Assembly: GCA_025526915.1 (NCBI GenBank)
Contig: JAHLKH010000050.1
Span: forward strand, 89,570-153,569
DNA from: Entophlyctis helioformis
Taxonomy: Eukaryota; Chytridiomycota; Chytridiomycetes; Chytridiales; Chytriomycetaceae
Reading direction: 5' to 3'
DNA: 64,000 nt
Made by a program: the position numbers and the translations under genes. The notes beneath the pieces were generated by a model. That model did not search any database and was not told where the DNA came from. It saw only the letters and a list, made by a program, of their open reading frames with translations. Below, in pieces: positions 1-64,000 of the stretch. Numbering within the stretch: the first letter of the stretch is position 1; each line of letters starts with the position of its first letter.

Positions 1-506
1 GTGGTCCAACCTGCTCAACCCCCGCCTCGTCCCAACGTCTTGCCGCTCCCGCCTCCAAGCTCTGCGGCCCCATCGCCAGCGCGTCGTAAGCCCTTGCGCG
101 TCAAGATGTGGCACATGCACACACGCATCCACCCTGCAAAGCTCTGACAACCACTCATTCAACCCAACAGGCGACCCAGCTGCATCCATCCCAACGTCTG
201 GCAACTTTGTGCCCATTCCTCCAAGGATCGTTGCTGGCCCCCTGCCGACCGGCACCAATATCGTGCCCGTTGGTGGCGGCAATGGCGGTGGTCCAGGAAA
301 CGGAAGCAGTGTCGGTGCAGCTCCAGAAGACTCGAGCTCGACTGGACTTCCTATCGGAACCGTCCTCGGAACAGCCGGCGGTATCTTTGGTGGCGCCATT
401 CTGATCTTGCTCCTTGGCATCTTCCTCATCCGCCGTCGCCAGCGTCGCTTGAACACCTTTGACGAAGAGACGCTGAACGAGATTCTCAAGGACGCGCCGC
501 TTCCAA

Positions 507-537
<31 letters not shown>

Positions 538-1901
538 ACAGCAACAGCAGCTTCGGCAGCCCGCGATTGTCGCCGTCAGCACAGTGAGCGGCACCACAGT
601 CGTGTCGTCGACCAAACCCGAATCCGCGCCGCTCCAGAAAATGCCAGACTCGTCTGTGGCTGCCAGATCGGTACCACAGCATCCCGCTCCATCCAACGCC
701 AGTGCGCTCGGCTCGCCTGCGTATTCGGCTGCTGCGGAAAGTGGATCGGCCGGCTCTGCTGCCGCTGGATCCGGGCCTGCACCGGCGTCGCCCAATTACC
801 CGATCCGATCTGCGTCTGCAACCGCTGGCGTTGGACTCACACAGGCGGGAGCCTTGGCCTCTGCCAGCCAAAGCAGCATTGTCGTCAGGCCGATTGTTCC
901 TCGCGCATCAACCTCGAGCCTCGCCAACCCTCTAACGCGCAGGAGCAGCAGCAGCTACTTGACCACCACAACAACAACAGCAGCAGCAGCTTATGTATGA
1001 CCAAGACCAGCATCAGCAATACTACGACCTTCAGGCCCAGCAGTACGAACAGCAGCAATATGACCAGCTCCAGTACGGACAGCACCAGTACGACCTGGCC
1101 ATGTACCACCACCAGCAGCAGATGCAGCAGTTTGACCAGCACCCGCACCTGCACCAGCTCCACCATCACGCCTCGTTTGACTACATGCCATCACCTCAAT
1201 ACGTCTCATACGACACGAGCATGCAGATGGGACAGCCCATGGATGGCGTCATGATGCAGCACCCAGGCGAGATGCCCGCCCAGTACAGCTACGCGACAGG
1301 CTCGATGCATCCGCCTATGCCCTACCCGCATCCGATGGCTCCTTCTGCTGGATACGGATACGTGTCGCCTGTCCAAGGTCACTCTGTGCTTCCGCTTCTC
1401 GGATCGTACTCGTATGCCCCGCATCCAAGCACGGTCTACAGCGAACACTCGTCGGACCTGAGCGTTCTGCAGACCATGATTGACGGCTCGGTTGGCCAGT
1501 CTGAGCATCCGATCACGGACGACGTTGAGGCTGCCGGCCTGCCCCTCTTGCTGCCATTGGAGCCCGAGCCGCTCCAGGAGACTGCCGACCAGCCCGACGC
1601 GCTCGAGCCTGTGCCGTCTGTGAATCGCCTTGGCCGCCGTCAGGAACAGGAACAGGAGCAGGAACAGGAGCAGGAACCGCAGCAAGAGCAGCAAGAGCAA
1701 GAGCAGGAGCAAGAGAAGCAGCAGCGTGTCTTGCACAATCGCAGCTCGAACCAGTTCAAGTTTGAGCCGACTCTGGCCCCCATCGCGGATGCCCACTCTG
1801 ACATGGACAGCAACGCGTCGCCGCCGCGCTCCGACGTGAGCGACAGTGCAGCCAGAACCGGGCATGCGTCTGTGTCTGCGTCTGTTGCGCCGTCGCACTG
1901 A
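1..1901 (+). CDS. Single-pass membrane protein with poly-Gln cytoplasmic tail (5' partial)
   Basis: The gene enters from the left edge. Inferred exons are 1-85, 171-883 and 981-1901. The first intron has a clear GTAAG donor and CAACAG acceptor. The second (884-980, donor GTCAGG) is needed to join two open frames and is less sure. The visible protein starts Pro-rich, then has one strongly hydrophobic segment (coded near 360-430, ending LLLGIFLIRRR) with a positive cytoplasmic flank. A Gln run follows, then long Ser/Ala/Gln/Tyr/His-rich sequence and a second Gln/Glu run near 1645-1720. The topology resembles fungal Wsc/mucin-type surface sensors, but no family domain is visible and the ectodomain lies mostly outside the window. 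The stop is 11 bp before the first possible ATG of DGAT1. Confidence 0.6.
508..550 (+). repeat. CAG/CAA run (poly-Gln)
   Basis: Uninterrupted CAR codons give about 14 Gln just after the transmembrane segment of the first gene. It is a likely length-variable site. Confidence 0.8.
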
Positions 1902-1912
1902 GCGCACCCACA

Positions 1913-2489
1913 ATGAATCGTGTTGTTGCATTGGGGATCACGTTGGCATTTGCGGGTCCAGCCGTGCTTTCCCATCCAATGGCCGACAGCGCGACCCTCC
2001 TCCGCAATCGCGGCGCGGCAGCAGCCAAGACAGCCGTCGAAGCCAGCGATGACAACGACGACAGCAGCAACTACGTGGACGAGCCCGGCGCACCCGATGC
2101 CTCTGCAGGCGACGATGCACACGGCGCAAGGAACGGCGCGGCAGCAGCAGGCGGCCCGCACGAGCTTCGCCGTCCACGCAGCCGCCAGGGCAGCAGCAAC
2201 CGCAAACACAACCCGCATTCACACACGCAGCACGATAAGCACCATGCAAGCAACGGCGCCAATGGCAGCGCTCCGTTCTCGCACACGTATCTCATCCACA
2301 CGTCTGTCCGTGCATCGCCGCTGTCCAAAGACGTGAGTTGGACTGGACTGCACTGGCTGGACTGCACTGGGCGGCTGCTGTCTGCGCCTCGCTGTACCTG
2401 GCATGGCTGTCCCTGGCATCACATCGCATCTATAATCATCCGCGGGCTGGCCGTTGATCCGCTGTCTGCCGCTGCAGGCCCTCGGACTG

Positions 2490-2523
<34 letters not shown>

Positions 2524-4618
2524 TGTCTACCTGCCTGGCTGACACTCTTGTCCCCATGAACCCCATCGACAGTCGCCCGAGCAAAACTACCGCGGCTTCT
2601 TCAACCTGTCGATGCTGCTGCTGGGCGTGTCCAACCTGCGGCTCATCATCGAGAACTTTATGAAGTACGGATGGCTGCTCAACTTTCCCAAGGCCGGCCT
2701 CAAGCTCAACGACATCAAGTGGAGTCTGGTCTCGATGGCCTTCCAGCTGGTGCGTCCGATCCGCCGTCCGCCCTGGTCCTGTTGTTGCGATAAGCTTGGC
2801 TGGCTGGCTGTTTGGCTGGCTCCGCAAGCATCGGGCTTGCACGCGTGTTCCGCATTGCTGAGCCACCGCGGACTTTGTTGTGGATATGTGTGGGTTTGCT
2901 GACCTTGGCTCTTTGGATGCAGGTCCCGATCCTGGTGGCATTTCTGATTGAGAAATGGGCTGCATACGCAAGCAGCGCCAGTATCCGCACAGGCATTGCC
3001 CCTTCCCTTCCTGCTGCCAGAGTCTTGAACACGGTCAATGTGTGCGCCGCGCTCTTTGTGCCTGCGTGGATCTCGTGGTCAATGATATGGAGCCCTGTAA
3101 GCCACCATGCATCTTCCCGAGCCCCCCTCTCCTCTCCTCCCTTATCGTGTGCCGCTTGTCTCACAGTGTCATGGTTGGCAACCCCAGGTGTCGGCCAGTG
3201 CGCCACTGTTCACCTCCATCGTCTTGTTCCTCAAGCTCGTCTCCTATGCACTCGTCAACAGCGATCTACGCCGTGAATCTGTGCTCAAGGTCCATCTGAG
3301 CCCTGTCCAAGACGACACCTCCTTCACACCAACGCCTCTCACGGATACCAGCGGCGAGAAGTTTGATCCCAACCACTGCCCGTACCCGGCCAACATCACT
3401 CTGAACAACCTCGTGTACTTTTGCTTAGCCCCAACCCTGGTACGCGTTTTGGCTGGATGCAATGGGCAATCGTTGAATGGCCGGCGATGGTGCTGACGCC
3501 CATGAATCGGGGGGATATCCGGGCACATAGAGTTATCAGCCAGTGTATCCTCGCACCAAGCGTATACGCAAGGTGTTTCTGATGAAGCGATTCATCGAGC
3601 TGTCGACTGCCCTTGCAGGGATGTTCTTTTTGTCTATCCAGTATGCAGGTGAGTCTTGCTGATCAAGTCCATTGGTCTTGATACTCGGCGCTGACGTTTG
3701 CGGCTACAACCAGCACCGACACTGCAAAACTCGATCGAGGCACTCGACAAGTTTGACATTCCGCGACTTGTTGAGCGTGTTCTCAAGCTGTCAATCGTCA
3801 GGTGACTGGCTGTCTCTGCTTGCCGTCGGCTGATGTCCCGCAACACTGACCATCCGCACCCATGTTGTGCGCGACAGTGTTGTCATTTGGCTGCTCATGT
3901 TCTGGTCCTTTTTCCACTGCTGGCTCAATATCCTCGCAGAAGTGCTGCGCTTTGGCGATCGCCGTTTCTACGAACCGGTGAGTCTTGTCTTGTCTTGGAC
4001 CCTCGGCTCTATCCATGCCTTGGATGCATTGACTGACCGTCGGACTGCCCGCTCGACAGTGGTGGAACGCGCGTGACATTTCAGAGTACTGGCGTCTATG
4101 GAACACGCCTGTGTACTACTGGGGCAAGCGACACGTGTACTTGCCGCTCATTCGAACTTATCGTGTCCATCCGACCATCGCCATGGCGGCCGTGTTCACC
4201 GTCTCGGCCGTCCTGCACGAGCTCGTGGTCGGCATCCCAACACATTCTCTCAACGGCACTGCCTTTATGTATGCCTGATATGGCATTGATCGCACGACGT
4301 CTGCGCTCAACCTGTAGACTGACTGGGTGCATGGCACATGCAGCGGCATGCTTGGCCAGATCCCGCTCATCTTTTGCGTCAGGGCAATCATGTCATATGG
4401 CCGACGCCTGCTCAAGCGACCAAAGAACGATCAGCTGTTTGACACGATTGGTGAGTCTCTGGACTGCTTGAAGCGGTGCATTGATCAGACTGCCGGCTCA
4501 CACCATGTCGTCGGCTGCAGGAAACTACCTGTTCTGGATCACATTCACCATCGTTGGACAGCCTGCATGTGTCCTGGTGTACTATTCGCAGTGGTACAAG
4601 CAGAATGTCAAGGCTTGA
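1913..4618 (+). CDS. DGAT1: Diacylglycerol O-acyltransferase 1 (MBOAT family)
   Basis: Catalyses the last step of triacylglycerol synthesis from diacylglycerol and acyl-CoA in the ER membrane. At least nine exons give the family landmarks in order: NYRGFFNLSMLLLGVSN (first helix), CPYPANITLNNLVYFCLAPT, a QPVYPRT segment, RRFYEPWWN (the FYxDWWN-type acyl-CoA motif, spliced across an intron), VLHELVVGIPTH with the catalytic His, and GNYLFWITFTIVGQP near the end. The first intron (2333-2572) is the longest and holds a CCAG repeat. The intron at 4269-4343 joins TAF to IGMLGQIPLIF in frame. The start may be 1913 or the in-frame ATG at 1979 (MADSATLL); the variable N-terminus gives no guide. NYRGF and FYxDWWN-type sequence favour DGAT1 over sterol acyltransferases of the same family. 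Confidence 0.9.
2493..2523 (+). repeat. CCAG tetranucleotide microsatellite in DGAT1 intron 1
   Basis: About seven CCAG units just upstream of the intron 1 acceptor of DGAT1. The same tetranucleotide type recurs as GCAG near 22430. Confidence 0.7.
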
Positions 4619-4805
4619 TGGGTTGGGTGCCTGTGCTTGGTCTCCATGTTGAGATTTGCGAGGTAAAAATATATTTGGATAGCCCGAGGGAGCGAGGTGT
4701 TACATTGCTGAGCCGGATCTGCGATACTATAACGTCACGTGCCATCTCACGTGACTAGCTTTTACCGCTGCCACATTTTTCTGACCTTTGCCAATCGACC
4801 TGAAC

Positions 4806-5313
4806 ATGAGGTTTGAATGCAGCCGAGAGGACCACACAGACACACAGACAGAGCGACTGACGGATTGCCGCACCTAGGAACCCAGGCAGTGGTGCTGGCA
4901 CCAAGGGCAAGTCGTCGATCCTAGCCAAGTCGCTGTCCAAGACCAAGAAGCCGTCGGCATCCACAGTCCACAAGAAATCCAAGTCGTCGGCATCATCATC
5001 CACAGCATCAGCATCGGCATCAAAGAGCACAGCATCCACAGCAGCATCCACAGCAGCGTCGGGATCGTCCAGCATACCGCAAGGCAAGCGCAAAGCAGCC
5101 AACGACAAGCTGGCCGCCTCGATCAACGAGTCCGTGGACGATGTGCGGGCCGTCTACAACTCGGTGCTGCAGCGACACAAGCGGGACGAGATGGCCATTG
5201 AGCGGTCGATGGAGCTCAAGCGCAAAGAGGCGGCCAGACGGGCCGAGGCACTGCGTGCGACGCAAGAGGCAGACGACATGGATGCTGCGTTGGCGGCATT
5301 GTCGGCGCTGTGA
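4806..5313 (+). CDS. Small basic Ser/Lys/Ala-rich protein, unknown function
   Basis: One long open stretch from 4878 to the TGA at 5311 encodes a Ser/Lys/Ala-rich N-terminal half (KSSILAKSLSKTKKPS) and a charged, probably helical C-terminal half (SVLQRHKRDEMAIERSMELK). The open frame has no ATG of its own. A tiny first exon, ATGAG at 4806-4810, with an intron to the CACCTAG acceptor at 4877, gives a start MRNPGSG and a protein of about 146 residues. The donor GTTTGA is weak, so this start is tentative. The composition suits a nucleolar or chromatin-associated protein, but I recognise no family. The next gene starts 24 bp after its stop. Confidence 0.5.
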
Positions 5314-5336
5314 ATGAACTGCCCCGTCGACATTTT

Positions 5337-5875
5337 ATGGCCCAACTTGCCCGGATCGGCATGCTGTTGTCGAGCGTTCGAGGCTTTATGACGTCGAAAG
5401 CGGCTGCCAACATCAGACGCAGTGCAGCAGCAGCAGCGAGTGCAGCAAGCGAGAGCGGGCTGCCCGTGTGGGTGCAGACGATGCCAGATGGCGCAGTCAA
5501 GGTGGCTGCGCATGTCAAGCCAGGCGCCAAGGCGTCGCAGGTTGTCGAGACGGCAGGCGACGCCGTTGGCATTCAGGCAAGCCATGCCGGCTGCCAGATC
5601 CACGCGACCCTGCTGAGCCGCCAGCCGCAGAAGGAAGCTGACTCGCTCGCACCTGGATGATCGCACTGCAGCTGGCAGCGCCTGCAAGAGACGGCGAGGC
5701 AAACCAGGAGTTTCTGCGGTTCATGGCAGACACGCTTGGGGTCCGCAAGCACCAGCTGTCGCTGATCGCTGGCCACAAGTCTCGAGACAAGGTGCTCAGG
5801 ATCGAGTCGTCCATGACGGCGTCAGCTGTCCACACGCGGCTGCAAGACTCTGCATCCGACCGATCAGCCAAATAG
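5337..5875 (+). CDS. DUF167/YggU-family protein, probably mitochondrial
   Basis: Two exons (5337-5576 and 5672-5875) joined by a GC-AG intron, CAG|GCAAGC to CTGCAG. Splicing restores the family signature DAVGIQLAAPARDGEAN, followed by LLRFMADTLG-type sequence (here FLRFMADTLGVRKHQLSLI) and GHKSRDKVLRI. VKPGAKAS precedes it. This is the DUF167 fold (C15orf40/YggU), found from bacteria to animals with no firm function. The start MAQLARIGMLL gives an Arg-rich, acid-free leader typical of mitochondrial import. Without the GC-AG intron the first exon reads on to a premature stop, so that splice is decisive. Confidence 0.85.
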
Positions 5876-5971
5876 ATGCCCTGCAGCATGCATTCAATGT
5901 GCCCAGCCAGCATTTGCTGTTCATTACATTTCGATCATGCCAAGGCATGCCATGGCACGGCCATCCGTCCA

Positions 5972-8900
5972 TCATACATGAAGTGCACGCAACTCAACCA
6001 CAGGCACCGTGGCACCGCCGCCCAGCATGCCCTTGCCGCCCATGACGTTCTCGCGGGCAATCTCGTCCAGCAGCTCCTGCTGCTCGCGTCGCAGGTCGCG
6101 TCGCTGCATCATGTACATCTGCTCAGCCTCGTCCAGATCGTCCCACTTGTCCTTTTCAGACAGCGCGGCCGTGCCCGGTCGGCTGGGCAGCATCGGCGTA
6201 TGGCGTTTGGACGCAAGCGCGCTCGGCGGTTTGGATCCGCCAGGATGGGGCGACTGCCGGTGTTGCCACTGGAACGCAGCAGCCGCGTTGATGCCCGTGC
6301 CTGCGTTTCCTGGAACACCTACTTTGGCCTTGAGGCGAGCTGCACAGTGGGCTGGGTCAGTCGGCAGCTTTGAGCGCAGTCGAGACGGCCTGCACACACA
6401 TACCTGCTTTGCGCTCAAGGATCTTGGCTTGCAGACTACGCAGTGCGGGATCCTTCTCAAGCATCATCTCTCGCATGGACTCTGTCGTCGATCTGTCGCT
6501 GCCAATCGACATCACAGACAGACCGCGCTCGGGCAGCGTCTTTTGCACACGCCGTGCCCGCCGCTCCTCGCGCTCGTGGTCAATCTCCTGCAGCTTCTGC
6601 ATAATCTGTCCGATCCGCTTCTCCTTGCGGTCCACAATCTCGCTGCGTCTGCGCTCCTCGGTGTCCTTGTGTCGGAGCTTCGCAAGCACCAGCCGCTCTT
6701 GCAGCTGTTGTCGCATTCCGCACGTCAGTCGTCTGCAACATGCCATGCACACATCACCGGTTGATTGATCGATCAACCGATCGGATCTGGTTTGCCTTTA
6801 CGCTTACCTCAATGACCGACATCTCGCCTAGCAGCCCGATACCCGACGTCTCCGTGAGATCGACATCCTTCTGGTACGTGCCCACGGGCGGGATGCTCTT
6901 TTCAAGCAGCCGAATCTGCTGGATGATCTCTGTCTTCCTTGCTCGCTCCTCCTCGGCCTCGCGTGCCGCCTGCTCCTGCAGCAACTGGTTCTCCAGTATC
7001 ACCTCGGCGGCTGTGGCATTGATGGTCAGTGTTGCCACATGCGGACGAGGCGTTGGGCCGACTCACCTATGCGCGACTTTTCGTCAATAACGCGAGCCTT
7101 GGCTTTGAAAATGCCTTCCTTGATGACATGCACTTCGTCAATCTTGCGCTTGTTGTCTTCCTCTTGTTCTTTGCGCTGGATCTCTGAGATGGTCTTGATC
7201 TCCTCTCTCACTGCCTGTACCTCTGCTGCCTTTTCCCTGTTGTACCACACCTGTCAGATTGTGGCCATGTGATACAGGCGTGACGTGTGCCCTGGGGCAT
7301 GCTTTACCTGTTCTCCTTGACTTTCTCCTGCCGTGCGACATAGGCCTCTTCGTGCGTCATCTGGATCTCGAGTCTGCGTCTCTCCTGCTCCATCTGTCTG
7401 TCCTCGTCATCTTCGCATCCAACGCAAGAGTGGTTAATCAGCAGTCTCCAACCGATTCCCCCCTAGCCAGACATGGCATCACCACGAACACACACCTTTG
7501 AGCTTCCATTCTTCGCGCCACTGCTCAAAGTCGTTGTGGTCCCTCAATGCCATCTCTGCCTGCGCCATCTGCTCCTCTTCGCTCCGTCGCTGCCGCCTCA
7601 CCAGCGCGTCCTCGCGCAGAATGGCGGCTGTCGTGAGCTTGACCGGCACGTGCTGATGCACAAACGCCGGCACCGTCTTGTGCGACTTGACACGCTCGCG
7701 CTCAAACTTTTCGCGCTGCTCCTGCTCGATCTGGTCACGGATCTGGTCCACCTTGTCGGACGGTTTGCGCAGGGCGACTTTGAACTGCTCCTTTTGCGCC
7801 ACCTCGTACAGTTGCTGAAATGCAGGCGTGGTTGTCAATCTCCAGTCGACTGCTCGACAAGCCAGTGCGATCCGCCGCTCACCTTGACCTTTGTGCGGTT
7901 CTCTTCTTTCAGTTTGGCGAGCTGGCGCTTCTCGACCGACTCTTCATACTGCGTCTTTGGAATGGGATTGGCCTGTCGGTCAGTCGATCGACCAGTGAAT
8001 GCGTCAGCAATTCTCCTCTGTGAACAATGCAAAACAAAACGCTGAACAGTTGTACCTTGACGACAGTCGATATCTTTTCAGTCGGTTCGGGCAGCTTGCG
8101 TGGCTTGGGCTTGGTCAGCAAGAACGGCACCAGCTCTGTCACCAGCTCTGTCAGCCGCGTAGATCGCCTGGCAGACGCTCAACTTGGTGCAATAGTCGAC
8201 TACCTGTGGCCTTCTTATCTGATGGCTTGGCCACCATGCCATAGTCTGCGCGATCACACAGCTCCTCGAGCAGTTTCTGAGCAACGCTGACGTGTCTCAG
8301 GATGGGATCAATCACATGCTCCTATCATGGCCATTCTGGTCAGTCAAGCGTCTCCATCCAGCGTGCATCCAAATCACTGTTGGCATACCTTGAGGAACTG
8401 GTGGTCGAGAATGGTTCCCCAAACCTTCTTGAGATCCACTTCCAGGTTGGCAGGGTTGAACAAGAACCCGACAAGCCGCGACATCTTGGCGGGGTCAAAG
8501 CATCGCACAAACTTGCTGAACCGCGGGAACCCGAGCTCCTCCAAGCGCCAGAGAGTCAGGTAGCAAAACACTGGTCAAGCAGACAGCGCGTATCAAACAC
8601 GGTTGCTGTTCAGAGATCGCCAGTGCGGGACGCGCACGTACCTGCAAACAGGTAGTACTCGTTCTGAAGGTATCGGCCTCCGCTTTGCTCATAGAACATC
8701 CGAAGAGTCGCCTGCACGGTCGTTGTCAGCTCCACACAAAAGCATAGCGTAGTGTCTGGTGCAGTCAAACCGCATTGGGCCCACCTCGAGAATCTTGCGA
8801 TGCCGCACACATCCAAGGAACGTCTCTGTCAGAAACGTGCGGTCGTTGGTATTCGCAATCTGTGTTGCGTCGCGACACGTCCGTCAGCACAGTCAGTGAT

Positions 8901-9221
8901 ACCCGGCCACAGCCGCCTGCGTCAGTGTCTGCGTTTCCACAGGCGACTCTAGAGCCGGTCGCTCTTATTCACAGATGCGAACAAGCAGGCCGTATCTGCT
9001 CGTCGCTCGTTGCCCACCTTGTTCTCGGTCAGGTAGCTGGCCAGAATATCTTCTTCTGGAACAACGACTGGCAACGTCAGGTCGCGTTTGGCCTTGTCGC
9101 CAATCTTGAAGAGCTCGTCCTTGACGTCCTGGGTGTGGATGCCGAGCCTGGCCAGCTCATGTTGTACCAGCAGGTTGCGGGTATGTTCAATCAGCCGCTT
9201 GGCGTTCATTGCGACGCTCAT
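5972..9221 (-). CDS. CFAP99: Cilia- and flagella-associated protein 99
   Basis: Axonemal protein of motile cilia and flagella. It starts MSVAMNAKRLIEHTRN at 9221 and continues through about ten short exons. Family-like blocks appear in order: a helical N-terminal region (FLTETFLGCVRHRKILE, then YYLFAVFCYLTLWRLEELGF), FNPANLEVDLKKVW, LTKPKPRKLPEPTEK, the diagnostic VKLTTAAILREDALVRRQ, then long Glu/Arg/Lys-rich coiled coil to the C-terminus. It ends AEQMYMMQRRDLRREQQELL plus a short tail. Its start is 61 bp downstream of the IFT80 stop on the same strand, so two flagellar genes sit side by side. Its 3' end converges on the DUF167 gene with about 96 bp between. Exon edges between 7,250 and 8,380 were read by eye and could shift by a few codons. 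Confidence 0.85.
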
Positions 9222-9260
9222 GTCTGCGACTGCCAAGAACACGGAAGAAGCCAAATGTGT

Positions 9261-9266
9261 TTTATT
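9261..9266 (-). promoter_or_regulatory. Poly(A) signal of IFT80 inside the CFAP99 upstream gap
   Basis: TTTATT on the plus strand reads AATAAA on the minus strand, 16-21 nt past the IFT80 stop. It lies within the 60-bp gap before the CFAP99 start, so terminator and promoter or leader overlap. Confidence 0.6.
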
Positions 9267-9281
9267 GTGTCTGGCGGCATT

Positions 9282-12200
9282 TCAACGAACGGGCTTGGCC
9301 GTTGCGCCACTCTTCTCCTCCTCGGCGGCAATCTTTGCCTTGATCTTCTCCCACTCGACTGGCACACCCTGCGCGTACTGGATGAACCGCTTGTTGGTCT
9401 CGCTGCGTCCGAGCGTCTTGAGATACTTGTCACGGAAGTACAGCACCGTGTCAACGTGCGTCTTGTACTTGAGCGCCAGATCAAGAGCACTGCCACCGCA
9501 CGCTATAGTGTCAGCCAGCGTAGCATGCAGGCGATGCTGGTGGATGGATGCACTGGCCACGACTCACCGGTCCCAGTTGAACAGGTTGATCCACATGCGA
9601 ATGGCGCGGTAGATGAGATTGGCAGAGAGCAAGATCGACTCGGCCTCGCGTGGCTGGTGTCGCATGAGCGCAAGCTCGGCAGCACGGCCTTCCGGCGTTG
9701 GAATGTCGCGAATGTACGTCACATACTGCACTTTGTGGACTTCCTCAATCGCTGCATACGCCACTTCGGCCGTGTTGAGATCTTGTCCAAACAGCGACAT
9801 GACCGCCAGACATGCCCACATCTCCTTCATCTTGACGTGTCGGCAAAGACGGATGGCTTCTTCCCACTGCTTGCGTCGTGCAAACTCTTGCAGCATGCCT
9901 GGAAGCGGCGATATGTTGCTCATGGTCACGATCGCGCCGTCTGCGCGTCTCAGCGTGCAGTGTGTGCCCACAAACGACAGACACTGGGCATTCTTTCCAA
10001 GCGAGCTGCTCATAGCACGTGTGTGAGTTTTTGCTTGGCACATCCACGACGCAACGCCGGCAAACGTCTCCCCACCTTGCATCACGCTCCAGTCGCGTCA
10101 GTGGCGCAATGTCCTCATCCACAAACACGGCGTTTGGATAGTACCACACCGCAAACTTGGCATCCATAATTGCAAACAGCATGTCTGTTTCGTCGTTCCA
10201 CGCAAACGTCTCGACCATGCTGCCAAGCTTCTTCAGCTGCGGCTTCAGCACGCGCGTGATGAACAGATCACGGTTCTTGTCGAGCACAACAAGCTGGCGG
10301 CCGGCTGGCGATGTCGGCAGGTTAAGCGCGACTTCCAAGATATCCTGCGTGTGCTTGAGTGGCCCGTCGCCTAGTTGCCGGCCCGACGACACATCAAAGA
10401 TGTAGATTGCTGCAGGTTTGTATGTAAAGGGCCGTGTTAGCAGGGGGTCACAAAAGCTGCGTGTTGTTCCACTCGCCTTTTTCGTCTGTGTGATCTTTGA
10501 TAGCCAGGATGTCGCTTGAAATGGAAATGTTTTGCGCAGTCATGAACTCGGGCCGCACGCCAGGATACTTTGGCTGGCTGACAAGACGTGCCTCGTATGT
10601 AAAGATTTGGATGCCAACCAGGTTATCGACCAGCACAAAGAACCTGGTGTGATTTGACGCCATCATCGCAGTGTGTGTCAGCGCAGGAACGTGCAGACGA
10701 GAAAAGTGCGACATACTCTGCACACTGCTGGATGCATGTGACGCGGCCGTTGTTGGACAGATCCACAATGACCGGCGTGTTCCAGTTGCGATCGCTGTAC
10801 ACATAGCACTGTGATGATGTTGCGACCACGAGGTGTCCAAAGCCCAGACACGCCTTGATGACCCGGTCGCGGAACTCTGGCATGCCTTGCAAGTCAGTGC
10901 CTGGCAGCAACCGAGCATCAGCGTCGTCGCTGACCCACCAAGGTTTTCTTTGGATCCCTGCGTCACGTCATGGACCAGAATCTTGTGGTCGTCGAGCAGC
11001 GTCACCTCGTAGTTCTTCCAATCATATCGCCTGCCCATGCCCAGCATGCCGTGTTAGCATAACTCCCGGCGATCGGCAGCACAGCCCACGAAGCGTAACT
11101 TGTTGACCAGATGGCCAAACACGATGGCGCCAGATCCGCCCGCGCATGCAATCTGAGTCCCGTCAGGCGTCCACGCAATGTCGTAGATGGACCCGCTGTC
11201 TGGCTTCTCCATCGCATACGACCACTGCTCGGTCCATCGGGCATCGGACATTGCATCCATTCCACTGTCAGCATCATCCCAGGCGTCATCGGCAGCCATC
11301 AACAGCGCACGACTCACGCCTTGCTTGTCGCACACACGCAGCAGATTGAATGACCCGACTGCGAACATCTCGCCAGACGGGTTCCACGCAATCGACGTGA
11401 TGGGATGGTCGTGCGGCGCGCTCGAAAACAGCTGCCTGCCATACGTGTCCCAGACCTTGTACTTGCGATCCTCGCTTGCTGACAATATGGTGTTGTTGAC
11501 CAGGTTCCAGTCCACCTTGAGAATGAGCCCATCGTGCGCCTTCCACTGTGTCAAGCAAACCATGCATGTTAGTGTGGGAGGAAGGTGGCTGGAGGAAGGA
11601 CATGCTCGCTGCTGACTCGCCTGTGTGGGCTTGTTGGAGGGCTGCAGTGGCTTGATGATCAAGTTGCGGCCGTTGGTCAGCAGCACTTGGTCATTGTTGG
11701 GCGACCAGACCACGCAGTAGACAGGATACCCAGTCTGGGCAAGAGTCGATCGCAGCATGCCGCTTCGCGACCAGATTTTGATCTGCCCGTCCTCGCCCGC
11801 TGTACAGCTCGCGTGTCAGAAAGGCGCATCGTGGCCGGCAGTTGGCAGCAGGACGGGCACGTTACCTGTCACAAGGGCCGTGCCTTCGTAGTTCCATTTG
11901 AGCGACAGCAACGCGCCTTTGTGTGCCTCGGCAGCCTTTTCGATGCGTCCGCCCTTGGAGCATATGTAAAACTTGCCTGTGACGGCCAAGCGTCCGTGTC
12001 AGGCCAACGCACGAAACAATGCGTTGGCAGGCATACACAGTCTTACCATCCGTGCCGCCAACGGCATACACGTCAGAGCTCGACTGGCCCTTGCCAGGCG
12101 CAGACGGAAACCAGTGGTTGGCCGTGATGTAGACCGGCGCTGGTGTTTCGCCTGCTGGCAGGTTCTTGGACGGTGGCGGGTCGAACGTCATGAGCGTGCC

Positions 12201-12485
12201 AAGCGGCTCGCCGTCGCCCGACCATCGAAGCACCTTGCGGTCGTCACTGGCAAGCAAGCCCCGTCTCAGCAGTGTTGTCATGGGCTGGCATGAACCGGAC
12301 TGCTGGCTTTACCTGAACGAGTAGAGTTCGTTGTTGGACGTCCATCCAACGCAGTTGACAATGTCCGTGTCTGCCAGATATGCGATGGCGGGATGTGTAG
12401 CGTGAGGTGAGCGTGCAGCAGGTCATGGAATGCAGATGGCACACTCACGCTTGTTGATGGCGTCTTGATGCAGCTTGAGCTTCAT
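9282..12485 (-). CDS. IFT80: Intraflagellar transport protein 80 (IFT-B)
   Basis: WD40/TPR subunit of the IFT-B train needed to build the flagellum. It starts [12 protein letters not shown] at 12485 and runs through about a dozen exons. WD40 blocks match the family closely: [84 protein letters not shown], then [18 protein letters not shown] and [13 protein letters not shown]. The C-terminal TPR part has [60 protein letters not shown] and [14 protein letters not shown], ending at TGA 9282-9284. Its presence, with CFAP99, implies a flagellated life stage. It is essentially complete by comparison with animal IFT80. Confidence 0.93.
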
Positions 12486-12583
12486 CGTTTGGTTCTTATC
12501 GTTGTTTGCGGGAGAGTGTAAGGTCGCGACGCGTCCTGGATGCTCGTCTTGGACACAGACACACTCAGTGCTCTGAAACCGCT

Positions 12584-13830
<1,247 letters not shown>

Positions 13831-14077
13831 GGCTACAGACGAGTGTGGGCGAGTGGCTGACAGTTGTCGATATGAACGCGACGCGGCCTCGAGAAACCTC
13901 GTTCAGCAACAGTTGCCAAAATATAGGCTGTATTAATGATGACGCCGTGCGCTCGTCCAACAAGCTCGGCACGGCTCATGGTGGCCGATCCCCGGCTCCA
14001 ACTCACGCAATCTCGCTGCCCTCCCAACTCGTGCGAGGCACTGTCCAGGCGATGTGCGACGGAAACGGCGACGGTTC

Positions 14078-17000
14078 TCACTTGGACGGACCCTTGCGGA
14101 TGGCAAAGATCAGATCCGACTCGTTGACAATGTCGCTGGGCCGGCAGTTGGTGTAGACGTATGGCGTGTTGTCCGACTCGCTCATGCGGTTGGTGCCAAC
14201 CCGCGGCTTGGTTGCCGATCCAGGCGTTGACGCTGTTGCAGAAAACGGAATGTCCGACATGGGCGATGTCATGATTGTCGAAGCGGCAATCGCAGCATCA
14301 GCAGCCGCCTGCTCAGCAGCAGCGCCTCGGCGGTAGAGTCCAATAGGCACGTATCCGGCAGCGAGATAGTACTGCACCGCGTGAATGTATGGCTTGTTGA
14401 CGCACTCTTGGCTCACAGGCAAGTGGATCACGCTCAGGATCAGTGCTCGGACAACATCCACAATGTACGGTCGCATGTACGACTGGCACAGGAGCGAGTG
14501 GATAAAGGACGATGTAGAGACCATGCCTGCCGCAAAGTGCCGGTCAAAGTGGTAGACTGGGTACGGGCTGAGTCCAGACTCGTTCAGCTCGGCTTCTTCG
14601 AGCAGTCGCTGGAGATACGCCTCTGTAATGGGCACCTCGGGTTTGGTCTCGCGCTCCTCTGTTTCGCTCTCGCTGTCACTGTCGCTGTCACCAGTGTTGC
14701 CCTGTCGATCGGCATCCGTCGTGCGTTTGGCGCTGTCGTCGCCAGTAGCTGTGCCATTCGTCTCGCGCGCTGGCGGCGACGCGTCTGGCTGAACACGCTG
14801 TGCCCTTGATGCTCTTGTTGATTCGGATGGTTGAGAGACGCCTGCGTCAGTTGGCTGTGCTTGCGCGTTGCTGCTCGATCCCAAGTCTGACATGCCAATG
14901 CCTCCATTGTCGCCCTCCTCATCATCCTCCTCGCCGTCAGGAAAGATGTCATCGGCACGCAAGCTCTTGAGCGCATCGTAGTCGCCTTGAGTTGTGGTTG
15001 GCTTCATCGCGCTTGCGGACGTGTACGATCGCATGGCAAACCCGCGTTTCCCGCTCGTCTTGCCCTGGCCATCTGCCGTCTCGCCTTTCCCCTCGCCCTT
15101 GTTCCTGTTCTTTCCCTTCTTGACCATGCCTCCTTGGTTTTGTGACGAGCTTGACGAGTCGCCAGGTCCAAACACTAGCTGCACAAGCTGGTACCAGATG
15201 GTCGACTGCTCTGCGTGTTCCGTGCGCAGCTTGCGGTACAGCTCGAGACGGTCGCTGATGCTCAGGGCGTAGTTGCTGAGGATCGCCTGGATTCGCATGT
15301 TGTGCGTGTCCCACTCGAGATTGCGCTCGGAAAAGTACTTGACATTGGCGCCATCGATGAGCTCGACCAGGAACCGTACACGAGGCCATTCCTGATTTGC
15401 GGATTTAACCAAGCCAAACAGTCAGTCGGCTAGCCTGCGCCATGAACCATCCGAGCGAGACATTCTACTCACACGCTGGAGCATCTTGACTATAAAGAGC
15501 GAGTTGCCATCTGCAATGCTGTTGTTGGCCGACGAGCTCGAGTCTTTACGATCAGGCTTGGCCAGAATGACAATGCGCGCACATGTGCTCACACCGGCAT
15601 GCAGCAGGCTGGTTCGCTTGATGGCTGTGCCTTGAACAATGAACACGTTTTCGTACGACAGAATGTCCGACCACACGCCCAGATCATCCATCTTGGGCAG
15701 AGTCTCGACGAGGCAGACAACAGGCACGCGGCGAGCAGGAGCCGCCATCAGCGACAGGGTGTGTGCCGTGGTGCCGTCTGGATGGTTGACACCGCGCAGC
15801 GAAATGACAAACTGCCGCACCGCACGGGCAGTGATGTGACCGCAGAGAACAATGTGGCCAGCAAGGCCGGCTGGGATGCTGCCAACCTTGTTCTCGTAAC
15901 TGTTGCTCTGCGGCATTTCTTGAAAGTTGCTGCTATCGGCTCTGAAATTGCCGCCACCGAGACCTGTGTTGAGCAGGCTCGGCAGAGACGGCGAGCTGGC
16001 ATACCCAAACGCCGAGTGGGCATTTTCCTTGACATTGATGACGCGAGACATTTCGGCTTCCAAGTCGCGGCGGTCCAGCTCGTACTTTTTATAGACTTCC
16101 TTGAAATGGATGCAGATGCGCAGCACTGTCTCGTCGCCACCAGTTGACATGCAGAACGCAATGTCGTCGTTCTTGATGCGGTAGTCGCGGTCCATGCTCA
16201 TGCGAACAGGGTTCTGGTTGAATCCGGCATTGATGGACATGAGCGCGATGATGATGGTGCCATACGAGTTGTACACTTCGGCGGCAGCGTCATAGAATTT
16301 CATGCCAACAAGGCCGTTGGGGACTTTGAACGAGTAGACTTGGTTGGCCACGCCGCCTTGGTACTCTTGCATCCAGAATTCGGGCAGTGTGCTGTTTTCG
16401 AGCTCACGGTACGAGTGGATGAGGTTGAGGATAAGCGTCTGGATGCCCGGCACGACACAGTTGGCTGCCATGAGCGACATTTTGATTTCGTCAATGCAGA
16501 GGATACGGTCGCAGCCGCAGTGGCCCGAGAGCTCCTTGGACCGAACGTCTTGCACTTGCGCAAAGATGGGCAGGCCGGGAAATCCGTTCTTGGCGACAAG
16601 AGCCTGCATGAGCACTTGGGCGTCCATGCCCCGCGTCTGCTTCAGCTCTTCTGCCTCGTCGATAACATCCGAGCTGCCACTGCCACTGCCTTCGGCCGCG
16701 TTCGAGTTGAGCAGGAACATGCCCGTGGCGTACTGGGCAGCTGCACGGCGCAGATCCGGGATGGACATGAGGTTGCCGCGAAGATACACGAGACGGTTGC
16801 GATAGAAGGGATGGTTGAGCAGACGGCGAATGTCGATGTTGGGCTCCTCAGTGTGCAAGACCACAATGGTGCCGACATTGTCCGAGATGAAGTACTCGCG
16901 GCAAAAATCGACCAGGCCGCTTGGCGTGACGCTTCCGCTGAGAATGACGTGAGGCGAGCTGCTGGATGCCTGGTGTGCTGCACGCTGGTACTTGCTCAGA

Positions 17001-18611
17001 CTGTTGTAGAGCTCAAGGATCTTGCCAGTCTGGTACGGCACATAGACAATCACAAGGATGATGAGAACATGACGATGATGCGCGAGATGGTTGATGTGGG
17101 TGTCAGGTCACCAAAGCCAATCGTGCTGTTGAAGCCAGATTAAGGTGCGTCTCGAGTTTTCAGTTGTGCGATCAACGAGTGCAAAGGCAGAAAGCATGAT
17201 TGGCCAGCACATGATGCACAAACCTGAACGTGACCATGATGTAGTACAGCGAGTCGTGCCAGTTGAGCAGGGACGGTGGCGCACTCCATTGCATGACAAG
17301 CGTCTCGGTGGCATTGATGACCGACGCCGAGAAGAAGATAAAGTTGAGGAAGTTGAGGATAAATGCCGTCAACTCCGCGTCTCTTCGGACTGCGAAAAGG
17401 CCAGAATGCGATAGGTGCGCAGAATGCGCGTGGCACGGAAGATACGGATGAGGCCCACAAACCACACAAACTTGGTGTCGCTTGCAACAAGCACAAACAC
17501 AAACGGGGAGACAATCGAGACAAGATCGACGAGGGACGTGTAATGGAAGTAGAACCGCAGCCGGTCTTCGGCAATGTAAAAGGACAGCGAATAGTCGACG
17601 AGGAAGACGGCAGCGTAGAGGAGATCGAGGTTCTTGATCAGTTTGCGCTGGCCGCGATCTTCGCGATGAACCAGGTAGGTGAGCATCACATAGTTGACGA
17701 TGGCGAGCACGGTGCAGAAGACTTGGAACACCATCCAAGCGCGTGCGAAGCGAGAAACGGTGAACCAGCGACGGACGGCATCAGGGGACAGCTTGTCGAT
17801 CCAGGTGCGGCGCGTCTGTCTACGCAGGGTCGCGAGGTAGGTTTCGGCAGCTTGGATGGGCAAGATGTTGCGGACAAACGAGCCGGCAATGTTTGTAGAG
17901 GTGGAGCGAGGGAGGCCCTGTGCGCGCTTGCCATCGCGGCCGGAGGGGTCGCCCATGTTGTCAGCCAGCGCCATCTCGTTCTGTTTGGCACGCCGATGCA
18001 TCTCTGCCCTCAGCTTGCGCTGCTCCTTGCGGATCTTGCGGATCTCTGACGTGTTCTCATAGCCACGGCGGATCTTGAGACCCAACTCGGCGAGCGGGTC
18101 CTCAAACAGGTCGTCATCTGCAAGGGGAGGGAGTTGCCAGCCACGTACGTTAGTGCCGCTTTGTGGCTCTTGGATGAAAGACGCGTCGATGGGACACGCA
18201 ACAGCAACGCGACGGCTGCAGGCAACAACATTTGTTGTTGTTGTAAAGGCATGATGTTCTGCATGCCGTGCCTTGGAGCAACAGCTGGGGGGCAGCAGCA
18301 GTAACTGCACGGCTGGAGCAGCGCATCGAGCGGCAACGGTGCAGACAGGCTGAAGCATAGAGACATCACAACTCACCATAGCCGTACTTCTTCGCCTGGT
18401 AGATCTTCCAGCCATACTTGAGCAGACGTGCGCCAATGATGGCGCTGGGGATGACCAGAAACGGACATATGAGAGCCCAGATGGCCACGTCAAAGGAAGC
18501 GTCAATGAGCGGGTCTTCGTCTATCGTGCCAGCCGGCTGTGTTGCCGTTGATGCCGGCGACGTCGCTGCTGTCGTTGCAGACGCAAGCACACTGAGCGCG
18601 ACGGTTGCCAT
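14078..18611 (-). CDS. Slo/BK-type potassium channel alpha subunit, with frameshift in S6
   Basis: Membrane K+ channel with tandem RCK domains. It starts MATVALSVLASATTA at 18611. An extra N-terminal hydrophobic segment (WALICPFLVIPSAIIGA) precedes six-helix channel sequence (S4-like FRATRILRTYRILAF). The pore exon ends MVTF and splices to STIGFGDLTPTSTISRIIVM, giving filter TIGFGD. RCK1 follows (IVYVPYQTGKILELYN, PHVILSGSV, FCREYF, LHTEEPN), with a BK-type block FWMQEYQGG. After the intron at about 15396-15472 comes EWPRVRFLVELID and a C-terminus ending ESDLIFAIRKGPSK. Between the filter and RCK1 the frame changes by one base near 17064-17069: one G added to the plus strand (GAG to GAGG) would restore MFLIILVIVYVP. 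The low-complexity insert at about 14650-15150 is disordered. Its start is 80 bp from that of the OSTF1-like gene. Confidence 0.85.
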
Positions 18612-18690
18612 GCCCTGTTTGTCCTGTTTGTGTGGTTCGGTTGAACCGTGACTTGACCGTCGCTTCACAAACACGACAGGCCAGATCGAA
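18612..18690. promoter_or_regulatory. Divergent promoter between K+ channel and OSTF1-like gene
   Basis: Only 79 bp separate the two inferred start codons, which point away from each other, so both genes must share or overlap promoter and leader sequence. I see no TATA box. Confidence 0.55.
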
Positions 18691-19897
18691 ATGTCCGCGC
18701 CACCGCCGCCGTCAAGGCGAGTGTGCAGCCAAAGCGACGAGGGCCACGAGGCCCAGACGCTGCCGGCTCCGTCCCAGCGGCCATCACCAACTAACGTTGC
18801 ATATCTGTGCCGCCTGTCTCTGCAGACCAGGCAAGAAAGACATCCAGGTCGTTCGTGCGCTGTACAGCTACACACCGCAGAATCCCGACGAGCTTGCGTT
18901 TGAAGAGGGCGATGTGCTCTAGTGAGTGCTGTGCATGCTCGTCTGATGGCCCGCCGCTCTGTGCTGCACACACTGCACAGACTGCTCACGCTGCTCACGC
19001 TGCTCACGCTGCACACACTGCACACACTGCACACAGCGTGGTGAGCAAAGACGATGCCAACTGGTGGAAATGCCGCTCAGGCGACCGTGAGGGCATGGTG
19101 CCCAGCAACTACTGTCAGTTCAACGCCGGCGGGTGCTTTGCTCGCAGCACTGGCGGCTGAATCCCAGATGAGCTGACATGGCTGCCGCAATGTGTAGTGG
19201 GCGAGAACTCGGCCCAGATTGACAACCCCTTGCACGGTAGGTGCAGATCGGGCAGTGTGCATGCCGTGCTGCATCCGTCACAGACTCACAACTGGTGTTC
19301 TTGTGGTCGTCGACAGAGGCGGCCAAGCGCGGCAATCTGGCTTTTGTCATGGAGCTTCTTGCTGCCGGTGTCTCTGTGAATGGCAGGTCGATCGCTGGTC
19401 CGCTGCGTCCGGCTTGTGCTTGCTCACACAACGATCCCGCCAGGTCTGGACAAGGCTGGCAACGCACCCCTGCATTGGGCGTGCCGTGGCGGCCATGCCG
19501 ACGTTGTGCAGCAACTGCTGACCAAGTCGCCTGCACTGAATGTTCCTGTATGTGCACGCATGCGGCATGCAGATATCTGCGACGCGGCTGACTTTTTCGC
19601 CCTTTTCCAGAACAAGCTTGGTGATACGCCGCTACATCTGGCCGCATGGGGTACGACCTTTTGCATGGCTCATGCGTCGGATAGATCAAGCTGACATTTT
19701 CTGCACGGACAGGCGGCCATGCCACGGTTGTCGAGCTGCTCCTTGGACATCCAGACATCCGCATTGATATCAAGAACAAGGACGGCCAAACGCCACGCGA
19801 TGTGTCCAAGACAGACGCCGTCGCTTCGCTGCTCATCAACTTTGCTGGCAGCTCTGCAGCAAACTACCTTGGAGGATCGGATGACGACGACGACTAG
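18691..19897 (+). CDS. OSTF1: OSTF1-like SH3-ankyrin adaptor
   Basis: About seven short exons. The start [10 protein letters not shown] is followed by an intron and then [34 protein letters not shown] and GMVPSNY, a full SH3 domain. [35 protein letters not shown] and [13 protein letters not shown] give ankyrin repeats in the same order as animal osteoclast-stimulating factor 1. The tail ends in four Asp. The exon ending SVNG at 19382 is followed by GCAGGT, so the intron 19383-19443 must be GC-AG to keep the LDKAG frame. The role is probably as a cytosolic scaffold in signalling or endocytosis; that is inferred from the family. The stop is 86 bp from the stop of the next, convergent gene. Confidence 0.88.
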
Positions 19898-19971
19898 CGT
19901 CTTCCTGGTGACCTCCATCATCCACCGCCACAAGGGCAACAAAGTCATCAATCCATACCATCTCCATTCCT

Positions 19972-19977
19972 TTATTT
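19972..19977 (-). promoter_or_regulatory. Poly(A) signal of the gene at 19984-22319
   Basis: TTTATT on the plus strand reads AATAAA on the minus strand, a few bases past the TAA at 19984-19986. Confidence 0.55.
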
Positions 19978-19983
19978 GTATCC

Positions 19984-22319
19984 TTACTTGTATGGCGGTC
20001 GTGTCTTGGACGACAGGCTTGTGATGCAGCGGATCTGCAGGTCGACCTTGTGCTGGAGTGCCTGGCACTCGTGGGGCTGCAGCCCAGACTGCGACCGGTC
20101 AGATAGCATTCGCGCAATGTCGTTTGTGATGTCGCGCAGGAGAGACAGGTTGCCGCCATGGACACCGACATGCGCGGCGACTCGGACTCGCTCGTGTACG
20201 GCATAGCGCTGGATGCACGCGAGAGTGGCGATACTCGTGCTGCCGGCCCATCAGCAGCAGCGGAGGGCGAGATGGACACCGTGACGGGCGACGATCGATT
20301 GTGGATGTGATCACTGACAGCTGGGTGTGTGGGAGTGGCTGTTGCTGCACTGGTGGCAGATGTCGCAGGGCTGATTGTGTCGGCTGCTGCTGGCGATGAA
20401 GACGATGCAGGTGCTGCTGGATCGCCTGCTGTCGATGATGGCATGGCGAGCGCAATGGCGACACTGCTGCCGGGCGTGTTCTTGCGCGTTGGCGGCGGGG
20501 AAAGCGGGTTGGCTGGAACTGGCGTCTTCCCCCCATCGGCACCTGCAGATGTCGCAGTGGTCGTTGGCGCAGTGGGAACTGGCGTGATGCCTGTATCGCG
20601 TGGGTCGGGATTGGACGCAGATCGTGGCGACGGCTCGTCAGGCCGGTGTTCAGTGTTTCTTGACGTCCCACGCAGCAGAGCTTCGACTATTTTTGAGTGT
20701 TCGCGAATGGCGCCTGGGAGTGCAATGCTGGGCTGCTGTTGCTGCTGGTCGGAAGCGTGTGCCGAGCCCATCAGATCCAGCACAGACTGCCTGGCTGTGA
20801 CCGGAGGCCGTTTCCATGCTTCGGTTGTGCTTGCGATGCTTGCTGTCGAGCCGCGATGGGCAGACGAAGATGGATAGTCGCTAGTGTACGGCTTGTCATG
20901 GCGATCGCCGGCAATCGTGGATGCTGCAGACGAGGGCAGATATCGAGACGCAGTGGATGCGTAGCGTGTGTAGGCGCTAGGCTGGCCAGCAGACGTCATT
21001 GCAGTAGGGTCTGTTGGCGGCACAGCAGTTGCTTCGCGCACAATGCCGGATGCGTAATGCTCGCGTGTTGGCGTTTCGCGCCTGGCACCGTAGTCGGACC
21101 ATTCACGGGCATCTCCAGCCGAGGCTTGCCCATTCATGGATTCGTACGACGGCATGTGGCGACGAACGCTTGCCGAGCTGTACGGGCGGGCCGACGACAG
21201 GTACTGGCTTGATCCGCCAGCTGCTGAGGATGTTGGCTGGTACACGCTTGCGCCATAGCCACTCGGTGTTGCAGCCGCCGATCCTGCCACCGAAGCAGCA
21301 CCTGAGCCGCCTCCGCCAGAGATGTACATCTGGCGATGGATGCTTTCGGCCAGACTGGTATGGCTGGCGACCGACGAAGTGGATGGACGGCGGTACCCAT
21401 ACTCTGAGCCGCGATCGCTTGGCGCATAGGCTGACGCCGACGAATGCAGCGGCGGCTGCGGCTGCGGCGGCTGGCCGCGAACGGAGCTCTGGTAGTTCTG
21501 ACTCTGGCTGCTGGTGTATGGGCTTTGGTACGGCGAGCGGGCGTACATCTGCGTCGGCGTTGCAGGCGGCTGTGGATGGTACGCCGGCTGCTGCTGGTAC
21601 TCGTATGGCGAGGCAGGCGGCAAGTCGCGGCCGCCCCCATACACGGACGACGTGGTTGATCCGCTGAAGCTGGGACGATGCTGCAGCTGGTGCTGGTAGT
21701 CGTCGTAGCCGCTGCCGCGATGATCCAAGTGCCGCGACTCGAACGAGGTCATGGGTCGCGGTGCTGCGTAGCTGGATCTCGAGTATGGCCGGCTGTAGCC
21801 AGCAGGGTCGCCTCCCGACAGCGACATGGACGAAGACGCAGCGGACAGCGACGGCGGCTGGCCCATGGCGATTGCCGTCTGGTGGTGGCCGGCGCCGGTC
21901 GAGCCAGACAGCGAGCTGATCGAGGGGCCACGACGGACTTGGCGCAGATGGTCGTACGGCATCTGCTCGCCATGCACAGAGTGCGGGGCCGGAGATGCAA
22001 TGCCTTGTGGCGGCTGGCCGTATGCAGACAGCGGCGACGGCTCTGGCTGCTGCTGGTGGTGGTAGTGCGACGAGTACGACAGTCTCGACGACGACGTCGA
22101 GGACGTTGGCGGCGGCTGCGGCGGCGGCGCATGGCTTGGCTCTTGCCACGAAGGAACGCCTCCAGCAGACGATGGCTGATAGTGGTGCGGCTGCGGCCCG
22201 TGCTGTGGCTGCTGGGGCATGCCGCCATACACAGAGCTCGTGTCTCGGATGCCCATCTGGCTGCGTGAGCCAGTGCGCAGAAGACGCTGTGCCTGGAGGT
22301 CACGCTCGCTGGAGCGCAT
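19984..22319 (-). CDS. Low-complexity Ser/Pro/Gln/Tyr-rich protein with short conserved-looking C-terminal block
   Basis: A long open frame begins MRSSERDLQAQRLLRTGS at 22319 and is dominated by Ser, Pro, Gln, Tyr and Ala (many SSVY, QQPQ and PPSL stretches), so most is probably disordered. Near 20,200 a different frame becomes protein-like: YAVHERVRVAAHVGVHGG, then LSLLRDITNDIARMLSDRS and ECQALQHKVDLQIRC, ending TRPPYK-TAA at 19984. An intron with an acceptor at GCATCCAG (about 20,225) would join them; the donor is not certain. A possible extra first exon MNAISL (start 22514, donor GTCAGT) would add a few residues. I recognise no family. AATAAA just past the stop supports this 3' end over the longer frame that runs on to 19836. 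Confidence 0.55.
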
Positions 22320-22696
22320 CTGCTTGTCGAGATGTGTGGTCGGTGGGGGTTTTGTGCGCGTCGCCGTATTTGGGGCGATGGAAGGATGACGTCAGCGGCC
22401 GGCAGAGTCGCAAAGACAACCCGCAGGCAGGCAGGCAGGCAGGCAGCCTGGCCAAGGGGCGAGGGGCAGGGGGAAGGGGGCATGCAGCAGACTGACCAGC
22501 GAGATCGCATTCATTGCATACGTTTGAAAAGAAGAAACAGCAAGGGATTGCCCAACATCGCGAATGACCCTCCAACACCCACATCCCGCCACGCGTCTAC
22601 AGAACCACCGAAACGACAAGCAACTCTTGCCCCACCGCCAAACCCACCCATGCCAGCAACACGGCCGTCTCCAGGCCGAGCAATCTTGGCCGGTGC
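22320..22696. other. Upstream region of the low-complexity gene and 3' flank of the MARK-like kinase
   Basis: No confident gene. It contains a GCAG microsatellite at about 22421-22446 and a possible six-codon first exon (ATG at 22512-22514, minus strand) for the gene ending at 19984. Confidence 0.5.
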
Positions 22697-25549
<2,853 letters not shown>

Positions 25550-26177
25550 TCCAGTCGTCCTTTATGCTGGTTCTATTGCTGCGTCTGGTGCTGGTGCAGT
25601 GTGCCGATTGCAGATGGCGAGACAGAAACGAGGCGAGGAACCTGTGCTGTGCAGCTGTTCGCGGTCGAGAGAACGTTTGGAGGAAAGTGCAGCTTTGGGC
25701 AAATTGTTTGGCCAGTGGCTTCCCGTGTCTGTCCTGCAGGCGTGGATGTCCAAGCTCGCCCGCACGGGCCGCTCATCCGGGCGTGGATCTGCGCAGTGCT
25801 GTGCCGCGCCAAGTGTGCAAGGCGTGCTGCGATGCCATGCGCCGGCGGGGACTCGGCTCTTATCCAGCGCGACACGCTACGTGGCATTCACATGCGCGGC
25901 ATTTCGATCTCTGGCCAACACTCGCCAACCGACCGCACCGTCCGCGCCATGGCCGACTCGGTGCCCGACGTCGCTCCAAGGTGCGGGCGGTCTCTGTCTC
26001 TTCTGCCTCTGCCCATCTGCCCGTTCCCGTGTGCCTCTGTCCGTCTGCATCTCTGTGCCCTCCCAGCTTGCACCCTGCGCGGGATTGAATGCCAAGACGT
26101 GCATGCCGCCTGTGCATGCCGCAGCACACACGCCCCGTTCATGCAGCCAACGCTGGTGACTGCGGCTGACTCGACGC
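25550..26177. promoter_or_regulatory. Divergent intergenic region, MARK-like kinase / DDHD phospholipase
   Basis: About 630 bp between two outward-pointing starts. It is GC-rich, and open frames here have shadow-like composition. I see no RNA gene or strong promoter element. Confidence 0.5.
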
Positions 26178-29100
26178 ATGCTTTCCTGCCGGGCTGGCCT
26201 GTCGCTCGGCGTGCGTGCGACACTTGCACCTGCGTCGCTGCCTTGCTGTGCCTGCAACCACCATCTTGCGACCCTTTCGCCTGGGCCGCCGCCACCACCA
26301 CAACAACAACCACCACGGCACAGGTGGTTTCGGTCCACAGACTTTCCCAAGAGAGATGCGACGCCGTACAAGTTCATCCCCCAGAACCAACCGGCACCAA
26401 CTCACAAGCCGCCAACCCAGTGGTATGCTGCCCAGCGTGCATGCATCATGCCCACAGACCGCCACCCTGACAACTGACACGCCGCCCTCTGGATGGCGTG
26501 ACAGGGTGCCGTTCTCCAAACGCGACTCGGCCGCAATCGAGACGGTTCACACAAAGATCCCCCGCGTCTCGCAGACAACGGGTCTGGCCAGCGTCAAGGT
26601 GGGCACGTCGCCAAGCCGTGGCCCAGACCTGCTCCTTGATCGTGGCTCGTCCAACCCAGACTTTCGCATCATTGGTGGGGAGGACAACCTCTATGAGATT
26701 GACGTTGAGAACAAGGAAGTCTATCCATGTGCGTCCATGCCCGCCGTCCACTGATGGCGTGCCGACATCTGACCGTTGTTGTATCCTGTGCGTCTGTTGC
26801 TCAGTGTACTGGGATGGTCCCACATACGACATCCGTCGCGGTACTTGGTTTGCACAAACTGGCAGCGGCGGCACCTTCCAGCCGTGCGACGAGAACCTTT
26901 CACGGCAGATCGAAGACGGATATCGGTGGGTGCACGCTCGCCATGACCGTCCACACTTTTGGTCCATATCACATACTTTGTTGCTCACACGCCTTGCTGT
27001 CCTGGCACTCGCAGCAAGTTCACGCCTTGGCAGTCTGTGCGTCTCTCAACAACACAGCCTTCGATTCCAACATCGCTCTCGTCAGCAGCCGAACAGGAGT
27101 CAACTGCGCCTGCAGTCAGACCCGAGGCTGTGAGTCTTGGACGCGGACCTATTCCTCTAATCCTGACTTACATGTTTGGCTTCCAGAGATGGGCTTTGTT
27201 TGGGCCATACATGAACCAGTATGTCGTGTATGCCGGGCCAGCCACGGCCTGGCTGCAGTCGGACATGCTCTCGAGCAAGTTTACGCGCACTCTGATGAAC
27301 AGCTCGGGCGTCAAGCTTGTTCGCGGCTGGGATGAGGTTGTGAAGCTTGACTCGCGTGCGCGTACCACGGCTCGCCAGCAAAGGCAGGAGAGCACGCCTA
27401 CGGCACCCACCTCTGACGCCGACAAGCCGCCAGCCCGTGATCAGTCGCCTACGAAAACTGGATCCCGCAGCGCATCTGTCGCGCCATCTACGGGAGACCC
27501 TGCCACAGCAGCAGCCGCTGCCAACCCTGCAATGCAGGATGAAGACGTTGACCCAGACCGCCAAATCGACCATCTCATCCTTGTCATCCACGGGTGCGTC
27601 GAGTCCTTGCTTCTTGTACCATTCCCGACTCGCAGGCATCGCCTTCTGATTCGTGCCATGCTTTCAGGATTGGCCAGAAGCTCAGTGAGCGCGTCGATGC
27701 TGTCAACTTTCCGCAAGGTCCGTTTCGTTGATGCATCAGAGGTTGGATTGTTGTATGCTGACCAAGCATTGCCCTTTGCAGACTGCAATGTGCTGAGAAA
27801 GACCATCAAGGATGCTGCAGAGCATATCCATGAGCGCGCTCTGCCATCCAAGGGCCAGGAATCTGTCACGGTGCCGAAACGCGGCGGTGTGCAAGTGCTG
27901 CCCATTCAGTGGCGTCAAAAAGTTCAGTTTGGCATCCATTCACGCGGCGAGCCTACGAATGATGATGACGAAGAGGACGTTGTGCTGGACGACATCTTGC
28001 CAGAGGGCATTCCCGGCATCCGAATGCTGGTCTCGGATGTTATCCTCGACGGTGAGTTGGCTCTGCCAGCCTGGCTTCTCATGCCGACTTGACACTTACC
28101 CTGTACACGCCAGTGCTTCTGTACCTCACGCCACGTTACCGTCAGGAAATGATCAAGCACGTGACGCTCGAACTGAACCGCGTTTATGCACTGTACAAGG
28201 AGCGCAACCCGAACTTCCAGGGCCAAGTATCCATCTATGGCCACTCTCTCGGCAGCATCCTTGCGTACGACATTCTCAGCCACCAGCACATTGCCAAGTC
28301 ACTGCAGCCAGACCAGCCGCCGACCCCGCGTGCTCCAGAAGTTGACATCACCGACATTCTGGCCGCGTCGCTCCAAAACGGCCGTGTCTCTGGACTGATG
28401 GAGACAGTAGACAACCTCTCCTATTTGCCACTCGACTTTCACGTCAATGCGTTATTCGGTATGCCGTCCATTGCATGCGCTTTGGTTTGTGCATGACCAC
28501 TGACCTGGCTCACTCTCGTTGCAGCTGTTGGATCTCCAGTCGCGCTTTTCCTGCTTCTTCGTGGCATGAAGATCAGATCCATTGCAAACGAAGCTGCAGC
28601 CGATAACCCGCGCTACTCTCGTCCCGATGTCAAGTCTCTGTACAACATCTTCCATCCATTCGACCCTGTTGCGCATCGCTTTGAGCCGCTTGTGCTGCGA
28701 TCACTGGCGCAGTTAAAGCCAATGCAGGTGCCGTACACAAAGGGTGGTCTCACGGTAAGGCGTGCATATCCGATGACCTGGGCCAGCTGATGACAGAGAA
28801 TCCGCTCGCCACTGATCCAGTCTCGATTGTAGAAAACCATTACTGGCATCCAAGATATCGGATCGGATATTGTTGAGCGTGGCCGCAGCATCTTTCAAAC
28901 CGTACGCTGGGGATTGTTCACGGGCCTTACTTCCACAGCCGAGATGGTCAACCAGGCTGGCCGAGTTATTGGCTTGGCGGGCCAGGCTGCTGCTCCGGGT
29001 CCAACGGCGAGCACACCACAAGACTCACAGAAACAGGCATCGCCGCCGCTTGCACAGCTGAGTCTTGCGCAGTCTCTGTCGACTCCAACGAGAATGCCAT

Positions 29101-29525
29101 CGCTCCATGACGTCAACAAGACGACAAGCTCGGTCGTTTCCGACGATCTCGCGTCTTCGCCGAGCCAGACCGCCATGGGAAGCAACAAGTCTCTTGAGCA
29201 CCGCACATCCGCAACCGACATCAAGGCATCAACAGGCGACGACGTATCTCTGCAAGATCGCATCGCCAAGGCCACAAGGGCCGCCGAGCAGAACGTGGAT
29301 CTGCTTGGTCTCAACCCAAACGGCCGCGTAGACTTTGCCATCCAAGAGAGCGTGCTAGAGAACCCGTACCTGTCATCGCTAGGCGTGCACATGAGCTACT
29401 GGGCCGACAGCGACTGCGCCATGTTTGTGCTCAAGGAGCTGTACGGCATTCCCAACTTTCCTGCATCCCGCGGCCACCGTCGAAACCCGTCCACAGCCGA
29501 GGTTCCAGTTACGCCTGTCGCGTAA
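26178..29525 (+). CDS. DDHD-domain phosphatidic acid-preferring phospholipase A1
   Basis: Intracellular PA-PLA1 family enzyme (DDHD1/DDHD2/Sec23IP relatives). About ten exons. The N-terminal WWE-like part has HRWFRSTDFPKRDATPYKF, VPFSKRDSAAIE, VYWDGPTYDIRRGTWF and LSRQIEDGYR. The hydrolase core gives HLILVIHG-IGQKLSERVDAVNF and the lipase elbow YGHSLGSILAYD with the nucleophilic Ser. The DDHD domain gives LDFHVNALFAVGSPVALFL, then YNIFHPFDPVAHRFEPLV, which holds the Asp and His of the family name. The C-terminus ends HMSYWADSDCAMFVLKELYG plus a short tail. It likely acts at the ER, Golgi or mitochondria. The start at 26178 is the first in-frame ATG; the leader before HRWF is Pro-rich and not conserved. 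Confidence 0.9.
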
Positions 29526-29765
29526 CCCTCACATATTGAATGAAGCCTTCGTTTTTATGGATCTGGCAGTCTGCGTATGTGCCATCTCTTATCTCCTGCC
29601 CAACAGCACGCTGTTTGTGTGCCCAGAGTCCACCAAGTCAGCCACACTGTGCACCATGGCATGCCGTGTCGGTGCATGTTCCACATTCTCATGTGTTGTA
29701 ATGGCGTTTGTTGGACGATCGCGTCGAGTGGATCTTGTCCCCAAAGCGAGCAAGCGGCTGTGACG

Positions 29766-31060
29766 ATGACGACGCAGCGACAGACGGCAGGCAACGCAGA
29801 CGCAGAAGCAGCAACAGCAAGTGACGAGCAGGTCGTTGGAGAGAGTGGCAGCCAGACAGTCGAGCCAGGACAGCCAGCAGCAACGACACCACAGCCAGGT
29901 GTGCCTCGCTATGTGGTGCCGCCAGCGACCGGCGACCTTGCTTTCGGCAGCAGCCACTGGGACGGCAAGCCCGCCGAGATCCACGCCATGATCCTCAAGC
30001 ACGCCGGCCCGCTCACTCGCTTCCTGTGTGGACTGCTCGGCGACACGGCGACACTCGACGAAGCGACCAAGTTGGAGCTGTGGACCGATGCGTTCAAGAT
30101 GGACTGGCAGGGCGATCTGGCGCTGCTGCCTGACGCCGACCTGACGGCCGACAACGGACTGCTCCTCGCACACTCTCGCTCCATGTACGACCGTCTGTGC
30201 AAGCGCTTTCCTGACAACACTGAGCCCTCCTGTGCGAGACACGACGGAGGCAGCAACAACTACGACGGCCCGTTTGGTACATCTTACGGGAACGACCGCC
30301 GGCTGATTCTCATCCCCATGCGGCACTGCTGGTTCGATCTGATCGACTTTACGTATCCGATCACGCTCGCTCGTATGGCCATCCGCTTTGGCTGCCTTGA
30401 TCTGCTCAAGCATCTCGACAACGAGTACGGCACTCTCCAGCACTGGATGGTCGAGAAAGATGTGGCAAGCGCGTACTGGCACAGTGCAGTGGATCAGGCT
30501 GCGCGCTTTGGACATCTCGATGTTGTGCAGTTCCTGTTTGAGGCGGGTGTGACAGGATGCACGACTGCTGCGATGGACTACGCGGCCAAAAACGGCCATC
30601 TTCATGTTGTCATCTGGCTCCATAAGAACAGGACGGCAGGATGTACATACTGGGCGATGGACGGCGCAGCTGGCAACGGCCACCTGGATGTCATCATCTG
30701 GCTGCATGCCAACAGAACGGAAGGATGCACAGATCAGGCGATTGGCTGGGCGGCTATGAATGGCCACCTGGATGTCGTGCAGTGGCTCCATGCCAACAGG
30801 ATGGAAGGACGCACAAAGCGAGCGATGGACTCGGCGATTCGAAACGGCAACCTGGATGTCATCAAGTGGCTCCATGAGACCCGCGGTGAAGAGTGCACGT
30901 CCGAAGCACTCGACGCCGCCATCAGGAGGGACACATGGACGTTGTCATGTACATGTACTCGAAGGGCAGCCGCGCATCAAACGACGCCATTGAGCGTGCA
31001 GCCAGAACGGGCAACATGGAGCTGCTGCAGTACTTGGAGGATTTCGGATATGCCAGATAA
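29766..31060 (+). CDS. Ankyrin-like repeat protein (GHLDVVxWLH type), with late frameshift
   Basis: The start MTTQRQTAGNADAE at 29766 avoids an implausible Cys-rich upstream extension. An F-box-like or linker region (IHAMILKHAGPLTRFLCGLL) is followed by degenerate ankyrin repeats: ARFGHLDVVQFLFEAGVTGC, AKNGHLHVVIWLHKNRTAGC, AGNGHLDVIIWLHANRTEGC, AMNGHLDVVQWLHANRMEGR, IRNGNLDVIKWLHETRGEEC. Such repeats are abundant in chytrids, oomycetes and giant viruses. After LDAAIRR the frame breaks at about 30926-30931 (CAGGAGGGAC). One extra G would continue as GHMDVVMYMYSKGS and DAIERAARTGNMELLQYLED, ending at TAA 31058. As written, the frame instead runs to 31139 with unrelated residues. No introns. 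Confidence 0.75.
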
Positions 31061-31441
31061 ACTGATGTATTCTGCCACATGGCGAACGCCGCTTTGCCAA
31101 AGTTCATTCCAAGACGATTCCCAGTCCCCAAGACACTAGATGCCATACCCTTTCGAGCTTTAGGCCGTGCGTAGATCCCTCAGTTATGTCATCCCCCTGG
31201 TCCGGCACGTCCATGGTGATGTATCCATAAAGTACGCTGGAACACACCATGGGCAGCCTGAAGAAATGCGCACATTCGCGAGGCGAGTGGACGCACGTCT
31301 ATCTGGAGAGTGCCTGAGCGTGGCATAAGCAGCGACAGACGGGCAAAAAGAGGCTGGCTGTGCCGTGCGACGTGGACGCATGCGGCCAGAACACATTTGA
31401 CCAGAGCAGCAAAACAGTTGCCGCCAAGGGCAAAAGATAAG
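31061..31441. other. Intergenic, nothing recognised
   Basis: 3' flank of the ankyrin-like gene and downstream side of the tRNA gene. No coding or structural feature is evident. Confidence 0.5.
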
Positions 31442-31523
31442 CGTCAAGAGCAGGATTTGAACCTACGCCTCCAGAGGAGACTGCATTTCGAGTGCAGCGC
31501 CTTAACCACTCGGCCATCTTGAC
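31442..31523 (-). tRNA. tRNA-Ser (anticodon CGA)
   Basis: The minus strand folds as a class II tRNA of 82 nt. Acceptor GTCAAGA pairs with TCTTGAC, with discriminator G. The D-arm is GCCGAGTGGTTAAGGC. The anticodon stem CTGCA/TGCAG carries loop CTCGAAA, so the anticodon is CGA (reads UCG). There is a long variable arm (TCTCCTCTGGAGGC), and T-arm GTAGG-TTCAAAT-CCTGC. No intron and no encoded CCA, as in eukaryotes. The GGTTCAAAT and GGCCGAGTGGTTAAG boxes serve as internal pol III promoter elements. Confidence 0.96.
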
Positions 31524-31797
31524 TTGCTTGTCAAGTCTCTCGCCCTGATGCTACATATTCATTGTATCGTAGTTGTCTCAGATGCTTGACCAACACAGCT
31601 GCACACGGCTGCACACGGCTGCACACTGACGTATCTGCTCGTGCAGCGTCACTCAACAACCCTTGAAGCAGCGTGGCATACACAGCAGGCAGAGTGGACA
31701 CCCCTATACAAGCGCATCGCAGGATCCATCTCCACAGCTCAACACCAACTCAGACTCTCATCACTCACGCAAGAATCTTCATTAGAAAGAGCTAAAA

Positions 31798-34700
31798 TCA
31801 GCTACCACCAACGCCACTACCGCCGCCGCCACGCTTGAGTTTGTGCACATAGGTCGCCTTGTCATCCGGCTCCGTCTCTGTGTCGCCTGACCCTATCGCG
31901 TCATCGTGTCAGTCACAGACCGCCAATCACAGCCAGATAGGCAGTGAGGCAAGCCACTCACCAGCCAGTGTCGCGAGGGGAGGCAAGACGGCGCGCGGCT
32001 CGCCAACGACACACACACGGCCATCCACGACCACGTCCAGAGCACAGAGCCGCGTGTCCGCATCGGTGTAAACGAGGCTGCCGGCTGGTGCGGCGGCTTC
32101 AAACACCTGGCCCAGCCGCTGCACAATGATCTCGCGCGTGGCAGCCGTCCACTCGATGAGCTGCACGTCCAGGTCCGTGATGCGCAGACCCACGCCTCCG
32201 TCGCTGCCGCCAACGACAACCGTCTTGACCCACTTGACCGTCTTGGGCGACACGGCGGCCATGGTGGCATACAGCGACACGACCACGCGCGAGTCCTGCA
32301 GCGCCTCCTTCTCCGCCATCGTCGCCACGCGCCGCTCGAGGCTCGGGTACGCGTCCAGCAGCGCGCGGCCCGACTTGAGCCCCAGGAACAGCGCAAACTG
32401 GAGGTCGATAATGTACAGCGGCGGCGGCGGGCGGTGGTGGTGCTGGTGGGGAGGTGGCGCTGCAGCGTGTGCATCAGATGCCGGCCGCGACTCGATGACG
32501 TACAGCGGCAGGCAGTGCGGCGTGTACAGTGCAGCCACGGCAGCCACGCGCTCAGGATCAAGCGGCGGCAATGGCGGCGGACCCTTTGCCGCTTGGGCCT
32601 CGGCATCAGCGTCGGCTTTGGCTTGGGCATCAGCATCCATGTCTGTGGATGGCACTCCCGGTGCCGCCTGCGTGCCGTGGACATTTACACTACCACTCAT
32701 GTCGCCCACCGACCCACTTGACCCGCGACGCTGCCCGCCGTCGGTATCCATGCTAGCCGCCGTCCGCGGGCCGTCACGCTGGGCATCACGGTCGACGCCT
32801 GTCGCTGGCGCATGGCCCTGCTCGGCAGCCACAGCACCACCGCCCAGCCCGCCAGCATCCTCCTGTACGCTGGTCTCAGCCGAGTCGTCCATGGCACCGG
32901 TGCCAGTCGCGTCGGCGTGCTGGTATCCCGAGATGCCCAGCCACGACTTTTTCTTCTTTTTCGGCTTCGGTTGCTGCTGCTGTGGTTGCTGTGTCTGCTG
33001 TTGTGGTTGTGTGGCTGCTCCACCGGCCGCCAAAGACACCGATGCAGCACCACCAGATGATCCAAGCGACGCAAGAGTCTTGGCAGCAGCGGCCGTCACC
33101 ACCACCACGCCTTTGTTTCCACTGCTCTTGCGTTGGTCGATGCTTACTGTACCCGCACTCGGACCAGGAGCGGTAACAGGAGCCGTGGCAGACACTGCAG
33201 GCGGGACAGGCGGGGCAGAAGCCGTGGGTTGGACGGGCGACAGAGGCTGTGCAGATGGCCGCGTGGTTGAAGCAGTTGCAGCACCTTTGCCACTCTCCGT
33301 AGCGCCATCCTCGCCATCGCCAAACAGCAGAGACGCGAGGGAATCTCCAACAGTCGACGACTGGCGCGACATGGACGGCGGTGTTGCTGTTCCTGGCTGT
33401 TGCGATGGCTGCTGTGGCTGCTGCTGTTGGCTCTCGGTGGCTGGTGTAGAGTGCGTCGCGGGCATGCTCGCATCTTCCAGATCGTTGTCGTCCATGCCGG
33501 CATGCTGGTACCCGCTCACCACATGCCGCTTCTTCTTTTTGGGCTTGCGTTCGGCAGACGGCAGGTTGAGCCGCGCAGCCGATGCAGCCGATGCCGACGA
33601 TGCTGATGCGGTTGCCGACGGCGTCATGGATGCCGCTTTGGCCGCCACATCCGACAACCGGCGTTGCTGCTGTTGTTGTTGTGAAGACGCTGACATGGCA
33701 CGGTACTCGGACAGACTCGTGCTGCTAGTCCCGCTGAGTCGACGCATCGGGTCTCCTCCAGATCCCGCATTGGCACCTGCAGCGGTCGCAGAGGCAGGCG
33801 TCGTGTCGGCCCTTTGGCGCTTGTCACGCGTCGCGTCAGAGCCACCCACGTCGTCTGCATTGACCTTGCGCTTGGTAGGCACAGCAGGCCGTCCGTCCGA
33901 GCCGCTCGCAGACACTGCAGCGACACCGGGCAGCATGGCGTTCGACTCCCGCCTGTCCTTGTTCGACGCTGATGCTGCTGCTGATGCTGCCGATGCTGAT
34001 GCCGATGCTGATGCCGATGATGCCAAAGGCGTTGATGCAGCGGCAGTCGGCCGATCTCTCTCCTGTTCCTTGTCTTTGAGAGGCAGTCCTGACTGCCCGC
34101 TCGACAGCTTGGGTCGCTTAGCCTGCGGCAGATCAAGCTTTGGAGCAGACGCAGATGCAGATGCAGATCCAGATGCACCCACTGCACCAGCCGTAGGCCG
34201 TTTTGTAGAGCTGTTGCGGCTACCCGACTCGTCCTTGACACGTGTACTCGCAGAGGGATCACGACTCGTGCCATGGCTTGCATCGCGCTCCTGCTTGAGT
34301 GACGGCTGCCGATGGCTGCCAGCGTCTGGCGACCTCGACTTGGTATGCGGTCGCTGCTGCGCAGGTTTCCGCTGCGGTGGCTGGTCAGGATGCCTGTCAC
34401 GAGCAGGAGCAGCAGCAGCATCTTCCGACGGCATCCGTCGTCCCCGGCGCTCGCTCGCCGAATCCTCGTCATGCACACGCGGCGCGGACGCCTCATGGTA
34501 CGTTTTCGGTGCCCGACGCGGCGGCTTGTCCTGCCCACCACTGCCCTGCAGATGATCATCATCATCGTCGTCGTCGTTGTCTGCACTGTCGTCGTGTGAC
34601 GACGGTCGGCGTTGTCCCGTCGCGCTGCCGTCGTCTTTGGGTTTCCGAGAGCGGCCAGACGTGCTGCGGCGTCTGCTGTCCTTGGTCTGCAGTTTCCCGC

Positions 34701-35860
34701 TTCCGCTTCCACTTCCGCTTCCACTGGCCCCGCCCAAGCCAGCCCCGCTGCCACTCGGACCGCCAGGGCCGCTGCCCGATTCGCTGCCCACGCCCTCGAA
34801 CCCATGTCCAGCCTCGCCGTCGCCATCGTCGGTGCGCGAGATGGACCGCCAGAGTGCCATAAACTTCTTCTCCTCGCGGTTCGACTCGAACGGGCCGGCG
34901 CGCGGGTCTAAGCCACCCCAGGCGAACCGGTACGAGGCGGCAGCGGCCGTCGACGGCAGGCCGGCCAGCATGCGTTTGGTCGAGCTGGATCCACCGTTGC
35001 CATTGTCGCTCGACTCGCCTGCAGCAATGCTGTGCCGTCTTGCGGCTTGGCCAGAGAGCTGCTGCTTGGCCGCCTTATTCCGCCCACGGGCCGCTGCGGC
35101 CTGCTGCTGCTGCTGCTGCTGGTATGTGGTGGCCGCCGCGGCTGTTGAGGATGCGGTTGACGACGACGTGGAGGTGGATGCCAGCGGCCCCTGCCCGGAG
35201 TCGCCGGCAGCAGCAGCAGCCAGCAGCAGCAGCAGCAGCAGCAGACACAGAGCCGTCGCGGCCCTCGCGCGCGTCTCGGTCAGGGTCGTACGGCTCAATG
35301 ACGCGAGGGACAAAGTCGGGCGTCTTGTGCGGCAGCCAGGCGTCGGGGGCCTCGACAGCAGCTCGGCCAGCTCGTCGTCGCTGCTGCCGCGCTGTGCTAG
35401 GCGCACCAGGTCGGCCGGCGTCTGGCCCTTGCTGTTGGCCGCAGCGGGGTCCGCGCCGTACTCGAGCAGCAGCCGCACAACGTGCGTGTGTCCGTTGGCC
35501 GCAGCGTCGTGCACGGGGGTGTCGCCGGCAGCCGACGCCACTCCAACGTGCGCGCCATAGCACAGCAGCTTGGCGACGCAGTCGGCGTATCCATGGAGAG
35601 CGGCATCGTGGAGCGGCGACAGCCCCGAGTTGTCCTGCACGTTGATGTCGGCGCCGTACATGAGCAGACGGTCGATGGTCTCGAGGGATCCGGACAGGCA
35701 GGCCTCGTGGAGCAGTGTCTGCCCCGACGGGTCGCGGGCCGTGACGCGAGCCGTCATGTCCTGCCACGTCACCAGGATCTCCGCAATGGCGTGTGCAGCC
35801 GACTGCTCGCGCTCGAGCTTGGCTAGCCGCGACGGGTCGGGCTCATCGTCATCATCGTCA

Positions 35861-35891
<31 letters not shown>

Positions 35892-37245
35892 TGTTGTCGT
35901 TGTTGTCAGCATTGCCAACATTGTTTCCTTTGCTATTGCTGGTCTTGTCGTCCTGGTCCATGCCATAATCGTCTTCGCGTTTGATGCGATCACGGTCAGG
36001 GTCAGACTCGTGACGACCAGATCTGCTGATATTGTTGCTGTTGTTGCTGCTGGTTGTGGTTGTGGTGTTGGGTTGGGTATCATTGTTGCTGGAATCAACA
36101 TCCATGTCCTGTGCAGACCGGTGCTTGAGTCGCTGTTGACGTCGCCGTATCCAGTCGGCCTGCTTCTGACGCTCGTCCTGCAGCGACTCGTCGGCATCGC
36201 CTGCGCGTTCCTGGGCAAACTCGAGCGGCGTTTGGCCAAGCTCGTTGACGGACGTGATGGAGGCGCCTTGGCGGAGGAGCAGGTCGACCACCTCGACGTG
36301 GCCGTTTCCGACCGCATCATGCAGCGGGGTATCGCCGTCGCCGCCCGGCACATTGGTGTTTGCGCCATAGGCCAGCAAGAGCTCGACAATCTTGACATGG
36401 CCCTTGAGGCAGGCCTCGTGCAGGGGCGTCCATCCGGCATAGTCTGCAATGAAGAGGTCTGCACCAGCACGGAGCAGGGCAGCGCACGTGGCGACATCCC
36501 CGCGAGACGCGTATTTGAAGACGAGGGTGCGTCCGGAGCGGTCCTGAGAGTTGATTGCCGAGATGGGCACGGGCCGCTTTCTGTCGGGCAGCTGGACGCC
36601 GTCTTCAATGTCGCAAGGGGTTGTGGCGCCCGAGTCAGTGGCAGCCGATGCGCGCTTGAAGGCGGAGCGGTTAAAGGGCAGCGGGCTAGCCGAGGTTGCC
36701 AGAGCCATGGACGGATCGGACAAGTCGCGGCCAACGAGGGATGGCCTGTTGCCGCGAGAGTGCTGAGCAGATGCCGATGCCGCTGAACCTGTGCCCGGAC
36801 GTGGAGGCTGATGGCTGGCGGGCAACGACGAGGCAGGCTTTGAGGGCGGAGCAGATGGAGGGGCCGAGGCCGATGCCATTGAGCGCTGGAAGGCCAGATA
36901 GCGATCGATCTGGGCCTGCTCCCAGGCCTCCTTTTTCTTTTGGCGCCTGGGCTTGTTTGTGCCAGCGGAGAGCGGGCCGCTGCGAGAGCGACGGGCAGCC
37001 GCCGAGCCAGCGGCCGAGGCAGCCGCGGAAGTCAAAGGGGCAGACGCGGATGCGGAAGGGATTGCAAGTGGTGCAAGACGGGCAGACGCAGATGCAGACG
37101 CAGATGCAGACGCAGATGCAGAAGCCGAGTGACGAGAGTGGATGTAGTCGGAGACGACAGCGTCGGAGAGGGCAGCGTCCGAGGGCGACTCTGACGAGAA
37201 GACGGAAGGGGCGGCGGCGGCGGCGGCGGACGTGTCGATGGACAT
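31798..37245 (-). CDS. Large ankyrin-repeat protein resembling Hos4 of the Set3 histone deacetylase complex
   Basis: Starts MSIDTSAAAAAAPSVF at 37245; the frame is open further upstream but that sequence is pure low complexity. Two ankyrin blocks are clear: near 36,540-36,190 (DYAGWTPLHEACLKGHVKIV, GDTPLHDAVGNGHVEVVDLL) and near 35,745-35,400 (GQTLLHEACLSGSLETIDRL, SGLSPLHDAALHGYADCVAK). A poly-Asp run, KRED-rich linker and ILVTWQDMTARV lie between or after them. Long Ser/Ala/Gln-rich regions follow, with GYQHA repeats. The C-terminal domain reads PPLYIIDLQFALFLGLKSGR, YPSLERRVATMAEKEAL and later ITDLDVQLIEW. The last intron (31893-31961, GTGAGT...ATAG) leads to KATYVHKLKRG and TGA at 31798. 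Block order and the C-terminal domain resemble fungal Hos4. A frame change near 35,380 is described separately. Confidence 0.7.
35846..35893 (-). repeat. GAY run (poly-Asp)
   Basis: Plus-strand ATC/GTC triplets encode about 15 consecutive Asp on the minus strand, between the two ankyrin blocks of the Hos4-like protein. Confidence 0.8.
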
Positions 37246-37757
37246 GGACAGCGGCACGGCGGACGAGGCGCGACGGGCGGGCAGGGCTGGCGGTGGTTGT
37301 GGTTGTGGTTGTGGTTGTGGTCGGCAGCAGAAGGGGAGCCCTGTCGGTCTGAGGGGGCAGAGGGCCGAGTGTGAGCGGGCCAGGACAGACAAGGACAGAC
37401 AAGGACAGAGATGGACAGAGATGGACAGAGTGGCAGACAGACGCACCGAGTTGCACATGGATGGGCGAGAGTGAGCGGGAGCGCAGAGGAGAGGCCAAGG
37501 GCGAGGCCGAACGAGAGCGAGAGCGAGAGCCAGAGCCAGAGCGAGAGGGCGAGAGGGCGCCCGAGAGAGCAGGCGGCAGCCGCAGCCGCAGCAGGCTCGA
37601 GTCTGTGAGCGGCGACGACGGCGGCTCGGGGCTGGAGCGGCCTTGGTCGTGGTCTGGCTGGTGGTCGTGCTGTGTCTGCATCTGGTGGTCGTGCTCTGGC
37701 TGTGGCTGCCCTTGTGGCTGCCCTTGTGGCTGCTCTGCGAGTGGCTGCTCTGCGAGT

Positions 37758-37797
<40 letters not shown>

Positions 37798-37991
37798 TGG
37801 CCGGCTGTCTGCTGTCTGCGACTCTTGCTGTCTGCGACTCTTGCTGTCTGCGACTCGCACGCTTCGACGCTGTCTTGGCGCTGGCTTGGCGCTGGCGATC
37901 TGCCTGCCAACTCGACTCGACTCGACTCGTGTTGCGTTGTTCACTCGCTCTGCCACTCTCTCTCTCTCTCGCTCTGCCACACTCTCTCGTC
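37246..37991. promoter_or_regulatory. Divergent intergenic region, Hos4-like / YCII gene
   Basis: About 750 bp between outward-pointing starts, full of simple repeats: GGTTGT units near 37292-37320, GACAGACAAGGACAGAGA near 37381-37430, and a CTG run near 37759-37793. The minus-strand frame stays open through it but the translation is low complexity, so I treat it as non-coding. Confidence 0.5.
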
Positions 37992-38555
37992 ATGCTGCGC
38001 TCCCTCGCTTCGCTCTCGCTTTCGCTCTCTCCCCGCCCCTCGCTGCGTCTCTCGCTCTCGCTCTCTCCCCGCTCGCTCTCGTCGTCCGCCTCGGCCGCCT
38101 CGCTCTTTGTCGTCGTCGCCCACGACCACACTGACCCCGCCGCCCTCGACCGCAGGCTGCAGGTGCGCGCCGACCACATCGCGCGCGCGGGCTCAGAGGC
38201 CCAGGCCGGCGTGCTCCTCCTCGGTGGCGCCATCCTCTCCGACGGCTCCACCACCAGCGACGTCGTCTCGTCGTCGGCCCCAATCGCTGCCCCCTTCGCT
38301 GCCACTACTCCCACGCCCACTCCCGCCCATGACACCCAGCCCAAAAAGATGGTCGGCTCCATCCTCCTCCTCGACCTGCCCTCTCTGCCCGCCGTGCACG
38401 ACTGGCTCAAGTCCGACGTCTACGTGCGCAACAACGTCTGGCAGTACCCCGCCGCGACCCAGATATACCCCTTTGTCGCCGCCCGTCTGCACATTGCCCC
38501 CACCGGCGAGACCACGCAGACCAACCTGGCCGCAAAGCCGCCCGCGACCCTGTAA
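37992..38555 (+). CDS. YCII-domain protein with likely mitochondrial leader
   Basis: Single-exon gene of 187 residues. The leader MLRSLASLSLSLSPRPSLRL is rich in Ser, Arg and Leu with no acids, as in mitochondrial presequences. The rest is a YCII-like alpha/beta fold: LFVVVAHDHTDPAALDRRLQ, VRADHIARAG, GVLLLGGAILSDG, KKMVGSILLLDLPSLPAVHD, WLKSDVYVRNNVWQ, TQIYPFVAARLHI. Family members have a conserved His/Asp pair and are thought to be small enzymes of uncertain substrate. An Ala/Pro/Thr insert splits the domain. AATAAA at 38599-38604 lies just after the stop. Confidence 0.8.
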   Translation: MLRSLASLSLSLSPRPSLRLSLSLSPRSLSSSASAASLFVVVAHDHTDPAALDRRLQVRADHIARAGSEAQAGVLLLGGAILSDGSTTSDVVSSSAPIAAPFAATTPTPTPAHDTQPKKMVGSILLLDLPSLPAVHDWLKSDVYVRNNVWQYPAATQIYPFVAARLHIAPTGETTQTNLAAKPPATL

Positions 38556-38764
38556 CTCCCCTCCATCCCTGGCCTTTTACAGCTTCGCAGGCCTTTTCAA
38601 TAAAACCATCACCATCCCCATTCCCACGGGAACGCGTCGCCTCCTCCATCTCTCCGGGCAGGGGGGGAACAATCGCCTGCACCGCTGGCCATGCACCGCT
38701 GGCCCCTGTCTCGTGGATGTGTCCGAGTCCACTCTTTCCCCTCGATCCGTCAACTCAATTCATC

Positions 38765-39730
38765 ATGACGTTCGGCTCGCTGCTCACCCAGACCTTCCTG
38801 CAGCCGTCCTACTCCACGGCAGAGGTCCCCTCGCTCGTCGGCAAGGTCGCCATCGTGACCGGCGCCTCCACTGGCCTCGGCAAGATCACGGCTCTCGAGC
38901 TGGCCCGCAAGGGTGCCCATGTGTTTTGTATGGCTCGCTCCGATGACAACACCCGCATGGCCGTCGAGGACATCAAGGCCCTCACCCACAGCACCACCGT
39001 CGAAATGCTGCTCGCAGACTTTCTCGACCTCAGGACCGTCGAGGCCGCTGCCGACAACTTCCTGGCTCGCGGCCTCCCTCTCGACATTCTCGTCAACAAT
39101 GCCGGCATCATGTTCGCGCCGTGGCAAGTGTCCAAGCAGGGCATTGAATCGCAATTTGCCACAAACCACTTTGGCTCGGTCGTGCTGACCATGCGGCTCC
39201 TGCCCGCCCTCAAGCGCTCCAAATGCGCGCGCATCGTCAACCTGTCGAGCCTGCTGCACGAGGACGCCAAAACGGGCATCGACTACGAGACGCTCAACGA
39301 CGAGAAGCGGTACAATGACAAGGTCCGCTACGCCGAGACCAAGCTCGCCAACATCCACTTTACCCGCGTGCTGCAGTCCCGTCTCGAGGCCGCCGGCATC
39401 GCCAACATCCTCATCAATGCCGTGCACCCGGGCGTCGTGCGCACCGAGCTCGGCCGCCATGCCACCGCGGAGTTTGTCAACCGCCTCAGCACGCGTCTGT
39501 TCATCATGGCCATGATCTCGCCGCAAAAGGGTGCCCTCACCCAGATCTACGTGGCCACGGACCCGGACATTGAGCGGCTGCAGTACCGCGGCCGCTACTT
39601 TGTCACCTATGCTGCTCTTGCGGAGCCCAGCAAGGTCGCTTCCAATGACAAGCTGGCTGCGCAGACGTGGGACTGGACCGAGCGCATTCTCAAGCAGCAC
39701 TACCGCAGAGACTGGTCGTTTGGTCTGTGA
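38765..39730 (+). CDS. Short-chain dehydrogenase/reductase, tandem copy 1 (divergent)
   Basis: 321 residues, no intron. NAD(P)-binding TGASTGLGK at residues 32-40, NNAG near 112, and catalytic Tyr and Lys in YAETK near 188. It resembles retinol dehydrogenase/WW-oxidoreductase-type SDRs with a membrane-proximal N-terminus (MTFGSLLTQTFLQPSYS). The substrate cannot be told from sequence. It is the most diverged of the five copies apart from copy 5, and does not share their intergenic sequence. AATAAA is at 39741-39746. Confidence 0.9.
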   Translation: MTFGSLLTQTFLQPSYSTAEVPSLVGKVAIVTGASTGLGKITALELARKGAHVFCMARSDDNTRMAVEDIKALTHSTTVEMLLADFLDLRTVEAAADNFLARGLPLDILVNNAGIMFAPWQVSKQGIESQFATNHFGSVVLTMRLLPALKRSKCARIVNLSSLLHEDAKTGIDYETLNDEKRYNDKVRYAETKLANIHFTRVLQSRLEAAGIANILINAVHPGVVRTELGRHATAEFVNRLSTRLFIMAMISPQKGALTQIYVATDPDIERLQYRGRYFVTYAALAEPSKVASNDKLAAQTWDWTERILKQHYRRDWSFGL

Positions 39731-39884
39731 TCGGTGACACAATAAACTTTTCTTGGTGAGTCAGCCGGTCGGTGACTCTGTCGGTACGTCGGTCGGTTTC
39801 AATCCGAATTTTTCCACTCGCGTGTGCGTGTTGAATGCGGCTTGCGGCGGGGTTGCCCACACAACGACAAAAACAACAACAGCC

Positions 39885-40856
39885 ATGACGCTTGGGTCAG
39901 TGTTCAAGCAGGTGTTTACCTATCCCTCGTGGTTCTGGTCCGTCGAGAAGCTGCCGTCGCTCGAGGACAAGGTCGCCATCGTGACGGGTGCCTCGGCCGG
40001 TCTCGGCAAGCTCACAGCCCTCGAGCTCGCTCGCAAGGGTGCGCACGTGTTCTGCGTTGGCCGCTCGGCTTCCAAGACGCAGGCTGTCGTCGACGACATC
40101 AAGGCCGAGACGGGCAATGACAAGGTCGAGATGCTGCTCGCTGACTTTATGGACCTGGCTGCCGTCGAGGCCGCCGCCGACGCCTTCCTTGCTCGCGGTC
40201 TGTCCCTCGACATCCTTGTCAACAACGCCGGCGTGATGGGCCTGCCGTGGCAAGTGTCCAAGCAGGGGATCGAGTCGCAGTTTGCCGTGAACGTCTTTGC
40301 AACGACCGTCTTTACCATGCGGCTGCTGCCGGCCATCAAGAAGGCGTCGACGTCGCGCATCGTCAACCTGTCGAGCATCCTCCACGCGAGCGCCAAGACG
40401 GGCATCTCGTACGAGACGTTCAACGACAAGTCCGTGTTTGACACGATGGAGCACTACAACGAGACCAAGCTCGCGGCCATCCATTTCACGCGCGAGCTGC
40501 AGCGGCGGCTGGAGGCGGCCGGCGTGTCGCATGTCCTGGTCAACGCCGTGCATCCGGGTGTGGTCAAGACGGATCTCTTTCACATGGTGCCCGACGACAT
40601 GTGGCAGTCGGTTGCCGGCCGCATCGGTCGCTTCATGATGATCCCGCCCGAGAGCGGCGCCGTCACGCAGATCTACGTTGCTGGTGCCGCCGACATCGAG
40701 GCCAAGCAGATCCGTGCCAAGTACTTTGTGCCGTACGCGGCAATGGCGACACCGAGCAAGATCGCTTTGGATGCCGTGGCGGCCAAGAAGACGTGGGACT
40801 GGATGCAGGAGATCCTGCAGAAGCAGTACCGCGGCGACTGGTCGTACGGGCTCTGA
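39885..40856 (+). CDS. Short-chain dehydrogenase/reductase, tandem copy 2
   Basis: 323 residues, no intron. Its own N-terminus is MTLGSVFKQVFTYPSWFWS. From VAIVTGASAGLGK on, it is the same protein as copies 3 and 4. TGASAGLGK, NNAGV and YNETK are all present. The sequence from about 39,970 through the 3' flank (AATAAA at 40902-40907) matches the copies downstream. Confidence 0.9.
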   Translation: MTLGSVFKQVFTYPSWFWSVEKLPSLEDKVAIVTGASAGLGKLTALELARKGAHVFCVGRSASKTQAVVDDIKAETGNDKVEMLLADFMDLAAVEAAADAFLARGLSLDILVNNAGVMGLPWQVSKQGIESQFAVNVFATTVFTMRLLPAIKKASTSRIVNLSSILHASAKTGISYETFNDKSVFDTMEHYNETKLAAIHFTRELQRRLEAAGVSHVLVNAVHPGVVKTDLFHMVPDDMWQSVAGRIGRFMMIPPESGAVTQIYVAGAADIEAKQIRAKYFVPYAAMATPSKIALDAVAAKKTWDWMQEILQKQYRGDWSYGL

Positions 40857-40954
40857 GACCTCTCCTCTGTCGTGGCGTCTTGTACCTGTTGTGTCGTGTC
40901 TAATAAAATGAGCTGCTTGATAATCGTTATCTTTGCCAATCAGTCTTATCCACC

Positions 40955-41920
40955 ATGACGGTCCTGTCGCTCATCACTCAGACATTCACCTATCCCTCGT
41001 GGTCCGTCGACCGGCTGCCGTCGCTCGTCGGAAAGGTCGCCATCGTGACGGGTGCCTCGGCCGGTCTCGGCAAGCTCACGGCCCTCGAGCTCGCTCGCAA
41101 GGGTGCGCATGTGTTCTGCGTTGGCCGCTCGGCTTCCAAGACACAGGCTGTCGTGGACGACATCAAGGCCGAGACGGGCAATGACAAGGTCGAGATGCTG
41201 CTCGCTGACTTTATGGACCTGGCTGCCGTCGAGGCCGCCGCCGACGCCTTCCTTGCTCGCGGTCTGTCCCTCGACATCCTTGTCAACAACGCCGGCGTGA
41301 TGGGCCTGCCGTGGCAAGTGTCCAAGCAGGGGATCGAGTCGCAGTTTGCCGTGAACGTCTTTGCAACGACCGTCTTTACCATGCGGCTGCTGCCGGCCAT
41401 CAAGAAGGCGTCGACGTCGCGCATCGTCAACCTGTCGAGCATCCTCCACGCGAGCGCCAAGACGGGCATCTCGTACGAGACGTTCAACGACAAGTCCGTG
41501 TTTGACACGATGGAGCACTACAACGAGACCAAGCTCGCGGCCATCCATTTCACGCGCGAGCTGCAGCGGCGGCTGGAGGCGGCCGGCGTGTCGCATGTCC
41601 TGGTCAACGCCGTGCATCCGGGTGTGGTCAAGACGGATCTCTTTCACATGGTGCCCGACGACATGTGGCAGTCGGTTGCCGGCCGCATCGGTCGCTTCAT
41701 GATGATCCCGCCCGAGAGCGGCGCCGTCACGCAGATCTACGTTGCTGGTGCCGCCGACATCGAGGCCAAGCAGATCCGTGCCAAGTACTTTGTGCCGTAC
41801 GCGGCAATGGCGACACCGAGCAAGATCGCTTTGGATGCCGTGGCGGCCAAGAAGACGTGGGACTGGATGCAGGAGATCCTGCAGAAGCAGTACCGCGGCG
41901 ACTGGTCGTACGGGCTCTGA
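40955..41920 (+). CDS. Short-chain dehydrogenase/reductase, tandem copy 3
   Basis: 321 residues, starting MTVLSLITQTFTYPSWSVDR. The protein is identical to copy 4. All SDR motifs are intact (TGASAGLGK, NNAGV, YNETK). Within about 41,080-41,160 it carries silent variants shared with copy 5, not with copies 2 and 4. Confidence 0.92.
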   Translation: MTVLSLITQTFTYPSWSVDRLPSLVGKVAIVTGASAGLGKLTALELARKGAHVFCVGRSASKTQAVVDDIKAETGNDKVEMLLADFMDLAAVEAAADAFLARGLSLDILVNNAGVMGLPWQVSKQGIESQFAVNVFATTVFTMRLLPAIKKASTSRIVNLSSILHASAKTGISYETFNDKSVFDTMEHYNETKLAAIHFTRELQRRLEAAGVSHVLVNAVHPGVVKTDLFHMVPDDMWQSVAGRIGRFMMIPPESGAVTQIYVAGAADIEAKQIRAKYFVPYAAMATPSKIALDAVAAKKTWDWMQEILQKQYRGDWSYGL

Positions 41921-42018
41921 GACCTCTCCTCTGTCGTGGCGTCTTGTACCTGTTGTGTCGTGTCTAATAAAATGAGCTGCTTGATAATCGTTATCTTTGC
42001 CAATCAGTCTTATCCACC

Positions 42019-42984
42019 ATGACGGTCCTGTCGCTCATCACTCAGACATTCACCTATCCCTCGTGGTCCGTCGACCGGCTGCCGTCGCTCGTCGGAAAGG
42101 TCGCCATCGTGACGGGTGCCTCGGCCGGTCTCGGCAAGCTCACAGCCCTCGAGCTCGCTCGCAAGGGTGCGCACGTGTTCTGCGTTGGCCGCTCGGCTTC
42201 CAAGACGCAGGCTGTCGTCGACGACATCAAGGCCGAGACGGGCAATGACAAGGTCGAGATGCTGCTCGCTGACTTTATGGACCTGGCTGCCGTCGAGGCC
42301 GCCGCCGACGCCTTCCTTGCTCGCGGTCTGTCCCTCGACATCCTTGTCAACAACGCCGGCGTGATGGGCCTGCCGTGGCAAGTGTCCAAGCAGGGGATCG
42401 AGTCGCAGTTTGCCGTGAACGTCTTTGCAACGACCGTCTTTACCATGCGGCTGCTGCCGGCCATCAAGAAGGCGTCGACGTCGCGCATCGTCAACCTGTC
42501 GAGCATCCTCCACGCGAGCGCCAAGACGGGCATCTCGTACGAGACGTTCAACGACAAGTCCGTGTTTGACACGATGGAGCACTACAACGAGACCAAGCTC
42601 GCGGCCATCCATTTCACGCGCGAGCTGCAGCGGCGGCTGGAGGCGGCCGGCGTGTCGCATGTCCTGGTCAACGCCGTGCATCCGGGTGTGGTCAAGACGG
42701 ATCTCTTTCACATGGTGCCCGACGACATGTGGCAGTCGGTTGCCGGCCGCATCGGTCGCTTCATGATGATCCCGCCCGAGAGCGGCGCCGTCACGCAGAT
42801 CTACGTTGCTGGTGCCGCCGACATCGAGGCCAAGCAGATCCGTGCCAAGTACTTTGTGCCGTACGCGGCAATGGCGACACCGAGCAAGATCGCTTTGGAT
42901 GCCGTGGCGGCCAAGAAGACGTGGGACTGGATGCAGGAGATCCTGCAGAAGCAGTACCGCGGCGACTGGTCGTACGGGCTCTGA
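42019..42984 (+). CDS. Short-chain dehydrogenase/reductase, tandem copy 4
   Basis: 321 residues, identical in protein to copy 3 and exactly 1,064 bp downstream. N-terminus and 5' flank are of the copy 3/5 type, while silent sites in the first third match copy 2. All catalytic motifs are intact. Confidence 0.92.
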   Translation: MTVLSLITQTFTYPSWSVDRLPSLVGKVAIVTGASAGLGKLTALELARKGAHVFCVGRSASKTQAVVDDIKAETGNDKVEMLLADFMDLAAVEAAADAFLARGLSLDILVNNAGVMGLPWQVSKQGIESQFAVNVFATTVFTMRLLPAIKKASTSRIVNLSSILHASAKTGISYETFNDKSVFDTMEHYNETKLAAIHFTRELQRRLEAAGVSHVLVNAVHPGVVKTDLFHMVPDDMWQSVAGRIGRFMMIPPESGAVTQIYVAGAADIEAKQIRAKYFVPYAAMATPSKIALDAVAAKKTWDWMQEILQKQYRGDWSYGL

Positions 42985-43082
42985 GACCTCTCCTCTGTCG
43001 TGGCGTCTTGTACCTGTTGTGTCGTGTCTAATAAAATGAGCTGCTTGATAATCGTTATCTTTGCCAATCAGTCTTATCCACC

Positions 43083-44042
43083 ATGACGGTCCTGTCGCTC
43101 ATCACTCAGACATTCACCTATCCCTCGTGGTCCGTCGACCGGCTGCCGTCGCTCGTCGGAAAGGTCGCCATCGTGACGGGTGCCTCGGCCGGTCTCGGCA
43201 AGCTCACGGCCCTCGAGCTCGCTCGCAAGGGTGCGCATGTGTTCTGCGTTGGCCGCTCGGCTTCCAAGACACAGGCTGTCGTGGACGACATCAAGGCCGA
43301 GACGGGCAATGACAAGGTCGAGCTGCTACTCGCCGACTTTATGGACCTGGCTGCCGTCGAGGCCGCCGCCGACGCCTTTCTCAGCCGCCGCCTCACGCTA
43401 GACATTCTCGTCAACAACGCCGGCGTCGGGCCCTACCCATGGGAGATGACAGCCATCGGCACCGAAGCCCGGTTCACCATCAACCACTTCTCGCCCGTCG
43501 TCTTCACGATGCGGCTCCTGCCCGCTCTGCAACGGGCCCGGTGTGCACGGATCGTCAACATGTCGTCCATGGCGCACATGGCAGCGTACAGCGGTATCCA
43601 GTACGACCGTCTGAACGACCGGACAGCGCACGCCGTCCGCTACGGGGAGACCAAGCTGGCGGCCATCCATTTCACGCGCGAACTGCAGCGGCGGCTGGAG
43701 GATGCCGGCATCACCAACATCCTCGTCAACGCCGTGCACCCGGGCGCTGTGCGCACGGCCATCTTCAACCCGGCGCACGAGGCCTTTTGGGGCAGCTGTC
43801 TGGGCGCCGCCGTCCTGTGGCTCATGATCCCGCCCGAGGCCGGTGCGCTCACGCAGATCTACGTGGCGGCCGACCCGGAGATTGAGCGACTGCAGGCCCG
43901 CGGCGAGTACTTTGTGCCGTACGCCGCTATTGGCCAGCCGCTTGCTGTTGCCACAAACGACAAGGCCGCTGGCCGGACGTGGGAATGGACGCAAGAGATC
44001 CTGCGCAAGCATTACCGCAGCGACTGGTCGTATGGGCTGTAG
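43083..44042 (+). CDS. Short-chain dehydrogenase/reductase, tandem copy 5 (chimeric)
   Basis: 319 residues. From the start to about 43,323 it is nearly identical to copy 3. It then diverges into a distinct SDR body (NNAGVGPYPWEMTAIGTEA, YGETK, GSCLGAAVLWLMIPPEAGAL), closer in places to copy 1. All catalytic motifs are kept, so it should be active, perhaps on another substrate. Confidence 0.9.
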   Translation: MTVLSLITQTFTYPSWSVDRLPSLVGKVAIVTGASAGLGKLTALELARKGAHVFCVGRSASKTQAVVDDIKAETGNDKVELLLADFMDLAAVEAAADAFLSRRLTLDILVNNAGVGPYPWEMTAIGTEARFTINHFSPVVFTMRLLPALQRARCARIVNMSSMAHMAAYSGIQYDRLNDRTAHAVRYGETKLAAIHFTRELQRRLEDAGITNILVNAVHPGAVRTAIFNPAHEAFWGSCLGAAVLWLMIPPEAGALTQIYVAADPEIERLQARGEYFVPYAAIGQPLAVATNDKAAGRTWEWTQEILRKHYRSDWSYGL

Positions 44043-44411
44043 ATGCCACGAATTGAATGCCTGTCTCTTGGTCGACTGTCTTTGCATGTCGTGCGATCGG
44101 AGGAGGCAGCCAGCTTGTCCACACATTGCTCCACGCGGCGACGTTCAAGACGCATGGCGCTGTCCGACCAACACACGGGTCTGGCCATGCCATGCCATGC
44201 CATGCCATGCCATGCCGTGGCTGCTGGAGGAGAGCGCACTGTCCAGCAGCCGAGTGTCCAGCCCATCAACAACTGCCACTAGACACACACACACACAGAG
44301 AGAGAGAGGCAGACACAAGGGACAGATGCGGTGCAAAGCGACTTGGGTTGTATTGGGATGATGTGTCCATACACAGCGACAACAGCAGCAGCAACAGCAA
44401 CAGCAACCGGC
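44043..44411. other. 3' flanks and outer edge of inverted repeat (left)
   Basis: No gene. The inverted repeat starts at about 44,088-44,101. A CATGC pentamer repeat lies at about 44,187-44,216, and AC then AG dinucleotide runs at 44,283-44,310. Confidence 0.6.
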
Positions 44412-44933
44412 TCACAGCACGAGCGCAGCAGCAACGGCAGCACCAACGGCAGCAACGACGCTGCCGGCCACACGGCCAGCGCCAGAGTACACGGCCTCGG
44501 CGTTGTATGCATCGTCGTACGCCTGGGTGGCAGCGGGCGTGGCAGCAGGCGTCTCCTTGGCAGCGGGCTTGTCACCGTCCTTGCCGTAGTAGCCGCCAGC
44601 AGCGGGGGTGGGCTCGGGTGCAGGCGTCTCCTTGGGAACAGCGGGCTTGTCGCCGTCCTTGCCGTAGTAGCCGCCGGCAGCAGGCGTGGCGGAAGGCGTG
44701 GCAGCCGGCGTCTCCTTGCCGTAGTAGCCGGCACCGGCGACAGTGGTTGCAACAACAACGGGAGCAACAGTCGAGGCAGCAGCAGCCTTGGTGGTCGTGG
44801 CAGCAGCAACCGTGGTGGCAGCAACCGTGGTGGCAGCAACCGTGGTGGTGGTGGTGCAGTCGTCGGCCCTGTAGAAGACGGCCTCAGCAGAGGCGACGGC
44901 GACAAGAGCAGAGAGGATGACAGCGGCGTGCAT
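44412..44933 (-). CDS. Secreted GPI-type surface protein with YYGK/ETPA repeats (left copy)
   Basis: 173 residues. Signal peptide [18 protein letters not shown], then a Thr/Ala-rich stretch, then [16 protein letters not shown] and two [14 protein letters not shown] repeats. It ends in a small-residue and hydrophobic tail ([19 protein letters not shown]) typical of GPI attachment. It is probably heavily O-glycosylated at the cell surface or wall. It is the shorter allele-like copy of the gene at 51625. Confidence 0.82.
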
Positions 44934-45578
44934 GTTGTGTGTGTTTGTGTGTGTGTGGGTCGGTGTCTATGCGATGAGTGAGGCAAGTCTGCTCGAATGC
45001 GAGAGTTGCTGGTGCACCGAAACAAGCGGCGAAACTTGTGCAAACAAGCGTCGGATCGCAGACGCGGCTCATCCATCGCGGCTGAATGCGGCGCGTTTTG
45101 CGTCATCAAACAGCGTCACGTGTGCGTGTGGCTTGGATGGACAGAGGGATGGATGGATGGATGGATGGATGGATGGATGGATGGATGGATGGATGGATGG
45201 ATGGATGGACAGCGTGGCATGACACTCACGCCACGATCGCCTGCCATTCATCTCTGGCCAAGTGGCTGTGGTTGCTGTCTGCTGTCTGCTGTCTGCTGCC
45301 TTGTTGTCTGCTGCGTGTCGCACTTGGCGATGGATGGCTGCTGCCCGTCTGGCCGTGGCAGACAGCCCAGCCACTGGCACCTTTGCTCAGCATGACTGCA
45401 AACAGCTTGAACAGCGTGACCCAGCAACGGAACACACGGGACACACTGGCCAGTGAATGTGACTGCAAAAAGAGCAATGTGATGGGCAACGCAAACTGAA
45501 GAAATATGAACCGGCTTTCATTGGGAAGATGCAAGATACAGAGTGATGTGAAAGGTTTCGACTGCCTGCAGAGTGCCG
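44934..45578. other. Intergenic within left arm, with GGAT satellite
   Basis: Promoter of the 44412 gene and 3' flank of the 45579 gene. The GGAT satellite fills about 45,148-45,208, followed by CTGTCTG repeats near 45,275-45,300. No gene seen. Confidence 0.6.
45148..45208 (+). repeat. GGAT tetranucleotide satellite (short version)
   Basis: About 15 GGAT units. The mirror site in the right arm (51,289-51,430) is more than twice as long, with two GGACAGAG-type interruptions. Confidence 0.9.
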
Positions 45579-46184
45579 TTAGAAGGCCATGACGGCAACG
45601 GCAGCGGCAATCACTGCGACCGCGCCAGACACGGCCGTGCGGCCGGCAGACGACACGATGGCCTCGGTGTTCTCGCCGGGGATGCCGTACGTGGCGGGCT
45701 GCGTGCCCTCGGCACCAGGCTCGGCGAGCGACGCGGGCGTCGGGGCGGGCGTCTCGTCGTCGTCGCAGGGCGTCTCGTCGTCACCAGACGCGGTGTGCGT
45801 GGCATCGGGAGTGGCAGCGGGAGTCTCGGCGGGAGTCTCGCATGGCGTCTCGGCAGGACCGGCAGGCGTGTCAGGCTTGGGAGCAGGCGTCTCGGCAGGC
45901 GTCGATCCCTCGGTGCAGGGGGTCTCGGCGGGACCGGCAGGCGTGTCAGGCTTGGGAGCGGGAGTCTCGACAGGCGTGGCGGCAGGCGTCTCGGCGCAAG
46001 GAGTCTCGGCGGGGCCGGCAGGCGTGTCGGGCTTGGGTGCAGGCGTCTCGGCAGGGCCGGCCGGAACGTCGGTGCACGGCGTGGCAGCAGGCGTGGCGGC
46101 AGGCGTCTCGGCCGGACCGGGAATGTATGCACCGAGAACGGCGGGGACAAAGGCGGCAAGAGCGAGGATGGCAGAGGTGCGCAT
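45579..46184 (-). CDS. Secreted GPI-type surface protein with AGPAETPAPKPDTP repeats (left copy)
   Basis: 201 residues. Signal peptide MRTSAILALAAFVPAVLG, then about four repeats of PAETPAPKPDTPAGPAETPC with regularly placed Cys. An acidic stretch follows (SGDDETPCDDDETP), then a GPI-type tail (GAVAVIAAAVAVMAF). TATA-like sequence lies about 95 bp upstream. The protein is identical to that of the gene at 50316 in the other arm. Confidence 0.85.
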   Translation of the reverse strand: MRTSAILALAAFVPAVLGAYIPGPAETPAATPAATPCTDVPAGPAETPAPKPDTPAGPAETPCAETPAATPVETPAPKPDTPAGPAETPCTEGSTPAETPAPKPDTPAGPAETPCETPAETPAATPDATHTASGDDETPCDDDETPAPTPASLAEPGAEGTQPATYGIPGENTEAIVSSAGRTAVSGAVAVIAAAVAVMAF

Positions 46185-46595
46185 GTTGGTCTAGTAGTAG
46201 TAGGCGGTGGGTGGTGGTGGGTGGTGGGTGCTGTTGGGCGTGGAGCAAGACTGAATGCGGGACCCCCGCTCTGCATTTATACGCGCAGACGATCGGGTCC
46301 CCGCAGCATGCTGTGCTGAACACGTCAACGCTGAAACCCGCGTGCAGGTTTGCGCCGTTAAACTTTGCCGCAAGGGCACGCGGTGGCACCTTGTCACACC
46401 GCCGTCTGTGCTCAAGTCGCCACGGACGGTTGTGACGCTGCATGCAACGCCAACGCAGCTCTGCGCTCAAAAATGCACCAACAGCAACAACAACAGCAGC
46501 AACAAGCCATTCGTGCAAGTACACACAGAGCGTCACGCGGCGAACGTGCTGTGTTGCTGCAGTTGTATTGGCACGTCCGGTTGAATGACGCTTCA
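46185..46595. other. Intergenic: surface-protein promoter and MADS gene 3' flank (left arm)
   Basis: Contains the TATA box and a GTTGTTGCTGTTG-type repeat. It is nearly identical to 49,905-50,315. No gene supported. Confidence 0.6.
46275..46281 (-). promoter_or_regulatory. TATA box of the 45579 surface-protein gene
   Basis: ATTTATA reads TATAAAT on the minus strand, about 91 bp before the ATG. The same element occurs at the mirror position in the right arm. Most other genes here lack one. Confidence 0.65.
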
Positions 46596-49247
46596 TTATG
46601 GCAAGCGCTCTGAATCGTCTGCATCGTCGCGCATGGCACGGCGCTCATGATCATATTCTTGTGGCTGTTGCGGCTGTTGCGGTCGTTGTTGTGTTGGTGG
46701 TGGATGTTGTCCTGAATCGTCAGCATCTGGCGCATGTGGAAACAGGCGTTGGTCGGCATGCAAGCCGGTGGGCTGCTGTTGCTGTTGCTGTTGCTGCGAC
46801 TGCTGCTGTTCGTACTGCTCTGGCGGCTGATACGGCTGGTGCGGTTGGTGCGGCTGCTGCTGTCCGTGCCGGTCGTATTCATGTGCTTCATGCGCTGCAT
46901 CTGGCGTCGTCGCAGAAGTGCCAAACTGGCCACCAGTTGAAGGCGACGGACCTGCACGAGGCGGGTAGTGTTTAGCTGCAGACTGGGGCGTGCCGTTGTA
47001 TGGTGGGGTATACGCCTGCCGGGCCGTCATGCCATTGGGGTGCGGCAGTGAGCTTCCAGTCGCATGTGGGGTGTATGGCACCTGGCTGCGAATGTCTTCG
47101 TGTTCTTGGCTGAGCACACGCGGACGGGCACGCGTTTGATCATGGCCTTGGTGCTGGCCTTGCAGGCCACTCACATCAGTGTACGTCGGCATGGACGGGC
47201 GATCGTGGCTATACTCGTGCGCATCACCTTGTCCGTACAGTTGCTGGCCCTGGCTGTATCCGTTGTGGTGCTGTTGCTGTTGTGGATCGAGTCGTTGAGT
47301 ATGCGGCTGTCTGTAGGATCCTGGATGCTGCAACTGGTAAGATGGCTGCTGCTGTTGCTGCTGTTGCTGATTCTCGGATGGCGGGTAACTTTCACGATAC
47401 TGAACGTGCTGCGGCTCGGATTGGGACATGTAGTGGCCGCCGTGGCTGTTTCCAACCAGCTTGAGTGTTGTCAATGCTGGCAGATGCGTCGGGAATGAAG
47501 GATTCGTACTGCTGCTTGCTGGCGTTGTTGGCCGCGATATCTGACTGTACTGCGGAAGCGGCTGCTGGCTTGGGGCGTATCCATGCGGTGGTTGAGTAAG
47601 CGGCGGCAATGCAGTCGAGTCCCTGCCTGGCGGACTGACATATTCTGCCGATCCAGACATGGGCTCGCCTGCAAGTGCATTGGGCACGGGTGCGCCTTGC
47701 TGATAATGCGACATTCGTTGTCTTGGATGATGCGGGTGCTGCTGGTACTGTTCAGGGTAGTGGTGCTGGTGGTGGATCTGCGACTGTCGCTGATATTGCT
47801 GCGGCTGTTGCGCACCAAGTGGCTGCTGCTTATTCGGATCGTATGCTGCAGAGATGGGGCGAGGGCGAGGATGCAGAGCGTTTTGGCGCTGCATTTGCTG
47901 GTGTTGCATCTGGTCTGGATAGGAGGGGTTTGCCGAATGTGGCATAGCGATGGCGGGCAGCACACGACCTGCTGTGGTTGCGCGCTGAGCCTGCTGAGCC
48001 TGCTGATGCTGCTGATGTTGCTTTTGGTGAAGTTGCTGTTGCTGCTGGGCATGGGCAGCCAGAGGCCGCGCACTGGATTCCGCATCTGCAACCGGCGGTA
48101 GTGTTGGGGCCGGGACCCTTTCCGGGGCTTGTGCATGAATGGGTTGCTGGGGTGGGATATGTGCTTTAGAAGCGGCTTCCGGCTTGGCTTTGACGCCTTT
48201 CCCCGTCTTGGAAACCTTGAGCGGCTGGACCAAGTTGGCAGCCTGGACGGAACGTGCTGCGTTGGTGACGGCAACGGCAGCCGCAGCGCCGTCCGATGCG
48301 TTCAAACACGCCTGAATGAGCGACTTGCCCTCTGGCTTGGTGATCAGCGGCTGCAGCTTGGGCGTGGCAAACGTGTACACATGGCCGGTTTCGGACGCGA
48401 CCAGGAGAAGCACCTGCGTGCCCGTCAGCGTCGAAAGCTCGTATGCCTTTTTCAGGATCCCCGTTTTGCGCTTGGAGAAGGTGATGTGACGGCGCGACTT
48501 GTCCGAGATGAACTCGATCTTGATCTTGCGCCGGCCGCCTTTTCGTTTCGGTGCTTCTCCGTCGTCATCGTCGTCGTCATCGCCGCCTTCCATGATCATG
48601 CCGTTGTCATCAACGCTCGTTGTCACAAAGTCGATGTTGATTGACTCGCCCGAGGCGGCCTCTTGGTCTGCGTCTGCGTCGATGTCTGCGTCACCGTTGC
48701 CGTCGAGAGCTGTGCTCGGATCGTGAGCCTGTGCTGGCCGATTGGCTTCAGTCGTGAGAGAATCGGGACGATGCTCGGGCTGAATCTCGGGCCGCTGGTG
48801 TGGCAGATCCTGCTGCTGATGCTGGGGCCTCTGGACTGACAGATCCTGCTGCTGTTGCTGCTGCTGCCCATACGATCCGAGTGCTGCATGTGCTGGTTGA
48901 GGGTACAAGTGCCCGGCTGCATTGTTTGTTGGCTCGGCTTGATAGTTGACACTATTGGGCAATATGGAGGCGCTGCCAACGACTGTGCTCGTGCCCTGGG
49001 GCTGGCTGCAGTACTCCTGATGCTGCTGGTACTCCTGATGCTGCTGGTGAGGCTGCTGCTGCTGCTGCTGCTGCTGCTGGTAGTTGACGGTGTCGACATG
49101 CGCTTCTTCGGTGTCGAGGCCAGCCTCGAGCGCCGACCGCTTGTTGTGGTTCGGCTGTGGCACACTCGGCTGCACGGGCAGCTGCTGCTCAGCGGCCGCC
49201 TCCGCAACCTCTGTGGCAGCATGTTCCGTGGGTAAGTGGCGGTCCAT
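46596..49247 (-). CDS. SRF-type MADS-box transcription factor (Mcm1-like), Gln-rich
   Basis: 883 residues, single exon. The N-terminus is Gln/His-rich. An acidic run (GGDDDDDDDGEAPKRK) precedes the MADS domain at about residues 236-295: GGRRKIKIEFISDKSRRHIT, FSKRKTGILKKAYELSTLTG, TQVLLLVASETGHVYTFATP, KLQPLITKPEGKSLIQACL. This is the type I SRF/Mcm1 form (KAYELSTLTGTQVLLLVASE), not MEF2. The remaining ~550 residues are Gln/Tyr/Pro/His-rich, probably a disordered activation region, ending DHERRAMRDDADDSERLP. The gene fills the spacer between the two inverted arms, and its last ~64 codons lie in the left arm, so its C-terminus exists twice in the window. Confidence 0.93.
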   Translation of the reverse strand: MDRHLPTEHAATEVAEAAAEQQLPVQPSVPQPNHNKRSALEAGLDTEEAHVDTVNYQQQQQQQQQPHQQHQEYQQHQEYCSQPQGTSTVVGSASILPNSVNYQAEPTNNAAGHLYPQPAHAALGSYGQQQQQQQDLSVQRPQHQQQDLPHQRPEIQPEHRPDSLTTEANRPAQAHDPSTALDGNGDADIDADADQEAASGESINIDFVTTSVDDNGMIMEGGDDDDDDDGEAPKRKGGRRKIKIEFISDKSRRHITFSKRKTGILKKAYELSTLTGTQVLLLVASETGHVYTFATPKLQPLITKPEGKSLIQACLNASDGAAAAVAVTNAARSVQAANLVQPLKVSKTGKGVKAKPEAASKAHIPPQQPIHAQAPERVPAPTLPPVADAESSARPLAAHAQQQQQLHQKQHQQHQQAQQAQRATTAGRVLPAIAMPHSANPSYPDQMQHQQMQRQNALHPRPRPISAAYDPNKQQPLGAQQPQQYQRQSQIHHQHHYPEQYQQHPHHPRQRMSHYQQGAPVPNALAGEPMSGSAEYVSPPGRDSTALPPLTQPPHGYAPSQQPLPQYSQISRPTTPASSSTNPSFPTHLPALTTLKLVGNSHGGHYMSQSEPQHVQYRESYPPSENQQQQQQQQPSYQLQHPGSYRQPHTQRLDPQQQQHHNGYSQGQQLYGQGDAHEYSHDRPSMPTYTDVSGLQGQHQGHDQTRARPRVLSQEHEDIRSQVPYTPHATGSSLPHPNGMTARQAYTPPYNGTPQSAAKHYPPRAGPSPSTGGQFGTSATTPDAAHEAHEYDRHGQQQPHQPHQPYQPPEQYEQQQSQQQQQQQQPTGLHADQRLFPHAPDADDSGQHPPPTQQRPQQPQQPQEYDHERRAMRDDADDSERLP

Positions 49248-49709
49248 GCTCGACGGTAACAGCGGGAATGCGGCACAGCAGCGCCAGACTCGCTAGAGGC
49301 ATGGTAGTTGCCGTGCACGGCACAGACGCACACACCTGCGGCGAGCGACAGAAACGCCATCCCGGGACTGTCTCGTTGGCTCATGCCGTTTTTGGAAAGT
49401 GCGATCGGAAGGATCCGTGGTTCAAAAACGGTTCAGAGTGGACGTTGGTGGCTGGAAGGCAGGCCGCGTTGGAAGGCATGCAACTGGATGGGAGCATGCA
49501 GCGCCGTGATATCTGCAAGGTGCGCTTGCGTGGCTGGGTGTTGGCTGTCTACAGAGTGTTTCATCTGCCAGATCGACACGGTGGCCTTGAGACGCACTAG
49601 ATGTGCGGCGTCCAGTGGTTGAGCCTGCTGTCCGTATGATGCCCTCAGAGGCGTGTCCATCATGAGACATGAGGTTGAATGCTGAGTGGCTTTAATGTGC
49701 TTAGTATGT
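49248..49709. promoter_or_regulatory. Upstream region of the MADS gene
   Basis: About 460 bp of non-repeated spacer between the MADS start and the right arm. Open frames here have no recognisable content. It would hold the MADS promoter. Confidence 0.5.
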
Positions 49710-49904
49710 CAACAGCAGCAACAGCCCACCGGCTTGTATGCCGACCAACGCCAGTTTCCACATGCACCAGATGCTGATGATTCGGGACAACCTCCACAAC
49801 AACAGCAACCACAACCACCGCAACAGCCGCAACAGCCGCAAGAAAATGATCATGAGCGCCGTGCCATGCACGACGATGCAGACGGTTCAGAGCGCTTGCC
49901 ATAA
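49710..49904 (+). pseudogene. Second copy of the MADS-factor C-terminal tail (no MADS domain attached)
   Basis: 64 codons plus TAA that parallel the end of the MADS protein: QPTGLYADQRQFPHAPDADD against QPTGLHADQRLFPHAPDADD, and NDHERRAMHDDADGSERLP against YDHERRAMRDDADDSERLP. The frame is open to the same stop. The copy begins in the Gln run. It is more diverged than the rest of the arm. As placed, it has no start or promoter of its own. Confidence 0.85.
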
Positions 49905-50315
49905 TGAAGCGTCATTCAACCGGACGTGCCAATACAACTGCAGCAACACAGCACGTTCGCCGCGTGACGCTCTGTGTGTACTTGCACGAATGGCTTGTTG
50001 CTGCTGTTGTTGTTGCTGTTGGTGCATTTTTGAGCGCAGAGCTGCGTTGGCGTTGCATGCAGCGTCACAACCGTCCGTGGCGACTTGAGCACAGACGGCG
50101 GTGTGACAAGGTGCCACCGCGTGCCCTTGCGGCAAAGTTTAACGGCGCAAACCTGCACGCGGGTTTCAGCGTTGACGTGTTCAGCACAGCATGCTGCGGG
50201 GACCCGATCGTCTGCGCGTATAAATGCAGAGCGGGGGTCCCGCATTCAGTCTTGCTCCACGCCCAACAGCACCCACAACACACCACCACCCACCACCTAC
50301 TACTACTAGACCAAC
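49905..50315. other. Intergenic: surface-protein promoter (right arm)
   Basis: Mirror of 46,185-46,595. Contains the TATA box for the gene at 50316; no gene supported. Confidence 0.6.
50219..50225 (+). promoter_or_regulatory. TATA box of the 50316 surface-protein gene
   Basis: TATAAAT, 91 bp before the ATG, mirrored at 46275-46281. Confidence 0.65.
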
Positions 50316-50921
50316 ATGCGCACCTCTGCCATCCTCGCTCTTGCCGCCTTTGTCCCCGCCGTTCTCGGTGCATACATTCCCGGTCCGGCCGAGACGCCTG
50401 CCGCCACGCCTGCTGCCACGCCGTGCACCGACGTTCCGGCCGGCCCTGCCGAGACGCCTGCACCCAAGCCCGACACGCCTGCCGGCCCCGCCGAGACTCC
50501 TTGCGCCGAGACGCCTGCCGCCACGCCTGTCGAGACTCCCGCTCCCAAGCCTGACACGCCTGCCGGTCCCGCCGAGACCCCCTGCACCGAGGGATCGACG
50601 CCTGCCGAGACGCCTGCTCCCAAGCCCGACACGCCTGCCGGTCCTGCCGAGACGCCATGCGAGACTCCCGCCGAGACTCCCGCTGCCACTCCCGATGCCA
50701 CGCACACCGCGTCTGGTGACGACGAGACGCCCTGCGACGACGACGAGACGCCCGCCCCGACGCCCGCGTCGCTCGCCGAGCCTGGTGCCGAGGGCACGCA
50801 GCCCGCCACGTACGGCATCCCCGGCGAGAACACCGAGGCCATCGTGTCGTCTGCCGGCCGCACGGCCGTGTCTGGCGCGGTCGCAGTGATTGCCGCTGCC
50901 GTTGCCGTCATGGCCTTCTAA
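50316..50921 (+). CDS. Secreted GPI-type surface protein with AGPAETPAPKPDTP repeats (right copy)
   Basis: 201 residues, identical to the protein at 45579-46184: same signal peptide, Cys-spaced Pro/Thr/Glu repeats and GPI-type tail. Identity of two full copies, while the inner arm ends have diverged, suggests recent duplication or ongoing gene conversion. Confidence 0.87.
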   Translation: MRTSAILALAAFVPAVLGAYIPGPAETPAATPAATPCTDVPAGPAETPAPKPDTPAGPAETPCAETPAATPVETPAPKPDTPAGPAETPCTEGSTPAETPAPKPDTPAGPAETPCETPAETPAATPDATHTASGDDETPCDDDETPAPTPASLAEPGAEGTQPATYGIPGENTEAIVSSAGRTAVSGAVAVIAAAVAVMAF

Positions 50922-51624
50922 CGGCACTCTGCAGGCAGTCGAAACCTTTCACATCACTCTGTATCTTGCATCTTCCCAATGAAAGCCGGTTCATATTTCT
51001 TCAGTTTGCGTTGCCCATCACATTGCTCTTTTTGCAGTCACATTCACTGGCCAGTGTGTCCCGTGTGTTCCGTTGCTGGGTCACGCTGTTCAAGCTGTTT
51101 GCAGTCATGCTGAGCAAAGGTGCCAGTGGCTGGGCTGTCTGCCACGGCCAGGTGGGCAGCAGCCATCCATCGCCAAGTGCGACACGCAGCAGACAACAAG
51201 GCAGCAGACAGCAGACAGCAGACAGCAACCACAGCCACTTGGCCAGAGATGAATGGCAGGCGATCGTGGCGTGAGTGTCATGCCACGCTGTCCATCCATC
51301 CATCCATCCATCCATCCATCCATCCATCCATCCATCCATCCATCCATCCATCCATCCATCCATCCATCCATCCATCCATCCATCCATCCCTCTGTCCATC
51401 CATCCATCCATCCCTCTGTCCATCCAAGCCACACGCACACGTGACGCTGTTTGATGACGCAAAACGCGCCGCATTCAGCCGCGATGGATGAGCCGCGTCT
51501 GCGATCCGGCGCTTGTTTGCACAAGTTTCGCCGCTTGTTTCGGTGCACCAGCAACTCTCGCATTCGAGCAGACTTGCCTCACTCATCGCATAGACACCGA
51601 CCCACACACACAAACACACACAAC
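50922..51624. other. Intergenic within right arm, with CATC satellite
   Basis: Mirror of 44,934-45,578 with an expanded satellite at 51,289-51,430. No gene seen. Confidence 0.6.
51289..51430 (+). repeat. CATC tetranucleotide satellite (expanded version)
   Basis: About 30 CATC units interrupted twice by CCTCTGTC. It is the reverse complement of the shorter GGAT array in the left arm. Confidence 0.9.
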
Positions 51625-52218
51625 ATGCACGCCGCTGTCATCCTCTCTGCTCTTGTCGCCGTCGCCTCTGCCGAGGCCGTCTTCTACAGGGCCGACGACT
51701 GCACCACCACCACCACGGTTGCTGCCACCACGGTTGCTGCCACCACGGTTGCTGCCACCACGGTTGCTGCTGCCACGACCACCAAGGCTGCTGTTGCCTC
51801 GACTGTTGCTCCCGTTGTTGTTGCAACCACTGTCGCCGGTGCCGGCTACTACGGCAAGGAGACGCCGGCTGCCACGCCTTCCGCCACTCCCGCTGTTGGT
51901 GGCTACTACGGCAAGGAGACGCCGGCTGCCACGCCTTCCGCCACGCCTGCTGCCGGCGGTTACTACGGCAAGGACGGCGACAAGCCCGCTGTTCCCAAGG
52001 AGACGCCTGCACCCGAGCCCACCCCCGCTGCTGGCGGCTACTACGGCAAGGACGGTGACAAGCCCGCTGCCAAGGAGACGCCTGCTGCCACGCCCACTGC
52101 CACCCAGGCGTACGACGATGCATACAACGCCGAGGCCGTGTACTCTGGCGCTGGCCGTGTGGCCGGCAGCGTCGTTGCTGCCGTTGGTGCTGCCGTTGCT
52201 GCTGCGCTCGTGCTGTGA
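51625..52218 (+). CDS. Secreted GPI-type surface protein with YYGK/ETPA repeats (right copy)
   Basis: 197 residues against 173 in the left copy. Signal peptide and GPI tail are the same. The difference is extra VAATT repeats and one more [16 protein letters not shown] unit, both in frame. The start is chosen as the ATG that opens the signal peptide, not the longer open frame back to 51451. Confidence 0.85.
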
Positions 52219-53329
52219 GCCGGTTGCTGTTGCTGTTGCTGCTGCTGTTGTCGCTGTGTATGGACACATCATCCCAATACAACCCAAGTCGCTTTGCACC
52301 GCATCTGTCCCTTGTGTCTGCCTCTCTCTCTGTGTGTGTGTGTGTGTCTAGTGGCAGTTGTTGATGGGCTGGACACTCGGCTGCTGGACAGTGCGCTCTC
52401 CTCCAGCAGCCACGGCATGGCATGGCATGGCATGGCATGGCATGGCCAGACCCGTGTGTTGGTCGGACAGCGCCATGCGTCTTGAACGTCGCCGCGTGGA
52501 GCAATGTGTGGACAAGCTGGCTGCCTCCTCCTCTTCCACCTGTCCGATCGCACGACTGTGTCATTGCGGGCGACAACACCCTCCAGATCGTGTCAGCGGA
52601 CACGACACAACATGGGCGAACGTTGAGCCCACGACGAGCGTCGCTGGTGGCCAGAGGAGAGACACAAGGGAGAGAGACGCTGCGAGGACAAGGCTGCTGG
52701 CCAGCGTCGGCGGGGGGTCGTCTGAGCAGGACCAGGCAGTGAGGACCGGCAGCAGCGCAACGCAGTCAGACGACGTAAAACAGCACTGAAGCAAACGCCG
52801 TTCGTCAACAATGGCCCAAAATTGCTCAGAATGATCGTGAGGCGCAAGAGTCGCAAGCTTGGTCGCTCGCTCGCTCAGTCCGTTCGTCGGTTTGTCGGCC
52901 CGTTAGCAGGCTTACACGCTCAGTCGCAATTTTGCAACGCCACCGCCGCCCGCTCTGTCGCCCGTGCAAGTTGTTGAGCGAAACGCGGCAACGTGCATGC
53001 CAATTTGCTCAACCACGAGGACCGTCAAACTCTCTCATCTCATTTTCGCCAAATATGGCAATATTTCGTCGACACAGACGGGCACTTGAACGCCGCCGCT
53101 CGCTGCGTCGCTCCATGCCTTGGCGTCGGTTAAAAGGCTGGAGGGGCCCCGCAGTGACTTGCAACCCATCCCACCACCTTAGACTACAGGTAAGCCGAGC
53201 AGCCCAGCCGGCAGCCCAGCCAGCGCCCGCATCTGTCTGTTCTTGTGGTGCACAGCACTCTGCCCTGCTGGATTGCCAACGAATGCACCATGCTGACCAC
53301 GACGACGACGACGACGACGCTGCACAGAC
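52219..53329. other. Intergenic: right-arm outer edge and promoter of the 53330 gene
   Basis: About 1.1 kb. It contains AC/AG dinucleotides and a CATGC-type pentamer run at about 52,410-52,445 (mirror of 44,187-44,216), then unique sequence. A TTAAAAGG TATA-like element near 53,129 and an apparent 5'-UTR intron (53190-53327) precede the next gene. No coding gene supported. Confidence 0.55.
53190..53327 (+). other. Probable 5'-UTR intron of the 53330 surface-protein gene
   Basis: CTACAG|GTAAGC donor and GCTGCACAG acceptor end 2 nt before the ATG. The intron contains a GAC repeat. Confidence 0.6.
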
Positions 53330-54879
53330 ATGAAGTTCACTGCTGCCACCATCGTTGCTGCCCTCGCCGCCTCGGCCGTTGCCCTCCCCGCCCACGTCGC
53401 CTACCCTGGTGCCGACGACACTCCCGCCGTCTACGGCAAGGAGACCCCCGCCCCCAAGCCCGAGCCCAGCCCCGCTGGCTACGGCAAGGACGCCCCTGCC
53501 CCCGCTGCCACCACCCCCGCTGGTGACAAGTACGGCAAGGAGACCCCTGCCCCCGAGCCCGAGACCCCCGCTGGCGGCTACTACGGCAAGGACTCTGAGG
53601 AGACCCCTGCCCCCAAGCCCGAGCCCGCTGGTGACAAGTACGGCAAGGACTCCAAGGAGACCCCCGCCCCTGAGCCCGAGACCCCCGCCGGCGGTTACTA
53701 CGGCAAGGACTCCAAGGAGACCCCCGCTCCCGAGGCCGAGACCACCCCCGCCGACAAGTACGGCAAGGGTGCCGAGACTCCCGCCCCCAAGAAGAAGTGT
53801 GTCCCCAAGACCAAGGGCACCGGCAAGGAGACCCCCGCTCCTGAGCCCACCCCCGCTCCCTACGGCAAGGACTCCAAGGAGACCCCCGCCCCCGAGCCTG
53901 CCACCACCCCCTCTGGTGACAAGTACGGCAAGGAGACCCCTGCCCCCGAGCCCACCCCCGCTCCCTACGGCAAGGACGGCAAGGAGACCCCTGCCCCTGA
54001 GGCCGACAAGTACGGCAAGGAGACCCCCGCCCCCGAGCCTGCCACCACCCCCGCTGGTGACAAGTACGGCAAGGAGACCCCCGCCCTGAGCCTGCTCCCG
54101 CCACCACCCCTTGCGACGGCAAGAACGGCAAGGAGACCCCCGCCCCCGAGCCCACCCCCGCTCCCTACGGCAAGGACGGCAAGGAGACCCCTGCCCCTGA
54201 GGCCGACAAGTACGGCAAGGAGACCCCCGCCCCCGAGCCTGCCACCACCCCCGCTGGTGACAAGTACGGCAAGGAGACCCCCGCCCCTGAGCCTGCTCCC
54301 GCCACCACCCCTTGCGACGGCAAGAACGGCAAGGAGACCCCCGCCCCCGAGCCCACCCCTGCTCCCTACGGCAAGGACGGCAAGGAGACCCCTGCCCCTG
54401 AGGCCGACAAGTACGGCAAGGAGACCCCCGCCCCCGAGCCTGCCACCACCCCCGCTGGTGACAAGTACGGCAAGGAGACCCCCGCCCCTGAGCCTGCTCC
54501 CGCCACCACCCCTTGCGACGGCAAGAACGGCAAGGAGACCCCCGCCCCCGAGCCCACCCCTGCTCCCTACGGCAAGGACGGCAAGGAGACCCCCGCTCCC
54601 GAGGCTGCCACCACCCCTTGCGACGGTGACAAGGCCAAGGCCACCCCCGCTGCCGAGCCCACCCCCGCTGCCTACGGCAAGGACGGTAAGCCCGCCGAGA
54701 CCCCCGCCCCCGAGGCCGACAAGTACGGCAAGGGTGCCGAGACTCCCGCTGCCACCCCCGCTGCCACTCAGGCTTACGGTGATGCCTACGACAAGGCCGA
54801 GAACATCGTTTCCGGCGCTGCCCGCACCGGTGTCTCCATCGTCGCCCTTGTTGGTGCCGTTGCCGTCATGATGTTCTAA
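53330..54879 (+). CDS. Secreted GPI-type surface protein with [11 protein letters not shown] repeats, frameshifted
   Basis: Signal peptide MKFTAATIVAALAASAVALP, then many [22 protein letters not shown] repeats, a Cys/Lys patch (KKKCVPKTKG), and three long repeat units of 67 codons containing [17 protein letters not shown]. It ends SIVALVGAVAVMMF with TAA at 54877. In the first long unit a C is missing (CCC at 54084-54086 where later units have CCCC). The written frame therefore turns into Pro/Arg nonsense, ending at 54871. Restoring the frame recovers the repeats and the GPI tail, so the gene is intact apart from this base. It shares motifs with the genes at 44412 and 51625. Confidence 0.85.
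54002..54603 (+). repeat. Three tandem 201-bp coding repeats (first is 200 bp)
   Basis: Starts at 54002, 54202 and 54403: periods of 200 and 201 bp. Sequence is near-identical; the 1-bp shortfall is the frameshift in the surface-protein gene. Confidence 0.9.
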
Positions 54880-55048
54880 GCCGACCCCGAAGTCCCTTTG
54901 CATCTCACATCCGTCTCTCTCTTAGAACCACTCTGTACGTAATGCATTCGAATGAATTCGCTTCAAGCATATGTGCAGGCCATGCTCTTTTATTGTGCAC
55001 CGTCGTTCAGCGCTTTCGAGTACGCGTATCCAGCGCGTCGCGTCTCGT

Positions 55049-55304
55049 TCACATCACCAGCAGCGTCGTCAATATGGCCGCCACGCCAGCCATGTACAGT
55101 GACATGGTGTTGGCACGGCTGCTTGAGACGAGCGGCGGTGCATCTGTGCTGCTCCGGTACGCTCCTGTGTTTGGGGGCGTCTGAGGGGCCGTGTTGAATC
55201 CTGCCTGCTGCCTCTGATACGAGCTGGACCCTGCTGTGCCTGCCGACGGCGTTGCGAGCGCAAGGGGCGTGGGCGTCTCACTGTCGGGCTCGCAGTCATC
55301 GCCA

Positions 55305-55335
<31 letters not shown>

Positions 55336-55696
55336 GTGTTTCCAGAACAACACGGCCGAGATTGCTGGCTTGAGTGCGCTCGGCGACCGGCGGCGTCTTG
55401 GCCGTGACGGTGATGACGGCAGGGCTGTCGTACGCAATGCCATAGCCCTTGGTCGATGTTGGCTGCACAGAAGGCGTCGGTGTGGAAGTCGGACTGGCCA
55501 CACCTGCAGCAATCAATGTCGTGGAGCATGGAGGCGTCTCCGTGACGAACGGCTCTCTTGGCGCGAGTGTTGCTGTTGCGACTGGCGATTCGCGTGCAGC
55601 TTCGGTGCCGTAATGCCTTGGTGCAACGGCACCAACGACTGCATTGGCAGACGTGGCTGCAAGCAGAGCGTGCATGACAAGTGTGCTGTGGTGCAT
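55049..55696 (-). CDS. Secreted Thr/Pro-rich protein with GPI-type tail
   Basis: 215 residues from MHHSTLVMHALLAATSANAV, a weak signal peptide (a longer frame upstream is not preferred). It is Thr/Pro/Ala-rich with ETPPCST, an Ala run and SDSETP-like acidic sequence, but lacks the YGK repeats. It ends MSLYMAGVAAILTTLLVM. It belongs to the surface-protein cluster by architecture more than by sequence. Confidence 0.7.
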
Positions 55697-55980
55697 CGAG
55701 TGGGTTGCTCGAGTGGGTTCAATGGCCAAGAGCAAGCAAGCAAGCAAGTACCTCAGAGTGGCATGCCAATCCAGCAGTCACATCCACGCCGTTGCGTCCA
55801 TTGTTGCCAGACAATGGGACAGCCATTGTTGCATGCTGGACAGGCCAACGACTTCGACGTAGCTTGGTGCACTCGGTGCACAGTCCAGGCAGCCATGGAC
55901 GCAGATCAACAAGAGTGTTTGCAAAGACATGCGGGGTTCATTGAGACAAAACAAGTACAAGAAGGAGCGAGCAAGACCGC

Positions 55981-56994
55981 TTAGAAGACGAGAGCGGCAG
56001 CAACGGCGGCGGCAGCACCGGCGACAAACATGGACGCGGTGTTGCCACGGCCGCCCGAAAGGACGGGAGCAGAGTCGTCCGTCGAGAGGCTCGATGCGTC
56101 GACGTATGCGCCGGCGTACTGCGTGGCAGCAGGCGTCTCGGCAAGCTGCGGGGCAGGCGTCTCGTCGCAGTCCTCCTCGTCGGCAGGCGTGGTGGCAGGC
56201 GTCTCGGCAAGCTGGGCAGCGACGGCAGTCTCCTCAGCGCATGGGGTGGTGGTGGGAGCAGCGACGGCAGCGGGGGTCTCCTCGGAGCAGGGGGTCGTGG
56301 TGGGAGCAGCAACTGCGGCAGGAGTCTCCTCAGAGCAGGGAGTCGTGGTGGGAGCAGCGACGGCAGCGGGAGTCTCCTCAGAGCAGGGAGTGGTCTCGGC
56401 AGCCTTGGGCTTGGCAGCGTCGTAGTTGCGCTTGCGGTACTTCTTGGGTGCCTCGGCAGATCCAGTGCACGAGGGAGCCGCCTCGGCAGCGGGAGTCTCG
56501 CCAGAGAGGTTGGCAGCAGCAGCGGGAGTCTCGCCAGAGAGCGAGTTGGCGCCGTACGATCCGTAGCCCTTGCCGGCAGGAGTGGGCTCGGCATCCTTGG
56601 GCAGGTTCTGCGTGGTCGCAGGCGTCTCGGCGGGAGTCGCCTCGGCGGCGGCAGTGGTGGTCTTGGCGCGGCACTTGCGCTTGCCAGCAGAGGGAGTGGC
56701 CTCGGGAGTGGTGGTGGGCTCGGCATCCTTGGGAAGGTTCTGCGTGGTCACAGGCTCCTCGACGGGCTTGCCGTAGTAGCCCTTGCCGTAAATGGCAGCA
56801 GGAGTGGGCTCGGCGTCCTTGGGGAGGTTCTGCGTGTCAACAGGGGCGTCGTAGGCGTTGCCGTAGGGAGTGCCGGCGGGAGTGGCAGCGGGAGTGGCAG
56901 CAGGAGCAGCGTTGTAGCCGCCGTACTGCTTGGAGGGAGCAGCAACGACCGAGGTGGCGAGGAGGGCGAGGAGAGCGAAGTTGGCAGCGATCAT
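55981..56994 (-). CDS. Secreted GPI-type surface protein with QNLPKDAEPT and CSEETPAAVAAPTTTP repeats
   Basis: 337 residues. Signal peptide MIAANFALLALLATSVVAAP. Three TTQNLPKDAEPT repeats, YGKGYYGK, a basic Cys patch (GKRKCRAK), LSGETPA repeats, a basic stretch (KKYRKRNYD), then four PCSEETPAAVAAPTTT repeats. The tail [17 protein letters not shown] suits GPI attachment. A TATA-like element (TATAAG, minus strand) lies at 57101-57106, about 107 bp before the ATG. It shares YGK and ETPA elements with the neighbouring surface proteins. Confidence 0.85.
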   Translation of the reverse strand: MIAANFALLALLATSVVAAPSKQYGGYNAAPAATPAATPAGTPYGNAYDAPVDTQNLPKDAEPTPAAIYGKGYYGKPVEEPVTTQNLPKDAEPTTTPEATPSAGKRKCRAKTTTAAAEATPAETPATTQNLPKDAEPTPAGKGYGSYGANSLSGETPAAAANLSGETPAAEAAPSCTGSAEAPKKYRKRNYDAAKPKAAETTPCSEETPAAVAAPTTTPCSEETPAAVAAPTTTPCSEETPAAVAAPTTTPCAEETAVAAQLAETPATTPADEEDCDETPAPQLAETPAATQYAGAYVDASSLSTDDSAPVLSGGRGNTASMFVAGAAAAVAAALVF

Positions 56995-57693
56995 GATGAT
57001 ACAGGTGGGTTGGTGCGGAGTGGTAGCTGTATGTGCTTTACTGTATGCAGAGGCGCTGGTGGGCTGGATGGCGAGGAAGAGGGCGGGTCTCTGTCGCATT
57101 CTTATACGTCTGGCGCGAGTGGCCGGCCGCCGTGTGCACCAGAGCGCGCCTCGTGGAGCGCCTTCTGTTCTGAAACACGCCTGCGGCATGCGGCGCGCGT
57201 CCGACGCTTGGACGCACCTGATTGGCTGGCTGCTGGCCGAGTGGCGCGTGTGGCTCGTGCCGCTCTTGTGTCGCTTGTGTCGCTCTTTGAACGGCCCGGC
57301 GTTGACTGCGCCAGTGTGCCATCGGCCTGTGCCGCACAAAGCGGCCGCTCTCCGGCCGCGGCAAGCCGTGCACTCGTGCAGCCAGCAGCCGGCCTTGTTG
57401 CACCGATCGGTTGTCGCTGTTGCGGTCTGTGCCACGCAGTCTGCAGGCAGTCGGGCTGCTCTGTCACTGCCGCTCTGTCGTCTATCACTGCCGCTGACAG
57501 ACGAAGAGGCGGCCGCCCTGGAATACAGTGCCTTCATTGGCTTGCCGGTGTGACAGCCCGGACCCAGGCATGACTCAAATGACGACTTCACCATGACTCC
57601 ACAGGTGCAGTGTCAAAGTTGCACGGGCGGCAGCCATGCCATCCCTCGTCGCTGCTTGGTCTGAAAGCATCATCCGCGACGCCTGCCCCACAA
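56995..57693. other. Upstream region of the 55981 gene and 3' flank of the glycosyltransferase
   Basis: About 700 bp. TATA-like CTTATA at 57101-57106 (minus-strand gene). Open frames here lack recognisable content. Confidence 0.5.
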
Positions 57694-59422
57694 TCAGTGT
57701 TGCCAGTAGTTGTCCAGGATGGCATCCAGCTTGTCCAGATTCACCACTGTCCCTGCATTAAACTCAGACTTGCCCTCGTCCGAGCAGCTCTCGTCCTTGC
57801 ACTTGATCACCGCGTACCGCAGCGCATGTCCCATCGGCCCGCCACCTGCGTCCGAAAACAGATGCTCGAACCACGCACTGCCTTGCTTGTACGAGTGTGC
57901 CTCAATCACAAGCGATCCGGGCGGCATCCAGAACGCATTGCCGAGCGCATTGCCGTGGATCGTCAGCAGCGCCGTGGCGTTGAGTGCAAACAGCGCCACT
58001 TGCTGCGTGAATGTGCGGTCTTCGAGGAACACCACCTCGTGCGATGCGTTGCGTTTGGTCGTGAGATACTCTTGGATGGCGTCCAGATTGATGATGCGGC
58101 GCTGGTTGCGTCGCTGTACAATCACCATGTGGAATGCGCGGTCGGATGCAGGCGTGTTGATGCGGTCGGTGGCTTGCTGCTGCTCGGCTGCTGTCAGATG
58201 CCTCTCAAACACAAGCCGGCGCATCTGCTGGTACACCTTCTTTGGCTGTGGCAGTTCGTGCATGCAGCCACAGCAGTCGCATGTGCTGTTGAGTCCGATG
58301 CGAGTGTACTGGTAGCAGACAAGCGGCGTGACTGATGGCTGCGATGCTGGTGCTGATGGGGGAGACAGCGGCTGCGAGAGATCCTCGGATGATCCACTCT
58401 TAAAGTCTCTCCAGACATTGGTGAAGCGCAGTGACGGCATGTCAAAGAACGGGCCGCCGACGGCATACAGATCGCGAGGCATGCTGATCCAGTCGAGCGG
58501 CGGCGATTGTGCTTGCGACGATGCTTGCGATGGTGACGGTGGGCCGGACACGGCCAGCAGATGCGGATACTCGGTCTCGTAGAACACATTGAGCGAGTTG
58601 ATGAGCGGCAGTGCGTTGTTCATGAAGAAATGCGAGAGATGGTACTCCCAGACCCCGCCAAGCGTGAACAGGTCCCGCGAGCCCACGATCTGCACCGGCC
58701 GCGACTCGTGCAGGCTGCGGACGGGCACGCTGGCCCACACGTCCATGGTGTCTGCCGAGCCGCCAAGGTTGATGCGCGGCATATCGGGCACAGGGCCGTC
58801 CTGCCGCAGCCTGGTGCCGTTGCTGTCGACGACCGACGGAAGGAACAAGGCATGCGAGGTGTCGAGGCAGACGTGCCGGGCAATGGCGACGGCATCTCGA
58901 GCGCCAGCATGGCCGTGGACCAGCAACCACGACGGACGCAGTGCCGCTGCGGTCGTCAGCAGATCGCTCCGCGGCTGTGCTGTCTGGGACTGTGGCGTCC
59001 TGTTGGCCGTCCTGTTGGCCGTCTGGCCGGGCACATTGGCTGGGCCAGCGGGACCGGCAGCGGTGGCATGGTCTGCGGGAGCTTGGCGGTCTCTGTCGAG
59101 CATGGCATGGCCACACACAGTCAGCAGAGCCAGCACAGTCTGCACAGTCTGCAGATCCAGTACAGCCAGCACTCTGGCAGAGCAGCCGTCGTCGGCAATG
59201 CATCGACGGTGCGAGAACGGCAGCCAGCGCGGGCAAGCACACACACCGAGATACAGATGGCGGAGAGACGTGCTGCTCGGCGACAGCAGGTCGTGCGGAG
59301 GTGTGTGTGGATCTGTCTGGGACAGCCTGCAGCACCGTGGCAGAGAGCGTGGACACGAGCAGGAACGCCGCAACGGCAACCACCAGCAGCCGGAAGAGTC
59401 GCCGCAAGAGTAGGATGGCCAT
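57694..59422 (-). CDS. GT61-family (DUF563) glycosyltransferase, type II membrane protein
   Basis: A likely Golgi glycosyltransferase. The start MAILLLRRLFRLLVVAVAAF at 59422 gives a short cytoplasmic tail and signal anchor, but in a different frame from the body, so an intron between about 59,340 and 59,110 is needed and not resolved. The body reads LGGVWEYHLSHFFMNNALPL, FFDMPSLRFTNVWRDF, VCYQYTRIGLNSTCDCCGC, MVIVQRRNQRRIINLDAIQE, VVFLEDRTFTQQVALFALNA, and the family hallmark LTIHGNALGNAFWMPPGSLV then IEAH. GT61 enzymes add xylose or GlcNAc to glycans or secreted proteins (EOGT, XylT). Its position beside a cluster of O-glycosylation-rich surface proteins is suggestive only. Confidence 0.8.
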
Positions 59423-59499
59423 GCGGCAAGGCTCGACACGGCAAGGCACAACGCGGCAGAAGGCAACGAAAGAAACCCGAGTTGGCCAACGTGCTCGGC

Positions 59500-59505
59500 T
59501 TTATT
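59500..59505 (-). promoter_or_regulatory. Poly(A) signal of the citrate carrier
   Basis: TTTATT on the plus strand (AATAAA on minus), about 76 nt past the carrier stop. Confidence 0.6.
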
Positions 59506-59580
59506 GTGGCCTGTACTGGCCTGCAGATGAATGGATGGTGGATGGTGTGTATTGTATGCATTGCACTCATTGTCACAGGC

Positions 59581-60900
59581 TCACAATCCAAGCTGGTCAA
59601 ACGCCCACAACACTTGCTCATACACACTGAACACGATCCCGCCAGAGAACTGCCAGCAAGACGCCAATGAGATCAGCCACATCGAGCAACACATCGCCAG
59701 CAATCCACCTACAATCAGTCGCCCGAGCCGCGGCGTGGATCCCTTCCAAAGTGCCTTGACACCCTCGGTCCTCACCACCGTCGCCAGGCAGTCTATCGAA
59801 TGCTTGTACTTGCCCGCATCAAGCCCCTGCATCCGTGTCTTGACCACATCCAGTGGCATCGTCGTGTACACGGTCACAATCCCTGCAATCCCGCCATTCA
59901 CAAACGAAATGTACCACGGCAGGTACTGCTTGCCCGTAACGGGATCCGCCGGATACCGCGACACAACCTGCTCTTTGAGAAGCCCGTATGTCGTCATGCG
60001 CACGGCAGAGTTTGCACCTTGGCGTGCAATGACGGCTGTGAGGCCACGATAGATGCCGCGGACGCCTTCTTCGGCAACAATAGACCGCACGCCGTGCACG
60101 AGACCGCGATACTTTGGGATCGCCTGATTTTTGGTCGTGAATGAGCTTTGTCCTGCCACAACAACAACAGCAACAAAAGTCGTGTAAGCAGGCGTGTTGT
60201 CGGATGTGCCTGATGAGTGCTGCGAGTTACTTGATCGTTTCGCTTGGTGTCACAACGAGTGCTGCCTCCGAGACACCCGCGCCAAGGCCGGCTGTTTGTG
60301 TGCATCGCATGGATGGTCAGAGAGGCGCTTGGCACGTGCATGAACGTGCCGGATGATCAATCACGACGCCGGCACTTGCCAAGAACCATGCGGCTGCCGC
60401 TCAGCTTGCCGTTCTCGTCAGCAAGGGCCTTGCGCAGCTGCTCAAACGAGAGGAACCGCACGGCAGCCTTGCTAGAGTTTCCGATAACGAGTGCCGAGAG
60501 GCCCTTGTAGATGCCCATGACGCCTTTGGTCTGCACGGTCTTGACGAGCACGTCGACGGGGCCGTTGAATGCCTTCTGCTAACATGCCAGTGTCATTGAC
60601 AGGTGGCCGAGAGAGGCGAGATAGACAGCAAGGAGAGAGACTTGCCTGGCTGCTTGCATTCTGCAGCTGCAGCTGTGTTTTGGCAAACTCCATTGGGTAC
60701 GTCATGGTGCCCTCGATGGCGCCGGCAATGCCACCAGCCAGGATGGACTGGTATGCTGGCACTTTCTGTCAAGCCACAACAGCCACTCGGGCGTCAGCAG
60801 TGTGTCCAGCGGTCTGCAGGCGGTTGATGACGACTCGTGCACAGGAGGTTCGGGCAGCCGAGCGCAGCACAGCAAGACGCACGCCTTCCTTCTTTGGCAT
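59581..60900 (-). CDS. SLC25A1: Mitochondrial tricarboxylate (citrate) carrier, with single-base frame break
   Basis: Inner-membrane citrate/malate exchanger that supplies cytosolic acetyl-CoA. A six-codon first exon MPKKEG (60883-60900) splices to KVPAYQSILAGGIAGAIEGT. Three carrier signatures follow: PMEFAKTQLQLQ, TPSETIK (in the short exon 60231-60291) and PLDVVKTRMQGL. KAFNGPVDVL, GIYKGLSALVIGNSSKAAVR, GIYRGLTAVIARQGANSAVR and WKGSTPRLGRLIVGG fit CTP family positions. Two introns (60576-60645 and 60292-60379) need GC-AG splicing. After KLIHDQKSGDPK the frame shifts to KYRGLVHGVRS: one surplus A in an A-run (within 60113-60131) breaks the frame. The expected third-repeat end is present. 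Confidence 0.87.
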
Positions 60901-60959
60901 CGCACGAACAAGGCCGCTGGGCAAGATGGAGATTGTCAGGCAAGATCGGCCGATCTGGT

Positions 60960-63900
60960 TCATTCAAAGTCTGCAGGAAGCGCCACCGACTCGGTCGATA
61001 GTTGCTCGACTGTCGTTGCCGTTGTCGTTGTCGTTGTAGACATGATCGTCGCCAGCTGCGCTGCCTGCTGCTGTTGAGAAGACTGCTGCTGCTGCTGCTG
61101 CTGGCTGTGATGATGCGAAAGGAGGTGATGCACCCCATTAACCGGCGGAAGCAGCTTTGGCGGATGCTTGTCTACACCTGGCGTGTTGGGCATGCCCGTT
61201 CCGCCTGGGCCTCCTGCTGCACCGACACCTGTGCCTATGCCGACACCAACGACAATGCCAGCGTTGACGCTCGAATTGAGGCTTGCACTGACAATCGCAG
61301 CTTGGAATGCGCTTGACCCAATGCTGTCAAACAGAAGCAGCTCGTACGTCAGATGCCAGCTTCCTCAATGAACCGCTTGGCCTCGTAGAACGGATTGGCA
61401 ACGTCTCCATCAGGCGAGACGCGCTTACGCTCGCGTTCTCTTCGCGTCGACAGTCGTGCACGGATGCTCTTGCTGTTGACGTTCTTGTTGGCGCTCTTGC
61501 CTTTCTTGAGAAAGCGCTTGTGGCGACGGACAGCCATGACAAGTGCCACATTGACGCGGAACCTCAGAAACGCACACTGCCGCTGCGTCAATGGGCCGCT
61601 GGGGCTTTGCAGCATGTCGGTGAGAGCCTTGATGCAGTCGCTCTGGTTGCCTCGCAAGTGGTCAAGCTGTGCCTGGATGACGGGTATCATGAGCCGGTTG
61701 AGCTGCAAATGTGCTCCAGCACGGACCCCATCCTGAGCAGTGCCTCGAGCGTGTGCATGACACCCATGAACAGCGTGGTGTCCTGTCGCCGTCCGACAGC
61801 TCCAGAATGAACAACATGGCCTCCCACATGTGCACCCATGCCGTCGTCACAAACACGGACCGTCCGATTGTCTTTAAGGCGGCATCAAGCATTCGCGGCG
61901 TGTCGACCAAGTACGCCTCGAGCCCCTTGATGTTGTTGAATGCCGGCTCCGTGCCGTTCTTGATAATGAGCACAGCCATGATCTGCATTACGCCGGCTCG
62001 CAGTGTCATACGGACCGAGGGGTGCACCAGATCGCCATTGTTGAGCACTGCCCGGATGTGTGCTGCACGAAACAGGAGCGCATAGAGTGTCGAGTCCAGC
62101 TCGCCTCGGATGGTCTTGAGTCGCGTTGCATACCCAACGGCGTACAGCGTCCAGGACGACTCGGGATTGATGGCAGATGCGACATCAATAACCTCGTCCA
62201 CGAGCCGTTGCGTTTCGGCAAAGTCGCCCATGAAGTAGCGAATGTCTATGCGGTGCCGTAGAGACTGCAGGCCAATGTATGTGCTTTGGACGTTTTTGAG
62301 TTCCAGGGATTTGACGACCCGTGCCAGCACTTCGTCGGCGTCCAGAAACTTGAAATGCGCCATGTAGGTCCACGCCACGCGCGTCAGATACGTTTCGCAA
62401 TCCGAGGGCAGGATGCGTGCTGCCTGAGTGTCATCACCGGCCCGTTGAAGTCCAGATGGCCCAACTGAAGACCCGATAACACCTTGCAGGTGCGACAGGA
62501 AGCTGCTGCTGTTTGTCTCGACAATGTCCGTGGCTGTGCTTCGGAATCCGTTGCGGTTGGCTTTTGATGGCTGTCGGCGACATGCGCAGGAGCGTCGAGC
62601 ATAGCCGCATGCGATTCGTCCATAGTAGAGTCTATCTGAAAGCCAGCTCGTTGCAGCCACAGCGAGAGGTGACCCCAGTTGCGGCTCTTGAGAATCAGTC
62701 CGGCAGTGAGTCGTTGCGCTTTCCAAAGGAATGGCGCGACGGCTTTGATGGCATCCGAGTAATTCATCGCCATCATCTGCCGCGTGTTGCACAGTCAGCA
62801 CAGCCATCCATCTATCCATCCATTCGACAGCCTTCCCGTGCATGTCTCTTGCGGCTTACCTGTTCAAGCCACGACAGATCCAGCGCTCCACGCTTGTATG
62901 CATCCAGGGAAAGGCGATCAAGTGCTTCAACAATCCGGCGGCACTCTTCGACCTCGGTCTGGCTGAGTGCATGCCTTACAACGCGACGCTTTGGCTGAAG
63001 TATTGCCGATACTACCAGCTGCATCAACTCGCGAAAGTACCGTCCGAAAAAAGCAAATGTGCGCGGCTTGGGAATCGATATGCGAAGGATTGCAAGCGCT
63101 TGTATCAAATGCTGCTCTCCAGCCTGCCAATCAGCGATCACGGGATGTCAATATCTATGCATTCGAGAGTCTGCAGTCAAGCAACCCTTCCAGAGCCCAT
63201 TGCTACCTTGAGGCTCTCTGGGCGATCTTCAGTTAGCAGCAAATGGCCGACACATAGCTCGCGCTGGGCATACCGCACAATCTGGTCTGGCAGCTGTTGA
63301 CCTTTGACCATGGACTCGACTGTGAATCCCTGCTTGGCTTCGACGCTGATGAGTCGCTCATACGTCCTGACTCCATCTGCCACTGATCCCATCTCGGAAT
63401 AGAACAGAAACAGCTGCACATGCCCATTGACATTGTGCCACGCACCGATTAGCAACACCATCCACAAATGATGCCAGTCTCTGAGTGGCATCGGCGTTGA
63501 CGCACCTGCTCGAGACACTTGGCGTACTGTTTTTGCCGCGACGACGTCTTGCTCAGGTGGTGGACAAGCAGGGGAAGTATTTCGCCACGCGTGTCGTCTG
63601 TCAATCCCTTTTCCAGCTGGTGCACAACCAGCATATGCAGTGCCTCCTTTTGCTCATTCAGAAGCATCGAGTAGATGGTTTCTTGAATGATGACGTGCCG
63701 AAACACCATCCGGTCGCTCCACCGCCGTCGACGCAGCAGAACCGGAATTTGTCCTCTGTTACAATGTAGTTGCGAAGACTGCTTGGATCGGATGGATTCC
63801 ACGCCACAGACGTGCCCGTGCCAAGAATCTCTGCCGAGCGCATTGCCACATTGCTGAGAAGATCAAGATCGACGTGTTGCCCTAAAGTGTGCCGTGTTAG

Positions 63901-64000
63901 TCGAGCATTTCATCATCATCAGTAGATGAACAATGCGGACCAAGGTGAGTTCTTGTTACAAGAACGGCAGCAATGTACAGGACAACCTGGCATCCGTCTG
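60960..64000 (-). CDS. C-terminal part of soluble adenylyl cyclase-like (ADCY10-type) AAA/TPR protein (5' partial)
   Basis: Runs off the right edge; any cyclase catalytic domain would lie beyond it. The visible part begins near AMRSAEILGTGTSV, with VFRHVIIQETIYSMLLNEQK, EALHMLVVHQLEKGL and LLVHHLSKTSS, matching the region after the AAA ATPase module in soluble adenylyl cyclases. TPR-like helices follow (ELCVGHLLLTEDRPESLKVA, YLTRVAWTYMAHFKFLDADE, FAETQRLVDEVIDVASAINP). The C-terminus is basic, then Gly-rich (SSVNAGIVVGVGIGTG), with a Gln run and a Thr run, ending SVALPADFE. Reading frames change near 63,735 and between about 61,710 and 61,800 without good splice sites. The enzyme assignment is by similarity of the FRHVIIQE block and is moderate. 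Confidence 0.6.

Follow-up and report, generated by a model that had tools for sequence, protein, structure and literature searches.

The 64,000-nucleotide stretch of the Entophlyctis helioformis genome analyzed here (hereafter the window) contains a MADS-box gene placed between two inverted arms, with a second copy of the end of the gene in the opposite arm. This raises the question of whether the segment between the arms is turned round by recombination and, if so, whether the inversion joins the gene to the other tail, as proposed in a preliminary description of the sequence. A passage in PMC11797018 names Amses et al. 2022 as the source of the genome. Among the papers listed in our literature searches on E. 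helioformis, on chytrid inversions and on alternative C-termini of MADS proteins, we found nothing on this locus.

Near-identical inverted repeats flank a MADS-box gene

The left arm covers positions 44,099–46,787 of the window and the right arm positions 49,710–52,531, enclosing a spacer of 2,922 bp (46,788–49,709), as had been described (~2.9 kb). In the inner part of the arms, 45,134–46,787 was aligned to 51,366–49,710 with 98.3% identity across 1,658 bp, and in the outer part 44,099–44,729 was aligned to 52,531–51,901 with 99.5% identity across 631 bp. The middle of the arms, between these two matching blocks, is rich in indels. The biggest length difference between the arms is a TGGA array, with 19 copies in the left arm (45,134–45,209) and 34 copies in the right arm (51,291–51,426). 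The likeness of the arms is far above chance, which confirms that the inverted repeat is genuine and that the segment is bracketed by long, near-identical arms.

The sequence identity drops sharply at the inner edges. When the tail copy was set aside, the arms were identical in 99.5% of the ungapped columns of the arm alignment (2,502 of 2,514), as compared to 89.6% within the tail copy (147 of 164 columns in the same alignment). The diverged shoulders comprise the inner 173 bp of the left arm (46,615–46,787), which represent the end of the MADS gene, and the inner 176 bp of the right arm (49,710–49,885). The longest identical run is 24 bp inside the tail versus 295–524 bp outside it. Just past the last tail difference, the two arms share an identical block of 391 bp (46,224–46,614, with its partner at 49,886–50,276).

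The MADS-box gene is an open reading frame on the reverse strand (46,596–49,247) that encodes a protein of 883 amino acids, rich in poly-Gln. Its sole Pfam match is the SRF-TF domain at residues 246–293 (48,369–48,512, reverse strand), with a score of 72.9 bits against a curated cut-off of 26, which places the protein among the Mcm1/SRF-type MADS proteins. The best relatives with solved structures are SRF and MCM1, over residues 233–322. The protein search gave 814 matches, and E. helioformis was absent among the names in the best 120 of these 814, some of which carried no name. The last 63 sense codons and the stop codon (46,596–46,787, reverse strand) are located in the left arm, in accordance with the earlier estimate of about 64 codons.

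Two other genes are present in both arms. Arm gene A encodes the same protein of 201 amino acids in the left copy (45,579–46,184, reverse strand) and in the right copy (50,316–50,921, forward strand). The protein is rich in Thr and Pro and hydrophobic at both ends; by visual inspection of the sequence it is putatively secreted and GPI-anchor-like, and a protein search for it gave no match. Arm gene B encodes a repeat protein broadly similar in kind, with 173 amino acids in the left copy (44,412–44,933, reverse strand) and 197 amino acids in the right copy (51,625–52,218, forward strand), the two copies differing in repeat number.

The tail copy in the right arm

Positions 49,710–49,904 on the forward strand hold the partial copy of the MADS tail. 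It is 195 bp long, begins with the same Gln codons as the gene tail and is open to the same stop codon, as had been noted. In a codon alignment, the copy and the gene tail were separated by 18 substitutions and one 3-bp indel, and the encoded proteins end with ...DADGSERLP in the copy and ...DADDSERLP in the gene.

The preliminary description had emphasized that the copy remained open although it has diverged more than the outer arm. Both observations are correct (89.6% versus 99.5% identity), but in neutral simulations the copy was expected to be open by chance in 0.30–0.56 of the cases, and its openness is thus not remarkable. The changes in the tail were 6 synonymous and 12 nonsynonymous, and 0.12 of the simulations were at least as synonymous. 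The open frame is therefore no evidence of selection, and neither constraint nor selection on the tail copy was supported by the simulations. By eye, the final 90 residues of 12 other MADS proteins showed no likeness to the tail, and in a scan of the last 60 residues in each of 127 proteins only the query had a SERLP-like motif, suggesting that the tail itself is not conserved. The best reading is that the copy is a truncated relic of a duplication rather than a second ending. It serves as a caution that an open partial copy need not be an alternative exon.

The spacer is inverted on a second contig

The assembly contains a further contig with this locus, C72 (119 kb), on which the spacer is turned round with respect to the right flank, as compared to the contig of the window, C50. 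Positions 1–5,797 of C72 matched window positions 50,371–44,545 in reverse (98.0% identity), whereas positions 5,165–10,650 matched 51,363–56,866 (99.0%) and positions 10,588–17,878 matched 56,714–64,000 (99.2%), both in forward orientation. In C72, the spacer, 2.8 kb of arm and the right flank follow one another without a break. Thus, both spacer orientations are present in the assembly, with one of the two inverted junctions assembled; the left junction is missing because C72 starts inside the left arm. The two contigs differ by 10 substitutions and 3 indel events in the spacer and by 40 substitutions in the 12 kb from 52,011 to 64,000. With differences scattered in this way, C72 represents another version of the locus rather than a rearrangement of identical sequence. 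With an inverted spacer that carries its own SNPs, the earlier suggestion that the spacer is turned round by recombination between the arms has gained support at the level of the assembly.

The second version could in principle represent a second locus instead of an allele, one that arose by segmental duplication with the MADS unit copied the other way round. Such events have a precedent on the same contig, where another inverted and near-identical duplication is located about 90 kb away (C50:50,762–56,868 versus window 59,547–55,032, 98–99% identity). However, the overlap between C50 and C72 extends unbroken, with about 99% identity, from the arm until C50 ends, and C72 then continues as single-copy sequence. 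Searches against the genome itself, with 13 of 13 candidates scored, showed the left flank to be single copy apart from distant paralogues and revealed no second left flank; the sequence of C72 just past the end of C50 was likewise single copy apart from distant paralogues. This is the pattern expected where collapsed haplotypes split. Moreover, C72 positions 10,588–13,422 were 98.9% identical to the window versus 98.2% to the copy at 50.8 kb on C50, which is a small margin. We consider a second locus quite improbable.

The genome searches with the longest queries were dominated by repeats, and two small contigs of the assembly matched many multi-copy, transposon-like stretches.

The contig ends are rich in indels, with 7 events, mostly of a single base, over the final 280 bases of C50 and dense indels in the first 500 bases of C72. 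This clustering suggests that the ends are covered thinly by long reads, which would be able to cross an arm of 2.8 kb. The MADS frame of C72 contains a one-base insertion near window position 48,192, giving an open reading frame of 359 amino acids followed by a second long frame; this is either a contig-end error or a broken allele.

On the second contig the gene retains its own tail

The right arm of C72 was of the gene-tail type at 17 of 17 diagnostic tail sites, and the alternative tail has stayed at the promoter-side end of the spacer, in the left arm (16 of 17 sites). The gene thus has the same tail in both arrangements, and the proposal that the inversion joins it to the other tail was not borne out. 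Further out, the right arm of C72 was of the right type at 10 of the 12 substitution sites that separate the C50 arms and left-like at the other 2; among four shared indel blocks, two were left-like (a 60-bp array difference and a 15-bp unit) and two right-like. A gene-type tail followed by mostly right-type sequence is the signature of a crossover beyond the stop codon and identifies the arm as recombinant. The simplest site for this crossover is the 391-bp identical block. Judged from the sequence, the exchange probably occurred outside the gene, as predicted by the distribution of homology, and it fits the long homology found there. With an identical run of at most 24 bp in the tail, crossovers that swap the tails should be very rare.

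In the left arm of C72, past the tail, three sites only were available in the low-quality contig end, and two of these were right-type and one left-type. Left-type sequence is expected here beyond the crossover, whose exact position is obscured by conversion tracts or end errors.

A switchable transcription factor, in which the inversion gives the MADS gene the alternative tail, would account for the open tail copy with its shared stop and starting Gln codons, and the presence of the spacer in both orientations is in its favor. Against it stand the identity in tail type across both sampled arrangements, the short identical run in the tail as compared to the sequence further out, and the tail itself, for which openness is expected by chance, the substitutions show no constraint and conservation among other MADS proteins is not apparent. 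We regard this model as extremely improbable, and the tail switch is rejected for the two arrangements seen. A highly improbable variant is that the flip is frequent and effective, so that orientation would set which surface-gene pair and flank lie downstream, and rare crossovers or conversions in the tail would yield other or hybrid tails. If true, chytrid populations would carry a self-varying master regulator beside cell-surface genes.

Another explanation is that the second haplotype is real but that the assembler joined its spacer the wrong way through a near-identical arm. The change from left-type to right-type sequence in C72 falls within the identical block of 391 bp, and a wrong join would be located there as well. 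In addition, both the outer arm and the start of C72 are of mixed type, the contig breaks off, amid indel errors, within the other arm, and just one inverted junction is present. On the other hand, C50 spans both arms with their differing array lengths, which indicates that reads could probably cross the arms, and C72 is a long contig that runs without a break from the spacer into the right flank. On balance, a wrong join is rather unlikely.

A probable inversion by crossing over between the arms

Within C50, the two arms resemble each other somewhat more than the right arm of C50 resembles that of C72. Of the 25 ungapped outer-arm sites that vary, 13 separated C72 from both arms of C50, 10 united the two right arms and 2 united the right arm of C72 with the left arm of C50. 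The 13 sites, from a comparison of three full arms, are the mark of homogenization within a haplotype.

Taken together, we favor, with a probability of roughly 70%, an inversion of the flip/flop kind, caused by crossovers between arms that conversion keeps alike, with the tail copy as a relic and the sequenced strain being heterozygous. An inverted duplication of about 2.7 kb with two genes of cell-surface type would have come to flank the MADS gene, and the last 64 codons would have been caught in it by the chance position of the breakpoint. Gene conversion would hold the arms alike as far as the edge of the MADS tail, and its occasional resolution as a crossover would turn the 2.9-kb spacer round. 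The gene would then point to the left in the C50 haplotype and to the right in the C72 haplotype. With crossovers located past the stop codon, in the long stretches of identity, promoter side and tail would flip together with the gene, and the near surroundings of the gene would be unchanged because the arms are mirror copies. We infer the heterozygosity of the strain, gene conversion as the cause and the near neutrality of the flip.

Comparison with known inversion systems

In shufflon-type invertible genes, one gene body is combined with alternative 3' ends that lie in inverted orientation. This is the architecture imagined in the preliminary description. At the chytrid locus, in contrast, the 3' end travels with the gene body and the exchange takes place in long homology outside the gene.

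Human inversions have been described between inverted repeats of 1.6–24 kb, among them the one at FLNA-EMD and others in which the repeats overlap genes (PMC3961182). In these inversions too, whole genes are turned round, and the likeliest breakpoint of HsInv0209 is a stretch of 782 bp with 99.9% identity, away from genes. These human cases are documented by population genotypes and PCR, whereas the chytrid inversion is inferred from two contigs. Among fungi, methylotrophic yeasts switch mating type by inversion, as stated in a passage of PMC9731477; that inversion also takes place between inverted repeats and concerns regulatory genes, and no mating-type genes or signs of regulation were seen at the chytrid locus.

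The closest parallel is the flip/flop region of Saccharomyces chromosome XIV, as presented in sections of Salzberg et al. 2022 (PMC9731477). There, near-identical inverted repeats of 4.2 kb with two genes each enclose a 24-kb segment of 15 genes that is found in both orientations and is heterozygous in some diploid isolates. The arms are homogenized, and the inversion is interpreted as a by-product of gene conversion. The anatomy is the same at the chytrid locus, with two-gene arms and both states. The yeast inversion is known from many strains and species, with recurrence shown, whereas at the chytrid locus arms of 2.7–2.8 kb enclose a single gene in a 2.9-kb segment, and the evidence comes from one strain and one assembled inverted junction. 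If confirmed by reads, this small flip/flop inversion would place the phenomenon in a chytrid, a long way from the yeast example, with gene-bearing, homogenized arms and a regulatory gene as cargo. It would also be a clean case of the end of a coding gene escaping conversion at the edge of a homogenized repeat. The arrangement suggests that such toggles may arise where an inverted gene-family duplication brackets a gene.

Inverted repeat and its gene setting

The inverted repeat given in the preliminary description was confirmed, with a left arm at window positions 44,099-46,787 and a right arm at 49,710-52,531, separated by a spacer of 2,922 bp. The arms are 98.3% identical over the inner 1,658 bp and 99.5% over the outer 631 bp, and differ in their middle part through arrays and indels. 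Most of an Mcm1/SRF-type MADS ORF of 883 amino acids (49,247-46,596, minus strand) lies in the spacer, its final 63 codons and stop falling within the left arm. The right arm begins with a partial duplicate of this tail (195 bp), which has an open frame and the same stop. Two small genes per arm encode Thr/Pro-rich proteins with hydrophobic ends, which judged by eye appear to be secreted and GPI-anchor-like; a Pfam run on gene A of the left arm and gene B of the right arm gave no family. More Thr/Pro-rich surface-type ORFs occupy both strands at 53,330-57,600, with internal repeats of ~200 bp among them at 53.8-54.6 kb, and this cluster is the setting of the inverted repeat.

A glycosyltransferase-61 gene (57,694-59,103; two E. 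helioformis protein matches at 99% and 87% identity) is contained, together with surface-type genes, in a second inverted duplication on the same contig, C50. The copies of this duplication (window 55,032-59,547 and C50:50,762-56,868, locus L040) are 98-99% alike and about 90 kb apart, one having an additional stretch of ~1.2 kb, and recombination between them would turn round about 90 kb. At 39,885-44,042, four tandem ORFs resemble one another and are of the short-chain dehydrogenase kind, as judged from a Pfam run on one; two of them (40,955-41,920 and 42,019-42,984) encode an identical protein product, and more distant relatives are found elsewhere in the genome. Slowpoke-like (BK) potassium channel domains are encoded, in a chytrid, at 15,425-17,107. 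ARAGORN called a tmRNA at 20,686-21,349, where no Rfam match was found; the host being a eukaryote, this call is very likely a false hit.

Second orientation of the spacer in the assembly

The window spans positions 89,570-153,569 of contig C50 in a genome assembly of 29.57 Mb and 482 contigs. Searching this assembly with the spacer revealed another copy, located where contig C72 begins. The first 5.8 kb of C72 align reversed to window 50,371-44,545, and its stretch from 5.2 to 17.9 kb aligns forward, as two pieces, to 51,363-64,000. Thus, the right flank is shared and the spacer is turned round, which supports the spacer inversion proposed earlier. Within the spacer, 10 substitutions and 3 indel events distinguish the contigs; from 52,011 to 64,000 the corresponding counts are 40 and 18. 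The left flank (38,700-44,060), whose next best matches are at 67-78%, is single-copy, and so is C72 17,850-22,449, past the end of C50. Window 20,000-26,000 likewise occurs once if short or weak matches are disregarded. This pattern would be expected from a mostly collapsed diploid assembly in which two haplotypes differ structurally.

The assembly contains one of the two junctions of the inverted arrangement; the other is absent because C72 starts inside the arm. Seven indels, six of them single-base, cluster in the last 280 bases of C50, and the initial 500 bases of C72 are also rich in indels, which would fit thinly covered long reads at contig ends. Since a wrong assembly join in a stretch identical between the arms would give a similar appearance, we set the probability of a real inversion at about 0.7, and consider such a join unlikely.

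In the MADS gene of C72, one inserted base near C72 2,188 (window about 48,192), after the MADS domain, breaks the frame and leaves 359 amino acids; it may reflect either an error at the contig end or a genuinely broken (null) allele. A separate genome search for SRF-TF domains gave three matches, namely the C50 and C72 copies of this gene and another domain at C5:62,904-63,014 (locus L043).

Probable position of the crossover

The arm alignment contains 17 diagnostic substitution sites in the tail, counted from column 45 on (18 in the codon alignment). The gene tail of C72 matched the window gene tail at all 17; its tail copy, which on C72 sits at the far left, matched the window copy at 16, the exception being a Tyr/Asn codon. 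A few further differences, one of them in the stop codon, fall at the low-quality contig end. The preliminary description had suggested that inversion would switch the C-terminal tail of the MADS protein; this is not supported by the two arrangements seen, the gene retaining its own tail on the inverted contig.

Past the tail, with gapped columns left out, the right arm of C72 shared its base with the window right arm at 10 sites, with the window left arm at 2, and with neither at 13 more. Of six indel blocks in the outer arm, two were private to C72; a 60-bp array difference and a 15-bp unit were left-like, whereas blocks of 57 bp and 2 bp were right-like. As the tail sites are left-type and the outer sites mostly right-type, the crossover lies outside the gene, and for this contig an exchange beyond the tail is firm. 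Such a position is predicted by homology, the longest run identical between arms being 24 bp within the tail versus 295, 331 and 524 bp outside. Most simply, the crossover would have occurred in a 391-bp stretch of full identity between the arms, directly after the last tail difference. This point is not firm, because two of three outer sites in the low-quality start of the C72 left arm are right-type and one is left-type, whereas a clean reciprocal exchange predicts left-type.

Coding state of the tail copy

In the codon alignment of the whole tail, 18 substitutions and one 3-bp indel separate the copy from the gene tail; 6 of the substitutions fall in codons that remain synonymous and 12 in codons whose residue is altered. 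We simulated random mutation of either tail with 9 or 18 substitutions in 20,000 runs. The frame stayed open and the stop was kept in 0.56 and 0.34 of the runs, respectively, for the gene tail, and in 0.54 and 0.30 for the tail copy. The synonymous share was at least that observed in 0.12 of 3,000 simulated runs. The estimates of dN (0.077) and dS (0.203) pool the changes of both lineages, and one of these lineages is a working gene. Neither the open frame nor the synonymous share is evidence of a used exon.

Probable gene conversion between the arms and comparison with known inversions

In the outer arm, the left and right arms of C50 are identical at 2,502 of 2,514 columns, and the right arms of C50 and C72 at 2,534 of 2,552; 13 of 25 variable sites unite both C50 arms. 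The greater likeness of the arms within C50 than between the right arms of the two contigs points, modestly given only three full arms, to gene conversion between arms. Such conversion, occasionally resolved as a crossover, would invert the spacer. As the arms mirror each other, the MADS gene has nearly the same neighbourhood out to about 2.7 kb whichever way it points, so that inversion would probably be almost neutral.

The same anatomy is found in Saccharomyces, where the published account (PMC9731477) describes a pair of homogenised 4.2-kb repeats, each carrying two genes, a segment present in both orientations, and heterozygous diploids, and explains the inversion as gene conversion sometimes resolved by crossover. 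For a human inversion with gene-bearing repeats, PMC3961182 places the likely breakpoint where the repeats are most alike, away from the genes. By analogy with these cases, we adopt gene conversion with occasional crossover as the preferred reading for the E. helioformis locus.
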